NCBI GenBank assembly: GCA_029561345.1
Contig: JAKQJC010000019.1
Location: forward strand, 1 to 64,000
DNA from: Chloroflexota bacterium
Lineage (GTDB): Bacteria; Chloroflexota; Anaerolineae; Anaerolineales; Anaerolineaceae
Direction of reading: 5' to 3'
Length of the DNA stretch: 64,000 bases
Part shown: positions 1 through 64,000 of the stretch, piece by piece
Layout: the number at the start of each line of letters is the position of its first letter
Numbering within the stretch: the stretch's first letter is position 1
Position numbers and translations under genes: made by a program
Notes under the pieces: model-generated
Told to the model about the DNA's origin: nothing
The model's input: only the letters and a program-made list of their open reading frames with translations
Database searches by the model: none

Positions 1-171
1 TTTTCGCTCATCGCCATTCCTTGTTCCGCTCGGATGGCTTTGAGCTTACAGGATCCGTGTTCAGTTTGTAAGGTTCAAAAATCTTGCACTTTGTGGCCGT
101 TTTTCACGATTCGGCCACTGATTGCACAACGGTTACGTTAGCCTTGCAAACAAAGCTGGGGTACGGGATGA

Positions 172-1179
172 ATGATGAACACCAGACACCTCTTAAAAAT
201 CATGATCACAATGACCATCGGCAAAGCCCTGGCGCAATTTGGCTCTGCTTTTCCTTTATGGGAGACCTCGGCCGTTGATGGCATTTCCCAAAAGCTCTAT
301 CAGGCGGCGGTGAACAAAGCACTTAATCCCCGCCTTCGCGCTGACTGCGCCGACCTGGCCAGCAAGCTGGGTTACCACGCAGCCGATTTGCATGCATTTG
401 TTCTCATTCCGAATGCTGAAACACCTGCCTTTATGATTGGCCGCTATCCGGTGACCAATTCCCAATATGCGCGTTTCTTAAAGGCAGAGAATTTCTCCAA
501 CCCGCAATGGTGGTGTAACCTGCTCCGGTTTTCAGAGATGGATGAAAGCGGAGAAGTCAGAGGAATCGGGGATTGGGGAAACGAAGGCTGGGAATGGCTT
601 CAAAAGCAGGACAAAAAGGACGGCATATACTTCCCGCCAGCCTGGGATGATGGCGAATTCGGCGCCAAACGGCCCCATGCGCCTGTCGTTGGCATCACGT
701 GGTGGGAAGCTTCTGCCTACTGCCGCTGGCTGCAGGCGCACTGGGATGAATTGCCAGAGGGGCAGCAGGGTTTACCAAAGCCGATTGAAATTCGTTTGCC
801 CACCGAATCTGAATGGGTGATGGCGGCCGGCGGCGCTGAGGATAACCGGTTTGCCTGGGGAAAATTGGAGAATGGGGATGATATTATCCACTTCGCCAAC
901 ACATCTGAAAGCAAGATTGGCCGAACCACGCCGGTGTGGATGTATCCGCAGGGTGAAAGCCGGCCCTTTAAGTTGATGGATATCTCAGGAAATGTATGGG
1001 AATGGCAGGCCAATTATGCGGTCAGCCCTGAGAACGGCTGGCAGGCTCTGCAGGGCGGCTCATATTATTTTGACATGGAGAGCGCCTGCATCGCCAATCG
1101 CAGCCTCAATGATCCACAGGAAGCGTACACTTACACTGGCGGCTTCCGCGTGGTCGGACTGTTCAGTCCACCCTCTTGA
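172..1179 (+). CDS. FGE/SUMF1-like domain protein
   Basis: 335-residue protein whose last ~250 residues show the formylglycine-generating-enzyme (sulfatase-modifying factor) fold: FMIGRYPVTNSQY at about 87-99, then GITWWEASAYC, LPTESEWVMAAGG, SGNVWEW and a closing GGFRVVGL. The closing segment has V where many members have GFRC, so true FGE chemistry is doubtful; many such domains are ligand-binding or surface proteins. Residues 40-80 (a helix with ALNPRLRADCADLASKLGY, then FVLIP) resemble the linker that precedes this domain in larger NTPase-FGE proteins, so this may be the tail of a once-longer protein. An in-frame TGA immediately precedes the ATG, so the frame cannot extend upstream. Tandem ATGs at 172 and 175 are equally possible starts. 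No signal peptide is clear. Family call firm, function unknown. Confidence 0.8.
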   Translation: MMNTRHLLKIMITMTIGKALAQFGSAFPLWETSAVDGISQKLYQAAVNKALNPRLRADCADLASKLGYHAADLHAFVLIPNAETPAFMIGRYPVTNSQYARFLKAENFSNPQWWCNLLRFSEMDESGEVRGIGDWGNEGWEWLQKQDKKDGIYFPPAWDDGEFGAKRPHAPVVGITWWEASAYCRWLQAHWDELPEGQQGLPKPIEIRLPTESEWVMAAGGAEDNRFAWGKLENGDDIIHFANTSESKIGRTTPVWMYPQGESRPFKLMDISGNVWEWQANYAVSPENGWQALQGGSYYFDMESACIANRSLNDPQEAYTYTGGFRVVGLFSPPS

Positions 1180-1284
1180 GATATATTGTTCAATAGATCA
1201 TCTACCTCGGTTGATGCAGGTTGATATTCAAGAAAATGTATCCGAGAAAATTCTTTTTTTACCAATCCAGTTGTTTCCCCGTGC

Positions 1285-1290
1285 TATAAT
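1285..1290 (+). promoter_or_regulatory. extended -10 promoter for the 1329-5001 operon
   Basis: TATAAT at 1285-1290 preceded by TG at 1282-1283, giving a TGnTATAAT extended -10 box. No good -35 hexamer is visible, as is usual for this class. It lies about 40 bp upstream of the small ORF at 1329 and would drive the operon ending in the histidine kinase. Confidence 0.6.
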
Positions 1291-1328
1291 CAACCTGATG
1301 CTGATTCCCTGAAAGGAGCTGTCCAACC

Positions 1329-1445
1329 ATGGATCAATCACAAAGCCAGGTCATTGCCGGCCCGCAGGGCGCTGCCCTCGACGCCGTTTTCACCCCTTTT
1401 CTACAGAACCTCATGCAAACCCATCTGCGCCAGCCAGTCTGCTGA
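1329..1445 (+). CDS. short ORF, 38 residues, unknown
   Basis: An ATG at 1329 follows a clear ribosome-binding site (AAAGGAG at 1312-1318) downstream of an extended -10 promoter, and opens a 38-codon frame ending TGA at 1443-1445. The peptide starts MDQSQSQVIAGPQG and ends HLRQPVC. It has no recognisable domain or signal peptide. It leads an apparent operon with the genes at 1490, 2234 and 2815. It could be a genuine small protein or a leader peptide; support is the promoter, the RBS and the position only. Confidence 0.5.
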   Translation: MDQSQSQVIAGPQGAALDAVFTPFLQNLMQTHLRQPVC

Positions 1446-1489
1446 ATCTCTTCCGCGCTGCAAAACCCTGAACCTCAAAGGAATCGTCC

Positions 1490-2221
1490 ATGATGACCAT
1501 CTATCCCCGCCGTTTTTTTGAAATCAGCATCCGCTTTGCGCAAAAAGTTTCCCAGCTTTCAGGCATCACCCTCGACGCTGCCATGCTCACCCACACCAAC
1601 TGCTACATCCGCTTTGGTCTCGGGCATGATCTCAATCCGGCCAATCCGCTCTGGAAAGCCTATGCCCAGGGTCTGGTGAGCGCCGAAGATCCCATTGAAT
1701 GGACGTACCGCTTCTACCTGCTCCGCGCCCAGAACAGCTCGCCGGTGGAAGCTGATTCTCCCTTCGGATGCTTTTCTTATACCATGCTGACCGGCGGCCG
1801 CGTGCGGCTGCATTTTCATAACGCGCTGCCGCTGGGGCAAAGCCCGCTGGTGGCCAGCCGCCTGAGCGCCCGGCGCAAAGAGCTGAAAACCATGTTCACC
1901 TACATTCGCCAGGAAGAGGACCTGCCCACCACAGTCATCGGTGCCTCCTGGCTTTACAATCTGGAAGCCTACCGCAGCCTTTTCCCGCCGGCTTTCATTG
2001 CCACTGCCCAGGAAATGTCAGGCCAGTTTGCCTATTTACCCCTCTGGGGCCAGTTTCTGGATAAGCGCATGCAGGTCAAGGAAGACCTGGCCGGTCCATT
2101 CCTTGAATGCATCAAGCAAAAGCGCAGCCTCGAAACCCTTGAGAGCTGTTTCCCATTCAAGGTGCTCTATCTGGAAACCTCCATCCAGGAATTCTATCCG
2201 TTTTACAAAATTAAGGACTGA
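1490..2221 (+). CDS. conserved-looking hypothetical protein, 243 residues
   Basis: I do not recognise this family. It is a soluble-looking 243-residue protein without signal peptide or long hydrophobic helices, with many aromatic residues and a GASWLYNLEAYRSLFP segment near residues 155-170. Start supported by AAAGGAA at about 1477-1483; ATG at 1490 or 1493. It lies 44 bp after the small ORF and 12 bp before a membrane protein that is itself coupled to a histidine kinase, so it is probably cotranscribed with that sensor and may act with it. No catalytic motif could be assigned. Confidence 0.7.
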   Translation: MMTIYPRRFFEISIRFAQKVSQLSGITLDAAMLTHTNCYIRFGLGHDLNPANPLWKAYAQGLVSAEDPIEWTYRFYLLRAQNSSPVEADSPFGCFSYTMLTGGRVRLHFHNALPLGQSPLVASRLSARRKELKTMFTYIRQEEDLPTTVIGASWLYNLEAYRSLFPPAFIATAQEMSGQFAYLPLWGQFLDKRMQVKEDLAGPFLECIKQKRSLETLESCFPFKVLYLETSIQEFYPFYKIKD

Positions 2222-2233
2222 CCTCTAAGGACC

Positions 2234-2818
2234 ATGTCCCCGCGCCTCACTTTTGCTCTGCCCCTTGTTTGCCTCCTCTATGGCATTGCGGCTGCCATCC
2301 TGCTGATTAGCAGCTGGTTTGGCTTTGATCTTCTGCGTTTCACCCAGTGCCCGGCCTGGACAAAATGGCCCCCGCCGCCCCAACCTACCGCCGCCTTGCT
2401 GGGAGATCAGGGCGGCCGGGTTTATCTTCAGAGCGCCAACGGAGACATTTTCTGTTCAGATGGCAAAACCTGGGAGAAATGCGGCCAGCCAGTTTATGGA
2501 TACCGGCCGGCTTTCGCACCCGCCTGGCTGACGCCCCGCTTAATTTTGCCTGAATCAACCGGCATCCGGCAACTGCTGCGTTTGGGCCAGTGGCACGAGG
2601 TGACCTACATCGCCCTTTCGGCAGAAGGTAAAATTTGGGCCTGCCCCGTCACCTTTGATGGCGAGGTGCTGCAAATGGCTCAATCTGGACTGGCGCTGTG
2701 GGCCTTCCTGCCTCTGCTGGCAGGCCTGTTTTGTTTCTGGATGTTCGTTCTTATTGCCACCCGCGAAGCCCGTCCGTTCTTATGGGATTGGTGGGGCCAC
2801 GGCACGGAAATTAAATGA
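2234..2818 (+). CDS. two-TM membrane protein with exported domain, unknown
   Basis: 194-residue protein with one hydrophobic helix at the N-terminus (about residues 6-28) and another near the C-terminus (about 152-175). They bracket a ~120-residue domain that would face outward and holds a pair of cysteines (IFCSDGKTWEKCG). Family not recognised. Its stop overlaps the start of the next gene (ATGA at 2815-2818), so it is translationally coupled to the hybrid histidine kinase and is a good candidate for an accessory sensor or partner of that kinase. RBS AAGGA lies very close to the ATG. Confidence 0.7.
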   Translation: MSPRLTFALPLVCLLYGIAAAILLISSWFGFDLLRFTQCPAWTKWPPPPQPTAALLGDQGGRVYLQSANGDIFCSDGKTWEKCGQPVYGYRPAFAPAWLTPRLILPESTGIRQLLRLGQWHEVTYIALSAEGKIWACPVTFDGEVLQMAQSGLALWAFLPLLAGLFCFWMFVLIATREARPFLWDWWGHGTEIK

Positions 2819-5001
2819 CCCTCAAAAAAACGGCCTCCTTTTTCGCCTCTGTCTTTCGCGTCCCGCAGGACAGCGACTATTTTCGCGAGGCGTCTTTCAT
2901 CACCACCGTCCTCCTCACCGGCATTGCTGCCTGGGTGGCTGTCGGACAAGCGGTATCCGCACAACTGGTTTCAGCCCGCAGCGGCCTGCTGCTCTTCGGG
3001 CTGATCGCGCTCACCGGCTGGGGCGTGGGCCGTTTTCTTCGCCAGCATTACCTGCGGTCCCTGGCGATTTTCCTGGCCGGTCAACTGGTTTTCATCACCG
3101 CCCTGGCTGGCCTGCTCAAAGATCTCAATCTGGGCTATATCTTTCTTTTCACCGTTGTGATGAGCGGCTCGCTGCTGGGCCCTCTGGGCGCCTTCCTCAC
3201 CGCCACCCTGGCCGTGGCCGCCGAAGTGACCCTGGCGCTTTCGCTGCCCGGCCAGTTGCACAGTGCCGCCCTGCTGCCGGTGCTCATCCTGCTGCAGTAC
3301 CTGGCTGCTCTCATCTCTGCGCAGGTTTCGCAGGGGCTCTATTCTGCCCTCGAAGCCGCTGAAATCCTGGCCCGCGAAGCCCGCAGCCACGCCGAAGAAG
3401 CACGCCAGCATCGCGCCGAGCTGCACCGCACCCTCAAATCCCTGGATATCGCCTATGCGCAACTTGAACATGTCAACGACGAGTTGATCCAGGCCCGCGA
3501 AGATGCAGACGCCGCCCTGCATTTCAAAAAAGAGTTTATTGCGCAAACCAGCCACGAACTGCGCACCCCCCTCAACCTCATCATCGGTTTCTCTGAAACC
3601 ATGGCCTTCTCGCAAAATTCCTACAACGTCAAACTCCCTGCCGCCTACCTGCGCGATGTCACCGAGATCCACCGCAACAGCCGCCACCTTCTGTCTCTGA
3701 TCGACGATATCCTTGATCTTTCCAAGTTGGAAAGCGGCCGCATGGGCCTGCGTTTTAACCTCGTGGATATCCGCGACGTCTTCCAGGAAGTGGTTAACAC
3801 CATCCAGCCCCTCACCCATGCCAAGAATCTTGAGCTGATCCTTGAAATTCCTGACCATCTCCCGCCGCTCTGGATGGATCAGGCCCGCATCAATCAGGTG
3901 CTGCTGAACCTGCTGTCAAATGCCGCCCGCCTCACCAAAACCGGCCGCATTGTGCTGCGCGCCGACCACCGCGCCATGCAGAACGATCTGCTGGTCGAGG
4001 TTCAGGATACCGGTCCGGGCATTTCCCCCGATCTGCTGCCACACATCTTTGAGGAATTTTCCCAGGCCCGCGAAACCGCCGGCGCCCCCGGCACCACCGG
4101 CCTCGGCCTCACCATCTCCAAGCGCATCGTCGAGCTGCACGGCGGCGCCATGTGGGTGGAAAGCGAGCCTGGCCAGGGCAGCCGCTTCTTCTTCACCCTG
4201 CCGGTCTATATGCCCTTCAGCACCGCTCAGGCCAGCCTGCTGGCCGACTTTGAACAGCACCGCGCATCGCAGCCGGCCATTGTCATCCTTTCAGAAGACA
4301 GCCTCACCGAAAACAGCCTGCTCACCCGCCACCTGGATGGCTATCTGCTCAGCCAGGCTTCTTCAGATTTGATCGCCCGCGAATTGATCCAGAAAACCCA
4401 CGCCCGGGCTGTCATCACCAGCCGGCCTTTCTCCCCCAGCCTGCTCGATTTTCCCGTGCCTGTCATCAGCTGCCCACTGCCCAGCGCTGCAGATATCGCC
4501 AACAGCCTGGGCATCACCTTTTTCCTGCGCAAGCCCCTCACCATCAAAACCCTGCGCGAAGCCCTCAAACAGGCTGCGCCGCAGGCCAAATCTCTGCTGT
4601 TGATAGATGAGGACCCCAACGCCCTGCGCCTGCTGGAACGCATGACCCAGGGCCTCGGCAAAGCCACCCGCGCCTACAGCGCCGCCGAAGCCCTCGACCT
4701 GATCCGGGATCACTGTCCGGATGCCATTTTACTGGATCTGGGTATCTCGGAAGGCAGCGGTCTTGATCTGGTGCGCCAGATCAAGCAAAATCCCTCTGTT
4801 GCCCATGTGCCCATTTTGGCTCTGAGCGACCTGGACATGGATGACCCCATCCCCGACCGGCCGGTCGCCATTTATCACCCCGGCGGATTTACCCCCGCCG
4901 AGATGCTCAACTATGTGCAGGGCCTGTTGGAGGTGCTCCCGCCGGCGAAAGTGGACCGCGGCACCAGTGTTCCACCTTCGCCAGAAGCGCCTCCTGAGTG
5001 A
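2815..5001 (+). CDS. membrane hybrid histidine kinase with receiver-like domains
   Basis: 728 residues. The N-terminal ~170 residues form five or six transmembrane helices without an obvious large external loop, followed by a coiled coil (about 180-235). The HisKA dimerisation box contains the phospho-accepting His (HELRTP, H247); the HATPase domain shows the N-box (NQVLLNLLSNA), DTGPG and GLGLTI motifs. A degenerate receiver-like stretch without phospho-Asp spans about 490-580. The C-terminal receiver carries Asp641 in AILLDLG, but where the conserved Lys-Pro is expected it reads YHPGG, so phosphotransfer there may be atypical. The 3' end overlaps the convergent gene at 4907-6151 by 95 bp. 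Probably senses a membrane-associated signal together with the coupled 2234-2818 protein. Confidence 0.9.
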   Translation: MTLKKTASFFASVFRVPQDSDYFREASFITTVLLTGIAAWVAVGQAVSAQLVSARSGLLLFGLIALTGWGVGRFLRQHYLRSLAIFLAGQLVFITALAGLLKDLNLGYIFLFTVVMSGSLLGPLGAFLTATLAVAAEVTLALSLPGQLHSAALLPVLILLQYLAALISAQVSQGLYSALEAAEILAREARSHAEEARQHRAELHRTLKSLDIAYAQLEHVNDELIQAREDADAALHFKKEFIAQTSHELRTPLNLIIGFSETMAFSQNSYNVKLPAAYLRDVTEIHRNSRHLLSLIDDILDLSKLESGRMGLRFNLVDIRDVFQEVVNTIQPLTHAKNLELILEIPDHLPPLWMDQARINQVLLNLLSNAARLTKTGRIVLRADHRAMQNDLLVEVQDTGPGISPDLLPHIFEEFSQARETAGAPGTTGLGLTISKRIVELHGGAMWVESEPGQGSRFFFTLPVYMPFSTAQASLLADFEQHRASQPAIVILSEDSLTENSLLTRHLDGYLLSQASSDLIARELIQKTHARAVITSRPFSPSLLDFPVPVISCPLPSAADIANSLGITFFLRKPLTIKTLREALKQAAPQAKSLLLIDEDPNALRLLERMTQGLGKATRAYSAAEALDLIRDHCPDAILLDLGISEGSGLDLVRQIKQNPSVAHVPILALSDLDMDDPIPDRPVAIYHPGGFTPAEMLNYVQGLLEVLPPAKVDRGTSVPPSPEAPPE

Positions 5002-6151
5002 CCGGCTTGCGCAGGTAATCTGAAGCGCCCAGCACCTGGGCCATTTCCGTTTCATCCAGCACCGAACAGATCATCACCGGCACGGTTTGCGCTGCCGGGG
5101 CGCATTTTAGCCGCTGCAGCACCTCCCAGCCGTCCTGCTCTGGCATCATTACGTCCAGGATGATCAGGCGCAGAGGCTGCTTTTCGGCAATTTCGATGGC
5201 CTCGTCGCTGGAGTGCGCCTCAAACACGCGGTACCCGCGGCGCGCCAGGTAGCGCCGGTACAGCTCGATCAAACCGGCGTTATCATCCATCACGAGCAAA
5301 GGCATTTCTTCCGCTGCCGGCAGGCTGATCTCTGCCTGCCATGTGCTGACGGTCTCCGCCATCTTCACTTCACCGCCCAGGCTGGCCACCAGCTTGCGGC
5401 TCACCTCCAGCCCGACCTTGCTGGGCTCGCCGCCCTGACCGGTCCCGCTGGCCTGTACCCACAGCCGTGCATCCGGATCACCGTTGCTTTTGATCACCAC
5501 GGATCCCGCTGAGAGGCGCTGGATGGCAAAGGACACCAGCCCCAGCATGGCCTGGCGCAGCACCACCCGGTTGGCCCGCGCCAGCGGCAGGTTGTCGGGC
5601 AGTGCATTGCTCAGGCTCACCTTGCGGCTGCTGGCCAGGGGTGTCAGGGTGGCCAGAACGCCGTTCACCAGGTCGTTCAGATTGATGTCCTCCACCTGTG
5701 CCTGGTTGATCAACTGCTCTGTTTCGGCGTCGGTCACATCCGCTGGCGCAGACGGTTCAGCCAGGCCGGCATTCAGCACCGGGTTGAGCTTCACCCACAG
5801 AAAATCGGCCACTGCATCCACCGCCCGGGCATGCTCGCGCCGCAGCTGGCGGATGCTGATGGCCAGCTCTTCTGCCAGTTCGGCAGTGGTCACCCCCTGC
5901 ACGTAGTGGCCGTACAGCAAGGCATAAGGCCGCCGCTCTTTGGCCCTGGCTGGCATGTTCCCTGGCGGGTTGAGCGATTCAATGGCATCGAGAACCTCTC
6001 CGCGCAGGCGCCGGACGGCCTGATCCAGTGTGCCAGTTGGGGCGCGCAGCAGGCTGGTGAGCGGCAGCTTCTGTAAAAAGGCAAAATCGTGCAAATTTTG
6101 CATCGCCTGGCGGATCTGATTGTTAAAATCTTCCTGGGTTATTCTGGGCAT
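4907..6151 (-). CDS. HTH - kinase-like - receiver protein
   Basis: 414 residues from the ATG at 6151, chosen because GGAG lies 5 bp upstream; an ATG at 6169 would add six residues without an RBS. The N-terminal third has a helix-turn-helix-like segment (GVTTAELAEELAISIRQLRREH, written here in part). The middle ~150 residues look like the dimerisation/ATPase part of a sensor kinase but lack a clear phospho-His and a complete G-box (GLEVSRKLVASLGG remains). The C-terminal ~120 residues are a full receiver domain with phospho-Asp in LIILDVMMPEQDG and the conserved Lys in YLRKPV. It is convergent with, and overlaps, the hybrid kinase, so it is a likely phosphorelay partner. Confidence 0.8.
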   Translation of the reverse strand: MPRITQEDFNNQIRQAMQNLHDFAFLQKLPLTSLLRAPTGTLDQAVRRLRGEVLDAIESLNPPGNMPARAKERRPYALLYGHYVQGVTTAELAEELAISIRQLRREHARAVDAVADFLWVKLNPVLNAGLAEPSAPADVTDAETEQLINQAQVEDINLNDLVNGVLATLTPLASSRKVSLSNALPDNLPLARANRVVLRQAMLGLVSFAIQRLSAGSVVIKSNGDPDARLWVQASGTGQGGEPSKVGLEVSRKLVASLGGEVKMAETVSTWQAEISLPAAEEMPLLVMDDNAGLIELYRRYLARRGYRVFEAHSSDEAIEIAEKQPLRLIILDVMMPEQDGWEVLQRLKCAPAAQTVPVMICSVLDETEMAQVLGASDYLRKPVTQEALLAKVEHWCRGPLSPAGAPPTGPAHS

Positions 6152-6244
6152 GGCACTCCGATGGCACATCTTTGACCGAAAAGGCCTTCTATCGCAACTT
6201 TCATTTCCCTATACTATAACATAGAACGGATTGCGGAAAAAAGT

Positions 6245-6272
6245 TTGAGCTGCCCACCTTTCCGGGTAAAAT
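6245..6272 (+). promoter_or_regulatory. candidate promoter for the sugar ABC importer
   Basis: TTGAGC at 6245-6250 and TAAAAT at 6267-6272 with a 16-bp spacer, about 108 bp upstream of the binding-protein start codon. The divergent gene at 6151 starts on the other side of the same intergenic region. Confidence 0.45.
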
Positions 6273-6379
6273 CATGGAAAAGCAGTTTCAGCCCTCAACC
6301 AAAATCCACCCGCCGCAGAAAACCTGACCGTTTTCTGATATCCAACCATCATTGATGAGGAATAGGAGAAAACCCGAAA

Positions 6380-7762
6380 ATGAAAGGCTTGAAAGTTGTT
6401 CGTTTGTTCGTGTTCTTGCTGCTGGTCATCTCAATAGCAGCCTGCTCCACCCCTACCGCAGCCCCCACCGCTAAACCGGCCGAACCTACCAAAGCCCCTG
6501 TGGCGGCTGAACCCACCAAGGCGCCTGCCGCCGAACCCACAGCAGTTCCCGCCGCCAAGGATGTGACCCTGGTGCTGGGTTCCTGGCGCGTGGATGACGC
6601 CGAAGCCTGGGCCAATATCCTCGAAGCCTTCCATGCCAAGTACCCGAACATCACGGTCAAATTTGACCCCACCAATCCCCCCGATTACAACGCCACCCTG
6701 CGCACCCAGCTCGAAACCGGCAATGCCCCCGATCTGTTCTTTGTGCGCTCCTTTGCCACCGGCCGCGAACTGTTCGATGCGGGCTATATCGCTTCGCTGA
6801 AGGACCTGCCTGGTCTCTCTGATGCCATTTCCGCCGCCTCCAACGCCCCCTGGGCCACCGATAAGGGCGAACCCTATGCCGTGCCGATTGCGGCTGTGTC
6901 TCATGGCATTTACTACAATCAGGACCTCTTCGAAAAGAACGGCATCGCCATCCCCAAAACCTGGGAAGAGTTGATGGCCGCGGCTGAAAAATTGAAAGCC
7001 GCCGGCGTGACTCCTTTCGCCAATGGCACCAAGGACGCCTGGGATATTAACGAGGTTGTCATGATGACCCTGCTCCCCAACCTGGTTGGTGGTCTCGATG
7101 GCCGCATGGCTTACCTGAATGGCGAACGCTGCTTCAATGATGCCGCCATGGTCGCCGCTTTCCAGGAAATCAAGGACATGACCCCCTACCTGCCCGAAGG
7201 TTTTACTGCCCTCACCTACTACGACTCACAGCAGCTCTTCGTTCAGGGCAAAGCTGCCATGATGTTCGATGGTTCCTGGAGCATCTCGGGTTTTGAAAAG
7301 GATGCCCCCGATTTCAAGTGGAGTGTTTTCGCTGCTCCGCCACCTGCCGGCAAGGATCAATACATCAGCTTCCACATGGACGCCGCCATCGGCATGAATG
7401 CCGCCAGCAAGAACCCCGAAGCCGCCCGCACCTTCCTGACCTGGCTCGAGAGCGTGGAATTTGCCGAGATGTTCGGCAATGAAATTCCCGGCTTTTTCCC
7501 CGTCAGCAACACCCAGCCCCAGCTCAAGGACCCCGTGGCCGCCGCCTTCCTGTCCTTCAATACTCAGGCCAAGGGCACCGACATCCGCTTCGTCTGGGAA
7601 AAGCTGCTTGCCGCTCCTTCCGGCCAGGTGGATGCGTACACCGCCATGAACAATGCCGTCATCGCTGTCCTCAAGGGTGAACAGGATCCCCAGCAGGCCG
7701 CTGACAGCCTGCAGACCGCCCTGGCTGGCTGGTACGAACCGGCCAAGACCTGCAAGAAATAA
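6380..7762 (+). CDS. sugar ABC transporter substrate-binding lipoprotein
   Basis: 460-residue family 1 extracellular solute-binding protein, the receptor of a carbohydrate (CUT1-type) importer. It has a lipoprotein signal (hydrophobic helix then ISIAAC, Cys at about residue 21), a Thr/Pro/Ala linker to about residue 52 that tethers it to the membrane, and a two-lobed binding domain starting VTLVLGSWRVDD. Motifs include GIYYNQDLF, TWEELMAAAEKLKAAG and GNEIPGFFP. RBS AGGAG precedes ATG 6380. Two permeases follow. No ATPase is encoded nearby, so a shared MsmK/UgpC-type ATPase must be elsewhere. It is a close paralogue of the lipoprotein at 24889-26223. Substrate not determined; the alpha-galactosidase in the window makes an alpha-galactoside or oligosaccharide possible. 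Confidence 0.93.
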   Translation: MKGLKVVRLFVFLLLVISIAACSTPTAAPTAKPAEPTKAPVAAEPTKAPAAEPTAVPAAKDVTLVLGSWRVDDAEAWANILEAFHAKYPNITVKFDPTNPPDYNATLRTQLETGNAPDLFFVRSFATGRELFDAGYIASLKDLPGLSDAISAASNAPWATDKGEPYAVPIAAVSHGIYYNQDLFEKNGIAIPKTWEELMAAAEKLKAAGVTPFANGTKDAWDINEVVMMTLLPNLVGGLDGRMAYLNGERCFNDAAMVAAFQEIKDMTPYLPEGFTALTYYDSQQLFVQGKAAMMFDGSWSISGFEKDAPDFKWSVFAAPPPAGKDQYISFHMDAAIGMNAASKNPEAARTFLTWLESVEFAEMFGNEIPGFFPVSNTQPQLKDPVAAAFLSFNTQAKGTDIRFVWEKLLAAPSGQVDAYTAMNNAVIAVLKGEQDPQQAADSLQTALAGWYEPAKTCKK

Positions 7763-7779
7763 CCCCTCTCCTTTTGAAC

Positions 7780-7806
7780 GGCAGGGGTCAGAGACTGACC
7801 CCTGCC
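7780..7806 (+). promoter_or_regulatory. intercistronic hairpin after binding-protein gene
   Basis: A perfect 12-bp stem (GGCAGGGGTCAG at 7780-7791, CTGACCCCTGCC at 7795-7806) with a 3-nt loop and no T-run. Hairpins in this position commonly protect the binding-protein part of the transcript from 3' exonucleases, giving more receptor than permease. That role is inference. Confidence 0.65.
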
Positions 7807-7841
7807 CCATTGTATCCATCCTTCTTTGAAAAAGGTTTGCC

Positions 7842-8786
7842 ATGAGCATCTCCACCAAACGGAAGTCACCCCTCCATACCCTGAAAACGCAGGGAACCTG
7901 GGTATTATTCCTCCTCCCTGCGCTGCTGGTTTATATCGTGTTCATGGCAGGGCCTTTGTTCGACTCGCTGCGCCTCAGTCTTTATACCGGTGAAGGATAC
8001 ACCCCCACCCAATTTGTCGGCTTCGCCAATTACATTGAACTTTTTTCCACGCCGCTCTGGCGCGAACGCTTCTTCGGCGCGCTGCTGCACACCTGCATCT
8101 TCTTCGCCGTTCACATGACCGTGCAGAACACCCTCGGCCTGTTCTTTGCCACCCTGCTCTCCTCTGATTTCAAAGGGCGCGACATCTTCCGCACCATCAT
8201 TTTTGCACCTGCCACCCTCTCTGTGCTGGTCACCGGCTTCCTGTGGACTCTGATCCTCAATCCGCAGTGGGGCGCCATCAACCAGTTTCTCAATGCCGTC
8301 GGCCTTCACAATTGGACCCGTCCCTGGCTGGGTGAAGAGGGTCTGGCGTTGATCATCATCTCCCTCACCTCCTCATGGCAGTGGGTCGGCATGCCCACGG
8401 TGCTCTTTCTGGCCGGCCTGCTGGCCATTCCGGATGAGATTCTGGAGGCTGCCCGTGTAGACGGCGCCTCTGCCTGGACCATTTTCTGGCGCATCAAATT
8501 TCCCCTCCTCATGCCGGTGGTGGGCATTGTCACCATCCTCACCTTCGTCGATAATTTCAATGCCTTCGATGTCATCTACGCCATGGCCGGCGCCAAAGGC
8601 GAGCCGGGTTATTCCACCGACCTGCTGGCCACCCTTTTCTACCGCACCGGCATCGCCGGAGAACATCCCGTCGGCATTCCCAACATGGGCATGGGCGCCA
8701 CCATCGCCACGCTCACCTTTATCATCCTGATGACCGGTGTGCTCACCTGGATGTATTTTTCCCGCAAGTCCAACAACGAAGCGTAG
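7842..8786 (+). CDS. sugar ABC transporter permease (MalF/UgpA-type)
   Basis: 314 residues, six predicted membrane helices, with the binding-protein-dependent permease signature: EAARVDGASAWTIFWRIKFPLL at about 203-224 (EAA loop, which contacts the ATPase; quoted in part: EAARVDGASAW). Starts 79 bp after the binding protein and precedes the second permease by 15 bp, so all three form one operon. It would form the importer pore as a heterodimer with the next gene product. Confidence 0.93.
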   Translation: MSISTKRKSPLHTLKTQGTWVLFLLPALLVYIVFMAGPLFDSLRLSLYTGEGYTPTQFVGFANYIELFSTPLWRERFFGALLHTCIFFAVHMTVQNTLGLFFATLLSSDFKGRDIFRTIIFAPATLSVLVTGFLWTLILNPQWGAINQFLNAVGLHNWTRPWLGEEGLALIIISLTSSWQWVGMPTVLFLAGLLAIPDEILEAARVDGASAWTIFWRIKFPLLMPVVGIVTILTFVDNFNAFDVIYAMAGAKGEPGYSTDLLATLFYRTGIAGEHPVGIPNMGMGATIATLTFIILMTGVLTWMYFSRKSNNEA

Positions 8787-8801
8787 CCCGGAGGCCCACA
8801 A

Positions 8802-9629
8802 ATGCTCAAACGCCGTCTTTCACAAATTCTCACCTACGTCCTGCTCACCATCTGGTCCATCATCGTCCTCTTCCCCATCTACACCCTGGTGGTCAATTCC
8901 TTCAAACCGCAAAAAGAGATCTTCAATAACCCCTTCGGCCTGCCGCAAAAATTCACCCTGGCCGGCTATGAAACCGCCTGGAACAGCGGCCGCTTCGATC
9001 TGTACTTTTTCAATACCATTTTCGTCACCATTATTTCCCTTGTTCTCATCATGTTCTTTGGCTCCATGGCCGCTTATGCCCTGGCTAAATGGGAGTCCAA
9101 ACTGACCAAATTCCTTTACATTTTCTTCATCGCCGGCCTGATGATCCCCATCCGCCTGGGCACCCTGGACCTGGTGCGCCTGATCAAAACCCTCGGCCTG
9201 CAAGACAGCCTCTGGAGCCTCATCCCGGTCTATGTCGCCATGGGCATGCCCATCGCCACCTTTGTGCTGACCGCGTTTATCAAGGGCCTGCCCAAAGATA
9301 TGTTTGACGCAGCCAAGGTGGACGGCGCATCAGAATGGCGCATTTACACCATGATCGTCGTCCCTCTCATGCGTCCGGCTCTGGCCACGGTGGCGATTTT
9401 CAATATGATCAAGATTTGGAACGACTTCTGGTTCCCCCTGGTCTTTATCCGCGCCGAAGAATCGCGCACGGTGGCCCTGGGCGTCTCCCTGCTCTTTGGC
9501 CAATACCGCACCGATTGGAACCGCGCCCTCAGCACCCTGGCCCTTGCCGCCATCCCGATTCTGATCCTCTATGTCTTCCTTTCCCGAGAATTTATCAAAG
9601 GCCTCACCGCCGGGGCAGTAAAAGGTTGA
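8802..9629 (+). CDS. sugar ABC transporter permease (MalG/UgpE-type)
   Basis: 275 residues, six predicted membrane helices, EAA-loop variant DAAKVDGASEWRIY at about 168-181. It opens with the usual ILTYVLLTIWSIIVLFP first helix. RBS GGAGG lies upstream of ATG 8802. Last gene of the importer operon, followed by a strong hairpin terminator at 9650-9676. Confidence 0.93.
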   Translation: MLKRRLSQILTYVLLTIWSIIVLFPIYTLVVNSFKPQKEIFNNPFGLPQKFTLAGYETAWNSGRFDLYFFNTIFVTIISLVLIMFFGSMAAYALAKWESKLTKFLYIFFIAGLMIPIRLGTLDLVRLIKTLGLQDSLWSLIPVYVAMGMPIATFVLTAFIKGLPKDMFDAAKVDGASEWRIYTMIVVPLMRPALATVAIFNMIKIWNDFWFPLVFIRAEESRTVALGVSLLFGQYRTDWNRALSTLALAAIPILILYVFLSREFIKGLTAGAVKG

Positions 9630-9649
9630 GGTTATGATTCTACTTCATC

Positions 9650-9676
9650 AAAAACGCGCCGGGCAGGCGCGTTTTT
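9650..9676. terminator. bidirectional intrinsic terminator
   Basis: 11-bp perfect stem AAAAACGCGCC (9650-9660) / GGCGCGTTTTT (9666-9676) with loop GGGCA. It lies between the convergent importer operon and the 9697-10971 gene and has T-tracts on both strands. Confidence 0.9.
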
Positions 9677-9696
9677 GATTCTCTCAATGACGCAGG

Positions 9697-10971
9697 TTAT
9701 TTTGTCACAAAAGGCATGAACAAAAAATATCCCATCAGGCGTCCATGCACATCCCGGTTGCCGCCATCCCGGATATGTTCCCAGGATACCAGAAAATTGG
9801 TTTTCCCACCGCTGACCGCCGGGTACTCGCGGTGGGCCTGGTAACCTGGCTGAACAATGCCAAATTCGGCTTCCATCGAGCCGTCTGGATAAACATACCG
9901 CGCCCAAATGCCGAAATAGCCTCCCGCATATTGATCCTGCCAGGCCGCCAGGTACTTGTTTCCCTGAAAATTGCAGGCCACATCCGCATTCAACTGTTTG
10001 GCAGTCGTGTTCGCCACCTGGGCAACCGTTCCCGGCACGCCGGCGCCGCTGATGAACCGCTCATATATGGCATAATCTGCCCCGCTTGTGCCAATATCTG
10101 ACTGCCAAAGCACAAGATATTGGTCCGCCGCATCACATGCTGCAACCTTTGGTTTCTCTTCAATATCAGGCCAGCCCGCGATGGCAAATTCACCCACCGC
10201 ATAAGGATCACCCCCTTGAAGCGCAACCCCCATACCGCTCAGCCGCATGCCGTGAATATCGACCGCGCCTTCAACCACATCCCATACCACCAGGTATTCG
10301 TTGCGCGCCAGGTTATAGGTCACATCAGGAAAATCGCGGCTGGCCGTGCCGCTGGAAACCAGGAAACCACCCGCCGGAAAACCGCTGCCGTCAGAAAACA
10401 CCCGCCTCGCGCTGATATAAGTTGGCTGGCCGGAAGGTGCATTCATCCAAACCACCAGGAACTCCTGCTGAGCGTACGCAAAGGCGGTTTTAGGATGTGC
10501 CTGGTTGCTGGTCCAGGTGCAGATGGGAAAATCTGCCAGGCCTGTGTCCGGCCCTTCCCATGGAATGAAGCGGCCGTAAACATCCCAATCGCTGCCATCC
10601 CCAAACACATCGTAAATCCAGACGATCAGATAGCGGTCATGGATAGGGTCATAACTGACCGAAGGTGCCATTTTATTATTGGGGCTGGTCGAAACAGCAA
10701 ACCAGCTTAAAAGCTGCCCGGTGGAAGAAACGCGCTGGGCATAGATATCGTGGCTGCCCCCTGGCCAAATATTCTCCCATACCACCAGGTATTCATTGTG
10801 GTTTGTATTATAGGCAACGACAGGGCCGTATTCATCACTGGTCCGCTCTGAAACAGTGATTTCTCCGCTCATGGCTTCTGCCGGAGCCGTGGGCATCCCC
10901 TGCACGGTCAAATAAACCAGCAGCAATCCGGCGGTTATAAAACCGCCTGCGAAGATTTTCAGAAATAACAT
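9697..10971 (-). CDS. secreted seven-repeat (beta-propeller-like) protein
   Basis: 424 residues from ATG 10971, preferred because GGAGGG sits 4 bp upstream; an ATG at 11019 lacks an RBS. An N-terminal signal peptide (LKIFAGGFITAGLLLVYLTV) indicates export. The mature protein holds seven copies of a 50-60-residue unit centred on [NDQ]xYLVVW followed by a D-(I/V)-(Y/H)-(A/G)-R strand: NEYLVVWENI, DRYLIVWIYD, QEFLVVWMNA, NEYLVVWDVV, DQYLVLWQSD, NKYLAAWQDQ, TNFLVSWEHI. Seven such units fit a seven-bladed propeller. No enzyme active site is recognisable; likely a surface or secreted binding protein. Confidence 0.8.
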   Translation of the reverse strand: MLFLKIFAGGFITAGLLLVYLTVQGMPTAPAEAMSGEITVSERTSDEYGPVVAYNTNHNEYLVVWENIWPGGSHDIYAQRVSSTGQLLSWFAVSTSPNNKMAPSVSYDPIHDRYLIVWIYDVFGDGSDWDVYGRFIPWEGPDTGLADFPICTWTSNQAHPKTAFAYAQQEFLVVWMNAPSGQPTYISARRVFSDGSGFPAGGFLVSSGTASRDFPDVTYNLARNEYLVVWDVVEGAVDIHGMRLSGMGVALQGGDPYAVGEFAIAGWPDIEEKPKVAACDAADQYLVLWQSDIGTSGADYAIYERFISGAGVPGTVAQVANTTAKQLNADVACNFQGNKYLAAWQDQYAGGYFGIWARYVYPDGSMEAEFGIVQPGYQAHREYPAVSGGKTNFLVSWEHIRDGGNRDVHGRLMGYFLFMPFVTK

Positions 10972-11232
10972 CTTGCCCTCCAATGGAAAATGATGGATAG
11001 GCCGCATCATCTTACCCAAACCCTATGCCGGATGCCATATTCACTTTTTTGACGTTTGGGAAGTGTGTAAACTCATTATAGGTTGATGTGTAAGGCAAGT
11101 CAATCACCCCTTTGCCCGCCCACCACACATTAACTGCGGATTAATCCCCCCGGCTGCGCCGCCCTGATATCCATGAGAACGGCGAGTTTACAGTATAATT
11201 AATCCAACTTAATTGACGATTCAGGGAGCACT

Positions 11233-12192
11233 ATGACATCCATCTCAAGCTATACTTCAACCCTTTCACACAACATTAAAAAGGTCATCATCGGCAAGGA
11301 TGATATCATTGAACTACTGCTGGTTTCCCTCCTGTGCGAGGGACATATCCTGCTTGAAGATGTCCCCGGGGTGGGCAAAACCATGCTCGCCCGCGCCCTG
11401 GCAGCCTCCATTGGCGGCGTGTTCCGCCGCGTGCAATGCACCCCTGATCTGCTCCCCAATGATATCACCGGCGTCTCGGTGTTCAATCAGCAGACCAGTT
11501 CCTTCGAATTCCGCCCGGGCCCCCTCTTCGTCAACATCCTGCTGGCCGATGAAATCAACCGTGCCACCCCGCGCACCCAGTCGGCCCTGCTCGAAGCCAT
11601 GCAGGAGCAGCAGGTGACCGTTGATGGCATCACCTACCGCCTGCCGCGTCCATTCATTGTCATGGCAACTCAGAATCCCATTGAATATGAAGGCACCTTC
11701 CCCCTCCCTGAAGCCCAGCTGGACCGCTTTATGATGCGCCTTTCAGTCGGCTATCCTTCCACTGATGAAGAGCGCCTAATTCTCAAGACACTGCAACGCG
11801 AACACCCCATCAACACGCTTGGCAAGGTGGTGGAAGCGGATGATATCGTCCCCTTCCAGAAGCAGGTCTGGGAAGTCAATGTGGATGAAACCGTGCAGGA
11901 ATATATCCTCAAGATGGTGGCCCTCACTCGCGCTCACACCGAGCTGACCCTCGGCGCCAGCCCGCGCGCCAGCCTGGCTCTGTTCAAAGCCGGCCAGGCT
12001 CTGGCTGCCCTGCGCGGGCGCGATCATGTCATTCCCGATGATATCAAGTACCTGGCCGAACCGATTCTGGCGCACCGCCTGATGGTCCGCCCAGAAGCAG
12101 AACTGAAAGGACGCAGCGACAAGGTGATTGTGCGCGAAATCGTCGCCAGCACCCCGCTCGGTTTACGCACCGCCCAGGAGGCGGCCAGATAA
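11233..12192 (+). CDS. MoxR-family AAA+ ATPase
   Basis: 319 residues with Walker A in EDVPGVGKTMLARAL (about 39-53), Walker B in ILLADEINRA, sensor-1 region MATQNPIEYEGTFPLPEAQ, and the C-terminal lid domain typical of MoxR proteins. RBS GGGAG lies close to ATG 11233. MoxR ATPases act as chaperone-like factors in assembly or activation of membrane or metal-binding complexes; the following DUF58 and membrane genes form the standard partner set. A TATAAT at 11194-11199 could be the -10 box, but no matching -35 was seen. Confidence 0.95.
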   Translation: MTSISSYTSTLSHNIKKVIIGKDDIIELLLVSLLCEGHILLEDVPGVGKTMLARALAASIGGVFRRVQCTPDLLPNDITGVSVFNQQTSSFEFRPGPLFVNILLADEINRATPRTQSALLEAMQEQQVTVDGITYRLPRPFIVMATQNPIEYEGTFPLPEAQLDRFMMRLSVGYPSTDEERLILKTLQREHPINTLGKVVEADDIVPFQKQVWEVNVDETVQEYILKMVALTRAHTELTLGASPRASLALFKAGQALAALRGRDHVIPDDIKYLAEPILAHRLMVRPEAELKGRSDKVIVREIVASTPLGLRTAQEAAR

Positions 12193-12198
12193 CCCGGC

Positions 12199-13392
12199 AT
12201 GAATGATTATTTGCCTGTGCTGTTTGCACTCATCATTGCTGCCGCTGCATTGCAGCAGCACTTTATTTTATCCATCCTCTACCTCATCACCGGTCTCTAT
12301 ATAGTCGGCCGCTGGTGGAGCCGCCGCTCCCTGAACAATCTCTCGTTGGAGCGCGTCTATACGCCCAATGCCTTCCTCGACCAGGATGTGCAGGTTGAAC
12401 TGGAGATAAAAAACCGCGGCCTGCTGCCGGTGGTCTGGGTGCGCCTGCATGAAAGCCTGCCCCTTGAACTGGCTTCACCCAATTTCTTCCGCCAGGTGCT
12501 CAGCCTGCTCTGGCGCGGTCAAACCCGCCTCACCTACAACCTCCACACTCACAAGCGCGGCTGCTATGCCCTCGGCCCCCTCTTTCTCACCAACGGCGAC
12601 CTGCTCGGCATCACCCCTGAAAACAACCGCGAAGTGACCAGCGATTACCTGACCGTTTATCCCAAGATCATCCCCATTCCAAGTCTCAATCTTTCTTCCC
12701 GCTCCCCCTTCGGCACCATCCGCCACAGCAACCCCATTTTTGAAGATACCTCCCGCATCATCGGCAAACGCGACTACCGTCCCGGCGATTCCCTGCGCCG
12801 GGTAGATTGGAAAACCACGGCGGTCACCGGGCGTCTGCAGGTCAAGCAGTATGAAGCATCCATCGCCCTCGAAACCCACATTTTTCTGGACCTGGATAAG
12901 CGCACTTACCTGCGGCAGAACTGGTTTGATGCCTCTGAACTGGCCATTGTTTGCGCCGCCTCGCTGGCCAACTGGAGCAATACCCATAAACAGGCAGTCG
13001 GTCTCTGCACCAACGGCCTCGATTTTCACCTCAATCCCAAAGGCCAGATCCCCCGCGCTCTGCCGCCGCATAAGGGCAGCGGACATCTGATGTCGGTGCT
13101 GGAAACCCTGGCGCGCGTGCAGTGCGCTGAAACCCAGCCTTTCAGCCAGATGATCGAGCAAAACATGGCCAACCTCTCCTGGGGCACCACCATGCTGCTC
13201 ATCACCGGCCAGTACGATCAGAATCTGCTGCAAATCATGTTTCAGGCGCGGCGGATGGGCCTGCAGCCGGCTGTGTTCCTCATCGGCGCCAGCGTGGCCC
13301 TTCAGGAAGCCCGGCGAGAAGCCGGCCACTTTGGCTTTCCGGTTTTTATCATTCAATACGCAGATGATCTGCTGGCACTTTCAGCCCACTAG
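12199..13392 (+). CDS. DUF58 domain protein
   Basis: 397 residues. Two hydrophobic helices at the N-terminus (about 5-40) anchor it; the DUF58 core shows KRDYRPGDSLRRVDWKTTA at about 190-208, followed by a vWA-like fold. Starts 6 bp after moxR and ends 3 bp before the next gene, so it belongs to one operon. DUF58 proteins are regular partners of MoxR ATPases; molecular role unknown. Confidence 0.92.
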   Translation: MNDYLPVLFALIIAAAALQQHFILSILYLITGLYIVGRWWSRRSLNNLSLERVYTPNAFLDQDVQVELEIKNRGLLPVVWVRLHESLPLELASPNFFRQVLSLLWRGQTRLTYNLHTHKRGCYALGPLFLTNGDLLGITPENNREVTSDYLTVYPKIIPIPSLNLSSRSPFGTIRHSNPIFEDTSRIIGKRDYRPGDSLRRVDWKTTAVTGRLQVKQYEASIALETHIFLDLDKRTYLRQNWFDASELAIVCAASLANWSNTHKQAVGLCTNGLDFHLNPKGQIPRALPPHKGSGHLMSVLETLARVQCAETQPFSQMIEQNMANLSWGTTMLLITGQYDQNLLQIMFQARRMGLQPAVFLIGASVALQEARREAGHFGFPVFIIQYADDLLALSAH

Positions 13393-13395
13393 CCT

Positions 13396-15102
13396 ATGAG
13401 CGATACTCCTCCCACCCCAACCCATGCCCGCCATCCCGCATTGATCATTGCGTTTAACACCATCACCATCGCCCTGATGATGACCTGCGTGGCTCAAATA
13501 ACCGGATTGGTGGGGCTTCGATTTTCGGTGCCGGTCAACCTTTCCCTGATCGCTGTGGCTGCCTTCCTCGTCTCGCTTGAGTCCACCTTCACCTACCGCC
13601 TGAACACCGGCGTTGCCTTTCCCAGCCTGGAAGGCCTGTTCCAGCACCTGATTGAATGGGTGCTGCTCCTCACGGCCATCCGCATCGTCACGGCCCTGTT
13701 CAATGACCCGGCCCAGATCGGCCAGCGTTTTTCTGATCTCTTGGCCGCGGCAGGCCAGCTTTTCCAGAACCCCTCTACATTTTTCGGCGAGACGGCTTCC
13801 CGGCAAAAGATGCTCGAAATACTGATGGCGCCTGATTTTCTAATTGCAGCAGCCATTTTGCTGCTGGTGTGGACGATCACCCGCCAGCTCTGGCAAAACC
13901 TGGTGCTGCTTGAACTGGATGAAGACATTTTGGAACAGGAAAAGCTGGGCATCCTCATCAACAACCGTTACGAAGCCCGCCGCGAGCTGGTTGGTTTTGT
14001 GTTCGGTATCGGCATCATCATCCTGATTTGCACGGCCATAACGAACACCGAGATCCCCTATCTGCCCAGCCCTCTGGCCGATGACTCCCTGGCTGGCGTG
14101 CTGATCACTCTGATGATCTACTTCCTGTTTGGCATGGCCCTGCTGGCTCAAAGCCAGTTCTCTCTGCTGCAGTCGCACTGGTACCTGCAGGAAGTGCCCA
14201 TTGAACCCGGCACGGCCCGCAATTGGGGCGTTTACAGCCTGGTGCTTCTGGCCGGCATCACCCTCGTCGCCATGCTTTTACCCACCCAATATGCCAGCGG
14301 TTCGCTCGTGCTCCTGCGAGATGCGATTAACGTCTTGATGCAGGTGGTGATGGTCATTTTATTTGGCCTGTATCTGGGTCTGGTGTCCATTATTTCCTTC
14401 TTCATGCAGTGGCTCAACCCCGCTTCTGAAACCGTGCTGCCGGCCGCCGTGCCGACCCCTGAGCCCCTGGTTCCCGCCGACTCCGCCTACCCGGCCCCGG
14501 CCTTCACCCTGCCCGAAGCCGTTCAATCCTTCTTTTATTGGGCCATCCTGGCAGTGATTGTGATCTACTCGCTGGTCTTTGTTTTGCGCCGCCTGCCTTC
14601 ACCCGCCCTGTGGTTGAAAAACCTGCCCTTCGGCAGCACCCTCAGCCACATCTGGGCCTGGCTGGCTGCCCGTTTCAAACAGGCTGGCAACGGCCTGGGC
14701 GCCCTGGCGCAGGCCGGTATCCAGCGCCTGCGCACCCTGCGCACGCCTCAGGTTAACCTGGTCAATGCCCTGATGAACATTGCCGGCAGCCTGCCCGCTC
14801 GCGAACAGATCATCCTTACCTATGTCGCCATGATCCAGTGGAACGAAGGCCAGGGTATTTTCCGCCGCCCGCAGGAAACCCCCATGGAATACCAGCGCCG
14901 TGTGGCTGAACAGGTGCCGGAAATGTCCGCAGACCTGGCCCTGATCACCGGCTTCTTCATTGAAGCCCGCTATACCCGCCATCCCCTGGAAAAGGAACAG
15001 GCCGCCGAAACCCGTGCCGCCTGGGAACGCCTGCGCCAGGCTGTGTTGGCGCACCTGCAGGCAGAAGCCCAAAAAGCTGCCGCGCCCTCTATCCAGACAT
15101 AA
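13396..15102 (+). CDS. polytopic membrane protein with C-terminal DUF4129
   Basis: 568 residues, about nine predicted membrane helices up to residue ~395, then a cytosolic tail. The last ~100 residues match the DUF4129 pattern (ETPMEYQRRVAEQVPE, then LALITGFFIEARYTRHPL), a domain usually found in or beside transglutaminase-like membrane proteins. The transglutaminase catalytic domain itself is absent. Third gene of the MoxR-DUF58 set and probably the membrane partner. Confidence 0.85.
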   Translation: MSDTPPTPTHARHPALIIAFNTITIALMMTCVAQITGLVGLRFSVPVNLSLIAVAAFLVSLESTFTYRLNTGVAFPSLEGLFQHLIEWVLLLTAIRIVTALFNDPAQIGQRFSDLLAAAGQLFQNPSTFFGETASRQKMLEILMAPDFLIAAAILLLVWTITRQLWQNLVLLELDEDILEQEKLGILINNRYEARRELVGFVFGIGIIILICTAITNTEIPYLPSPLADDSLAGVLITLMIYFLFGMALLAQSQFSLLQSHWYLQEVPIEPGTARNWGVYSLVLLAGITLVAMLLPTQYASGSLVLLRDAINVLMQVVMVILFGLYLGLVSIISFFMQWLNPASETVLPAAVPTPEPLVPADSAYPAPAFTLPEAVQSFFYWAILAVIVIYSLVFVLRRLPSPALWLKNLPFGSTLSHIWAWLAARFKQAGNGLGALAQAGIQRLRTLRTPQVNLVNALMNIAGSLPAREQIILTYVAMIQWNEGQGIFRRPQETPMEYQRRVAEQVPEMSADLALITGFFIEARYTRHPLEKEQAAETRAAWERLRQAVLAHLQAEAQKAAAPSIQT

Positions 15103-15116
15103 GGAGACCATTTCCC

Positions 15117-15710
15117 ATGATCCCCCTTCACCCTCTCATTGCCAGCCGCCGGTCTTCCCGAGCTTTTGATCCCTCCCGTCAGGTGGAAGATGAGGTGTTG
15201 CGTAGCCTGTTGGAAGCAGCCCGTTGGGCGCCTTCAGGAAACAACCTTCAACCCTGGCATTATGTCATTTTCAACCATCAAGACCCGGCTGCCCTCGAAG
15301 CCGCCCGAGCCTGTCTGGATGAAGGCAACCAGGTCTGGGCCCGGCGTGCCCCCCTGCTGCTGCTGGCCGTGATGAAGGAAACCCGGCCCAACGGCACCAT
15401 TCATCCCCGCGCCATGCACGACCTGGGTGCCGCCAATGAGAACCTGCTCCTGCAGGCGTTCAGCCTCGGCCTGCACTGCCGACCCATGGGCGGTTTTGAC
15501 GCCTCCCAAGCCTCCGGGCTGGCCGGCCTGTCAGAAGGGTATAAGGCGGTGGTCTTCATTGCCCTGGGTTATCCCGCGCCTGTTGAAGACCTGCCCGCGG
15601 AAGTCCAGCTGAAAGAGGCCGAACCGCGAACCCGGCGTGCTGTTGACGCATTCACCTTCTCCAGTCATTGGGGCAGACCTTACTTTTCACCAACCCCAAA
15701 GGAGGACTGA
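15117..15710 (+). CDS. nitroreductase-family FMN oxidoreductase
   Basis: 197 residues with the family N-terminus [12 protein letters not shown] (FMN phosphate contacts), [17 protein letters not shown], and the late segment [10 protein letters not shown]. Such enzymes reduce nitro or quinone compounds with NAD(P)H; the actual substrate cannot be read from sequence. Good RBS (AAGGAG) upstream of ATG 15117. Its TGA overlaps the start of the next gene (TGATG). Confidence 0.92.
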
Positions 15711-16654
15711 TGTCTGTTCATCCGTTGCGCATTTTTTATGGTTCGGCTCATCCCAAGCTGGCTCAGGAAATTGCCAGATCCTTGGGCGTCACGCCCGGCG
15801 TTTGCACCACCACCCATCTACCTGACAGTGAAATTCATGTGATGATTGATGAGGTGGTTCGCGACCAGGACATTTACTTCGTCCAGCCCTGTTCCGTCCC
15901 TGTCAACGACAATCTGATGGAACTGATCCTTTACCTTGATGCCTTCCGCCGTGCCAGTGCTCACTCCGTCACCGCAGTGATCCCTTATTTCCCTTACGCC
16001 CGTCAGGAACGCATGGCCAAAAGTCGCGAAGCCATCAGCGCCCGCGTGGTGGCCAATTTGCTTGAAAGCGAAGGCGCCAACCGCGTCATCTTTGTGGATA
16101 TCCACAACCTGGCCATTCCGGGCTTCTTCAATATTCCGGTGGATACCGTTTCAGCCATTCCCGTCATCTGTGATTACTTCCAGAAGCCCGGCTTTGAAAA
16201 CGCAGCCATCGTCAGCCCGGACGTTGGCCGCGCCAGCATGGCCGGTAAATATGCCGAGCGCCTCAACCTGCCCCTGGTGGTGATGCATAAACGCCGCACC
16301 AGTTTTCAGGAAACCAAAACCACCCACGTCGTTGGTGATATTAAAGGCCGCAGACCGATCATTATTGACGACATCATGGCCGGCGGCAGCGTCCTCAAGC
16401 AGCTGGACGTGCTTTACGAACAGGGCGCCGTTGGCAAGGCCATTTTCGCCGTCAGCCACGGCGTGCTGCTCCCCTCCGCCATCAAACTGCTCGAAGCCGA
16501 TGACCGGATAGAAAAAATTGTGGTCACCGATACAGTGCCCCAAAATCGGCCCCATCCCAAAGTGGATGTGGTCTCCATTGCGCCCCTGCTGGCATCCATT
16601 ATTGACCGTGTTCACCACGGCATCAGTATTTCAGGCATCATTATTCATTCATAG
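15710..16654 (+). CDS. prs: ribose-phosphate pyrophosphokinase
   Basis: 314 residues, normal length for PRPP synthetase, which makes 5-phosphoribosyl 1-diphosphate from ribose 5-phosphate and ATP for nucleotide, His and Trp synthesis. Landmarks: [20 protein letters not shown] at about 63-82, [12 protein letters not shown] (flexible catalytic loop), and the PRPP-binding loop [15 protein letters not shown]. Start chosen at ATG 15710, inside the TGATG overlap and 4 bp after GGAGG; an upstream in-frame ATG at 15668 is buried in the preceding gene. The N-terminus is somewhat divergent, so a PRPP-synthetase-like paralogue is possible. Confidence 0.9.
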
Positions 16655-16663
16655 GAGATATTA

Positions 16664-17512
16664 ATGATAACGATTGTAGCCGATACCACCTGTGGGCTTT
16701 CCCGCAAACGCCTTGAAGAGCTGGAAATTCCTTTCCTGCCCCAGATTATCGTTTTTGGAGAAGAATCCTACCGCGATGATTATGAAATAGATACCCCCAC
16801 CTTCTTGAAAAAATTGCGCGCCGCCTCAAGCCTGCCCAAAACGGCCGCCCCGCCGCCGGACCTCTACAAACCGGTCTACGATAAATTTGGCGGTAAAGGC
16901 AACACTATCATCGTCATCACTCCCTCGGCTGAGGTCAGCGGCACCGCCCGCAGCGCCACCGTGGCCGCCCAGGAATATCCAGACAGCGATATTCGTGTCA
17001 TCGATACCCGCACCATCGCTGGCGGGCTGGGTTCCATGGTCGTGCAGGCCCATGCCTGGGCCAAAGCCGGACTCGACGCCGATACCATCGTGGCGCGGGT
17101 GAAGGACATGGCCTCCCGTGAACGTTGTTTCTTCGTGGTAGATACCCTCGAATATCTGTACAAGGGCGGCCGCATCGGCGGCGCCAAGGCCCTTTTCGGC
17201 AGTATTTTACAGATCAAACCCATCCTAACCCTCAGCGACGGGCGCACGGAACCGGTCGAATCGCAGCGCACCCGCGTCAAGGCTCTGTCTCGCCTCAAAG
17301 AATTGATCACTGCCGAAATGCCCCACGATGAAAGCGCCCTGCTGACCTTTTCGCACTGCGAGGCCGCAGATGTGGCCGACGAACTGGCAGCCTATTTCTC
17401 ACAGGCCTTTGGCATCAAGGATATCCCCATTTATGAAGTGCCCCCGGCCATTGTGGTTCACGGCGGCCCCAAAATCATCAGCGCCAGCTACTTCCGCGCG
17501 CCCAAAGCCTGA
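16664..17512 (+). CDS. DegV family fatty-acid-binding protein
   Basis: 282 residues beginning ITIVADTTCGLSRK, with the DegV hallmarks ITPSAEVSGTARSA, VIDTRTIAGGLG, TLEYLYKGGRIGGAKA and a C-terminal GGPKIISASYF. DegV/FakB proteins hold a fatty acid and in Firmicutes present it to a fatty acid kinase; no FakA-like kinase lies here. Starts 9 bp after prs, last gene of the rightward run. Confidence 0.93.
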   Translation: MITIVADTTCGLSRKRLEELEIPFLPQIIVFGEESYRDDYEIDTPTFLKKLRAASSLPKTAAPPPDLYKPVYDKFGGKGNTIIVITPSAEVSGTARSATVAAQEYPDSDIRVIDTRTIAGGLGSMVVQAHAWAKAGLDADTIVARVKDMASRERCFFVVDTLEYLYKGGRIGGAKALFGSILQIKPILTLSDGRTEPVESQRTRVKALSRLKELITAEMPHDESALLTFSHCEAADVADELAAYFSQAFGIKDIPIYEVPPAIVVHGGPKIISASYFRAPKA

Positions 17513-17536
17513 TCTCCCTCCAGAGCAACAAATAAC

Positions 17537-17566
17537 GCCGCCCGGCAAGGCTGCTTGCAGGGTGGC
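17537..17566. terminator. hairpin between convergent degV and ABC exporter
   Basis: GCCGCCC (17537-17543) pairs with GGGTGGC (17560-17566) with one G-T pair; AT-rich flanks (AATAAC on the left, TGTTATATTT on the right) extend it imperfectly. Lies between two convergent genes, so probably a shared terminator. Confidence 0.5.
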
Positions 17567-17587
17567 GTGTTATATTTGCTGGCCGGT

Positions 17588-19369
17588 TCACTCGCTGAAG
17601 ATGCGCCGGTAAGCCAGAGAACGTTCCATCAACTCATCATGCGTGCCGGAGGCCACCAGCTGACCGTTGCGCAACACCAAGATCAGATCCGCCCAGCGAA
17701 TTTGCGACAGGCGGTGGGTGATGATAAAGGTGGTGCGCCCGCGTGATGCCGTGAAGATGGCCCGCTGGATCATATCTTCGGTGGCTGAATCGATGGCGGA
17801 AGTTGAGTCATCCAGCACCAGAATGCGCGGGTCCGTCAGAAAGGCCCGCGCCAGGGCAATGCGCTGGCGCTGTCCGCCCGAAAGGGTCACGCCGCGTTCC
17901 CCAATCACCGTGTCGTAACCCTTTTCAAAGGTCATGATGAAATCGTGCGCCTGTGCCATGCGGGCAGCCTTTTCAACTTCTTCCTGACTGGCATTCGGGT
18001 TGCCAAAGGCGATGTTTTCCCGGATGGTCTGCGAAAAGAGGAAGATATCCTGCTCAATAATGGATATTTGCCGCCGCAGTGATTCCAGATTCCACTCGCG
18101 TACATCTCGCCCATCCACCAACACCCGGCCTGTGTTCACATCATAGGTGCGGTTAATCAGGCGCGCCAGGGTGGTCTTGCCAGAGCCGGTCTGCCCCACC
18201 ACCGCCACCGTCATGCCTGGTTTGACGGTGAAATTCAAATCCGAAAGCGACGCTTCGCTGCCGTCATATGCAAAATTCACGCCTTCAAAGGCGACATCAC
18301 CCTGCATTTGTCCCGAAAAGCCCGCGCTGTTTTGATCCAGGTTGTTTTCGCGGTTCATCAATTCAAGAATGCGCCGCGCACCGGCCAGGCCCAGCGCCAG
18401 GCGTGAATAGGCCCAGATGGACGTAAAAGTCGGGAAATCGAGCATCAGCAAAATGCCAAAGTAGGCCACCACATCACCCACCGTCAGCAGACCCTGTGAA
18501 TACAGGATCAGGGCGTGAAAAAGACCGCCCGCCAGGCTGATGAAGAACAGCAGCATGGGCCAGAAACGGGCCTCGATATCTCCCTGCCGTACAAACGCAT
18601 CCCGGTAGCGCCGGGCGTTCTTATCAAAGCGCCCTACCTCGTTCTTTTCCTGCGCCGCCCCCTTGACCACTTCGATGCCGTCAAGGGCTTCAGCCAGCCG
18701 CGTGTTCAGGGCCCCAAAAGAGGCGCGCACCTCGTCGGTCACCGGTTCCAATGACCGCATGTAATAGGATATGGCCACAAAATACAGCACCGTGAACAGC
18801 GCCGGGGTCAGGATCAAAGCTGGATGGTAGCGGGGAGCCAGGTAAAGCGGCATCACCAGGAACATCAGCGAGCCAATCACCATGTTCAACCCGGGTGAAA
18901 AAAAGAAGTTGACTTCGCGCACATCATTAGTGGCGCGCGCCATGGTGTCGCCCACCGGCTGCAGGTTATGGAAGGTCATGCTCTTCCCCAGCAGGGACGA
19001 ATAAAGTTCATTGCGCACATTGCGTTCCACACGCTGCGCCGCCACTTCAAAGCCAAAGTTCCGGCTCAACTGCAGCGCCCCGCGGAAAACCTGTGTCAGG
19101 GTCAGGAAAAGTGCCAGGGTGAGCAGGCGCGCAGGCAAATCCTCCGCCCCATCCAGCACCAGGTTGAAAGCCTGCCCCGTGATCATGGGCACCAGCGAAG
19201 TGACCGCGGCGTTGCCAATGGCGCCAACGATGGCCAGCAGGATCAAATGCGCCTGGCGCCAGCCGTGAGAAGCGATCCATAAAGCCGGCGACTTGCGGTT
19301 GGTGGTGTAAGGAGGGGGAATGGTGAACTCAGCCTGGTTCTGAGAGGGGAGTGCATTGGCATGGTTCAT
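17588..19369 (-). CDS. ABC exporter half-transporter, degenerate-site subunit
   Basis: 593 residues: a six-helix exporter membrane domain (to about residue 330), then the nucleotide-binding domain with Walker A GQTGSGKT, canonical signature [14 protein letters not shown] and Walker [13 protein letters not shown]. The catalytic Glu after Walker B is replaced by Asp, the hallmark of the non-hydrolysing site in heterodimeric exporters (TM287/288, BmrCD). Its start overlaps the stop of the upstream partner gene (ATGA at 19366-19369). Substrate unknown; drug or lipid export is the usual guess. Confidence 0.93.
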
Positions 19370-21186
19370 ACGGGTTCCTCCATTAGCTCATGCACCTGCT
19401 CAATATAAGCCAGCGATTGGTGCCGGAAGTAGGTGTTATACAGGGAGGCATAATGGCCGCCCTGGTTCATCAGTCCCAGATGGTTGCCCTGTTCAATGAT
19501 TCTGCCTTTTTCAATCACCAGAATGCGGTCCGCTGACCGTACCGTTGACAGGCGGTGAGCGATCAGAATGCTGGTGGATTGGTGCATGATCAGGTTCAAA
19601 GCCTGCTGGATCTGCCACTCAGTGAAGGGATCAATGCTGGCCGTGGCTTCGTCCAGAATGAAAATCGCTGGTTTCTGCACCAGCACCCGCATCAGTGAAA
19701 CAAGCTGCCTCTGGCCCATTGAAAGGCGCGCTCCACGCTCGCCCACCATTGTGTTCAGCCCATTCGGCAAAGTGTCCACCCATTCACCGTCGCCGATCTG
19801 TCGCGCCAGTTCCGCAATTTCGGCATCTGTCACACCAGGCCGCGCATAGCGAATGTTGTCAGCCACCGTTTCATTAAACAGGAAGGGCGTCTGCGAGACG
19901 ATCCCCAACTGGCGCCGGAATGAACCCAGCTCAAAATGGCGGATATCTATCCCATCGATGCGAATGCTGCCGCTCTGAAATTCATAGAAACGCGCCAGCA
20001 GCCGCGCCACGGAAGATTTTCCTGCGCCGGTATGCCCCACCAGCGCGATGGTTTCTCCGGGCTGGATGTGCAGGTTGAAATCGTCCAACACTGGCTCGTT
20101 GTTCTTGTAACGGAAACTCACATGTTCGAACTGGATCTCTCCGTGCAGTTCCGGCGCCGGCTGCTGGTCGCTCTGCACCACAGCCGCCTCGGCGTCAATC
20201 AGCGCGAACACGCGTTCACCCGCCGAAAGGCCGTTTTGCACCTGCGTCCAAAAAGACGAAAGGTTCATCACCGGAAAAAGGAAGCGGTCCAGCGATAACA
20301 AGAAAAGATACCATGCGCCCGCGGTCACCATTCCCTGGTAGGCCGAAATGCCGCCCGTGTAGATCATGAATGCGCTTGCCATCCCCCCCAGGGCATTCAA
20401 AGTTGGGAAAACGATGGTCAGCACCAGCCCGCGCCGCACATTGATGCGGTATGAGGTCAGGTTGGCTTCCGAAAAATCCCGGTAAATGCTCTGCTCCTGG
20501 CGAAAATTCTTGGCCACCGCAATCCCTGAAACGGTTTCTTTGATGGTGGCGTTGACGTTGGCCATGGCCCGCATACCCTGCCGGGTGGCCTTGCGCGCCA
20601 GTGAACGGTATGAAATGGCCAGAACAAAGATGATCGGCACCAGCGCCAGCAGATACAGGGTTAGCAGCGCATCGATCTGGAACAGCACCACCAGCAAAAT
20701 GCCCGCTTCAACGATCTGCGAAATCAAATCCACCACCAACTGCACAAGCTGGCCCAGGTCCTGAGTATCCGAAGTGATGCGTGAAGCAATTTTTCCCGAT
20801 GAGAACTCATCATAGAAGGAAAGATCATGTTCAGCAGCCGCCTTGAAGGCATCACCTGCCAGCTTCACCAGCACATTGCCCAGGGCGCGCACCATCAGAA
20901 CCCGGCTGCCCCAGTTGGCCAGCCACACCAGCACCCCCGTCACCAGCACGCTGAGGCCTATCAGAATCATGACCGTCGAAGACGAATTATCTCTTAATTG
21001 GTCCACCCCGCGCGCCACGATGATTGGCTGCAAGGCTGCCAGCCCGGCCACTGTCAGCACCAGGGCAGTGACTCCGGCCAGGCGGCCTTTCTCTGGTGCA
21101 AAATAACTTAAAATCCGCCTTACCAGAACCCTGTCCTGGTATTTGCGATCATATTTTTCTGTGTCGAGACCATCAAAGAAACCCAT
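19366..21186 (-). CDS. ABC exporter half-transporter, catalytic subunit
   Basis: 606 residues: exporter membrane domain with six helices (about 35-330), Walker A GHTGAGKS, a deviating signature LSMGQRQL, and Walker [13 protein letters not shown] with the catalytic Glu intact. Complementary to the partner at 17588-19369: this subunit supplies the good Walker B and the poor signature, so one composite site is consensus and the other degenerate. First gene of the two-gene operon. Confidence 0.93.
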
Positions 21187-21322
21187 CTTGCACCTGCTTT
21201 CTAATTTGAAACGATTGATTATAATCGCAATCTGAAAATCCGCGGCCCTGAAAAAAGAAAATCACCCCACCCACGCCAATCTCACTTTCTGTTCACCGCA
21301 TCCATTCAATGACCCAAATTCC

Positions 21323-21351
21323 TTGATCGCTGGCCTTATTTCATCTATAAT
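21323..21351 (+). promoter_or_regulatory. strong sigma-A-type promoter of the DEAD-box helicase
   Basis: TTGATC at 21323-21328 and TATAAT at 21346-21351 with an ideal 17-bp spacer. Transcription should start near 21358, which excludes upstream in-frame ATGs at 21323 and 21350 and fixes the helicase start at 21461 after a ~100-nt leader. Confidence 0.8.
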
Positions 21352-21403
21352 GAAGGCGAAAGGGTTTTCCGCCCCCAATGAATTATTACCTAAACCATCC
21401 TTG

Positions 21404-21434
21404 GCAGGCAGGGCTTTACTCCCTGCCCGCTTTT
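21404..21434 (+). terminator. terminator-like hairpin in the helicase leader (possible attenuator)
   Basis: GCAGGCAGGG (21404-21413) pairs with CCCTGCCCGC (21421-21430) with one mismatch, loop CTTTACT, followed at once by TTTT. It lies between promoter and start codon, so it could terminate or pause transcripts before the gene. A smaller GC hairpin (GGCG...CGCC, about 21355-21374) precedes it. Confidence 0.6.
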
Positions 21435-21460
21435 CTGAATCGAGATTGAAAGTAGCAAAC

Positions 21461-22942
21461 ATGAACTCTATTGATGAGACTCCCAATCAGGAAAATCTAT
21501 CTCCTGTGGATAAGCACAGCCCCACTCTCCCCGAAGCCAGCCTCGCCGACCTGCCGGAACACCTGCAGCAGGGCGCCATCCGCGCTGGATGGCCTCAGTT
21601 GATGCCGGTGCAGGCCAAAGCCATCCCCTATCTGTATTCTCGCCGCGACATGATGATCCAATCGCGCACCGGCAGCGGCAAAACCGGCGCTTATGTGCTG
21701 CCTCTGCTGGATATGATCAACCCCCTCGAAAAAAACACCCAGGCCCTGGTGCTGGTTCCCACCCGCGAACTGGCCACCCAGGTGGCGCATGAAGCCGGAA
21801 TTCTGGGCAGCGCCACCCAGGTTCACACCACCGCCATTTACGGCGGCGTGGGTTACCGCCAGCAGCTCGATGCGCTGGCTCAGGGCGCCCACCTGGTGGT
21901 CGGCACACCCGGCCGCATCCTTGACCACCTGCTCAAACGCTCGCTCAACCTTAAAAACCTGAAGTTTCTGGTCTTTGACGAGGCCGACCGCATGTTGTCC
22001 ATGGGGTTCTACCCGGATATGCGCCGCATTCAATCCTACCTTCCCGAAACAGACATCAGCACCTATATGTTTTCCGCCACTTTCCCGGCCGCTGTGCTGC
22101 GCCTCACCGGGCAGTTCATGCGCCAGCCCGGCATGCTGAACCTCAGTACTGACCACGTTCATGTCGCTGAAACAGAGCATATTTACTACCAGGTGCAGGG
22201 TATGGACAAGGACCGCAGCCTGGTCCGCATTATCGAAGCTGAAAACCCGCTTTCGGCCATCATCTTCTGCAACACCAAGGACCGTGTGGCCTATATCACC
22301 GCCGTCCTGCAGCGTTTTGGTTATGACGCGGACGACCTGACTTCGGATCTGGCGCAGAACGCCCGTGAGAAGGTGCTGGAACGGGTGCGCCAGGGAAAGC
22401 TGCGTTTTCTGGTGGCCACCGATGTTGCCGCCCGCGGCATTGACCTGCCCGAACTGTCGCATGTGTTCCAATATGAACCTCCTGAAGACCCCGAAGCCTA
22501 TATTCACCGCGCCGGACGCACCGGGCGCGCCGGCGGATCCGGCACCGCTATCACCCTCGTCAACGTGCTGGAGCGCCCCCTCCTGATGCGCATTGCCAGG
22601 CAGTTTAACGTCCCCCTGCAGGAAAAAGCCGTGCCCAATGACGAAGATGTGCAAAAAATTGTATCTGAACGCGTGATCGCCCTGCTGGAAGCCCGCCTGC
22701 GCGACCGCGACCGCCTGCAAATCGAGCGCATGGCCCGTTTTGCCCCCCTGGTTCACAGCCTGGGCGAAAGCGAAGATGAATCTAGCCTGCTGACCATGCT
22801 GCTGGATGACTTCTATCAGACCACCTTCCATGCGCCCATTGTTCCGCCCGCCGAAGAAAAAAACATCAGCCGGCCGTCTGGTGGAAGAAGCGGTTCCGGC
22901 CGCCGTTCCGCCAACCGCCGTCATGGTGGGCCGAGATATTAA
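21461..22942 (+). CDS. DEAD-box ATP-dependent RNA helicase
   Basis: 493 residues. Motif I SRTGSGKT, Ia PTRELA, Ib TPGR, II DEAD (VFDEADRML), III SAT (FSATF), IV IIFCNT, V TDVAARGID, VI HRAGRTGR, all in order. The C-terminal tail is Gly/Arg/Ser-rich (SGGRSGSGRRSANRR), a typical RNA-binding extension. It unwinds short RNA duplexes, acting in ribosome assembly or RNA decay, often during cold. Start placed at ATG 21461 from the promoter position; no strong Shine-Dalgarno sequence precedes it. Confidence 0.95.
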   Translation: MNSIDETPNQENLSPVDKHSPTLPEASLADLPEHLQQGAIRAGWPQLMPVQAKAIPYLYSRRDMMIQSRTGSGKTGAYVLPLLDMINPLEKNTQALVLVPTRELATQVAHEAGILGSATQVHTTAIYGGVGYRQQLDALAQGAHLVVGTPGRILDHLLKRSLNLKNLKFLVFDEADRMLSMGFYPDMRRIQSYLPETDISTYMFSATFPAAVLRLTGQFMRQPGMLNLSTDHVHVAETEHIYYQVQGMDKDRSLVRIIEAENPLSAIIFCNTKDRVAYITAVLQRFGYDADDLTSDLAQNAREKVLERVRQGKLRFLVATDVAARGIDLPELSHVFQYEPPEDPEAYIHRAGRTGRAGGSGTAITLVNVLERPLLMRIARQFNVPLQEKAVPNDEDVQKIVSERVIALLEARLRDRDRLQIERMARFAPLVHSLGESEDESSLLTMLLDDFYQTTFHAPIVPPAEEKNISRPSGGRSGSGRRSANRRHGGPRY

Positions 22943-22957
22943 ATGACTCAATCTGAT

Positions 22958-22986
22958 AAAAAACAGCCCGCATTGGGCTGTTTTTT
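22958..22986. terminator. bidirectional intrinsic terminator
   Basis: 12-bp perfect stem AAAAAACAGCCC (22958-22969) / GGGCTGTTTTTT (22975-22986), loop GCATT, between the convergent helicase and MerR genes. Confidence 0.92.
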
Positions 22987-22994
22987 CATGAGAA

Positions 22995-23750
22995 TTATTC
23001 TCCCGTCTGAATGCGCTCTTCCAGCAAACGGATGAGGCGTTCAGCCAGTTCCATCTGCTCCACCAGGGTGGACAGCCAGCGGTCCGCCGCTGAATACACA
23101 TCCTCGTCAGGCCCTGGGGTATCCAACGCCTGACGCAGGCCGTTTATCTCGCCCCTGTCCAGCCGATTCATCATTCGCAAAATGGCCATAAAGCCATACC
23201 CGGCGCTGCGCAGCATTCGGATCACCCGCAGGCGGGCAATTTCCACCTGAGAGTACTGCCGGTAACCGCTCTCTTCATCCCGCGGCACCTCCACCAATCC
23301 ATTTCGTTCCCAGTTGCGCAGCATATCTACGCTGATATTCAGCAAATGCGCGGTGTCGCCAATGCGCATCAGGCACGAGGTGCTGTCTGTGGGCATGCCC
23401 TGCGCCCAGCGTTCCAGCATGCTGACAGCCGCTTCTGCCTGGGCCTGTTCAGAGGCGACAATGGCCTGATGCTGATAGGCCAGTTCCAGCGCGCCGCCCA
23501 GGTCTCCAGTGGCGGCATATTTCACCAACTGCACCACCGAATGCCTGATCTTTTTTCCAGGGTAAGTTGTGTTCAACGCCAGACGCGCCAGACGCATCTG
23601 GTTAAGATGCGTCCGCGTGTATAAACGATATCCCTTGCTGTTGCGCGGCACTGGTGGCAGAAAACCCCATGCCTCATATATACGCACCGTGTTGGGGTGG
23701 CATCCCACCTCGCGCGCAATTTTTGCTGTACTCAGCCGGTTATAAGGCAT
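22995..23750 (-). CDS. tandem MerR-type transcriptional regulator
   Basis: 251 residues with two MerR-like winged-helix DNA-binding segments: one at the N-terminus (KIAREVGCHPNTVRIYEAWG, then GYRLYT; residues ~9-50) and a second in the middle (IGDTAHLLNISVDMLRNWER, then GYRQYS; residues ~122-165). A helical stretch follows. Ordinary MerR proteins have one such domain and dimerise. Starts 1 bp after the mannose-6-phosphate isomerase stop, so it is translationally coupled to it and may regulate that operon. No effector-binding cysteines of metal-sensing MerR proteins are apparent. Confidence 0.88.
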   Translation of the reverse strand: MPYNRLSTAKIAREVGCHPNTVRIYEAWGFLPPVPRNSKGYRLYTRTHLNQMRLARLALNTTYPGKKIRHSVVQLVKYAATGDLGGALELAYQHQAIVASEQAQAEAAVSMLERWAQGMPTDSTSCLMRIGDTAHLLNISVDMLRNWERNGLVEVPRDEESGYRQYSQVEIARLRVIRMLRSAGYGFMAILRMMNRLDRGEINGLRQALDTPGPDEDVYSAADRWLSTLVEQMELAERLIRLLEERIQTGE

Positions 23751-23751
23751 C

Positions 23752-24696
23752 CTAATGCGCCTTTGCCATTAAAACCCGTCCCCCATTGCATGTGGCCAGA
23801 CGGTACCGCCGTAATTGAGCCGGAATCAGCAGACTCTGCCTTTCCTCCAGTTTCGCCCGCCAGCCATCGCCGGCCAGTTCAGCCTCTCCGCTCACCGCCG
23901 TGAGCGCATGAAAAGAGTCTCCTTCCGTGTCCATGTCGAACCCTGCTGAAACCCCCATCAGCATGGATAAATGAAAATATGGACAGTTGAGCAGAGAATA
24001 TTGGCCAATAAAGGTATCATCTGGTGGGGGTACCAGTTTTCCAGTCAGGTCAGGGCGCGCCGCCTGCAGGGATTTTTGAATATGCAATGGACGCTGGGGC
24101 GTTTCCGGCCGGTCCCAATCCCACACCCGGTAGGTCCAGTCAGAGGTTTGCTGAACCTCATAAGCCAGCAGGCCAGGACCCAGAGCGTGGATCATACCCG
24201 GTTCAATGAGGATGGCGTCTCCGCTTTTCACGGTCAGACGCTGCATCTCGTTCAGCAGTTTTCTGCTGTGCATGGCCTGCTGCATTTGCTCCGGAAGGGT
24301 ACCGGGTTTCAGACCGCACAAAATCTCCGCACCTGGTTCAGCTTCCAAAAAATACCAACCCTCCATCTTCCCAAACTGTCCCTCACCTTCCAGTTCTCGG
24401 GCCGTGCGGTCATCAGGATGCACTTGAAGAGAAAGCCACTGCGCGCAGTCCAGCAACTTGATCAACAAGGGAAACCTGGTGCCGGTGTGGGCAACCACTT
24501 TTTTCCCAAGCAGGGCCGCTCCTGTTTCTCTGGCCGCTTCGGCCAGACTTCTTCCAGCCAGGCTTCCAGTGATAATCTTGTCTTCAGCATAAATGGCCCA
24601 CATTTCCGCAGTAGGTGTTACACCCGGGCGCAGCCTGCTTCCCCCCCAAACGTAATCGCGATATTGCGGTTCTAGAAAAATGGGTTCTTTGAACAT
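23752..24696 (-). CDS. manA: mannose-6-phosphate isomerase, class I
   Basis: 314 residues, the length of the short bacterial ManA type. It interconverts mannose 6-phosphate and fructose 6-phosphate. Zinc-site landmarks: LQVHPDD at about 96-102, TAEMWAI near residue 30, and GMIHALGPGLLAYEVQQTSD with the later His and Glu ligands, then RVWDWDR. Start at ATG 24696 (MFKEPIFLEP) matches the family N-terminus, with AGGA upstream; the frame is open for 76 more codons, but those do not look like the family. Confidence 0.9.
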   Translation of the reverse strand: MFKEPIFLEPQYRDYVWGGSRLRPGVTPTAEMWAIYAEDKIITGSLAGRSLAEAARETGAALLGKKVVAHTGTRFPLLIKLLDCAQWLSLQVHPDDRTARELEGEGQFGKMEGWYFLEAEPGAEILCGLKPGTLPEQMQQAMHSRKLLNEMQRLTVKSGDAILIEPGMIHALGPGLLAYEVQQTSDWTYRVWDWDRPETPQRPLHIQKSLQAARPDLTGKLVPPPDDTFIGQYSLLNCPYFHLSMLMGVSAGFDMDTEGDSFHALTAVSGEAELAGDGWRAKLEERQSLLIPAQLRRYRLATCNGGRVLMAKAH

Positions 24697-24837
24697 ATGA
24701 TCCGATCCTGTTTGCAATTTTGGCATTATTATATCACTGCCTGAGAGCGCCTTCTCCAAGTAAAACATCCTGTCACAAAACGGTTTCTTCAGTACATTTT
24801 TTATTTCTGCTTCATAGCAGCCAAGATTAAAATGCAC

Positions 24838-24843
24838 TATAAT
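24838..24843 (+). promoter_or_regulatory. -10 box upstream of sensor lipoprotein gene
   Basis: TATAAT at 24838-24843, about 45 bp upstream of the start codon at 24889. No convincing -35 hexamer, so an activator may be needed. RBS GGAGG follows, 5 bp from the ATG. Confidence 0.4.
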
Positions 24844-24888
24844 CAATTCATGATGTTCCGGAATTCTGACCAAAATGTGGAGGTATAA

Positions 24889-26223
24889 ATGGTTCTGACT
24901 GGTTCGAGGAAAGCCCGCATCCATCTCATACTCATCAACCTCATTCTGTCATTGGTAACCGGTTGTGTCTCTCCGGCAACGCCCTTGCCGCCACCTTCGG
25001 CGCTTCCGCCCACGCCGGTCAAGGAGCGTTCGGTCTCTCTGGTGATGGGTTCATGGCGCACCGATGATGTGGAACAGATGAACCGCATTCTGGCAAAATT
25101 CCATGAGTCCCACTCCAACATCACCATACAATATGACCCTACCATTGCCACGGAATATGATGCCGCCTTGCTGGCTCAGCTTGAAGCCGGCACAGGCCCT
25201 GACCTGTTTTACCTGCGTTCATACGCCATTTCCCGATCTCTCTATGACAAGGGCTACCTGCTTCCACTGGATTCCGTGCCAGGTCTGAAAGAAAATTTTT
25301 CAATTCAAATGCGCGCGCCCTGGGCCACGGATGACGGCATTTCATACGGAATGCCGTATATTGCCACCGGACACGGCATTTATTATAATCAGGATCTCTT
25401 TAACAAACTCAATATAGAGGTGCCCGGCACCTGGGAAGACCTGATGGCCGCCGCAGAGAAAATCAAGGCAGCTGGATATATTCCCTTTGCCAATGCTACC
25501 GGCGATTCCTGGACCATGGCAGAGCTGGTGTTTATGAACGTCGCGCCTAATTTTATTGGCGGGTACGATGGTCGCATGGCTTACCTTTCAGGCAACCGCT
25601 GCTTCAATGATGCGCATATCGTGGCCGCTTTTCAGGGCGTCAAAGACCTCTCCAAATATTTTCCGGATAATCAGGCGGCGCTCAAATATGGCGACAGTCA
25701 GCAGTTGTTTCTGCAGGGCAAAGCAGCCATGTGGTTGAGCGGTTCATGGGATATTCTCTTCTTTGAATCCAACAAACCGGCCTTTGCCTGGAACGTCTTT
25801 GCTCCCCCTCCCCCAAAAGGCCAACCGCCTTATTTTACCTTCCACCTCGATGCCGGCATGGGCGTCAATGCCTCCAGTCAATACAAAAAAGAAGCCCTTG
25901 AATTCATGGAATGGATGACCACACAGGAATTCGCCAGTCTGCTGGGTAATGAATTTCCTGGTTTTTTCCCCATGCACAGCCAGATGCCGCCCCTGACCAA
26001 TGCACACGCTCAATCCTTCCTGGCTCTGAAGGAAGGCCGCGGCACCGATGTGCGCTTTGCCTGGGAGAAAATCCGCGACGGCAGCCCCAGCGCCTATGAT
26101 TTGATTGAATCTGCTTCAGTGGATATTGCCAACGGCATCCGCACCCCTCAACAGGCCGCTGATGCTTTGCAGGCCGGCCTGGCAAAATGGTTTATACCCG
26201 CCCAAAATTGTCAGACTAAATGA
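24889..26223 (+). CDS. sugar-binding lipoprotein coupled to a hybrid histidine kinase
   Basis: 444 residues, family 1 solute-binding protein with lipoprotein signal (LILSLVTGC) and a short Pro-rich linker. The fold begins VSLVMGSWRTDD and shares many segments with the importer receptor at 6380 (APWATD, GIYYNQDLF, TWEDLMAAAEKIKAAG, GNEFPGFFP). Unlike that paralogue, it has no permease genes. Its TGA overlaps the start of the kinase gene (ATGA at 26220-26223), so it is made together with the sensor. It most likely binds an extracellular sugar and presents it to the kinase's outer domain rather than importing it. RBS GGAGG. Confidence 0.92.
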   Translation: MVLTGSRKARIHLILINLILSLVTGCVSPATPLPPPSALPPTPVKERSVSLVMGSWRTDDVEQMNRILAKFHESHSNITIQYDPTIATEYDAALLAQLEAGTGPDLFYLRSYAISRSLYDKGYLLPLDSVPGLKENFSIQMRAPWATDDGISYGMPYIATGHGIYYNQDLFNKLNIEVPGTWEDLMAAAEKIKAAGYIPFANATGDSWTMAELVFMNVAPNFIGGYDGRMAYLSGNRCFNDAHIVAAFQGVKDLSKYFPDNQAALKYGDSQQLFLQGKAAMWLSGSWDILFFESNKPAFAWNVFAPPPPKGQPPYFTFHLDAGMGVNASSQYKKEALEFMEWMTTQEFASLLGNEFPGFFPMHSQMPPLTNAHAQSFLALKEGRGTDVRFAWEKIRDGSPSAYDLIESASVDIANGIRTPQQAADALQAGLAKWFIPAQNCQTK

Positions 26224-29200
26224 AAATCTGGTCCATCATCAACCAAAAGCTCAGCACAAAGATTATCATCGGATATCTATTTGTATTGCTGATGATGCTC
26301 TGGTTCGGGCTGAATGCCATTGGCCAGCTGGATCGCATCAATGCCACCGTCTCCAATTTAACTCAGCGGCTGGATGCCGATAAAACCTTTGCTCATGATA
26401 TTGCCACTTACTTTGCGCTTGCCCGCCATGAAGCGCATAATTATACCCATCAGGCCAATCAATTATCGCTGGATTCCTACAACGAGAAAATCAGTAATTT
26501 AAAAAATCTGCTCATCCGCGCAAATCAGGAAGTGACTGACCCTGAATATCAACAGGAATTTTATTCCATTTATGAAAATGTGATTGAATATGACCAGGTT
26601 TTTTCCCAGGTCGCCAGCCTGACGGCTCATATCCGCGATACCGATGCCCAGGTGCTCAATTTTCAGGCGCTTGTTTTTGAGAATAACCTCACCGCTTTGC
26701 GCGTGTATATCAATTCGCTTTCAGATCCCAGAGCCTTTCTCGCCTTCGGCAATATCCAATCTGCGTATGACACCATGCGCATTAATACACTGAAATATCT
26801 TGCGAACGGCGATGAAAGATACACCATTCTCATCATCCGCAATTTCAACGACGCTCAGACCGCTTTGCTGGACCTGGAAAAATCCCTTCAGGAACCTAAT
26901 CAGAACATTGAAGCGGCCCAATCAGCCCTGGAAAGCTACGATAAGGGCACAAAAATGATTCAGGCCGATCAAAAATTGCTCCGCAGTCTGACCCGCGACC
27001 AGATGAATATCCTCGATGAAAAGATCAACACTGCCAGCAGCGCACTGATCACCCAAATTGAAGCCCGATTTAAAGAGCAAAATGAGCTTTCCCAAGAATT
27101 GGTCAACCAAACCCGCCTGACCCTTGCCCTGACCACAGTGGCGGTCATCATCCTCAGCCTGGTTTTGGGGATCACCATCTCTTATCGCATCACAAAACCA
27201 CTCCAACTGGTCATGGAAACCTCAAAACAGATTGCCAATACCGATCTGGCAAACCTGACTGCCCAAATGGACCGCCTCACCCAGGGTGATATCCGCCTCG
27301 ACCTGGATATCTCTGCCCGTCCCTTGCACATTAACCTGAAAGATGAAGTGGGTCAGATGGCCCAGGCCTTTGATGAGATCATTTTCCGCCTCCATGACAC
27401 GGAAAAGGCTTTTGATCAAATGGCCTCCTATTTGAATGAAATGGCAGATGCCGCTCTGACGGTGGCCCAGGGCAATCTCAATATTGAAATTGAGCCGCGA
27501 TCCGAAAAGGACGTTCTTGCCAATGCCTTATCCACCATGGTCAGAAATTTACGGGAAGCCCGCAAAAACCTGCTGTCACAAATGGGCCGTCTGGATACCC
27601 TGCGGCAAATTGACAGCCGGATCACCACAAGCCGCGACTTGAGTTCCACGCTGAAATTCCTGCTTGACCAGACCCTCTCGCTGCTTTCATTTTCGGCTGG
27701 CGAGATTTTTTCTTATGACTCCCAAACGGAAGAATTCCAGTCTCTCATTCGTGTCAACCTTCCAGAACCCTTCACCAGCGATCTTCAAAATGCGTTGATC
27801 AAACGCTGCCTTCCTGACATTGCCTTTCAAAACAGGCAAATTACCCTGAATGATTTGCACTCCTGCTATGAAATGACCTGGACCTGGCCCTTTGATTACC
27901 TGATTGCTATTCCCCTGCGGGTCCAAAACGAATGCCGCGGCCTGATGATCATTTATTCAAATCATCCCGTGCCTGAAGGGGATGAAAGCGACTTTCTTGA
28001 TACCTTAAGCGGTCAGGCTGCCATTGCCATCGATAACTCGGAATTGGTGCGCGGACTGGAAAACCGGGTGGTTCAGCGCACCCTTGAACTGCAAAAATCT
28101 CAACAATACTTTGAAGCCCTGATTAATAACAATCCTGTCGCCATCCTGGTGCAAAATTTTGACGGAAGCATTGCAAGCTGGAATCCCGCCGCAGAACAAC
28201 TATTCGGCTGGAAAGCGGAAGAGGTCATCGGGAAAAACCTGGATGCGGTGGTAGCCTCGACGAAATATCTTCAGGAAGCCCAGGCCATCACCCGCCATAC
28301 TTATGATAAAGACACCGGTGTCTATCACACCACCGCCCGGCGGGTCCGCAAAGACGGCAGCGAGGTTGATGTGGCCATTTCCGGTGTGCCGATCATCGTA
28401 GAAGGTCAGCGCGTGGGTGTTCTGGCCATTTACTATGATATTTCGGAGCTGCAAAAAGCCAGGCAAGTTGCTGAAGAAGCCACCCGCACCAAATCCGAAT
28501 TTCTTGCCAATATGAGCCACGAAATTCGCACCCCCATGAACGGCGTGGTTGGCATGACCAGCCTGCTGATGGATACCCCGCTTACCCCAACCCAACAGAA
28601 TTATGTTGAAACCATCCGGGTCAGCGCCGAAAGCCTGCTGACCATTATCAATGAAATCCTTGATTTTTCAAAAATTGAAGCCGGCCGCATGGAATTGGAC
28701 AACCAGCCCTTTGATTTACGCCTGTGCATTGAAAGTGCCCTCGATCTGGTAGCCCACCATGCCGCCTCCAAACACCTTGAGTTGGGTTACCTGATGGCGA
28801 CTGGCGTACCTGAATTTATCATTGGGGATGTCACCCGTCTCAGGCAAATTCTGGTCAATCTGTTAAGCAATGCGGTGAAATTTACAGACCAGGGAGAAGT
28901 GGTGGTCAATGTCTATGCCACAACCCACTTCTCAGATGATATTACCCATGTCCCCGATATTTTAATCCATTTCTCAGTCAGAGATACAGGTCTGGGTATT
29001 CCGATGGATCGGGTCAACCGTCTTTTCCAATCTTTCAGCCAGATCGATTCTTCCACCACGCGAAAATTTGGCGGCACCGGCCTGGGTTTGGCCATTTCCA
29101 AACGTCTGGCAGAAATGATGGGAGGTAGAATATGGGTCGAAAGCCCCGGCATTCCTGGTGAAGGCTCCACCTTTCATTTCACCATTCAGACAAAAATCGC

Positions 29201-30500
29201 CCCTGACTTTCCCCGTCAGAACCAGGATATTTTGTCTTTATTCAGCGGCAAATCCGGCTTTGTTGTGGATGACAATGCCACCAACCGGGAAATTCTCAAA
29301 CGCATGCTTGAAACCTGGCACATTGAGCCCATCTTATTCTCCAACGGCTTCGACTTTTTGGATCATCTTCAGGCTGGCGCTGAAGCTGACATCGTCATCC
29401 TCGATATGCAAATGCCCGGCATGGACGGCCTCACCCTGGCCCAGGAATGTCAGCAGTTCAGGCAAATGCACCATACCCCGATCATTATCCTGACTTCAAT
29501 GGATCAATCAGCCTTAAAGGATAAAAATATACAGATCGCGGCCATCCTGCAAAAGCCCATCAAATCATCCCAGCTTTTTGACACCCTCAGCGCCATCTTC
29601 TCAGAAAGCCCATCAGAAAAGCCCCTTCCCGTCTCTACGGCCAGAAGGTATGATGAGCATATGGCAGAAGGACATCCTCTGCGCATTCTGATCGCAGAAG
29701 ATCATGCGGTTAACCAGCGTGTGGCCACCTTGCTGCTTCAACGCCTTGGCTACACGGCCGATATCGCCGCAGACGGATTGGAAGTATTACAGGCCATCAA
29801 ACGACAGCCCTACGATGTCATTTTGATGGATATCCAGATGCCAGAGATGGACGGCGTCACCACCACGCGCGAAATCCGCGCCCTGCTCCCCGATGAACAC
29901 CAGCCGTATATCGTCGCGGTCACAGCCAATGCTTTGCAAGGTGACCGTGAACGCTACCTGGAGGCTGGCATGGATGCGTATCTCAGCAAGCCTATTCGCA
30001 TAGAAGACCTGATCAAAACCCTTGCCAATGCAGCACCTTCCTCTCAGGAAATGGTCGAAGATCTTTCCTTGCAGAGGGTGGCATCAACCGGACATCCGGT
30101 TGTTTCCACGCCTGATGCTCCAGTGGCGCCGGTTTCATCAGAGCCTGCTGTTGATCTGCAGCTTTTGGGAGATTATATCCCCGACTACGAGAAAGATTTG
30201 TCCACTTTATCCTCCATCGTGGAAATCTTTTTCCGCGATACACCCATCAAGCTTAGCCATCTTCATGAAGGACTCGAAAATGGCGATATGAACCTGGTCT
30301 GGAATATGGCTCATGCACTCAAAGGTGCCAGCCTCTATCTTGGGGCAGCCCGCCTTTCCGCTTTGTGCCGGGAACTTGAGCTGGCAGGCCGAAAGAACCT
30401 GACAGAACAGATGGCTGAACTGCTGGCCCAAATCGAACAGGAATATGTTAAAGTTCAGGCTGCTCTGAAAAATTTGATTTCTACATTACCTCAGGGATAA
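26220..30500 (+). CDS. hybrid sensor histidine kinase, HAMP-GAF-PAS-HK-REC-REC-Hpt
   Basis: 1426 residues. Membrane helix at about 13-35, a helical extracytoplasmic domain, second helix at about 300-322, a HAMP-like linker, GAF-like domain (about 460-610), PAS (about 635-750), HisKA with His767 (SHEIRTP), HATPase with NLLSNAVKF, DTGLGIP and GTGLGLAISKRL motifs, receiver 1 with Asp1062 (VILDMQMPGMDG), receiver 2 with Asp1204 (ILMDIQMPEMDG) and a C-terminal Hpt domain with His1365 (AHALKGAS). A full internal phosphorelay is therefore present. It is coupled to the binding lipoprotein upstream, and 3 bp separate it from the REC-REC-GGDEF gene downstream, the likely final phosphate acceptor. Confidence 0.95.
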   Translation: MKIWSIINQKLSTKIIIGYLFVLLMMLWFGLNAIGQLDRINATVSNLTQRLDADKTFAHDIATYFALARHEAHNYTHQANQLSLDSYNEKISNLKNLLIRANQEVTDPEYQQEFYSIYENVIEYDQVFSQVASLTAHIRDTDAQVLNFQALVFENNLTALRVYINSLSDPRAFLAFGNIQSAYDTMRINTLKYLANGDERYTILIIRNFNDAQTALLDLEKSLQEPNQNIEAAQSALESYDKGTKMIQADQKLLRSLTRDQMNILDEKINTASSALITQIEARFKEQNELSQELVNQTRLTLALTTVAVIILSLVLGITISYRITKPLQLVMETSKQIANTDLANLTAQMDRLTQGDIRLDLDISARPLHINLKDEVGQMAQAFDEIIFRLHDTEKAFDQMASYLNEMADAALTVAQGNLNIEIEPRSEKDVLANALSTMVRNLREARKNLLSQMGRLDTLRQIDSRITTSRDLSSTLKFLLDQTLSLLSFSAGEIFSYDSQTEEFQSLIRVNLPEPFTSDLQNALIKRCLPDIAFQNRQITLNDLHSCYEMTWTWPFDYLIAIPLRVQNECRGLMIIYSNHPVPEGDESDFLDTLSGQAAIAIDNSELVRGLENRVVQRTLELQKSQQYFEALINNNPVAILVQNFDGSIASWNPAAEQLFGWKAEEVIGKNLDAVVASTKYLQEAQAITRHTYDKDTGVYHTTARRVRKDGSEVDVAISGVPIIVEGQRVGVLAIYYDISELQKARQVAEEATRTKSEFLANMSHEIRTPMNGVVGMTSLLMDTPLTPTQQNYVETIRVSAESLLTIINEILDFSKIEAGRMELDNQPFDLRLCIESALDLVAHHAASKHLELGYLMATGVPEFIIGDVTRLRQILVNLLSNAVKFTDQGEVVVNVYATTHFSDDITHVPDILIHFSVRDTGLGIPMDRVNRLFQSFSQIDSSTTRKFGGTGLGLAISKRLAEMMGGRIWVESPGIPGEGSTFHFTIQTKIAPDFPRQNQDILSLFSGKSGFVVDDNATNREILKRMLETWHIEPILFSNGFDFLDHLQAGAEADIVILDMQMPGMDGLTLAQECQQFRQMHHTPIIILTSMDQSALKDKNIQIAAILQKPIKSSQLFDTLSAIFSESPSEKPLPVSTARRYDEHMAEGHPLRILIAEDHAVNQRVATLLLQRLGYTADIAADGLEVLQAIKRQPYDVILMDIQMPEMDGVTTTREIRALLPDEHQPYIVAVTANALQGDRERYLEAGMDAYLSKPIRIEDLIKTLANAAPSSQEMVEDLSLQRVASTGHPVVSTPDAPVAPVSSEPAVDLQLLGDYIPDYEKDLSTLSSIVEIFFRDTPIKLSHLHEGLENGDMNLVWNMAHALKGASLYLGAARLSALCRELELAGRKNLTEQMAELLAQIEQEYVKVQAALKNLISTLPQG

Positions 30501-30503
30501 ATT

Positions 30504-32171
30504 ATGACGGTTCAGGATCGCCCATCTTATCAATCCTCCGCCTCCTTTTCGGCTCATTTCGCCAGCTTCCGGAATGATCTGGCAGAATGCATTAGCCGCC
30601 TGAAGGAAAATTACAATCTTAACAATATGCAAAGGTTGATTATACTGATTCAGAACATCGAGGGGGTCAGCGTGGCGCAGGGATACACAAGCCTGGGACA
30701 ATCAGCCCGAGAGATCAAAACCCTGGCTTCCGCTTTCCTTCAGCCGCTGCTGCCGCCGCCCCCGCCTTCACCTGAGCAAATCTCCTCGCTAATGAACAAG
30801 TTGACTGGCTTGTTGGATCTTCTCAGCAATGAAACCCTCGCCGCTGCGCCGCCGGTGGCCCATTCTCTGGCCGTATCCATCAGTGCCACCAATTCCCTGC
30901 AGGATTCCCGCGCAGCCCGGCGCATTTTCTTGCTGGAGTCGGATCTTGCCGAATGCATGCAGCTGGCCCTCCAGATTGGCTACTTTGGTTATTCCGTCCA
31001 GAGTTACTCCAATTTTGATGATCTCCTCGGAGCCATTCAACAGAACCCTCCCAGCGCCCTGCTGATGGACCTCACATTTATGGAAAACAGCGAGAATGAA
31101 ACAGACTTCATTCAACGCCTGCGCCGCCATTTGCCAGATGAAACGCCGGTCATTTCCATTTCTGATCATGATGACATTTCTTCCCGTTTGAAAGCTGCCC
31201 GTGCCGGCAGCAAGATCTATTTTCTCAAGCCTGTCAACGCTGGTTCTCTGGTGGATGCCCTTGATCGTCTGGTGGCCGCGGAAGATCCCATCCCCTACCG
31301 CATTCTGATCATTGATGACGACAATATGCAGGCCTCCATCAACGCCATCAACCTGCGCAAGGCCGGCATGGAAACCGAAGTGCTCACCGAACCGCTGAAG
31401 GTGTTCCAGTCCCTTCAAGAATTCAATCCTGATCTGATCCTTCTGGATATCTATATGCCAGAATGTACCGGAAAAGACCTCGCCAACATCATCCGCCAGG
31501 TGGAAGCCTATGTCAGCATCCCCATCGTCTATCTCTCCACCGAAACCGACCGGGACATTCAGCTCGATGCCGTCCGCCTGGGCGGTGACGATTTCCTCAC
31601 CAAACCGATCAAACCTTCCCATCTCATTTCATCCATCTCCGCCCGTGTCGAACGCTACCGCCAGTTGCGCCATCTGATGCTGCGCGACAGCCTGACCGGG
31701 TTGTTAAATCACACCACCCTCAAGGAACGCTTTGCTCAGGAAGCCAACCGCGCCATCCGGCAAAACCGTTCCATGGCCTACGCCATGATTGACCTTGACA
31801 GCTTCAAATCCGTCAACGATACATATGGACATGCCACCGGTGACCGTGTGTTGAAAACCCTGGCCCAGATGCTCACCCGCCGCCTGCGCAGCACAGATAT
31901 CATCGGGCGTTATGGCGGTGAAGAATTCGCCGTGGTGCTGCCCAACACCAACGGCAGTGAAGCTGCACTTATTATTGATCAATTGCGCATCGGTTTTGGC
32001 CGCGTGCTGCACCGCGCCAGTGACAAGGAATTCACCGTCACGTTCAGCGCCGGAATCGCCTCATACCCGGAATGCAGCACACCTTCGCTGCTGGCCGAAG
32101 CCGCCGACCGGGCTCTTTATGATGCCAAAAACCAGGGCCGCAATCAGGTGGTGATTGCCCCTCCTTCATAA
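30504..32171 (+). CDS. diguanylate cyclase response regulator, REC-REC-GGDEF
   Basis: 555 residues. The N-terminal helical ~100 residues resemble an Hpt domain but lack the phospho-His (IQNIEGVSVAQGY). Two receiver domains follow: the first with LLMDL and FLKPV, the second with acidic IIDDD, LILLDIYMPE and FLTKP. The C-terminal GGDEF domain has an intact active site (GRYGGEEF) and an RxxD inhibitory site (RSTD) five residues upstream, so it should make c-di-GMP from two GTP and be product-inhibited. Placed 3 bp after the hybrid kinase, whose Hpt domain probably phosphorylates it. Confidence 0.95.
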   Translation: MTVQDRPSYQSSASFSAHFASFRNDLAECISRLKENYNLNNMQRLIILIQNIEGVSVAQGYTSLGQSAREIKTLASAFLQPLLPPPPPSPEQISSLMNKLTGLLDLLSNETLAAAPPVAHSLAVSISATNSLQDSRAARRIFLLESDLAECMQLALQIGYFGYSVQSYSNFDDLLGAIQQNPPSALLMDLTFMENSENETDFIQRLRRHLPDETPVISISDHDDISSRLKAARAGSKIYFLKPVNAGSLVDALDRLVAAEDPIPYRILIIDDDNMQASINAINLRKAGMETEVLTEPLKVFQSLQEFNPDLILLDIYMPECTGKDLANIIRQVEAYVSIPIVYLSTETDRDIQLDAVRLGGDDFLTKPIKPSHLISSISARVERYRQLRHLMLRDSLTGLLNHTTLKERFAQEANRAIRQNRSMAYAMIDLDSFKSVNDTYGHATGDRVLKTLAQMLTRRLRSTDIIGRYGGEEFAVVLPNTNGSEAALIIDQLRIGFGRVLHRASDKEFTVTFSAGIASYPECSTPSLLAEAADRALYDAKNQGRNQVVIAPPS

Positions 32172-32211
32172 GTCAATAGTCTCAACCAGCCTTTTCTTCT
32201 GAGGGTAAAAC

Positions 32212-34305
32212 ATGCCTATCTTTCGTCATAATTCACTCTGGATTCTCGAAACGGCGGCCAGCGGGTATGCCTTTGGTCTCAACCCGGCCGGCCTGCTGGC
32301 TCATGCCTATTGGGGGCCGCGCCTGCCCTTCCCTTCCGATTACCCCCTGCCGCCCAACCCCGCCCCCTGGGCATCCTTCAACGGCGCAGGCCAGCTCACC
32401 CCGGAAGAATACGCCACCTATGCCGGCCCTAAATACACCGACCCATCCATTTTGCTCACCCTGCCCGATGGGGTTCGGGATCTGGTTTTAACTTATGAAG
32501 ATGAGCAAATCGTTCCAAGCCCCCAGCCTGAGCTGCACCTTCATTTCAGGGATGCCCATTATCCGGTCAAATTAACCCTGCACTACAGGCTATACGAAGA
32601 TTGCGATCTGATTGAACGCTGGGTCACCCTCTCCAATCAGGGCCCGGAACCGCTGATCATCTCGCGTCTCTTTTCCGCCCTCTGGAACCTGCCGCCAGGC
32701 GATAACTACCGTCTGACCCACCTGACTGGCCGCTGGCTCGATGAAATGCACCTGCGCCGCGACCAGCTCACTCACGGCATCAAAACCATTGAAAGCCGCC
32801 GTCTCACCTCCAGCCATCACCATGCACCCTGGTTTGCTGTGGATGATGGCCGCGCCACCGAAGATCACGGCCAGGTCTGGTTTGGCGGCCTGGCCTGGAG
32901 CGGCAACTGGAAACTGGCTGCTGAAGTCACCGATTTTCAATCCACCCGCCTCAATATCGGCCTGAATGATTGGGACTTTGCCTGGACCTTGCCGCCGGGC
33001 GAATCCTTCACCACCCCGGCGGCTTTCGCTGGCATCACCCTTGCCGGTTTTGGCGCTGCCAGCCGCCTGCTCCATGACCACATCCGCGATCATATCCTTC
33101 CCCACGGCAAAACCCTGCACAAGGTGCTTTACAATTCCTGGGAAGCCACCCTCTTCGATGTGGATGAACCCTCCCAAACCCGCCTGGCCGAAGTGGCTGC
33201 GGATATGGGCATCGAACTTTTTGTCATGGATGACGGCTGGTTCCACGGCCGCAAGGACGACCATGCCGGTCTGGGCGACTGGTGGCCGGATGAAAAGAAA
33301 TTCCCGGCCGGCCTCGCCCCGCTCATTGAGCGCGTCAACGCCCTCGGCATGGATTTTGGCCTGTGGATCGAGCCCGAAATGGTCAACCCCGATAGCGACC
33401 TGTACCGCGCCCATCCCGATTGGGTCATTCACTTCCCCAACCGCGAGCGCAGCGAATGCCGCAACCAGCTCATCCTCAATTTTGCCCGTCCGGATGTCCA
33501 GGAAGTTGTTTTTTCACGCATCGATAAACTCCTCACAGATCACAACATCGTATTCATCAAGTGGGATATGAACCGCAATGTCAGCGAGCCCGGCTGGCCC
33601 GGCGCCCCAGGTGATCAGAGGGAAATCTGGGTGCGCTATGTGCAGGGTCTGTATGCCGTCTGGGGACGCCTGGCCGAGCGTCACCCGCGGGTCATCTGGC
33701 AGAGCTGTTCGGGCGGCGGCGGCCGCGGCGACCTGGGTATTCTGCGTCTGGCGGACCAAATCTGGGTCAGCGATAACACCGCAGCCACTTCCCGCCTGGC
33801 CATTCAGGAAGGGTTTTCTCACATCTTTCCTGCCAATGTCATGGAAGCCTGGGTGACCGATGCCGGCAAAGAACTCATTCCCCTGGAATTCCGCTTCCAT
33901 GTCAGCATGTGCGGCTCGCTGGGCATTGGCGGACACCTGCTGCACTGGAGCGAAGCAGATCGCGCCCTGGCGGCTGCGCTGATCGCGCAATACAAGGAAA
34001 TTCGCCCCATCATCCAGTTCGGCGATCAATACCGCCTGCGCTCAGCCCAGGAAACCGCCTGCCCGGCTGTGCTCTACCTGAACAAAGAAAAAACGGAAGG
34101 CGTTTTGTTTGCCTTCCGCATTCTGATGCAATACCCTTCAACCACCCCGCGCCTTCATCTTCAGGGTCTGATCCCTAACCGCCAATATCAGATCGAAGGT
34201 TTCGAGCAGCCGCGCTCCGGCGCCGCCTGGATGGCAGACGGCCTGCAAATAGACCTCAACGACCTGCAAAGCACCCTGCGGCGCATCAAAGCCGTTCCCT
34301 CGTAA
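32212..34305 (+). CDS. alpha-galactosidase, GH36
   Basis: 697 residues, normal for bacterial GH36. It hydrolyses terminal alpha-galactosyl residues of melibiose, raffinose and similar sugars. N-terminal beta-supersandwich domain, then a TIM barrel with FVMDDGWF, the nucleophile Asp452 in IKWDMNR, and acid/base Asp521 in WVSDNTAA; CSGGGGRGD lies between them. No signal peptide, so it is cytoplasmic and acts on imported oligosaccharide. It follows the sensor/cyclase genes by 40 bp on the same strand, suggesting shared control by the sugar-sensing module. Confidence 0.95.
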   Translation: MPIFRHNSLWILETAASGYAFGLNPAGLLAHAYWGPRLPFPSDYPLPPNPAPWASFNGAGQLTPEEYATYAGPKYTDPSILLTLPDGVRDLVLTYEDEQIVPSPQPELHLHFRDAHYPVKLTLHYRLYEDCDLIERWVTLSNQGPEPLIISRLFSALWNLPPGDNYRLTHLTGRWLDEMHLRRDQLTHGIKTIESRRLTSSHHHAPWFAVDDGRATEDHGQVWFGGLAWSGNWKLAAEVTDFQSTRLNIGLNDWDFAWTLPPGESFTTPAAFAGITLAGFGAASRLLHDHIRDHILPHGKTLHKVLYNSWEATLFDVDEPSQTRLAEVAADMGIELFVMDDGWFHGRKDDHAGLGDWWPDEKKFPAGLAPLIERVNALGMDFGLWIEPEMVNPDSDLYRAHPDWVIHFPNRERSECRNQLILNFARPDVQEVVFSRIDKLLTDHNIVFIKWDMNRNVSEPGWPGAPGDQREIWVRYVQGLYAVWGRLAERHPRVIWQSCSGGGGRGDLGILRLADQIWVSDNTAATSRLAIQEGFSHIFPANVMEAWVTDAGKELIPLEFRFHVSMCGSLGIGGHLLHWSEADRALAAALIAQYKEIRPIIQFGDQYRLRSAQETACPAVLYLNKEKTEGVLFAFRILMQYPSTTPRLHLQGLIPNRQYQIEGFEQPRSGAAWMADGLQIDLNDLQSTLRRIKAVPS

Positions 34306-34330
34306 AACGGAAATGCCCGCTCCGGGCTAT

Positions 34331-34407
34331 CCTGTAAAGAGACAGCCTGCTCTAACGACCGGGGTTCCCTGATCGCTAGAGCAGGCTGCTTATTTATTCT
34401 CTACAGG
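34331..34407. terminator. long imperfect palindrome between convergent genes
   Basis: Inner arms CAGCCTGCTCTA (34343-34354) and TAGAGCAGGCTG (34377-34388) pair perfectly; outer arms CCTGTAAAGAGA (34331-34342) and TCTCTACAGG (34398-34407) pair nearly so. Lies between the alpha-galactosidase and alanine racemase genes, so it probably ends both transcripts. It is longer than a usual terminator. Confidence 0.6.
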
Positions 34408-34410
34408 CGA

Positions 34411-35535
34411 TCAATAGGCGTCGTAAATGCGTTCCACCCGCGCATTGATCTGGCAGGTGACCTCATAAGTGATGGTTTTTAAGGCACGCGCCCATTCATC
34501 GCAGCTGATTTCTTCTTCGCCGCTGCGGCCGATCAAAACAACCTCGTCTCCCACCTTCACATTGGTTTCAGGACCCAGGTTGACCATACTCTGGTCCATG
34601 CACACCCGCCCCACAATGGGGTAAGATATGCCGTTGATTAAAACCCGTCCGCAGTTTGACCATAAGCGGTTGAAACCGTCCGCATAACCGACCGGGATGG
34701 TCGCAATCCAGGTATCCTGAGGCGCCACCCAGGTTCGTCCGTATCCGATGCTGGTTCCGGCGCTGACTTTCTTCAGGAAAGACACGCGAGTTAAGAAGCT
34801 CAAACCCGGCTTCAGCGGAATGGTCTGCGGGGTGCCGACATCCGGGTAGAAACCGTAAATCATGATCCCCGGCCGCACCATATCCAGCCAGGCGTCTTCA
34901 TGCCCCAGCACCGCTCCGGAATTGGAACAATGCCTGAGGGCCAGTTTGCGCCCAATGGCCTGCTGAACGGCGTCGATAACGCCTTTAAACCGGGCAATCT
35001 GCTCGCGGGTATATGCCGGGTCCGCTTCGTCGCTCACCGGCAGGTGGGTAAAAATTCCTTCCAGGAAAATATCCGGACAGTGTTCTTCAATGTAGAGCGC
35101 CAGTTCCGGGGCACCTTCAGGTGCCACCCCAATCCGCCCCATGCCAGTGTCCACTTTCAAATGCACATTGGCCTTGATTCCGGCTGCCCGGCAGACATGC
35201 TGCAGCACATCCGCATTCCCCTGATCGCACACCGCCAGGGTGATGCCGTTGCTGACAGCCGCAGCCATCTCCTCTGGAAAGGCCGGGCTGAATTTCAAGA
35301 TAGGCAGGCGAATGCCAGCTTTGCGCAGTTCCATCCCCTCCGGGACCGTGGCCACGCCAAGCCAGTTGACGCCGATCCGTTCAGCCATGCGCGCCACTTC
35401 CACTGCGCCGTGGCCGTACCCATTGGCCTTAACCGCAATCAGGATTTTTCGGTCAGGGCCAACAACCTTGCGGATGCCTTCAATATTGAACCGGATATGA
35501 TTAAGATGAACACGGACATGTGTCTGGTATAACAT
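34411..35535 (-). CDS. alr: alanine racemase
   Basis: 374 residues. PLP-binding Lys in AVKANGYGHG (about residue 35); second catalytic base Tyr in SIGYGRTW; TGMGRIG and CSNSGA segments as in the family; C-terminal beta domain with VCMDQSMVNLG. It interconverts L- and D-alanine. Start set at ATG 35535 because AAAGGAG lies 9-10 bp upstream; an upstream ATG at 35559 has no RBS. Last gene of the ornithine operon, 42 bp after orr. Since the OrtAB thiolase yields D-alanine, this racemase probably converts that product to L-alanine; a cell-wall role is also possible. Confidence 0.92.
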   Translation of the reverse strand: MLYQTHVRVHLNHIRFNIEGIRKVVGPDRKILIAVKANGYGHGAVEVARMAERIGVNWLGVATVPEGMELRKAGIRLPILKFSPAFPEEMAAAVSNGITLAVCDQGNADVLQHVCRAAGIKANVHLKVDTGMGRIGVAPEGAPELALYIEEHCPDIFLEGIFTHLPVSDEADPAYTREQIARFKGVIDAVQQAIGRKLALRHCSNSGAVLGHEDAWLDMVRPGIMIYGFYPDVGTPQTIPLKPGLSFLTRVSFLKKVSAGTSIGYGRTWVAPQDTWIATIPVGYADGFNRLWSNCGRVLINGISYPIVGRVCMDQSMVNLGPETNVKVGDEVVLIGRSGEEEISCDEWARALKTITYEVTCQINARVERIYDAY

Positions 35536-35577
35536 GACAAACAACTCCTTTTCAGGCACGTTGAATGGGGTGTTGAT

Positions 35578-36654
35578 TTACTCCTGAATGACCACTTTTT
35601 GCATATAAGGTGAGGTGCTGGCAGCCAATAAAGCGCCGTAACCCGGGAAAAAAGCCAGTTCGTCGCCAGGTTTCACTTCGCTGGCAGCTTCTTCCACATC
35701 CAGCAGCAGGTGATCGCTGCTGCCGCCCAGCACAATAATCCCTTTATCTTCCGGTTCCAGGCCGTCCACAACCACGTCCTGGCGGCCAATATTGCAAATT
35801 GCCCGCTGGCGAATGCCGCGATCGACAAATTCAGGCGTGCCGCCAAAAGCATCCTGCCCGCGGAAGCCCACCGGCACCGATGGTTTGCGCTCCACTTCCA
35901 CCACTTCGGCCACCACTTTGAAGGTATCCTGGCGGGTGCCCATCCAGGGGCTGCGGTCAATCACGTTGCGACCCAGCACAATCGCCTCGCCAATCCGCAG
36001 CAGGTTGATTTCCTCCGGCATGCCGCCTTCGGCCAGCAGGGGCAGGTTGGCGCTGTTGCCGCCGCACAATACGTTCAATTCCAGGCCGGTTGCTTTGCGG
36101 CAGGCATCGCGAACATCAATGAGCATTTGCATCTTCTCTGTTGTCGGAATCACCCCACCGTAACAGGCCAGGTTACAGCCCAGCCCAATCAGCTCAATAT
36201 TCGGCTGGCTGGCAGCGCTGCGCACCACCTCCACAGCCCGGTCAGGCCACACGCCTTCGCGCAAATCGCCCAGGTCCACCATCAAAATCACCTGGTGCCT
36301 GATCTTCATGAGCCCGGCTGCTTCCGAAAGCAGGCGGATGGTCTCGGCTGATGAATTTAGAGAAACCTGCGCCGAGCGCACCACATCCACTGCCCGGCTG
36401 GGTTCAGGAATGCGCAGCAGCATCAGCGGCAAAGCCGTTCCGGTGCGAGCAATGGCCTGCAAATTGGCAATTCGCGAATCCGCCAGCATATCAGCACCGC
36501 CATCTTCAAGGGCAGCCACCACGGCCGGGTGTGCGCTGGTCACCTTGGTGACCGCCGCCACTTTGATGCCGCGGGCATGGCATTGGTTCACAATCGCCTG
36601 CGCATTCGCCTGAATGCGTTTAGGGTAAATTTCCAGCCGGGGTGTATGGGTCAT
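35578..36654 (-). CDS. orr: ornithine racemase (alanine racemase-like fold type III PLP enzyme)
   Basis: 358 residues starting MTHTPRLEIYPKRIQANAQAI at ATG 36654 (AGGAG upstream). N-terminal PLP barrel with the Schiff-base Lys in VAAVTKVT, then VDLGDLREGVWP and GGNSANLP as in the YhfX/ornithine racemase group. It converts L-ornithine to D-ornithine, the substrate of the aminomutase encoded upstream. The assignment to ornithine rests mainly on operon context, since related racemases use other amino acids. Confidence 0.85.
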   Translation of the reverse strand: MTHTPRLEIYPKRIQANAQAIVNQCHARGIKVAAVTKVTSAHPAVVAALEDGGADMLADSRIANLQAIARTGTALPLMLLRIPEPSRAVDVVRSAQVSLNSSAETIRLLSEAAGLMKIRHQVILMVDLGDLREGVWPDRAVEVVRSAASQPNIELIGLGCNLACYGGVIPTTEKMQMLIDVRDACRKATGLELNVLCGGNSANLPLLAEGGMPEEINLLRIGEAIVLGRNVIDRSPWMGTRQDTFKVVAEVVEVERKPSVPVGFRGQDAFGGTPEFVDRGIRQRAICNIGRQDVVVDGLEPEDKGIIVLGGSSDHLLLDVEEAASEVKPGDELAFFPGYGALLAASTSPYMQKVVIQE

Positions 36655-36673
36655 GTGCGTCTCTCCTGCAACT

Positions 36674-38017
36674 CTATGCGGCGGTTTCTTCCTCAACCCA
36701 CCGCCTGAAAGTCAATCTTACATCGTCCGGATAAGCCTGAGCCAGGGTGCCCAGCGCCGAAAAACGGTAATCGCGGTCCATTAAAATGCGTGCATCCGGC
36801 GAAGGCATCAGGTGTTTGCCAGGTCCGGTGCAAATGCTGCGTAAAATTTCATCTCCGCCCTCAATCCGGGTCAGGGCGCCGCCGGTGCCCACCACCCATT
36901 TGACCGAGGTGAGGTCCTTGCCTTTGACAATCTGTTTTTTTCCAGTCGGGGTAAACAGGTCCGTCACCACACCGGCATGGCGGCGCACGCCCGTATCCAC
37001 CGCCTTGCGGCACAGCCAGCGGGTTAATTCCTTCTCGCGCTCCGTGCCGGGAATGGCCTGCAAATCGCTCATGTGCGCCTGCCAGGCAGGGTCGCCTTCC
37101 AGTTCCACAATATTATAGGCGTTGATATAAACGCCCAGGTCGCCTTCCACCGTGCGCTTGGCGCGCGGCTCAGGTTCCACCATTTTGGCCGACCATTCGC
37201 GACTGCCTTCTGTCACGCTGTGCACATCGGTGGTCGCACCGCCCACATCCAGCACCAGACAGTCGCCCATTTCTTCCGCAAACAATTCCGCCCCCTTCAG
37301 CACCGCGCCCGGAGTGGGCAGAATACCCCAATGGGTCAGATCCACAAAACGGGCCATCCCCGGCGCATGAATGATGTGCCGGTTGAACACCTCGTGAATC
37401 ACTTTGCGCAGCGGTTCGATGTTGAGCACATCCACTTCAGGAAAAACATTCGCCGCCAGCAGCAGTTCAATGCCAGCATCTGAGATAATTTTTTGGACTT
37501 GCTTGCGGATGGCTGTGTTTCCAGCATACACCACCGGGGCCAGACAGCCCGCCGCGGCAATCTTCTCTGCGTTGCGCAGTACAATGTCCTTCTCACCGAA
37601 ATCAACCCCGCCCGCCAGCAAAATGATGTTCGGTTCGAGGTCCTTCAGCTCATCCAGGTCGTAGTGCGTCAGCTCACCGGCGGTCACCATTTTGACGATG
37701 GCCCCGGCCCCCAGGGCTGCCTCGCGGGCAGCCCTGGCGGTCATGCTGTAGGTCAGGCCGTGAACCGTCATGCGCAGGCCGCCCGCAGCAGAGCTGTTGA
37801 CAAAAACCTCGCGCTGTTCCGGCAAACGGCCGTGGCGTGATTCGAGATCGGCAATTGCCCGCTCCACACCCACACATACATCGCCTTCCGCGATGCTGGT
37901 TGGTGCAAAGCCCTGAGCCATGTGACTGAATCCCCCCTCCGGCAGGCGGGTAAATCCATTCACCTTGGTGATGGTGGACCCAACTTCAATGGTCAGAATC
38001 TCGGTTTCGTTCTGCAC
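36674..38017 (-). CDS. GlmL/MutL-like ASKHA ATPase, probable mutase reactivator
   Basis: 447 residues from a GTG start (AAAGGAG 5 bp upstream). Actin/hexokinase-type ATP-binding motifs: phosphate-1 ILTIEVGSTITKVNGF, phosphate-2 VLDVGGATTDVHSV, adenosine VVGTGGALTRI. It belongs to the GlmL family encoded beside the adenosylcobalamin-dependent glutamate mutase; members are thought to release damaged cobalamin. Its position 10 bp after oraE points to the same job for ornithine 4,5-aminomutase. Not an enzyme of the carbon pathway itself. Confidence 0.85.
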   Translation of the reverse strand: MQNETEILTIEVGSTITKVNGFTRLPEGGFSHMAQGFAPTSIAEGDVCVGVERAIADLESRHGRLPEQREVFVNSSAAGGLRMTVHGLTYSMTARAAREAALGAGAIVKMVTAGELTHYDLDELKDLEPNIILLAGGVDFGEKDIVLRNAEKIAAAGCLAPVVYAGNTAIRKQVQKIISDAGIELLLAANVFPEVDVLNIEPLRKVIHEVFNRHIIHAPGMARFVDLTHWGILPTPGAVLKGAELFAEEMGDCLVLDVGGATTDVHSVTEGSREWSAKMVEPEPRAKRTVEGDLGVYINAYNIVELEGDPAWQAHMSDLQAIPGTEREKELTRWLCRKAVDTGVRRHAGVVTDLFTPTGKKQIVKGKDLTSVKWVVGTGGALTRIEGGDEILRSICTGPGKHLMPSPDARILMDRDYRFSALGTLAQAYPDDVRLTFRRWVEEETAA

Positions 38018-38027
38018 AGGCGCTCCT

Positions 38028-40235
38028 TTAGATGACGCCCCGGGCTTTTAGTTTCTTCACCATGGCGTTGACCACATGAATGCCCTTGGTGCCACGCCCA
38101 AAGGTTGCATCCAGGCCGGTTTCAGCGGCCATTTCACGGCTCACCTGCGTGCCGCCGGCAATCAGGATGATCCGGTCGCGAATGCCCTTCTCCTGGCACA
38201 GGTCGGCCAGTTTCTTCATCTGGGCGCGGTGCACGTCGTTATGGCTGATGATGGTGGAGATCAAAATGGCATGCGCGCCGGTTTCAATCGCCGCATCCAC
38301 CAGTTTTCCCACCGGCACCGAGGTGCCCAGATAGGTGTATTTCACGCCGTATTTTTCAATACCGCCGTGTTTGATATCCAGAATTTCGCGCAAACCCACG
38401 CTGTGTTCATCTTCACCCACGGTGGCTGCCACCACGCGCAGGCCAACCTTCTTGACCGCGTCGCGCAGTTCCTGTTCCGGCAGGATGATCTCTTTTTCAG
38501 GGACATGCAGGCTGGTCAGGTCAATATCAAAGCCCACCTTGCCCTTCACTTCCACGAAACAACCTTCAGCCGGGTGCATCACCTGGATGTTGACCACTTC
38601 TGGATCGTTCAGGCCCATCTTTTTGGCCATTTCCACGCCGTACACGGCTGCCACATCTTCGGGCAGCGGCACGAAGAACTGCATCAAAACGGTGCCGTCA
38701 CCTGCCCATTCTGCTTCAGGTTTGATGGAAGTGCCCTTGCGGTAAGGCAGGGTCTTTTCAAGGCGCCGGTTGCAGTTGTCTTCAGGATCCAGTTCGTCAA
38801 TATAGACGATCTTTTCCGGTTTGCACAGGGTGCATCCGCCAATGGGGTCACAGACATGTTCCACGCCAGCCGGCAAGTGATTTTCGCCAAAATGGCTGCA
38901 CACCGGAGCGTAATAATCGGAGTCGCGTTCAATGATCGTGCCTACGCCAACGCCGCCCTTGCCATCGCGGGCAATGCCGTCGCCGTTGCGTTCAGGGTAT
39001 TTCGCGCTATCCACAAAGAAGCCTTTTTCCACAGCCGCGAAGTAGCCGCCGCTCTCAATCACTTCTTCCAGGAAGGCCACGGCGCGTTCTTTCAAATCTC
39101 GCACCATTTCACCCAGCGGACCTTCATAATTCAGGCTCACCAGTTCCTTGATGCCGTCAAGGGCAGCCCAGGTCTGCTTGACCGTCTGCACGCCGCGAAT
39201 GTTATTGTAATGCCACGGCACGTTGCGGCCTTCATCCGGTGTGATGGTGCTCTGGATGTCGGCACGGGTCAGCATGGAGATGAGCGTATCCACCGTATGG
39301 GTGCGGATGGCTTCTTCGATATCTGCTTCAATATAACGGGTGTTCTGCTGGGCGCGCATCTTGAATTCAGAGAAGAAGTCGCGCAGAGCCACCGCATAGG
39401 GCAGATCGTACCACAGCTTGGGCGCAGGTGGGGCATCCGGGGGCACAGTGGAAAGGCCAATCAGGTCTTTATCCATGCCCACCGCCACCGAGAAGGCGCA
39501 GTTAATGCCGTGCTGCACCATCAGTTCGGGCATCACCAGCCAGCCAGCCTTGGCGGTGGCATTGGCATTGTGTGCGCCGTCAATTTGGAAAATGCGCGCC
39601 CCGGCCATCACCTTCTTGGCTTCGGCGGCATCCACAAACGAACGGTACATGTTCACGTTGCGGTAAAGCACGTTGTATTGCGGATCCTGGTGGGCGCCGT
39701 TGATGCCTTCTTCAGCAAACAGCACGGCCACTTCGGGGCCGGCCACGCCGGAGACATAACTGTGGAAGTTGATCGGGCGCCCCACTTCTTCTTCTATCAT
39801 GTCGCAGGCCTTGCGGCTGGCGCGAATCTGTTTACGGGTGATCGGAACACCGCCCACGCCTTCAGGAGTTCCTTCCAGCAGGCCGTCAATATGGCTCTGG
39901 CCGGTGGTGCGGATGACCATGATATGATCAGCGCCGTGCCAGGCAGCCATGCGCATGCGCCGGATATCATCTTCAAATCGGCCGGAGGCAATTTCAGTGG
40001 TCACCACGCAGCTCGGCTGCGGGTCAATATGATCAAAATACTTGGAAGCAGGCAGGCCAATGCTATTCTTCAACGGCCGCGACATGTTGCGGTAATGGAA
40101 AGGTCCCATGTCCACGCCTTCTTCAGGCACATCGCGCCAGGTCCAGCCATGCCGGGTGGGATGATAATTTTCCAGACCTTCAAGGATCTGTTCAATATCC
40201 AGTTTTTTATGCGGATCGAGCGGCTTTTGAGTCAT
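38028..40235 (-). CDS. oraE: D-ornithine 4,5-aminomutase, large (E) subunit
   Basis: 735 residues, same size as the clostridial enzyme. It moves the terminal amino group of D-ornithine to C4, giving (2R,4S)-2,4-diaminopentanoate, using adenosylcobalamin and PLP. The C-terminal Rossmann domain has the B12-binding DxHxxG motif (DEHSVG, axial-ligand His611); eleven residues later DIKHGG carries Lys622, the spacing expected for the PLP lysine (H618/K629 in the Clostridium sticklandii enzyme, from memory). The TIM-barrel part lies in the first ~550 residues. The small subunit is encoded 26 bp upstream. Confidence 0.95.
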   Translation of the reverse strand: MTQKPLDPHKKLDIEQILEGLENYHPTRHGWTWRDVPEEGVDMGPFHYRNMSRPLKNSIGLPASKYFDHIDPQPSCVVTTEIASGRFEDDIRRMRMAAWHGADHIMVIRTTGQSHIDGLLEGTPEGVGGVPITRKQIRASRKACDMIEEEVGRPINFHSYVSGVAGPEVAVLFAEEGINGAHQDPQYNVLYRNVNMYRSFVDAAEAKKVMAGARIFQIDGAHNANATAKAGWLVMPELMVQHGINCAFSVAVGMDKDLIGLSTVPPDAPPAPKLWYDLPYAVALRDFFSEFKMRAQQNTRYIEADIEEAIRTHTVDTLISMLTRADIQSTITPDEGRNVPWHYNNIRGVQTVKQTWAALDGIKELVSLNYEGPLGEMVRDLKERAVAFLEEVIESGGYFAAVEKGFFVDSAKYPERNGDGIARDGKGGVGVGTIIERDSDYYAPVCSHFGENHLPAGVEHVCDPIGGCTLCKPEKIVYIDELDPEDNCNRRLEKTLPYRKGTSIKPEAEWAGDGTVLMQFFVPLPEDVAAVYGVEMAKKMGLNDPEVVNIQVMHPAEGCFVEVKGKVGFDIDLTSLHVPEKEIILPEQELRDAVKKVGLRVVAATVGEDEHSVGLREILDIKHGGIEKYGVKYTYLGTSVPVGKLVDAAIETGAHAILISTIISHNDVHRAQMKKLADLCQEKGIRDRIILIAGGTQVSREMAAETGLDATFGRGTKGIHVVNAMVKKLKARGVI

Positions 40236-40261
40236 TTTTGTCTTCCTCTCTTGCCCCAGGC

Positions 40262-40612
40262 TTAGAACAGGCCCTGCAGGACGTCTTTATCTTCAAGAAT
40301 GGCGGCGGCCGCGCCGCGAATATCGGTACCGGTCTTCTGCGAGACTTTTAAGACCACATGCCCGGCACCTTTGCCCAGCAAACCCGCTTCCAAAATCCGG
40401 TCCACCACGCCGTGCGCGCTGACGCTGTCCACGCCCATGCGCAGTAAAACCGCCCGTTCAATGGAGGGGGAAGTGTGGGTGCGCGCCAGATCCACAATCG
40501 GATCGACCACCTGGTTGCAAAGATCCCAAAAACGGGCTTTTAATGCTTCATCGCTCATTTTTTTGAGCTCTTCACGCCGTTTTTCAAAACGGGCGATACG
40601 ATCGTCGCTCAT
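40262..40612 (-). CDS. oraS: D-ornithine 4,5-aminomutase, small (S) subunit
   Basis: 116 residues, helical, starting MSDDRIARFEKRREELKKMS and containing the conserved ERAVLLRMGVDS and GHVVLKVSQKTG segments. It has no cofactor motif of its own and supports assembly of the OraE heterodimer. Lies between ortB and oraE in the order known from clostridia. Confidence 0.93.
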   Translation of the reverse strand: MSDDRIARFEKRREELKKMSDEALKARFWDLCNQVVDPIVDLARTHTSPSIERAVLLRMGVDSVSAHGVVDRILEAGLLGKGAGHVVLKVSQKTGTDIRGAAAAILEDKDVLQGLF

Positions 40613-40649
40613 GGATTATTTCCTCCTGAAAAAATCTTGGGTCAAACAG

Positions 40650-42062
40650 TTATTTCGCAAGATCAGCCATGTGCTGCTGCACCCAGGCTGGCGTCTTTTT
40701 CACATCAGCGGCCAGGAAGGCAAGGTCGTTTTCTGACCACTGCGCAGCCGGCAGAATATTGGCGGCATTTTTCAAATAAGACAGGCGCAGTTTATCGATA
40801 TCCTGCTCCCGACCCCAAACCTGCTCCAGACGTTCCGGAATGACAATGGATTTGCCAGGCTGGTTCTCTTTGGGATCTCCGCGGCGAACCTCAATGCCAT
40901 TTTCACGGGCAAAGGAAAGCTGGCTGTTATGATGCTTGCCCGCGCCAGTATATTCGGTTTCCTGCACCACCACAATTTGATCGCGGTCCATCTGCCGCGC
41001 CAGCGCCACCGCTGCCGTCAGGCTGATATTGCCCGCCGGGCCGCGTTCCAGGCCTTCCAGCTTGGTCAGCAATTCGGTCATGTAGAACACCTCACCCTGG
41101 CTCACCAGATGGTATTCATCCATGTAACGCAGGCTGCGCGCAGCATTGCGCGGCACATCCACCCGGTCGGGCCAGGTGGCAAACGGCACGCCAAAACCCG
41201 TGTGACCGGTGGTGAAGGACTTGCGGTTGAAGTCAATATCGGAAGCCATGTGCAGGCCGCTGAGGTCCACCGAGCAGGCCACCACCCGCGTATCATTGCA
41301 GCCGGCCTGCAGCAGGCCGCGCGCGGTGCCGGTCAGGTTGCCGCCGCCCGCGTGGGTGATAATCACCGCATCGGGGTCTTTGCCGTAACGGCCGCGCACC
41401 TGTTCAGCAATTTCCGTGCCCAGGGTCTCCACGCCGCGAATGCCAAAGGGTGTGTACAGGCTGGCGTTAAAGAAACCCGTCTCTTCCAGCGTGCGCAGCA
41501 GCATGTAGAACAATTCCGGGCCCACGGTCAGTTTCAACACCTCGGCTCCATACGCCTCGCAGGCGCGCCCTTTTTCCACAATTTCAGGCTGGCCCACGCC
41601 GCGGCTGTCGTACACTTCCTGGACAATGATGCATTTCAGGCCGCGCTGCGCTGCCTGAGAAGCCACCGCTGCGCCGTAATTGCCGCTGGTGGCGGCAATC
41701 ATGCCCTTATAGCCCTTGATCATGGCCTGGTAGGCGCTGATCGAGGCGCGCCGCGCCTTGAAACTGCCCGAAGCATTGGCGGCTTCGTCTTTCACCAGAA
41801 TGGTGGCGCCTTTGCCGGGTCCGGCGATCTTACGCACAGCTTCCGTCAGGCGGGTTAATTCAAACAACGGGGTGTTTCCCACCTTGGTTTCACGTTGAAT
41901 GCGCACCAGGTCGTCATGCGAAAACCCGGTCTCCCGCATCATGCGCTCGTAATCAAACGCAATGGGGCTCTGAATAAAATCCTGGAAATCAATGCCCAGG
42001 GATGCTTTCATGATTTCATTCTTGCGGGCGATCACCGCCGCATAAGACAGATCCCGGCTCAT
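40650..42062 (-). CDS. ortB: 2-amino-4-oxopentanoate thiolase, PLP (beta) subunit
   Basis: 470 residues of the threonine synthase-like PLP fold. Schiff-base Lys in SGSFKARRAS (about residue 103); phosphate-binding loop ITHAGGGNLTG. With OrtA it cleaves 2-amino-4-oxopentanoate with CoA to acetyl-CoA and D-alanine. Overlaps ortA by 4 bp (ATGA), so the two subunits are translationally coupled. Confidence 0.94.
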   Translation of the reverse strand: MSRDLSYAAVIARKNEIMKASLGIDFQDFIQSPIAFDYERMMRETGFSHDDLVRIQRETKVGNTPLFELTRLTEAVRKIAGPGKGATILVKDEAANASGSFKARRASISAYQAMIKGYKGMIAATSGNYGAAVASQAAQRGLKCIIVQEVYDSRGVGQPEIVEKGRACEAYGAEVLKLTVGPELFYMLLRTLEETGFFNASLYTPFGIRGVETLGTEIAEQVRGRYGKDPDAVIITHAGGGNLTGTARGLLQAGCNDTRVVACSVDLSGLHMASDIDFNRKSFTTGHTGFGVPFATWPDRVDVPRNAARSLRYMDEYHLVSQGEVFYMTELLTKLEGLERGPAGNISLTAAVALARQMDRDQIVVVQETEYTGAGKHHNSQLSFARENGIEVRRGDPKENQPGKSIVIPERLEQVWGREQDIDKLRLSYLKNAANILPAAQWSENDLAFLAADVKKTPAWVQQHMADLAK

Positions 42063-42343
42063 TGTTCCGCCTCCGTTCCAATGGTCAGCAGTTCAGGGAC
42101 GGTGTTGCCAAAGCTGTGGGTATAGCTTGGGTTGACCACCTTCAGCGTGCCGCTCAGCTCGCGACCAATGATGGTCTTGATGTGTACTTCTGTGTCCATC
42201 TCTGCGTCTTCCACCAAAAAGCCTGAAACCCGCAGCACATAAGGCACCTTGCGGGTTTCTTCCGGTAGATTGGCCGCCCTTTCCTCTGGTTTCAGCACGA
42301 TCTGCTCAATTTCCACCCAGGTTCCCTTGATGATTTTGCTCAT
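42059..42343 (-). CDS. ortA: 2-amino-4-oxopentanoate thiolase, alpha subunit
   Basis: 94 residues from ATG 42343 (MSKIIKGTWVEIEQIVL), with GGAGG 5 bp upstream; an upstream ATG at 42358 has no RBS. Small beta-rich protein with EVHIKTIIGRELSGTL and NPSYTHSFG, conserved in OrtA. Obligate partner of OrtB. Confidence 0.93.
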   Translation of the reverse strand: MSKIIKGTWVEIEQIVLKPEERAANLPEETRKVPYVLRVSGFLVEDAEMDTEVHIKTIIGRELSGTLKVVNPSYTHSFGNTVPELLTIGTEAEQ

Positions 42344-42387
42344 TTTTTCCTCCAACACCCCAGGTCGAGGTTCTGATTGTTCTGTCT

Positions 42388-42413
42388 AAAAAGGGGAGCC
42401 TTTCAGCCCCCCT
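42388..42413 (-). terminator. intrinsic terminator-like hairpin between ord and ortA
   Basis: Read on the minus strand: GGGG-x-GC (42406-42412) pairs with GC-x-CCCC (42393-42399), followed by five T (complement of 42388-42392). It sits inside the ornithine operon and could reduce transcription past ord or separate ord from ortA-alr. Confidence 0.6.
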
Positions 42414-42429
42414 GGTATGTCAACGTGTC

Positions 42430-43470
42430 CTAAACGCGGCGGGTATAGGCGCTCTCGCCCATCAAAGCAGCGGGTGTCGGCAAGTCAATCATCCGTTTGA
42501 GGCCGGGGGTGGCCGCCACCACATGTGGGATCATGTTCACCGCAATGCCCATGGTGGCCTTGCCGCCGGCAATTTCCGGCTTGATGGCCATGTGAATCTC
42601 AGGCAGGCCGTAGATGTGAATGTAATCGCCGGTATCCTGATTTTCGAGGTGAGGATGAATCTGCTGGGGGTGGATCAGGCGGATTACTTCCTTATCGCCG
42701 CGATAGCCAACGCCAATGTGCGCGCAGCCAGCCACCATGCCCGGTTCCACCTTCACGTGTGGGGTCTCGCGGTACACCTTGCTGATGATGGGTTCACGGG
42801 TCTGTTCAATGCGATCCACACCCAGGCCCAGCGCTTCGCTGATCATGTGAATGGATTCGGGGAAACCCACATGCCCAACAATCGAGCCATCTGCCACACC
42901 GGCTTTAAAAGCCTCGGGGGTGGTGCCCACGCCCTGGGTCTTCATCACGGTCGGGCCGTAGGGGCTCAGATCGTTCACGCGCGAGGCTTCAATGCGCTCC
43001 ACGCGGTGATTGCCGCCGGTCAGGGTCACCACCAGCAGGTCGAGCACAAAGCCAGGATTCACGCCCGTGCCCAGCACAGAAACACCGTGCTTTTTGGCCA
43101 GTTCATCCAGTTCCTTGGCCAGTTCAGGGCTCTGGGCATCCGCGTCCGCCATTTCTTCGGCAATGGAAATGCAGTTCACACCCGCGGTGATGATCTTGCG
43201 CAGGTCCGACATCTGATCCTTGACCCACGAGGTGGTGGCGATGATGACAATATCCACATTTTCTTTTTTCAGGACGTCTTCAGGCTTGTCGGTCACGGTG
43301 ACGCCCAGCGTTTTTCCAACGCCGAGCACTTCACCCAGATCTTTGCCAACATAACTCGGCCGGCTGTCCACAGCCGCAACAATCTGAAGACCTGATTTTT
43401 CGAGCATAAGCTTGGCCATTCCGCTGCCCATGGCGCCGAGGCCCCATTGAAGAACACGAATTGGGTTCAT
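42430..43470 (-). CDS. ord: 2,4-diaminopentanoate dehydrogenase
   Basis: 346 residues. N-terminal Rossmann fold VLQWGLGAMGSGMA (about 5-18), then the DAP-dehydrogenase-like catalytic half with GVNPGFVLDLL, GVGTTPEAFKAG and AGCAHIGVGYRG. It oxidatively deaminates (2R,4S)-2,4-diaminopentanoate to 2-amino-4-oxopentanoate with NAD(P)+. First gene of the leftward ornithine operon; AGGAG 6 bp before ATG 43470. Confidence 0.94.
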   Translation of the reverse strand: MNPIRVLQWGLGAMGSGMAKLMLEKSGLQIVAAVDSRPSYVGKDLGEVLGVGKTLGVTVTDKPEDVLKKENVDIVIIATTSWVKDQMSDLRKIITAGVNCISIAEEMADADAQSPELAKELDELAKKHGVSVLGTGVNPGFVLDLLVVTLTGGNHRVERIEASRVNDLSPYGPTVMKTQGVGTTPEAFKAGVADGSIVGHVGFPESIHMISEALGLGVDRIEQTREPIISKVYRETPHVKVEPGMVAGCAHIGVGYRGDKEVIRLIHPQQIHPHLENQDTGDYIHIYGLPEIHMAIKPEIAGGKATMGIAVNMIPHVVAATPGLKRMIDLPTPAALMGESAYTRRV

Positions 43471-43851
43471 TTTTTACTCCTGAAAAGAAATTGGATAGGA
43501 TAGGTATACAATAACCATTACGACAAAAAAATTGTAACATATTTCAAATAATCGAAAATCCGGTTTAATTAATCTTTTGTCACTTTCCGCACGCAAAGGA
43601 TCACCCTGCTAGCAGGAATTTTCTTCCATGCCGACTGCCAAAAGATGCAGGGAAACCTGCCCATCTGCTGCACCTGAGGAATTTTTACATACCATCACAA
43701 ATTGCATAAATCACGCCCATAAAATCCCGCCTTATTGAGATTTAATACCCAAAGTGTAAATAACAGCAGACGTTATTTACACTTTGGGTAAAAAATGTTG
43801 TTTCGTTTTTCATCCGGATGCCGTCTCAGGCTTTCCGGTGTGTGATGAACC
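43471..43851. other. 381-bp non-coding region with several strong hairpins
   Basis: No gene seen. From right to left (direction of both flanking genes) it holds a perfect 19-bp inverted repeat (43746-43790), a GCAGG/CCTGC stem capped by GAAA (43647-43660), and the 12-bp palindrome CCTGCTAGCAGG (43605-43616); then an AT-rich stretch with TACAAT on the minus strand (complement of 43531-43536), a possible -10 box for ord with no good -35. I compared it with cobalamin and c-di-GMP riboswitch consensus from memory and could not fit either. Confidence 0.6.
43746..43790. repeat. perfect 19-bp inverted repeat
   Basis: TACCCAAAGTGTAAATAAC (43746-43764) and its exact complement (43772-43790) around a 7-nt loop. 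It lies 61 bp beyond the uvrA2-like stop codon and ~275 bp before ord. It may terminate the leftward uvrA2 transcript (only a weak T-rich tail, TATTAAATCT, follows) or be an operator. Confidence 0.75.
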
Positions 43852-46374
43852 TTAATACCCCAACTGCTTCAAGCACAACCCCGTGTAAGACCCCTCCACC
43901 TCTCTGACTGTGGTTGGTGTTCCCACTGCCAGCACTTCTCCACCCGCATCTCCACCTTCCGGCCCAAGGTCAATGATCCAGTCAACGGCGCGGATCAGTT
44001 CCATATGGTGCTCCACCACCACCACGCTGTTTCCGGCCGTCACCAGGCCGCGCAGCAGGGTCAGCAGGCGCGCCACGTCCGCCGTATGCAGGCCGGTGGT
44101 GGGTTCATCCAGCAGGTAAAGCTTGCGGCCGCTGCCCCCTCTGGCCAGGTCTTTGGCCAGCTTCACCCGCTGCGCTTCGCCGCCCGAAAGTGTGGTTGCC
44201 GGCTGGCCGAGCTGCAAATAACCCAGCCCCACATCCACCATCACCTTCAGGCGCGCCGCCGCGGCCGGGATATCTCTGAACAGGTCGAAGGCTTCTTCAA
44301 TGGTCATATCCAGAACCGAGGCAATATCCACGCCCCGGTATCGCACAGAAAGCACATCCTTCTTGAAACGCCGCCCCTGGCAGACCGGACAGCGCACCTG
44401 AACATCGGGGAGAAAATGCATGTTGACATTCAGCACCCCGGCACCCTCGCAGCGCTCGCAGCGGCCGCCCGGCACATTGAAGGAGAAATGTCCGGCGCCC
44501 ATCTTGCGCTGGCGCGCTTCGGGCGTGGCTGCAAACACCTCACGGATCGCCGTAAAGGTATCTGTGTAGGTGGCTGCATTGGAGCGCGGCATGCGTCCAA
44601 TGGCGGATTGATCCACCGTCACCACCCGGTCAATGGCCTGCCAGCCCTCAATGGCATCATGCCGTCCAGGTTCATCGCTGCCCCGGTAAAAGCGCTGCTG
44701 CGCTGCCCGGTCGAGGATATCGAAAATCAGCGAGGATTTCCCCGATCCGGAAACCCCGGTCACCGCCACCAGCCTTCCGAGTGGAATCTCCACCGTCAGG
44801 TTTTTCAGGTTGTGTTCCCGCGCGCCTCTGATCACCAGCTCCTGGCGCGGGTAGATGCGTTCAGCCTCCAGTTTCAGCCGTTCCCGTCCAGATAGATAAG
44901 CCCCGGTCGGCGAGTCCGGGCAGGCCTCCACTTCAGCCGGCGTTCCGGTAATCACAATCTGACCGCCGTGCTTTCCGGCCCCCGGCCCAAATTCCACCAC
45001 ATGATCCGCCGCCCGGATCATCTCCAGATCGTGCTCAATCACCAGCACAGTGTTACCCAGGTCGCGCAGCTGGCGCAAAATGCCAATCAGGCGGGTGGTG
45101 TCGCGTTGGTGCAGCCCGATGGTAAGCTCATCCAGCACATAAAGCACCCCGGTCAGGCCGGAGCCCAGCAGCGCCGCCAGACGCAGGCGCTGCCCCTCAC
45201 CCGCTGAAAGGGTTGGGGTGCCGCGTTCCAGGGTCAGGTAGCCCACGCCAATGGTCACCAGCCGCCGCAGCCGTTCACGCAAATCCGCCATCACCGGCTC
45301 GGCAATCACCCGCTCCCCGGCGCTTAATTTTGCCGGCAGCGCCTCCAGCCAGGCAGCCACGTCTTCCAGCGGCGTTTTGCAAAGCTTGATGATGGACATG
45401 CCGTCCACCGTCACCTGGCGGCTTTCCAGACGCAGCCGCGCGCCCTCACAGGCCGGGCAGACCTGCTTGCTGTACAGGACATCCAGCTTGACGCTCAGCC
45501 CTGATTCCGTCATCCCCTCGGCGTAACGCCGCTTCAGGTTGGTGATCACGCCCTCAAAATAGCCCTTCACCACCGATGGCGGCGGTTTGACCCCGGGAAA
45601 ATGGCGCTTGAATTCCGGTTCATTGACCCCGTAATACAGCAGATCGCGTTGAATCTCACCCAGCTTGCCCACCGGCTGGTGCTCGTCAAATTCAAAGCCG
45701 TAATACTGTCCGGCCCGTTTCAGACGGATGACGAACTGCTCTTTATTAAACAGGTCCCAAATCACCACGCCGCCGTCTGCAATTCCCTTCGCCGGGTCAA
45801 AGCAGCGCTCCGCATGCAGATTGGCCACCACCCCCAGCCCTGTGCAGACCGGGCAGGCGCCTGCCGGCTTGTTGAAGGAAAAGTGCGTCATGCTCAGTTC
45901 CGGCAGCCCCACCCCGCAGTGCGGACAAATCACCTGCTGGCTCTCATCTGGTTCCGATTCATCCTCTTCAAAAGAAGCCTCGCCCATGAAGGACGACGGC
46001 GGCACATCCAGCCCACAGGAAGGGCACGGCCGGTGCCCAAGCCGTGCGAACAACACCCGCAAATAGGTGAAAATTTCCGTGGCCGTGCCTACCGTCGAGC
46101 GCGGGCTGTGGCTTCCCGGGTGCTGATCGACGCTGATGGAGGGTGAAAGTCCGCTGATAAATTCCACTGGCGGCTTGCTCATCCCGTCAGTCACCAACCC
46201 CAGGCTTTCCATGTACTGCCGCGCCCCCTCTTTGTGAAGAATGTCAAAAGCCAGGGATGATTTTCCAGAACCTGATAGGCCAGTGAACACCACCAGCTTG
46301 TTTTTGGGCAGGGTCACATTGATGTTTTTCAAGTTGTGCAGCCTTGCGCCGCGCACGATGATTTCGTCAGACAT
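43852..46374 (-). CDS. class II UvrA-like ABC protein (UvrA2)
   Basis: 840 residues, about 100 shorter than canonical UvrA. Two ABC modules: Walker [14 protein letters not shown] (about 32-44) and [13 protein letters not shown]; signatures [12 protein letters not shown] and [12 protein letters not shown]; Walker B VLYVLDE and LYLLDEPT. Zinc-module cysteines CPSC/CPHC and CERC/CPVC remain. The UvrB-binding insertion that normally lies between the first two CxxC pairs is replaced by an acidic ~30-residue linker ([10 protein letters not shown]). It is therefore a UvrA2/DrrC-type protein, linked in other bacteria to drug or DNA-lesion tolerance, not the repair UvrA itself. Probably cotranscribed with the M28 peptidase 25 bp upstream. 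Confidence 0.92.
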
Positions 46375-46399
46375 TTTTCCTCGCCTTTGCTCTTGAAAC

Positions 46400-47614
46400 C
46401 TAAGCCTGCTGGTTGGCCTGGCGCAGCCAGGTCACCGGTTTATCCTGCACCAGATCCATGATGCGCATCGCCATCCGCGCCGCCTCTTCAATCCGCGCCG
46501 GGCTGACCCATTCCTCGGTGTCTTCCCGCTGGTGAGCCATGAATGTGGTGCCCCGCGAACTAAACGCCACCGCCGGCACCCCGCGCCAGACAAAGCTGCT
46601 GTGGTTGCTTTCGGGCCAGGGCTCCACCCTTTGGACCGCTGGAAATTCCGCCAGAATCGGCGCCAGGGCACCTTCAAATTTCGCCGAGGCCGCATAGGTG
46701 GCCATATTGTTCACGTCCAGGATATGCCCCGCCCCATCAAAATTGATCGCCAGCAGCACATGACCGGGAAAATCCTCGCCTGCCAGCGCAAAATAAGTGT
46801 CGTCTCCCAGCGGCAGATGCTCCTCATTGGTGAAAGCCACCAGTTCCAAACTCGTTTCCAAATCAGCCTGGCCGGCCAATTCCGCAGCCGCCAGAATTGC
46901 TGCCACCCCGCCGGCGTTATCCAGCGCGCCTGGAGTGAGGAATTTGGTGTCGTAATGAGCGCACAAGACGATCGTTTCAGGGCGTTTTCCAGCGCGCCGC
47001 CCCACAATGTTCGCGGTGCTGCCCTTTTTCTGTTCGGTCTTGATATGGAGTGAAACGGGATCCGCTCCAGCCTGCAGTAAAACCCGTGCGCTTTCCACCG
47101 GAATGGTGGCCGAAGGCAGGTGGAACTCCCAATCCTCAAAAATCTGGATCACCGAACCTGGTTGAACCTGCACGCACAGTACCGCTGCCGGCTGTTTCTG
47201 CTCCAACGCCTGGATGATCCGGTCATCGTGTTCATCCTTGAGAAACCACGCTTTACACGCCACCGGTGCCTTGGTCAGATCACCGTACAGGACGGCGATT
47301 TTACCCTTCAGGCTGGCCGCTTCCAGCTCAGCCAGCGTGCCCGCCCAAACCAGCGGCGCCTCCACCTGGCAGGATGGCGAATAAGCGTTCGGCAGCACCT
47401 CAAGCTGCCGGTCTCCAACCCGCAGTGCGGCTTCATTCACCTGCCACTCCGGGCATTCAAAGGGCTGCTCTTCCACCTCGAACCCCAGGCGGCGCATTTC
47501 GTCACGGATGTAAGCGGCAGCGGCGTGGTTGGCTGGCGACCCGGAAGGGCGCGCCCCAATGGCCGCGCTCAGAGTATGGATATATTGATGAATTCGATCC
47601 TGTAATAGGGTCAT
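46400..47614 (-). CDS. M28-family zinc aminopeptidase
   Basis: 404 residues with the M28 metal ligands: His and Asp in LCAHYDTK, bridging Asp in GALDNAGG, Glu-Glu in FTNEEH, Asp in INFDGAGH and a final His in FMAHQRED. A PA-like insertion probably lies around 110-200. No signal peptide, so likely cytosolic. GAGAGGA precedes ATG 47614. A TATAAT on the minus strand (47653-47658) could be its -10 box. Confidence 0.9.
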   Translation of the reverse strand: MTLLQDRIHQYIHTLSAAIGARPSGSPANHAAAAYIRDEMRRLGFEVEEQPFECPEWQVNEAALRVGDRQLEVLPNAYSPSCQVEAPLVWAGTLAELEAASLKGKIAVLYGDLTKAPVACKAWFLKDEHDDRIIQALEQKQPAAVLCVQVQPGSVIQIFEDWEFHLPSATIPVESARVLLQAGADPVSLHIKTEQKKGSTANIVGRRAGKRPETIVLCAHYDTKFLTPGALDNAGGVAAILAAAELAGQADLETSLELVAFTNEEHLPLGDDTYFALAGEDFPGHVLLAINFDGAGHILDVNNMATYAASAKFEGALAPILAEFPAVQRVEPWPESNHSSFVWRGVPAVAFSSRGTTFMAHQREDTEEWVSPARIEEAARMAMRIMDLVQDKPVTWLRQANQQA

Positions 47615-47737
47615 GGATTCCTCTCTCGAAAATCAGGGTTGATCATATATTTATTATAAAACCCTGGTGTGCAAGTGGAGAGTTTATCATCGGCCCGGAT
47701 TGTATGTATCCCCTTTTTCTAATGGCGCAGTTTCAGG

Positions 47738-47953
47738 TCAACCTGCCGGCTTCCCGTCCGTTTCCCCCTTTCCAGCCTCAATACGGAAAGAAATAAAGTC
47801 GTTTAAATCGCGCAGCGAAGCAAAATAAAAGCGCTGGCCCGTGGCCACCTGCTCCGCCGATCCGCGCCAGGTTTTACCATCGGATTGCGTTTCAAACCAG
47901 ATGCGGACAACAAATAATAATGGTTCTGAATGGGTGCTGTTAGGATTATTCAT
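47738..47953 (-). CDS. small hypothetical protein, partner of SARP-type regulator
   Basis: 71 residues from ATG 47953 (a start at 47971 would add six). Pattern FVVRIWFE...WRGSAEQVATGQRFYFASLRDLNDFI, seen as a short stand-alone protein in Chloroflexota and cyanobacteria near signalling genes, as I recall. Begins 54 bp after the stop of the large regulator and is probably in its operon. Function unknown. Confidence 0.7.
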   Translation of the reverse strand: MNNPNSTHSEPLLFVVRIWFETQSDGKTWRGSAEQVATGQRFYFASLRDLNDFISFRIEAGKGETDGKPAG

Positions 47954-48007
47954 TAACCTGATGATACACATCAGGCGTCCAAAAAGCGTCCAAAGGTTTC
48001 AAAAGCC

Positions 48008-51000
48008 TCATTTCAGGCTGCCAGTTTCATGGAAATGTATAATCTGCCGGTTATAGATGATCTGGCGGAAGGTTTTGCGGCTCTCTGCGTCAGGAATATC
48101 AGCGCATTTCCTTTCCACCATTTCGTAAGCCTGCTCCAGCAGGGTCCGCGCGCGTTCATCCTGCCCATCTGCCAGCCACACGCAGGCCGCCGCCCACATC
48201 TGGCGCTGGGCATCGCTGGCTGAATTGACTCTTCCCGTCAGCTTTTCCTCAAGCTTTTCAGCAACCTGTCGGGCAGCCGGCAAATCATGGCCCGCCAGGT
48301 AGGTCAGAGCCAGGTCAATCAGGGCCTCAGAGTCATTCCGTTTCGCCGTCTGGTAACAGGCCGCTGATGCCAGCAGCGCCGTCACAGCCTCAGGGATGTG
48401 ACCCAATTCACGCTCAGCTTCCCCCAGGTTGGTCAGGGCATGCGCTTCCAGAAAAGGGCTTTGCAGGCGGCGGCCCAGGTCAATGGCCTTCAGGGAATAT
48501 TCTTTTTCCGCGGCATAATTTCCCAGAAAGGATGCCGTGTATCCCAGGTTGATGCATTCCCTGGCTTGCATATCCAGCGAACCCACCTGAATTGTCATGG
48601 CCAGCGCCTCTGAATAGGTATCCCAGGCCTCCTGATAGCGTCCCAAATCCAGCGCCAGGGCGGCCAGGCCACCCAGGGTGGCTGCCCAGCTGTTCAGGTT
48701 GCGGATGCGCTTGAAAATGGCCAATGCGGCATGGAAATGGTGGTAAGCCTCCCTGACCTTGAATTGTCCCGAGTACATCTGGCCGCAAAGACGGTGGCCA
48801 ATGCCCAGATTATTGATGGACTGGATCTTCTCAGACAAATCAATCAGTTCATGGGCATATTTTAACGCCAGCGGCAGGTTTTCCCGGTTGCGGGCATTCA
48901 CTGAAGCTATATACAGCAGGTCCAGAGTCGCAGTGGTGACCTGTCCTTTGCCATGATAGGCTCTGGCTTTTTCCATCCACGCATCGATCTGATCTGCATT
49001 TCTGAGAAAGATATACGTTGCGGCAATGCGCACGGCGCATTGCTGTTCTTCTTTTCTCTTTTCCAGGGCAGCAAACAGGTCCATTCCCTTTTGAAACGCT
49101 GCGATGGCCGCCTGAAAGTCAGAAACCAGTTCAAAATAATAGCCTTCTCTCATGGCTGACATAGCCTGCCAGTAAACATCGCCCTCTGCCAGCTGCCTGA
49201 AGGCTTGCAGCGCTGCCCATTCCTCATCGCGCTGATCGACTGCATGCAGGTAGATGATTTTTTGCAGGGCTGCCTGGCGCCGGTGTTCCCAATCAAGATC
49301 TGCCGCCGCAAGCTGATCGAGGCGCGCCACATCCTGCGCCTGGCCTTCCCGGTCGCCCGTTTGATGATGCAGTTCTGCCGCCATCAATGCCTGCTCCAGG
49401 CGTTCACCCGCGGAAACAGGATCTTCGCCCGGCGCATCCGCCAGTTCCTGCGCGCGCGCCAGCATCTGCAGGGCGGAATCTACCGCATATACCTTTGCGG
49501 CCGCCTGCGCGCTCAGTTTGTAATAGGCCATGGCCTTCAGCCGCGCTCCGCCGCGGTCAAAATGATGCGCCAGCAGCGTGCAAAGCTCATCCCTGCGTTC
49601 AGGGTAGAGCTCTTCCAGCACCTCGCCTGCCCGGCGGTGACGCGCCCGCAGTTTCAGCGGTGGAATGGATTGGTAAAGCACCGTCTGAATCAGGTTGTGC
49701 GAAAACCGGTAGTCGACATTTTTATCCACATCCCGCACCAGCCGGCTGTCCAGCATTTCATTCAGAGCATCCAGCGCCTGCGATTCGCGCCAGCCTCCTA
49801 CTTCGCCAGCCGCCAGCGGGTCAAAATGCTGTCCCAGCACGGCGGCCACCTCAGCAAAGGCCCGCCCTGTGGCCGATAATCTGGAAAGCCGCTGTTCAAT
49901 CACCCGCGTCAGGTCCTGGGGGATGCTGCTCTCAAAATCCAGCTCTTTATCCTTCCATTGGCTCAACCAGACGCTCAAAAACAATGGGTTGCCGTCGCTG
50001 GCCCGGTACAGGCGTTCCTGCCAGGCTTCATCCGGGCCTGAACCAGCGTCTGATTTCCCCTGGCTGGCCGCCCGTTCCAGCAGATCGCTCACGGCAGCCC
50101 GGTCAAGGCAATCGAGGGCCAGCAGGTCGCTCAGGCCTTCTCCTTCCAGTTTGCGGCGCGCCGTGCGCAGTTTTGCCCCCCTTCCCACCTCTTCTTCACG
50201 GCAGGTAGCCACCAGCAGAACAGGCTGCCTGGCCAGGCTGAACACCAGGTATTCCAGCAGAGCCACCGTTGAATCGCCCGCCCAATGCAGATCTTCCAGC
50301 AGCAGCAGCACCGGCCGCGGCCCGGCCAGTTTTTCCAGGCAGCCCGCCACCGCGTCAAACAGGCGAATGCGCTCCTGTTCCGGATCCAAAGGCGTCAGGG
50401 CAGGCAGCTTGCGCCGTTTGCGCAGTTCCGGCACAAAAGCCGCCAGGGCCGCCAGGCGCGCCGGTTCGCCGTCAAGGCTGGCCAGCAGCGGCAGCACCCC
50501 CTGGAAAGCCTCCACAAAGCACTGGTAAGGCATCTCCTCAAGCGGCGAAGTGCCGCCCCGCAAAATCCGTCCACCCTGGCTTTCCACCACCAGCGCCAGC
50601 TCGCGCAGGAGGCGGGTTTTGCCAATGCCTGCCTCGCCGCTCACCAGCATCAACCCGCCCTGGCCGTGCACCGCCTTCGTCCAGCGCGCCGCCAGGTGAT
50701 CCAGCTGTGTCTGCCGGCCCACGAAGGGCAGCAGGTCGTTTTTCGGCCTGGCCGCGGGCCTGTCCTCACCGTCATCGCCCTCCGGCCTGGGCTGTGGCAG
50801 CCCTTTATCCCGCAGCACCCTTTCATACAGCGCCTGGGTTTCAGGCATGGGTGGAACACCCATTTCCTGATCCAGCTGCGTCACGAAATGTTCATATTCG
50901 GCCAGCGCTCCGGCCCGGTCTCCTGATTCATAGCGCAGCGCCACCAGCTGCCGCACCGTATCTTCCCGGAAGGGATCCTGCGCCAGCAGCAGCTTGGCAA

Positions 51001-51514
51001 ATTGAATCGCCTCAGCATAGGCGCACTGGCCGCGCTTCTGGATGATCAACTGGTTTAAAATCTGATGGTACTGCCCCCGCAGGCGCTCCTGTTCAAGGAA
51101 AATCCAGTCATCATACAGGTTTTCGAGCAGGCTGCCCTGATACAAAGCCACCGCCTGAGGGTAGGTGTCGGGATTCTGGGCAAAATTCTCAAAGGCCTCA
51201 ATATCCAGCCAGTAGGGGCTTTCCGCGTTCCAGCGCAGGGTGTTCGAAGTGGAGATGAGCCAGGGTTTCTCAGGCTGCACCTCAGGCAGCGCCTTGCCCA
51301 GCCAGTGCAAATGGCGGCGCAGATTGGTGCGGGCATCCTGTTCTGATACATCCGGCCAGATCTGCATGGCCACCTGCAGGCGGTCCAGCACCTGGTTGCG
51401 GTGGATCAGCAGGTAAGCCAGCAGCGGCAGGGTGCGCGGCGGGGCATTAAATGCCAGCGCTTCCCCGTTCCAGCTCAAATGCGGTTGTCCCAACAGGTAA
51501 ATGGATAACATCAT
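48008..51514 (-). CDS. SARP/BTAD-AAA-TPR transcriptional regulator
   Basis: 1168 residues from ATG 51514; a TTG at 51526 in frame is a weaker alternative, and neither has a clear Shine-Dalgarno. N-terminal winged-helix (OmpR/SARP-like, LSIYLLGQPHLSWNGEALAF, quoted in part), BTAD domain (about 95-245, FENFAQNPDTYPQAVALYQG), ATPase with Walker A SGEAGIGKTRLLREL (about 300) and Walker B LLLLEDLHWAGD, then ~600 residues of TPR-like helices. Signal-integrating activator of the AfsR/MalT kind; inducer unknown. TATAAT on the minus strand (51556-51561) may be its -10 box. Confidence 0.92.
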   Translation of the reverse strand: MMLSIYLLGQPHLSWNGEALAFNAPPRTLPLLAYLLIHRNQVLDRLQVAMQIWPDVSEQDARTNLRRHLHWLGKALPEVQPEKPWLISTSNTLRWNAESPYWLDIEAFENFAQNPDTYPQAVALYQGSLLENLYDDWIFLEQERLRGQYHQILNQLIIQKRGQCAYAEAIQFAKLLLAQDPFREDTVRQLVALRYESGDRAGALAEYEHFVTQLDQEMGVPPMPETQALYERVLRDKGLPQPRPEGDDGEDRPAARPKNDLLPFVGRQTQLDHLAARWTKAVHGQGGLMLVSGEAGIGKTRLLRELALVVESQGGRILRGGTSPLEEMPYQCFVEAFQGVLPLLASLDGEPARLAALAAFVPELRKRRKLPALTPLDPEQERIRLFDAVAGCLEKLAGPRPVLLLLEDLHWAGDSTVALLEYLVFSLARQPVLLVATCREEEVGRGAKLRTARRKLEGEGLSDLLALDCLDRAAVSDLLERAASQGKSDAGSGPDEAWQERLYRASDGNPLFLSVWLSQWKDKELDFESSIPQDLTRVIEQRLSRLSATGRAFAEVAAVLGQHFDPLAAGEVGGWRESQALDALNEMLDSRLVRDVDKNVDYRFSHNLIQTVLYQSIPPLKLRARHRRAGEVLEELYPERRDELCTLLAHHFDRGGARLKAMAYYKLSAQAAAKVYAVDSALQMLARAQELADAPGEDPVSAGERLEQALMAAELHHQTGDREGQAQDVARLDQLAAADLDWEHRRQAALQKIIYLHAVDQRDEEWAALQAFRQLAEGDVYWQAMSAMREGYYFELVSDFQAAIAAFQKGMDLFAALEKRKEEQQCAVRIAATYIFLRNADQIDAWMEKARAYHGKGQVTTATLDLLYIASVNARNRENLPLALKYAHELIDLSEKIQSINNLGIGHRLCGQMYSGQFKVREAYHHFHAALAIFKRIRNLNSWAATLGGLAALALDLGRYQEAWDTYSEALAMTIQVGSLDMQARECINLGYTASFLGNYAAEKEYSLKAIDLGRRLQSPFLEAHALTNLGEAERELGHIPEAVTALLASAACYQTAKRNDSEALIDLALTYLAGHDLPAARQVAEKLEEKLTGRVNSASDAQRQMWAAACVWLADGQDERARTLLEQAYEMVERKCADIPDAESRKTFRQIIYNRQIIHFHETGSLK

Positions 51515-51588
51515 AAAATTGTCCAAAAATGGGCGATAATGGCAAACAAGTATTGATTATACCTGAAAGCCCCAAAAAGCGAACTTTT

Positions 51589-52311
51589 TTACCAGACTCC
51601 AGGCAACAGCCGCCATTTCGTTTTTTGAGCATATTCCTGATATCCGGGCAGTTCAGCCATCAGGGTGCGGTCCTCGAGCGCAGTGCGCAGCACCACCGCG
51701 CCGATCAGCAAAATCCCTGGTACATAAGCCCACAAAGCCCCTAGCGCCACCGGTGTCAGCAGATAGCCCAGAACAGCCCCGGCATAACCCGGATGCCGCA
51801 CAAAGTGATAAGGGCCGCTTTGCACCACCACCTGGCCGCGGTCTGTTTGAATACGCACCACCGCCGCGAAAAAGCGGTTTTCCAGAAAGGCCCAGGTGCT
51901 GAAGGCATAACCGGCCAAAATGATCAGAAAAGCCGCGCCCTCCAGCCAGGCCGGCAGTGCCGGCGTGGCGTTCCAGCGTTTATCGAGCCCGGCGCCCAGC
52001 CAGAACAGCACCGGCCCGTAAATGGCCACAAAGGGCATCAGTTTCAAATCCCAGGCCTTCGCTCCGCTGGCTTTCGTCCACGATGCCCGCTCCGTCACCA
52101 GATCCGGTTGTTTCTTCATAATCAAAGCCCGGCTGGCGCCAGTGGTGACCGCCATCACCCCCACCATCACCCAGGCTTCCCACCAGTCCAGCCGCCCGGA
52201 AGAGGTGAAAAGGATCAACGCCGGCAGCGATGCCACCAGCAGAAAACTGAGCACCATGCGCAGGCCAACATGTTTCATGGGTTTGCCTGGAGCGCCGTTT
52301 GAGGTTGCCAT
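51589..52311 (-). CDS. isoprenylcysteine carboxyl methyltransferase-family membrane protein
   Basis: 240 residues, five or six membrane helices, with the ICMT/PEMT C-terminal signature GPYHFVRHPGYAGAV, then EDRTLMAELPGYQEYAQKT and RLLPG. These enzymes methylate small or lipid-like acceptors with S-adenosylmethionine; bacterial substrates are mostly unknown. Strong RBS (AGGAGG) before ATG 52311. Downstream of it in the same direction begins the SARP regulator. Confidence 0.9.
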   Translation of the reverse strand: MATSNGAPGKPMKHVGLRMVLSFLLVASLPALILFTSSGRLDWWEAWVMVGVMAVTTGASRALIMKKQPDLVTERASWTKASGAKAWDLKLMPFVAIYGPVLFWLGAGLDKRWNATPALPAWLEGAAFLIILAGYAFSTWAFLENRFFAAVVRIQTDRGQVVVQSGPYHFVRHPGYAGAVLGYLLTPVALGALWAYVPGILLIGAVVLRTALEDRTLMAELPGYQEYAQKTKWRLLPGVW

Positions 52312-52603
52312 CGGAGTTCCTCCTGATAAATAAATGGGGGCTGCTTTCTATTCTACATGAAAAAAGAAAAAACTGCCCATGAAGCAGGCAGCCATAAATT
52401 GTTTTTTGGCCTCAGAACAACCTGTCGTCAGCTACAGGGCTTTCTCAGAGGCGGGTTATGAGTTTTCGGGTTTTAACCCGTGAAATAGGATGGAGAAATT
52501 GCCGTAAGTTACGCCTTTCCCTTATCAAAACAAAATCACCAGAACTCTTTCCATCATTTTATCAAATACCTGCTTCAGATATGGATTCCCTGGAATAACG
52601 CAA
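52312..52603. other. non-coding region left of the element
   Basis: No gene found. It contains the 14-bp palindrome CGGGTTTTAACCCG (52467-52480) and a small CTGCC/GGCAG stem near 52374-52390. AT-rich. May hold the promoter of the leftward methyltransferase gene; no hexamers were convincing. Confidence 0.5.
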
Positions 52604-52631
52604 AAGGCTGTTCCGAAATCGGAACAGCCTT
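52604..52631 (-). terminator. 28-bp perfect palindrome, terminator downstream of tRNA-Gly-like end
   Basis: Arms AAGGCTGTTCCGA (52604-52616) and TCGGAACAGCCTT (52619-52631) with a 2-nt loop. On the minus strand it ends in TTTT, so it reads as an intrinsic terminator for leftward transcription, as expected 3' of a tRNA gene. It also has the 11-6-11 layout of a Xer/dif-type recombination core, which I consider the less likely meaning. Confidence 0.65.
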
Positions 52632-52634
52632 ATC

Positions 52635-52649
52635 AGCGGGAGCGACGGG
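52635..52649 (-). other. tRNA-Gly 3'-end-like sequence, candidate attachment site
   Basis: The minus strand reads CCCGTCGCTCCCGCT, which from memory equals the T-stem 3' strand plus acceptor 3' strand and discriminator of common bacterial tRNA-Gly. The preceding bases do not form a T-loop or the rest of a cloverleaf, so only the 3' end is present. A 3'-terminal tRNA fragment beside a tyrosine-recombinase element is the usual look of an att site. Confidence 0.5.
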
Positions 52650-52701
52650 TGTCATGCCTGCGAGGACAATTTCGGCTGGATTCCTCCTACGATCCCCCTA
52701 C

Positions 52702-54438
52702 ATGAACGTTTTGCGAGACTACAAAGACTTTTGGAATCTCAAATTCATCAATCGGCGGGTGGTTCGGACGGGGATGGAGATGCTAGCAGTGGATGACAAT
52801 CCCCCTTTTATAGGCTTTTCAAAGCCGAAAACTTCTTACTATCGCTTGCCAAACCAGTGGCATAGTAGTTTACAAATACTTTTAACGCGGTATACTTCCA
52901 GAGCAATCGCGCCGATTAAAGTCTTGGAATATATAATTAAGCACACTTGGGGGGTCCAAAACTTTTCAGAACCCATCGCCCTTACCATCAGCGAGATTCG
53001 AAACGGGAAAAAAACAAGGCGTGGTTACCATATTGACAGGGGAACGCAGCTATCAGAGAACTCAGTCAGAAAAGCCCTTACTACGCTCGTAGAGCTTGGT
53101 TATATCGAAGTCCTACCAAGTCCAGATGAAAAGCCACTGTATAGAATTGTGACATGCGAAGAGGAACAACAACCAACCCATTCCAATGGACAGCTTTTCT
53201 GTGGTTGGCAGATTCCAGAAAAAAATTACTTTCAGGTTCCAGCGACCTGGACAGATTTGTGTTCAACGATCTCATCATCCGCAACAATTCTGATTATCGA
53301 GTATTTTTTCCGTCACGCATGGGGTTATCAGAATGATCATGGGATCTGGCTTTCCGCCCGTGAGCTGGCGACTGGTCGGCGGTATGCGACTGGAAAGGTA
53401 TATGATGAAGGCACCGGGCTTGATCTATCAACAGTGTATCGGGCACTTTCTGATGCTGTCAACCGCGGATTTTTGGTTTGGGCAAAATTCGGGACAGAAA
53501 AATATTATAACTTGAGATATGAAAAAATGCCGCTCTCACTTACTGGCGAGTTCAATGGGAAATTTCTGGAAGACTTTCCCATTGATGGAGAGAGAACCTG
53601 GGGACACGCTCCTCATGAAGAACAGAGGACTGCCGCGATTCGCAATCTTGAGGCGGTTGTTGGCACTGTTGAAGAATCCATTTGCAAAGTTGAGGATCCC
53701 ATTTGCAATAGTGATGAGCAGACTTGCAATGTTGAGGGTTCCATTTGCGAAGTAGAAGGGGAAAATAGCTCAATTAATACACTTTATCCAACACCCTCTT
53801 TAAACACTTTTAACAACAGCACTCCTAAACGCCACGAAAAGCTCCAAGATTTTGTTGCTGCTGTTTATCGCTCCTCTGACGAAATTTTAACAGCTATTGG
53901 AGTGGTGGGGGCTCAAAAATATTCGGGAATCCCATTCCTTGATGCGGTTGCCTGGATTTTTTATAGTTACACCCAAAACCTGAAAAGCCCCACTGGGTAC
54001 CTGGTCTCCCGGCTTCGGAGTCATGAACCACCCCCTCAAAATGCCACAGATCTGATTGCTCTTCCAATAAATCAGTTCTTCTCTTTGGAACGGAAAAAGA
54101 TCGAAGGGTTCCCACCTAAACTCAAATCAATTTTTCACAATTGTTTTGAAGATTTTTCAAATAATAATTTTGAACAAAAAATCGAGTACTCCGAAGAAGC
54201 AACCGCCCTTTGGAGGACAATTGTTCAGGCGCTTGAAGAACAGGCTGAATTAATTCCCCGCGCAGATCTATTGACCTGGATAAAACCAGCTAGGGCAAGG
54301 TCCTGGGATGGCATCACGTTGTCAGTCTGTGTGATAAATCCGTTAGCAAAGGTGAAAATTGACACATACTTTAGGCCACTACAGGAACAACTAGCACGTT
54401 TAGTTCCGGAAGGTCGGATAGTAGTTGAGGTTATATGA
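52702..54438 (+). CDS. replication-initiator-like protein (two winged helices, DnaA-N-like C-terminus)
   Basis: 578 residues from ATG 52702; ATGs at 52654 and 52774 are also in frame and none has a clear RBS. Two homologous winged-helix modules occur in tandem (about 35-155 and 175-280): each reads YYRLPNQW or YFQVPATW, then H.WG.Q, a basic G(K/R)(K/R) segment and D(R/E)GT-L-S-V-(R/K)-AL. A linker of six heptads follows (about 313-354). The last ~80 residues match the DnaA N-terminal domain pattern (LWRTIVQALEEQ, TWIKPARARSWDG, LSVCVINPLAKVKI). This fits a plasmid Rep that binds iterons and contacts host replication proteins. Function inferred from fold and from the partition and recombinase neighbours. 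Confidence 0.75.
   Translation: MNVLRDYKDFWNLKFINRRVVRTGMEMLAVDDNPPFIGFSKPKTSYYRLPNQWHSSLQILLTRYTSRAIAPIKVLEYIIKHTWGVQNFSEPIALTISEIRNGKKTRRGYHIDRGTQLSENSVRKALTTLVELGYIEVLPSPDEKPLYRIVTCEEEQQPTHSNGQLFCGWQIPEKNYFQVPATWTDLCSTISSSATILIIEYFFRHAWGYQNDHGIWLSARELATGRRYATGKVYDEGTGLDLSTVYRALSDAVNRGFLVWAKFGTEKYYNLRYEKMPLSLTGEFNGKFLEDFPIDGERTWGHAPHEEQRTAAIRNLEAVVGTVEESICKVEDPICNSDEQTCNVEGSICEVEGENSSINTLYPTPSLNTFNNSTPKRHEKLQDFVAAVYRSSDEILTAIGVVGAQKYSGIPFLDAVAWIFYSYTQNLKSPTGYLVSRLRSHEPPPQNATDLIALPINQFFSLERKKIEGFPPKLKSIFHNCFEDFSNNNFEQKIEYSEEATALWRTIVQALEEQAELIPRADLLTWIKPARARSWDGITLSVCVINPLAKVKIDTYFRPLQEQLARLVPEGRIVVEVI
53639..53763 (+). repeat. six tandem 21-bp repeats inside the rep-like gene
   Basis: TTTGCAAAGTTGAGG-like units begin at 53639, 53660, 53681, 53702, 53723 and 53744, exactly 21 bp apart; the best-conserved core is CCATTTGCAA. 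They encode the heptads IRNLEAV, VGTVEES, ICKVEDP, ICNSDEQ, TCNVEGS, ICEVEGE. The 21-bp period (two helical turns) is that of replication iterons, so this may be an origin as well as a protein linker. Confidence 0.8.
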
Positions 54439-54514
54439 TTTCTGGATGTCGTGCCTATGCGAAGCAAAGTCGATATTAAAGATTATGGATCAAAATTTAA
54501 TAGGAGAAAAAAAC

Positions 54515-55495
54515 ATGATTTACCTCGGTGAAGATTTAGGAGCTGGCGCAAACAAGATCTATGGAGCCTTTGGTGGAATGCAATTGCAAGCTGTTGTGGC
54601 TGCCGAAACCAATCAGACGGTGGCTAAATTGATGGGGTTTCGCAACGAAAAGCCTCCCCTTTCCATTCATACAGCAGGTATGAATTTCTATGTCGGGCCT
54701 AATGCACATGCTTACGGCCGCGGGATTGAAAATTTTGATTTTGAACGGATGACTGGGGTACCCGAAACGCGGGCAATTGTTTATGGCATCCTCACCCGGT
54801 ATATGCAGCAGTTTGGTGTCTTCACCGACCCCTTGCACATGGTTGTCGGGTTACCCCTTGAACCTCTTTCGGGAGACCAGGCTCAGCAAAATGCAGATGC
54901 AACACGGCGTTGGCTATTGGGTGAACATATCTGGTTGGCAGACGATATCCAATATAAAGTGCATATTGCGGAAGTTAAAGTGACCTCTCAACCATCCGCC
55001 GCCTTATTTGATTACTTGCTGGATGAAAACGGCCTGTTCATTCCTGAGCGTCGCTCCCATTTCAATCATGAAATTGGTATTATTTCGGTTGGTTTTAACA
55101 CTATCGAACTGCTGACGGTCAGGGAAAAAACAATCGTCCAAAGCCTTACGGCAGGACGGACGCTTGGGGTCAGGCGTTTGCTCGAACTGGTAAACTATGA
55201 AAATTTATATTCCATGGGTGAGCTGGACACAATTCTTCGCAACGGCAAGCTGGATATCAAAGCTGCGCTGCCTGTATGGACTCGGGAGATCACTGGCCAG
55301 ATTGAGAAAACCTGGGGCAAAAAGTGGCGCCGTTTTGACCAGATTATTGGCGTCGGAGGTGGGGCAATCCTCCTCCAGGATTCGTTGATCCAGTGTTTTG
55401 ATGGGAAATTGTTCATCCCGGAAGATCCTGTTTTGGCCATCAGCCGCGGGCTTTACAAACAGGCACTCCAACATGCCAACCGGAGGAAGGTATGA
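54515..55495 (+). CDS. ParM/actin-like plasmid segregation ATPase
   Basis: 326 residues from ATG 54515 (TAGGAG 8 bp upstream). Actin-fold landmarks: phosphate-1 LGEDLGAGANKIYG at the N-terminus, VVGLPLEP and NTIEL segments in the middle, and a phosphate-2/adenosine loop IGVGGGAILL near residue 282. It resembles ParM/Alp/StbA-type proteins, which form ATP-driven filaments pushing plasmid copies apart. It overlaps by 4 bp a small basic protein gene, the arrangement of parM-parR operons. Confidence 0.85.
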   Translation: MIYLGEDLGAGANKIYGAFGGMQLQAVVAAETNQTVAKLMGFRNEKPPLSIHTAGMNFYVGPNAHAYGRGIENFDFERMTGVPETRAIVYGILTRYMQQFGVFTDPLHMVVGLPLEPLSGDQAQQNADATRRWLLGEHIWLADDIQYKVHIAEVKVTSQPSAALFDYLLDENGLFIPERRSHFNHEIGIISVGFNTIELLTVREKTIVQSLTAGRTLGVRRLLELVNYENLYSMGELDTILRNGKLDIKAALPVWTREITGQIEKTWGKKWRRFDQIIGVGGGAILLQDSLIQCFDGKLFIPEDPVLAISRGLYKQALQHANRRKV

Positions 55496-55737
55496 ATTCG
55501 CATCGGAAGCGTGGGCGTTCCATCAAAGCTTCACCATCGATCGAGGTTCATATTCACCTGCGTTTGCGCGTTGGAGAGGACGATGATCTGATTTCATTTT
55601 TTTCAGAGCAACGTGAACGCAATAAAGCGCAGGCCATCAGGTGTGCACTCAGGCAGGGCGGTGTAAAAGCACTTTCAACTCTCGATACAGCCGAGGATAT
55701 TATTTTTTCGGATGCACTTGAGGGATTACTGCTTTGA
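55492..55737 (+). CDS. ParR-like small DNA-binding partner
   Basis: 81 residues, basic N-terminus (NSHRKRGRSIKAS) followed by a beta strand (IEVHIHLRL) and two helices (ERNKAQAIRCALRQGG), compatible with a ribbon-helix-helix protein. ATGA overlap with the actin-like gene and a very strong RBS (GGAGGAAGG). In type II partition systems such a protein links the centromere DNA to the filament. Role inferred from size, fold guess and context. Confidence 0.65.
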   Translation: MNSHRKRGRSIKASPSIEVHIHLRLRVGEDDDLISFFSEQRERNKAQAIRCALRQGGVKALSTLDTAEDIIFSDALEGLLL

Positions 55738-55743
55738 ATAACT

Positions 55744-55778
55744 GGGAACCAAAAAATGGCAATGCTTTTTTGGTTCCC
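55744..55778 (+). terminator. 13-bp inverted repeat between partition and recombinase genes
   Basis: GGGAACCAAAAAA (55744-55756) and TTTTTTGGTTCCC (55766-55778), perfect, loop TGGCAATGC. It begins 6 bp after the ParR-like stop codon and ends just before the recombinase RBS, so it may end or damp the partition transcript. Confidence 0.6.
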
Positions 55779-55799
55779 AAAATAAAAAAGGAGAAACTT

Positions 55800-56735
55800 A
55801 TGAAGGACCAAATGAGCCAACTGAATGAATTCAAACAGTTTTTGATGGACAGACAAAAATCTCCAACCACCATCATCGGATATGTTGGAGACATTGTCTC
55901 TTTTTCAAAATGGTTTGCACAGACCTATACATCTGATTTTTCCGTTGAAGATTTGGATACAGAGCTGGCTCGAATCTATAAAAAAGCGCTTTCTGATGGT
56001 GGAATCCATCCGCGGACCATCAACCGGCGGCTCGCCTCGTTACGGGCATTTGCTGCCTGGGCACAGCAGACAGATTATCTTCCACAGGGACCTAATCCAA
56101 TTTCAAATGTTCGACCTGCTCGCCAGGTGATGCTGGCACCAAAATGGATTGATCATAAAGAGCGTTCGCGCCTGTTAAGGACCGTTGATGCTGAAGTAAA
56201 AAGAGCTATGATTCTGTTTCCGCGATTGCGCTTCCAAATCATTCGTGACGCCGCAATTTTAAAAATGTTCCTTCATACGGGACTGCGAGTTGACGAACTG
56301 GCTAATTTACAGCTCACCGACATCAATATGGATGACCGGCGGGGGGTGTTGGTCGTAAGGAATGGAAAGGGAGCCAAACGGCGGGAAATCCCACTTAATC
56401 CAGATGCCCGCTCAGCGATCCAAACCTATCTCAAAATCCGCCCGGATGATGCCGGCCTGACCAACTTATTTGTGGATATGAAAGCTACAAAGATTGAGAA
56501 AAGGACAATTCAACGGGCTGTTGCCCGGTTTGCCAAATTGGCCGGGTTGCAGCATGTCTCCTGCCATACCCTGCGTCATACTTTTGCCAAGGACCTCATC
56601 GATCGTGGGGTGACTCTGGAGAAAGTCGCTGCTTTATTGGGGCATTCCAACCTCAATACCACCCGGATCTATACCACCCCTAGTTCACGCGATCTTGAGG
56701 CCGCGGTCAATTTATTAATTGACGATAAACCATAA
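55800..56735 (+). CDS. tyrosine recombinase (XerC/D-type integrase)
   Basis: 311 residues from ATG 55800, with AAAAGGAG 6-7 bp upstream; an earlier in-frame ATG at 55734 lies across the hairpin and is unlikely. N-terminal SAM-like core-binding domain (TTIIGYVGDIVSFSKWF), then the catalytic domain with Arg in TGLRVDEL, Lys in RNGKGAKRR, His-x-x-Arg in CHTLRHTF, His in LGHSNLNTT and nucleophile Tyr in RIYTT. All catalytic residues are intact. It is the likely integrase or dimer resolvase of the element. Confidence 0.93.
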   Translation: MKDQMSQLNEFKQFLMDRQKSPTTIIGYVGDIVSFSKWFAQTYTSDFSVEDLDTELARIYKKALSDGGIHPRTINRRLASLRAFAAWAQQTDYLPQGPNPISNVRPARQVMLAPKWIDHKERSRLLRTVDAEVKRAMILFPRLRFQIIRDAAILKMFLHTGLRVDELANLQLTDINMDDRRGVLVVRNGKGAKRREIPLNPDARSAIQTYLKIRPDDAGLTNLFVDMKATKIEKRTIQRAVARFAKLAGLQHVSCHTLRHTFAKDLIDRGVTLEKVAALLGHSNLNTTRIYTTPSSRDLEAAVNLLIDDKP

Positions 56736-56772
56736 ATCACAAACCAGGAAACCATTTACGGAGGAGATATAA

Positions 56773-57168
56773 ATGCCGCTGCTTTTCAGGGAATTAACTT
56801 CAAAAATTATCTCAGCTTATCTTGATACTTATGCCGAACTGAAGAACCGGCCTGGATATAACGAGCATAATTGCACCCGGTCCCTGTGCATCGAGTTGGG
56901 AAATCGCGGACTTCAATATCAGGAGCAGGTACCTTTCCGCAGAATGTACAAAGGCTGTCAGGTGGGGGGTGATTTTCTTGACCTCGTTATTGAAAACAAA
57001 GTTTTGGCTCAGGTCAAAAAAGTGCAGGTATTGAGAAAAGAGCACTACGACCAGGCCCGGACATATCTATTTGATTCGGGCCTGGCAGTCGGTTTCTTAT
57101 TCAACTTTGGAAGCATCGAACCTGAGTACTCCCGTCTTTACGAAAAAAGAAATGATGGTTCACAATGA
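56773..57168 (+). CDS. GxxExxY-like protein with degenerate PD-(D/E)XK site
   Basis: 131 residues aligned in pattern with the GxxExxY family: ELTSKIISAYLDTYAELK, then GYNEHNC where the family has GxxExxY, ELGNRGLQYQEQVPF, GDFLDLVIENKV and GLAVGFLFNFG. The catalytic E-x-K after the Asp strand reads QVK here, and the final Tyr of the name motif is Cys, so nuclease activity is doubtful. RBS GGAGGAG before ATG 56773; its stop overlaps the start of the next gene. Confidence 0.8.
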   Translation: MPLLFRELTSKIISAYLDTYAELKNRPGYNEHNCTRSLCIELGNRGLQYQEQVPFRRMYKGCQVGGDFLDLVIENKVLAQVKKVQVLRKEHYDQARTYLFDSGLAVGFLFNFGSIEPEYSRLYEKRNDGSQ

Positions 57169-57683
57169 TTTATAGAACCCAATCGCAGAAAATGCCGCTC
57201 AACACATATATTGACGAAATCATCTCAGGGGTGAGAAGCCGGCAGCTCCATCTGGCTGATCGGCTGGCCTCCTCCCCTCGGGATTCTTTTATATCTTTTG
57301 GAATGCACATAGCTGACCTATTTACTGAAATGGATAGTCATTATTCCAAACAGATTAACGATCTGCAATCCGCTTTGAGGATTTCAGAATACAAAGCTGC
57401 ACATTACAAAGAGCTTATGGAAAAAAAAGAGGGCAAGATTGTTGAGGTCATTCAAAATGATACCTCCATTAGTCAAATGGAAGAACTGAATGAACAAATT
57501 CTCCAGTTAAATATTAAGTTGGAAACATCCCATTTGGAAATTATGGAGCAGCAGAACCAGATGGACACATTGGTTTTTGAGAATGAATGTTTACAAAATC
57601 AGGTGGCTGAGCTCAATCGCATGGTTGCCAGCCAGCACCAACAATTAATGGGGCTGTTGGGCTCCGATTTTGACCGCCCATAA
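57165..57683 (+). CDS. coiled-coil protein of unknown function
   Basis: 172 residues. The N-terminal ~55 residues are helical (NTYIDEIISGVRSRQ, SFGMHIADLFTEM); residues ~60-165 are a long coiled coil rich in Glu, Gln and Asn ending MGLLGSDF. No family recognised. Translationally coupled (ATGA) to the preceding GxxExxY-like gene, so the two products may act together. Confidence 0.75.
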   Translation: MIYRTQSQKMPLNTYIDEIISGVRSRQLHLADRLASSPRDSFISFGMHIADLFTEMDSHYSKQINDLQSALRISEYKAAHYKELMEKKEGKIVEVIQNDTSISQMEELNEQILQLNIKLETSHLEIMEQQNQMDTLVFENECLQNQVAELNRMVASQHQQLMGLLGSDFDRP

Positions 57684-57773
57684 ATCGACCCCATTATTTA
57701 TTCCACATCAAATCCCTATATTTAATTAAGAGGGTATTGGATATACGGTCATAATTATTTACGGAGATGTGAT

Positions 57774-59252
57774 ATGCCGGAACTGACCTCTGATTCACTG
57801 AAAAATCTTGCGGAACTTCTTGATGCCCACACAACAGCCGGACCCTGGTTTTCTTTCCTGGAATTGCTGGAGCCAACGGGAGTCGCGGATATGCTGCAGA
57901 TGCAGGAAGCCCTAAACATATCCCGCGATAAAGTGCGCCGGTTGATGGACCAGATGAAAACCTGCACGGGTGACTATCCAGAACTGTTCACAATTCTGGA
58001 TTTTTCGACCAAACGGGCCGGCGTGCGTGGAAGAACGCCCAACATCATCCGCCTGGGCCCATCCGGAGCAGCTTTGCTTCGCCTGCGTGGTTATAAACAG
58101 ACCCACCATTGCCTGCTTGATCACGAGCTGGAAATTCAGCATGCCGTGTTGATGGTTGATATTCGCCTTGCGGCTTTGAAAGCTGGTTTTAAGGTGATCA
58201 CGGACAGGGAGATCTCATATGGGGACAAGGCGTGCATCCGCCCTGATAACCAGGTTCTTCAACCCAATGGCACAATCTGCCTTTTTGAAACTGAGCAAAT
58301 TGCCTTGCCCCAATATACCCGCCGGATCACCGAAAGCCTGAAAAATAAAATTGCTTTTTTCTCAAACTCGCAACGACCTGGTATTTCGCCAATCATACGA
58401 ATGGTCATTAATGTGACCAGAAGCAAAGACTGGGAGCGGACCATAAACATTTGGAAACAGGTTTGCCAGATTTTGTCGGCAGCGCAGCCCCTACCTTTCA
58501 AGCTGTTTGCCATTCCCCAGGAAGAGTTCACAGCCAAGCCTGATTGGACCGAGGAAACGGATCCCAGCCGCTGGACAGATCTATCCGCACCGCGCACCAT
58601 CAAGAAAGAAAATGCCTCTTCCTCAGGAATGAATGAGAAAACGCTCCAACCGCCAAAACTTCTTTTCAGGCAGACTCCTCAGGAAGACCATATTGTGCTG
58701 CAGGCGCTCTGGCAGCAGTTTATTGAAAATAATTCTGACCGGCCCGATTCACACCATACACCATCACCCGCCTTCTTTGAAACCATGTGCCTGATCCATT
58801 CGGCATCATTTTCTAACGACGGCAGTGGGTTTTCATCGGCAGCTCTTCCCCGGGCATCCATTTTTTTGTTGAATCAATATCTGAGAATGCATCCTGTTCT
58901 TAAGATATCCCTTCAAAAATCCATATCCCGCGGAGTGGCCACCATGCGCTGGAATACGGTCAATATTCTCCACCGCATGCAGGTGATCATTGAGCGGTTT
59001 CTATATTATCACGGCTGGTACAACGGACCAGCCATCCAGGCCCTGGCAGGTACCTATAACTATAATTCTGAAGAAGGCACTGGTTTTTGCATCACGGTGA
59101 AAATTCACAATCCCTGGATCATGGCATACCCCGATGGCTTCCGCCCAACAGACGAGGAAGTCCTGCAGGCCGAAAAAGCGTTGGCCTGGGTGCTGTGGGC
59201 TTTGTTTTCTTTCCCGGAAGACCTGGATTTGCCTTACAATGCCTTTTGGTAA
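57774..59252 (+). CDS. replication-relaxation-family protein
   Basis: 492 residues. N-terminal winged-helix segment (MQEALNISRDKVRRLMDQM, then RGRTPNIIRLGPSGAALL; about 42-100), then the relaxation-type core with HHCLLDHELEIQHAVLMVDI (quoted in part), DREISYGDKACIRPD and FETEQIALPQYTRRI, and a further ~250 residues I do not recognise. Proteins of this group occur on plasmids and integrative elements and are tied to replication or mobilisation, though the mechanism is unclear. GGAG before ATG 57774. The gene ends exactly where the broken ATPase begins, marking the right end of the element. Confidence 0.75.
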   Translation: MPELTSDSLKNLAELLDAHTTAGPWFSFLELLEPTGVADMLQMQEALNISRDKVRRLMDQMKTCTGDYPELFTILDFSTKRAGVRGRTPNIIRLGPSGAALLRLRGYKQTHHCLLDHELEIQHAVLMVDIRLAALKAGFKVITDREISYGDKACIRPDNQVLQPNGTICLFETEQIALPQYTRRITESLKNKIAFFSNSQRPGISPIIRMVINVTRSKDWERTINIWKQVCQILSAAQPLPFKLFAIPQEEFTAKPDWTEETDPSRWTDLSAPRTIKKENASSSGMNEKTLQPPKLLFRQTPQEDHIVLQALWQQFIENNSDRPDSHHTPSPAFFETMCLIHSASFSNDGSGFSSAALPRASIFLLNQYLRMHPVLKISLQKSISRGVATMRWNTVNILHRMQVIIERFLYYHGWYNGPAIQALAGTYNYNSEEGTGFCITVKIHNPWIMAYPDGFRPTDEEVLQAEKALAWVLWALFSFPEDLDLPYNAFW

Positions 59253-59589
59253 ACAGCACCAGGCGTTCCCGTTGGGCCAGCTCGCCAATCTGGCTCCACG
59301 CCTGTTCCCAGCTGGCAAAAGTGAAAGTTTCCGGCACAGGTAAATTGGGAAAGGCCTTCTTATAGATGGCCTGCGAAAACTGGCGCAGCAGGGAATCTCT
59401 TGAATCCTGTTCAGCCACAAAGAAAATGGGGTTGATTTTCCTGGTGTTGAGCCATTCGGTCAACAGCCTGGTCTTCCCCACCCTGCGCCGGCCGTATAGG
59501 ACCAGAAATTCGGCTTTGCCGCTGGCGTAAAGGTCATCCAGGAGTTTTAATTCTTCTGTTCTGCCTGCAAATGGGGAAAAATCTGACAT
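59251..59589 (-). pseudogene. 5' fragment of an archaeal-type AAA ATPase gene
   Basis: ATG 59589 (MSDFSPFAGRTEELKLLDDL) opens a normal ATPase N-terminus: Walker A LVLYGRRRVGKTRLLTEW, then NPIFFVAEQDSRDSLLRQFS, and stops making sense after QRERLVLF, just before the Walker B strand (IDEFPYL-type) is expected. From there the frame runs antisense through the 57774-59252 gene. About 113 codons of a protein that is normally 400+ residues remain. No 3' part was found left of the element. Confidence 0.8.
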
Positions 59590-60006
59590 GGTCTCTCTAA
59601 CCATTGTAATTTGTATTATTATAACCAGGATTATGTTTTCGTTATAAGCGCAAGGTGATGAGGATTATGATATTGAGTTTCAAAAATAGCCAGATTGATG
59701 GGTCCCAGACATATTAAGACGAAAACAATGAATTACATAAACGAACCCAGCATACATTCTTCCTCAGTTCTTGTATAAAATTATACCAACCTGGCTGACC
59801 AGCCGTGAATTTGTTGCAATGGGGATGAAAAAATTGTTTTTTGTCTATGCGCAGTTTTGATCTAAAAACAAATATCGCGAAAATGACCTCCAATTTACTT
59901 TTCCTCCGAAAAAATTAGCGCCCATGACAAAATTTTCCAAGAAAAGGACTGCATATCATCTCCTTCTCTCGGGATTCTCATTTTCTTTGATTATTTTTTT
60001 TAGAGT
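59590..60006. other. non-coding region
   Basis: AT-rich; no gene recognised. It contains the upstream region of the broken ATPase gene (ATTATT/TAATAA runs near 59605-59630). A 65-codon plus-strand frame at 59924-60121 runs into the lipoprotein gene and is not supported. Confidence 0.5.
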
Positions 60007-61098
60007 TTATTCATCGGCAGATGAAACACAACGGAAACCGTATATATTCGCATATTCTGACGGATCCACATGTAAAGAATCACCCCATAAATTCCATCCG
60101 CCACCTCGCAAGATTTTATAGATTCCTGTAGCTGCTCCGGCCGGGTTATTGACCGTTACCCCGTTGGGATAGAAATAACGGATTTCAGAGGTATCAAGCC
60201 AGTCATTCACCCATTCCCACACATTGCCAATCATGTCCAGGGCTCCATATGGACTGGCGCCGTCTGGATAACTTCCTGCTTCTGTTGCTTCACCTACGCA
60301 GTAAATATGACTCCCTTTATCAATATTAGCCAGGCTGCAATTGGCGGCATCATTGCCCCAGGGGTATTTCCGGCCATCCGTTCCCCTGGCAGCTTTTTCC
60401 CATTCTGCTTCGGTGGGCAGGTGCTTGCCCGCCCAGGCGCAGTAAGCCGCAGCGTCATTCCAGCTCACCTGGGTCACCGGCCAATGATCTTTACCCTGCA
60501 AATCGCTGGTTGGCCCCTGCGGGTGCTCCCAATTAGCGCCATAGACATCTTTGTAGATGCCATCCATAATCCGGCCCTTGCCATCTTTTTCAGCATCCGT
60601 CCAGTAGTGGGTCTCGCTGACAAATTGAGTGAACATGGTATTGGTGATTTCGGTTTTATCAATCCAATAGGCATCCAGGTACACAGAATGGGGAGGGAGT
60701 GAATAGAATTCAGCATGTTTCATTATAAATTCCCCAGCCGGGACGAAAACCTGCTCCATGCCGTCCTTCTCCCAAATACGTGACACGATGTTTTCTGGAG
60801 GCGGACTGAGAGCCGGGGTAGTCGTGGGAGAAGGCGAAGGTGTGATCGTCGGGGCCACCGTTGGCTCCGAGGTAAGTGTTGCTGTTGGGTCTGCCGTCAG
60901 GATGATGGCAGGCGTCGCCGTCACCGCGGCCGTTAGGACTGGCGTTTCTTTCGCGCTGAGTCCGCAGGCAGCAAGCAGGGTCGCCAGCAGGAGGATAATC
61001 AGCGCCAGCACAACTGTCCGCCCGGGTAATATGCCATTGTTATGGAATTGCATCATTTTTCGCCGTTGTCTTTCCGCTATCCTGTCCTGAAGCATCAT
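60007..61098 (-). CDS. FGE/SUMF1-domain lipoprotein
   Basis: 363 residues: signal peptide with lipobox LLAAC (Cys about residue 45 from ATG 61098; a start at 61056 would give a more usual length of signal), a Thr/Pro/Ser linker (about 50-105), then an FGE-like domain: VFVPAGEFIM, YWIDKTEITNTMF, VTQVSWNDAAAYC, LPTEAEWEKAARG, KYPWGN, GNVWEWVNDW, LRGGGWN and GFRCVS at the end. Surface-anchored. The domain can be enzymatic or a C-type-lectin-like binder; which is not decided by sequence. Confidence 0.88.
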   Translation of the reverse strand: MMLQDRIAERQRRKMMQFHNNGILPGRTVVLALIILLLATLLAACGLSAKETPVLTAAVTATPAIILTADPTATLTSEPTVAPTITPSPSPTTTPALSPPPENIVSRIWEKDGMEQVFVPAGEFIMKHAEFYSLPPHSVYLDAYWIDKTEITNTMFTQFVSETHYWTDAEKDGKGRIMDGIYKDVYGANWEHPQGPTSDLQGKDHWPVTQVSWNDAAAYCAWAGKHLPTEAEWEKAARGTDGRKYPWGNDAANCSLANIDKGSHIYCVGEATEAGSYPDGASPYGALDMIGNVWEWVNDWLDTSEIRYFYPNGVTVNNPAGAATGIYKILRGGGWNLWGDSLHVDPSEYANIYGFRCVSSADE

Positions 61099-61134
61099 TC
61101 TGTTAGTGCATCAAAAATGCTTCCGTTCCCTGCC

Positions 61135-62256
61135 TTAATGGATGATTTTTCCATTCACCACCTTAATCCAGGCCAATAATGTAATGTAATCCCTGATAGG
61201 CAGGGTGCGAATTCCTCCTGTTGTGGTATCTATCAGGGTAATTATTCCATGATCATTATAAACAAGCTGTGTTTTATCCTTGGAAAGTAACAAATCAAAA
61301 ACGGGATCACTGCTATTTTCAATTTTCTGCGTGATAGTTTTGAATGCCTTATCCAAAAAATGTTCTTCTTTCATGGTGCCATCTTCAGATATGGCATACA
61401 AATCATATAAATGATCCTGATCCTGATCCGCCCCCCAAACGACCAGATAAGGTGTATCAGGCAGCCAAAAATAACTCATAAGGGTGGTTAAGGGGCCAAC
61501 AGATACCTTCTGGCAGCCTTCGGAAGAATGGATGCATTCAGATGGGGCAATGTGAAGACCAGCATATTTCTCAATCTGGCTTCCAGGTAGAAAATCGGTC
61601 ATCCAAAAGTAGCTCAGCCATTTGCCATCCGGTGAAAATGAAGGGTATATACAATCACCCCCTTGCAATTCACAATTGGTCAATACCATTTTCTGCTTTC
61701 CATCTTTCGAAAAGCTGAATATTTCTCTGGAGCCCCGAAATTGACCATAATTACAAGCTATAACGAAGGTTTGATCATCCAGAAATATATCGGGGTAATC
61801 AGAACAATCTTCAACTAAGTCAAATTCCACAGTCTCTATATTCATATTTTCCAAATTTTGGATTTTCAAAGGATTGTCAGAAACAAATACCCACTTATTA
61901 TTATCCAAAGAAATTTTCTCGAATTTGTCTTTAATGAAACTTAAATCCATTCGATAATTCCCATCAATGGAAATTAAACTGAGTATTCCTGTATTTTCAT
62001 GAACGTATAAAATGTATTCTCCATCTGGGACGTTACTCAATCCAGCTGGAACTGAGGTTGGTGTTCTTGTTATCTCCAGCGATGCGGGCGTTATAGTTAC
62101 ATACACAGCAGTATGTAATGGTGCTTCGAAAGATGGTGTTAAAGATGGTGTTAATGAGCTAATGGGCGTCATCAAACGGGAATTATTCATTTCGCATGAT
62201 GAAACCATTGCAATAAATAAAATCAAGATAGTTAAGGAAAGGATAATTTTCTTCAT
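61135..62256 (-). CDS. lipoprotein with WD40/TolB-like repeats
   Basis: 373 residues, lipobox AMVSSC (Cys ~21), Ser/Thr/Pro linker, then a repeat-containing beta-rich domain with PD40-like units (YPSFSPDGKWLSYFW, YDLYAISEDG). Codon use is strongly AT-rich compared with the metabolic genes of the window. Starts 15 bp after the stop of the Rhs-like gene, so cotranscribed; that is the position of an immunity gene, but an external lipoprotein would be an unusual immunity protein. Family assignment tentative. Confidence 0.7.
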   Translation of the reverse strand: MKKIILSLTILILFIAMVSSCEMNNSRLMTPISSLTPSLTPSFEAPLHTAVYVTITPASLEITRTPTSVPAGLSNVPDGEYILYVHENTGILSLISIDGNYRMDLSFIKDKFEKISLDNNKWVFVSDNPLKIQNLENMNIETVEFDLVEDCSDYPDIFLDDQTFVIACNYGQFRGSREIFSFSKDGKQKMVLTNCELQGGDCIYPSFSPDGKWLSYFWMTDFLPGSQIEKYAGLHIAPSECIHSSEGCQKVSVGPLTTLMSYFWLPDTPYLVVWGADQDQDHLYDLYAISEDGTMKEEHFLDKAFKTITQKIENSSDPVFDLLLSKDKTQLVYNDHGIITLIDTTTGGIRTLPIRDYITLLAWIKVVNGKIIH

Positions 62257-62271
62257 AATGAAACCTAAACA

Positions 62272-64000
62272 CTATGGAAACAAATTTGAATTTGGAAAAT
62301 CGTTTGAGGAAGTAAAAGAAAGCACAAGCATGGATGCATAGTAAGTATAGATTGGCGTGATGTTTTCTTTTTTTTGTTTTAATGTGATATCATCATCCAT
62401 AGGCATATTTCTTACCGCATAAACAAAATCAGGCCACCAATAATATTCGGTTTGACTATCAAAAGGATTATATATCCTTATCCAATTCCATGGGGACACC
62501 CCTTCATTATAACCACTATCCCATTGATAGGTCATTCCTGTTATTATGACCCAATGAGGAATTTTTGCTGTTCCATCCTTTTTTATTTCTGAACCATCGA
62601 TTTTTCCGGAATTATTGATGGGCACAAGAATCATTATTAACTGTTGCTTGTCCAAATATTTTTTAAACTTTGCCGCAGAAACAACAATTTGCTTGGAGGT
62701 AACATAACCACCATTGTCCAATTTGTATGATATTTTTTTCCCATATTGGTAAAGCAAATTTTTCGGGATACCAGTATCAATAAACTCAGCCCAACCATGT
62801 CTACTTGTTCCTGCAACCCCATCGTTGGGGTGGATTTCTATTACATAATCCGTAGTAATATTGGGGTAAATTAGAGCAAGGATAGCCGACATTGCCACCT
62901 GCCCACAATGTCTTGCATCTTCGGGATTGCCATTTATTCTTCTAAATGTATAGTCTCTAATGTAATATTGAGCCTCTTTTGTGTTATCTAAACTCTTGCC
63001 ATTATCATCATATATAGGTGCTCCATACCGGGTTATTAAATCCGCATATTTATTAGTCCTCCAAATAATATTACGGGGTGGAATTTTGTGATTATATTTT
63101 TCTGTGTTTGGTGGTAAATAGCTACTACTGTGAGGCCAAACACACCATTCGTCATTTTCTGCACAAAAACTTCCGACTGCCCTTTCTCCATCTCTGTCTA
63201 CATATGTGGTGGGATTTGCATACCCATACAGCCACAGATTATACGACATTGGCTGGGAAGACTCCCCTTCCCATGCATCCTGCGTCAAAAATCGTCCACT
63301 CTGAGGCGTATAATACCTGGCCCGCAGGTTGATCAATCCTGACTCATCTGCCCATTCGCCAGCATAACCATAAGCGGATACTTTATCTCCGGCCAATTCA
63401 GTTCCATTGCCAAATGGATCATAGCTGCGGCTTGTCAGAATATAGCCGTCCTTATCTGTGACCTGGCGAACGCTGTTGAGGTGGTCGCTCAAGAAGTACG
63501 TCGCCCCATCAGGGCCAAGTTGGGCAATTCGGCCAATACCATATAGATATGCCTGATCACCGGCTGCCAAAACCTGGGATAGACCAGATGAGGAATCCAG
63601 AACATATATCTCCGTAGAACCATCCACTGTTTGCTGCAAGCGGTTGCCAAGCCCATCATAAGCAAAGGTGTAGACGTGCGTACCCTGGGTCAGCCTGATT
63701 AAACGGTCAGCCTGGCTGTATTCATATACATTTTTCTCATCCCGCAGCAAATTGCCGTTGGCGTCCCACGAATACGCCATGCCATTAACACTGCTCAGGC
63801 GATTGGCAGCATCATAGGCATAATCTGTAGTCTCGCTTATACCTTTCACAGTTGATGTGTAGCTGAGTCTGTTGCCGACCGCGTCATAAGTGTATTGGTA
63901 CGAAATGCCATTGCTGTAGGTGGCAGCGACCAGGCGGTTCAGCGCATCATAACCATAGGAAATGGTCACGCTGCTTTCCGTTGTCCCCCCCGGCAGGGTC
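62272..64000 (-). CDS. Rhs-repeat protein, 3' part, with peptidase-like C-terminal tip
   Basis: The frame is open to the right edge, so the start lies outside the window; 575 codons are visible. The first ~190 visible residues are YD/Rhs repeats (YGYDALNRLVAATY, YDGLGNRLQQ), then the Rhs core end (YDPFGNGTELAG, YGYAGEW, INLRARYYTPQSGRFLTQD) and YANPTTYVDRDGE. After this boundary the ~310-residue variable tip has ARHCGQVAMSAIL, a later PHWVIITGM and RIYNPFD, in the order Cys-His-Asn/Asp of papain/C39-like peptidases. Typical polymorphic toxin or surface-exchange design. The tip is far more AT-rich than the repeat part. Confidence 0.85.
   Translation of the reverse strand, partial: TLPGGTTESSVTISYGYDALNRLVAATYSNGISYQYTYDAVGNRLSYTSTVKGISETTDYAYDAANRLSSVNGMAYSWDANGNLLRDEKNVYEYSQADRLIRLTQGTHVYTFAYDGLGNRLQQTVDGSTEIYVLDSSSGLSQVLAAGDQAYLYGIGRIAQLGPDGATYFLSDHLNSVRQVTDKDGYILTSRSYDPFGNGTELAGDKVSAYGYAGEWADESGLINLRARYYTPQSGRFLTQDAWEGESSQPMSYNLWLYGYANPTTYVDRDGERAVGSFCAENDEWCVWPHSSSYLPPNTEKYNHKIPPRNIIWRTNKYADLITRYGAPIYDDNGKSLDNTKEAQYYIRDYTFRRINGNPEDARHCGQVAMSAILALIYPNITTDYVIEIHPNDGVAGTSRHGWAEFIDTGIPKNLLYQYGKKISYKLDNGGYVTSKQIVVSAAKFKKYLDKQQLIMILVPINNSGKIDGSEIKKDGTAKIPHWVIITGMTYQWDSGYNEGVSPWNWIRIYNPFDSQTEYYWWPDFVYAVRNMPMDDDITLKQKKENITPIYTYYASMLVLSFTSSNDFPNSNLFP

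Follow-up and report, generated by a model that had tools for sequence, protein, structure and literature searches.

The seven-gene block analysed here is rather likely to be a compact IME-like element, or one of the smaller representatives of an ICE-like Anaerolineae family, residing in the chromosome. It is part of the window (the whole stretch of DNA analysed, 64,000 bases), which takes up bases 1-64000 of a contig 64,883 bases long, in a genome of 4.24 Mb and 70 contigs. This reading is backed by the gene content, the kinship of the genes, their recurring order in relatives, the integration of sister elements at tRNA-Met and a conserved site behind parR.

Gene content and chromosomal setting

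The ORF map revealed that the contig carries ordinary housekeeping genes, so the block is chromosomal as assembled. An ORF check confirmed all seven plus-strand ORFs at 52,654-59,252 (Table 1). A previous reading, made from the sequence only, had described them as a coherent set, and this was upheld: a mobile-element gene set is supported and its modules turn up patchily and without synteny across Anaerolineae. The GC content over the block was 0.43-0.50, compared with about 0.55-0.60 outside, and the GC skew flips sign across most of 53-58 kb. No conjugation apparatus, secretion or coupling genes were found in the ORF map between 52.6 and 59.3 kb, conjugation genes being absent from the flanks as well. 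No tRNA was detected within the 64-kb window. Further along, a stretch at 61000-63999 that covers a lipoprotein gene and the region encoding the C-terminal part of an RHS-repeat protein has a GC content of only 0.36-0.39.

Table 1. Features of the block and its edges, in window coordinates
Feature	Position	Strand	Observation
Weak att candidate AAATTGTTTTTTG	52396..52408, second copy 59831-59843	+	13 bp, A/T-rich
Perfect palindrome, 13-bp arms AAGGCTGTTCCGA aa TCGGAACAGCCTT	52604..52631	.	23 nt before rep
Rep-like initiator	52654..54438	+	Two winged-helix repeats and a C-terminal DnaA-domain-I-like segment
ParM-like actin	about 54515..55495	+	phrog_691 'partition' 2e-26, ALP_N 9e-10
ParR-like ribbon-helix-helix-type adaptor, acidic C-terminus	55492..55737	+	Homologues directly behind parM
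Inverted repeat TGGGAACCAAAAAA-n9-TTTTTTGGTTCCCA, candidate ParR site (parC/operator)	55743..55779	.	Directly 3' of parR
XerC-like tyrosine recombinase (Int)	55800..56735	+	PF00589 1.8e-35, XerC 4.6e-58
GxxExxY protein (PD-(D/E)XK_3), degenerate	56773..57168	+	TIGR04256 5.7e-22
Coiled-coil protein	57165..57683	+	Directly 5' of the relaxase-like gene, likewise in close relatives
Relaxase-like protein: winged helix, PD-(D/E)XK-like core, C-terminal helical part	57774..59252	+	PF13814 by kinship
ATPase_2/DUF234-type ATPase, N-terminal 117 codons	59253..59604	-	Cut off precisely where the last element gene has its stop codon

The Rep-like initiator was found to contain a winged-helix unit in two copies (residues about 52-161 and 190-304), whose positions match in relatives. 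Rep relatives adjoin DnaB helicase genes in three loci (L020, L022, L023), and one is located in an FtsK-ParM-Int locus (L141). The tandem winged helices and the DnaB neighbours favour the Rep-like assignment proposed earlier. A DnaA_N match was obtained with the relative in L024 (4.1e-8), the value for the window Rep being 0.06, which is not significant. The natural reading is that this protein would be an initiator that loads DnaB. The plasmid collection gave no Rep match, and the family was not found in viral contigs. No iterons were detected near rep, the only repeat being a 21-bp coding repeat inside the gene, of which four imperfect copies lie in the linker, at 53668-53758.

A diverged second Rep copy is present on contig C29 of the same genome (L019, 7402-10703), where it adjoins an ExeA-like AAA ATPase and a small ribbon-helix-helix-like protein. 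The three genes recur at L025, there joined by ParA, and probably represent another element type. Beside the Rep-DnaB pair of L022, at 10069-14890, ORFs built from peptides repeated at regular intervals (REALIPVRGRK, QRGFNPRKGSET) resemble a CRISPR array that has been translated.

The long ORF that contains parM opens at 54425, and homology is observed only from 54512-54515. The family matches in Table 1 bear out the ParM-like actin claimed before. The closest relatives (L103, L129) are 67% identical, the plasmid collection yielded matches at 23-28% identity only, and no second ParM copy was found in the genome itself. ParR gave no significant family match of its own and is 32-50% identical to the gene directly 3' of parM in relatives. 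These ribbon-helix-helix-like homologues behind parM in close relatives support its assignment as the probable partner of ParM. Regarding the components of a type II partition system, an actin-like ParM is present and a putative DNA-binding ParR lies behind parM.

One of the two closest ParM relatives, L103, is located on a viral contig of 37 kb that also has tail and portal-like genes, and it falls in the same clade of the ParM tree (support 97/100). ParM was also observed in other viral contigs of probable Chloroflexota phages (L103/L111-L112, L104, L105), in the order FtsK-ParM-ParR in L104 and L105, hinting at phage-plasmids. All this would suit a block that is a piece of a phage-plasmid or prophage, an origin that is already disfavoured and that we consider very improbable: the ORF map showed no capsid, portal, terminase or other structural phage genes in the block or adjoining it, the last-gene and Rep families were not found in viral contigs, and the integrases of viral contigs are distant.

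For the recombinase, an ORF starting at 55734 was rejected as an artefact, since the ribosome site AAGGAG precedes the ATG at 55800 and homology begins at 55812. The catalytic residues R159, H252-x-x-R255, H278 and Y287 (numbering from 55812) are all kept, in line with the intact integrase claimed earlier. The degeneracy ascribed to the GxxExxY protein was also found: it displays AQVKK where active relatives have E-x-K, the catalytic Glu being replaced by Gln.

The relaxase candidate and the repeat behind parR

The last protein had been labelled a replication-relaxation protein. No direct family match was obtained for it, PF13814 included. A full-length relative with 38% identity (L118) passes PF13814 (Replic_Relax) with 39 bits at a cut-off of 25.3, and other relatives come close to the cut-off (L065, L066 (25.0), L071). 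The window protein aligns with twelve relatives and is full length to the conserved C-terminus. In its predicted structure, a winged helix at the N-terminus (VIA Z up to 9.0) is followed by an alpha/beta core. When the core was folded alone, a pLDDT of 89 was reached and the structural matches were nearly all PD-(D/E)XK enzymes. The best VIA matches were BstEII (Z 7.4) and Cdn1 (Z 7.2), Z values below 8 that are not decisive alone, though the list of matches is homogeneous. Foldseek returned Cdn1 (E 1.1e-3) and SfsA (1.6e-3), both with prob 1.00, and further matches were Bax1, EcoO109I, VRR_NUC and the nickase Nt.BspD6I. The motif R156-x-D158 ... E172-x-E174-Q175 is invariant and lies on the expected strands, with D158, E172 and E174 invariant in alignments of 8 and 12 rows. 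The third catalytic position is Glu, not Lys.

PF13814 is listed as the MobC relaxase superfamily (PMC5357655), and MOBC enzymes have been described as relatives of restriction endonucleases (PMC11389934). Based on the kinship with PF13814, the homogeneous PD-(D/E)XK matches and the invariant residues, the last protein is read as a candidate MOBC-like relaxase, with membership by kinship. The earlier label thus stands as far as PF13814 is reached through relatives, but a relaxase candidate is the better description. With such a relaxase the element would be mobilizable and IME-like, which shifts the former 'plasmid-like integrative' reading away from an only plasmid-like one while leaving its mobile-element gene set in place. 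Concerning the hallmarks of an IME, the block contains an intact integrase and, by kinship, a candidate relaxase, and carries no conjugation apparatus of its own. Neither the plasmid and phage collections nor the viral contigs contained matches to the last gene, and the genome holds no second copy.

In 28 of 42 related parMR pairs, an inverted repeat in the 110 bases behind parR beat all 40 shuffles, and 26 of these 28 repeats begin between -10 and +13 from the parR stop codon. The arms are 27-29 bp apart in 12 loci, and outside the repeat the arm 9-mers are all but absent from the locus. Loci with the repeat are the window, L067, L114 and L129-L154. The arms vary together with a strand of ParR: HIHLRLR occurs mostly with GGAACC, RIVLSGW with GGCAGTC or GGCAGCC, and LIRAxLxL with TTGYGYCAA. 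After ParM distance was corrected for, this correlation persisted (partial r 0.40 with the complete ribbon-helix-helix and 0.41 with the strand, p at most 0.001); because the partial Mantel test overstates significance on trees, the arms were hand-chosen and site and gene are co-inherited, it is taken as support, not as proof. The best reading is that the repeat is a putative ParR site, which would serve as centromere and/or operator.

Two other roles were evaluated for the repeat. A crossover site for Int is disfavoured, given that the repeat lies mid-element in every relative, is present in L129, where no Int was seen, and has arms 27-29 bp apart. A transcription terminator was rejected, as the T-run is absent after the repeat. 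In the ParMR loci of viral contigs (L104, L105, L157), two TTTGTNACAAA-like copies were observed instead of an inverted repeat.

Relatives, edges and integration

The last gene was found in 21 of the 350 genomes of the order and ParM in 40 of them. About 40 Chloroflexota loci contain modules of this set, as a rule in the order FtsK-ParM-ParR-[GxxExxY]-relaxase-like-Int-RepA-primase, a ParA/ParB pair replacing ParMR in some related loci. The window copy contains no FtsK, RepA or primase, and a Rep of another family occupies the usual place of FtsK. The ParR-Int order of the window is also present in L136, L138 and L140. Among GTDB species genomes, 28 ParM loci were found, all labelled Chloroflexota/Anaerolineae except L151, a MAG named Acidithiobacillus with a ParM that a viral contig carries in identical form. 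Flanking genes differ between loci, save further element genes and ATPases, and recurring modules with unshared flanks indicate that the genes travel as modules. Conserved chromosomal neighbourhood in relatives, which the sequence-only reading had named as the finding that would speak against it, was not what was observed, the spread being patchy and the flanks unshared. The search for the same seven-gene block at other Anaerolineae loci, which that reading had proposed as a check, gave no second copy: the exact block was found once only. Overall, the distribution looks like that of a patchily spread family of mobile elements in Anaerolineae.

The edges of the element had been placed at 52632 and 59250. 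Both placements are tentative: at the right edge stands a truncated ATPase gene, and the left edge is marked only by the palindrome of Table 1. This palindrome is unique in the genome, forms a strong hairpin (z -7.9) and is a candidate for the left edge or for a rep-proximal signal. The ATPase homology ends after 117 of about 495 codons, at the 59252/59253 junction. The rest of the gene is absent from the window and gave no match in a genome search run with no positive control. ATPases adjoin related elements too (DUF234-type in L115 and L124, DUF4143-type in L119 and L132, one of these two types at L129), and those of L119 and L132 are 89% identical in different genomes. As ATPases stand at the ends of related elements, the truncated gene may be the insertion target or element cargo cut by a deletion. 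Direct att repeats above chance were not detected at the two edges, nor were any clearly above chance found in ten related loci. The AAATTGTTTTTTG pair reached a shuffle p of about 0.01 and was found after the fact.

The main rival to an IME-like element starts from the second fate of the ATPase. It holds that the block is a decayed, immobile deletion derivative of a larger FtsK-ParMR-relaxase-Int-RepA-primase element, with the 59252/59253 junction resulting from a deletion through its own cargo ATPase. The missing FtsK, RepA and primase genes fit this explanation, as do the degenerate GxxExxY, the lack of att repeats at the edges and of tRNAs in the window, the ATPase whose remainder was found neither there nor in the genome, and the ATPases adjoining L115, L119, L124 and L132. 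Still, we regard decay as unlikely: the seven frames are open, the last protein extends full length to its conserved C-terminus, the Int catalytic residues are intact, and the different Rep that stands in for the lost replication genes looks like a working alternative. Misassembly of a true plasmid into a chromosomal contig would agree with the plasmid-like gene set, two unexplained edges and an assembly in 70 contigs. It appears highly improbable, considering that the junction is clean and falls inside a real ATPase gene at a stop codon, and that related blocks are located inside long contigs (133.6 kb, 2.3 Mb and 4.1 Mb).

No circular or plasmid record of the element was found in the plasmid and phage collections, and the circular relatives that had been suggested did not appear: terminal overlaps were detected in none of 12 related contigs. 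Integration can be followed in L174, L175 and L177, ParMR elements of the same family that are about 91% identical and lie on contigs of up to 4.1 Mb. In L175 (the 4.1-Mb contig), the homologous block starts inside a complete tRNA-Met beside the integrase. L174 and L177 contain only 43 nt of that tRNA-Met, flanked by non-tRNA DNA common to both; these ends are attP-like, as in an unintegrated or tandem arrangement. The integrase of these tRNA-Met elements is 26-31% identical to the window Int, and at this distance they show that ParMR modules ride integrating elements, not the integration route of the window element. The ParM gene of L175 contains an in-frame TGA.

Proposed cycle and comparison with known systems

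Several observations count against the preferred IME-like reading: the lack of an att repeat clearly above chance, of a tRNA in the window, of a circular or plasmid record and of end overlaps in related contigs, the coupling-protein, RepA and primase genes missing from this copy, the lost catalytic Glu of GxxExxY, the absence of a direct PF13814 match for the last protein, and the distance of the tRNA-Met recombinase. Under this reading, the activities of the window copy and the whole of its cycle are inferred as follows. The XerC-like recombinase would excise, integrate or resolve the element. Rep would open the origin via its two winged helices and recruit the host DnaB, so that the circle replicates. 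ParR would bind the inverted repeat behind parR, and ParM filaments would push the copies apart, keeping the free circle. Finally, the last protein, with its coiled-coil partner, might nick the element as a MOBC-like relaxase, and the coupling protein of a helper would move it. An FtsK-type coupling candidate is present in relatives and not in the window copy.

A broader proposal is put forward tentatively, as an attractive possibility somewhat short of probable: the Chloroflexota would host a widespread new family of integrative elements in which an FtsK-type coupling/translocase protein, a Xer-like recombinase and a PD-(D/E)XK (MOBC-like) relaxase are combined with actin partition, and in which the centromere would be a single inverted pair of ParR sites directly behind parR whose specificity co-evolves with the ParR strand. 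Of this family, the window copy would represent the smallest version, one in which the initiator has been exchanged.

Sediments, sludge and the deep subsurface commonly harbour Anaerolineae. In agreement with the earlier claim that the layout is undescribed in Chloroflexota, no description of it or of Anaerolineae mobile elements was found in the literature searched, most subscription papers and all preprints being outside its reach. A family equipped for integration as well as partition would carry the SXT/R391-type overlap of ICEs and plasmids into a phylum for which genetic tools are scarce. Replicating vectors could be developed from the Rep and ParMR modules, and the parR-linked inverted repeat lends itself to direct testing as a minimal actin-type centromere for which nature provides a series of specificities.

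The element kind would be a variant of ICE/IME biology, whose gene combination and Anaerolineae spread appear to be undescribed. The SXT/R391 ICEs carry an srpM-srpR-int operon with srpC upstream of srpM, and partition stabilises their excised circle (PMC4489591). As these ICEs hold parMRC-type genes for a transient circle while integrated, the earlier step from partition genes to an episome is weaker than claimed (PMC4489591). They are the closest precedent, having an actin-type partition pair followed by an integrase gene on an integrating element. However, the candidate site lies behind parR here, and SXT/R391 elements are large and encode a complete conjugation apparatus, which is absent from the block and its flanks. 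Streptococcal PF13814/MobC IMEs are likewise compact and combine an integrase with a PF13814-family relaxase, a candidate in our case (PMC5357655). The two described elements have serine integrases, VirD4 coupling proteins and no maintenance genes found (PMC5357655). In contrast, a tyrosine recombinase and ParMR are present here, and an FtsK-like protein occurs in relatives.

The actinomycete ICEs (AICEs) possess an FtsK-type translocase, a tyrosine integrase and replication genes. The relatives of the window element share all three, whereas the window copy is devoid of the FtsK-type gene; neither ParMR nor a PF13814 relaxase is known in AICEs. With type II ParMRC systems (R1/pSK41), the block has in common the parM-parR order, a small ParR and a conserved cis site, here a candidate. 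It differs from them in that a single inverted pair behind parR takes the place of an upstream repeat array.
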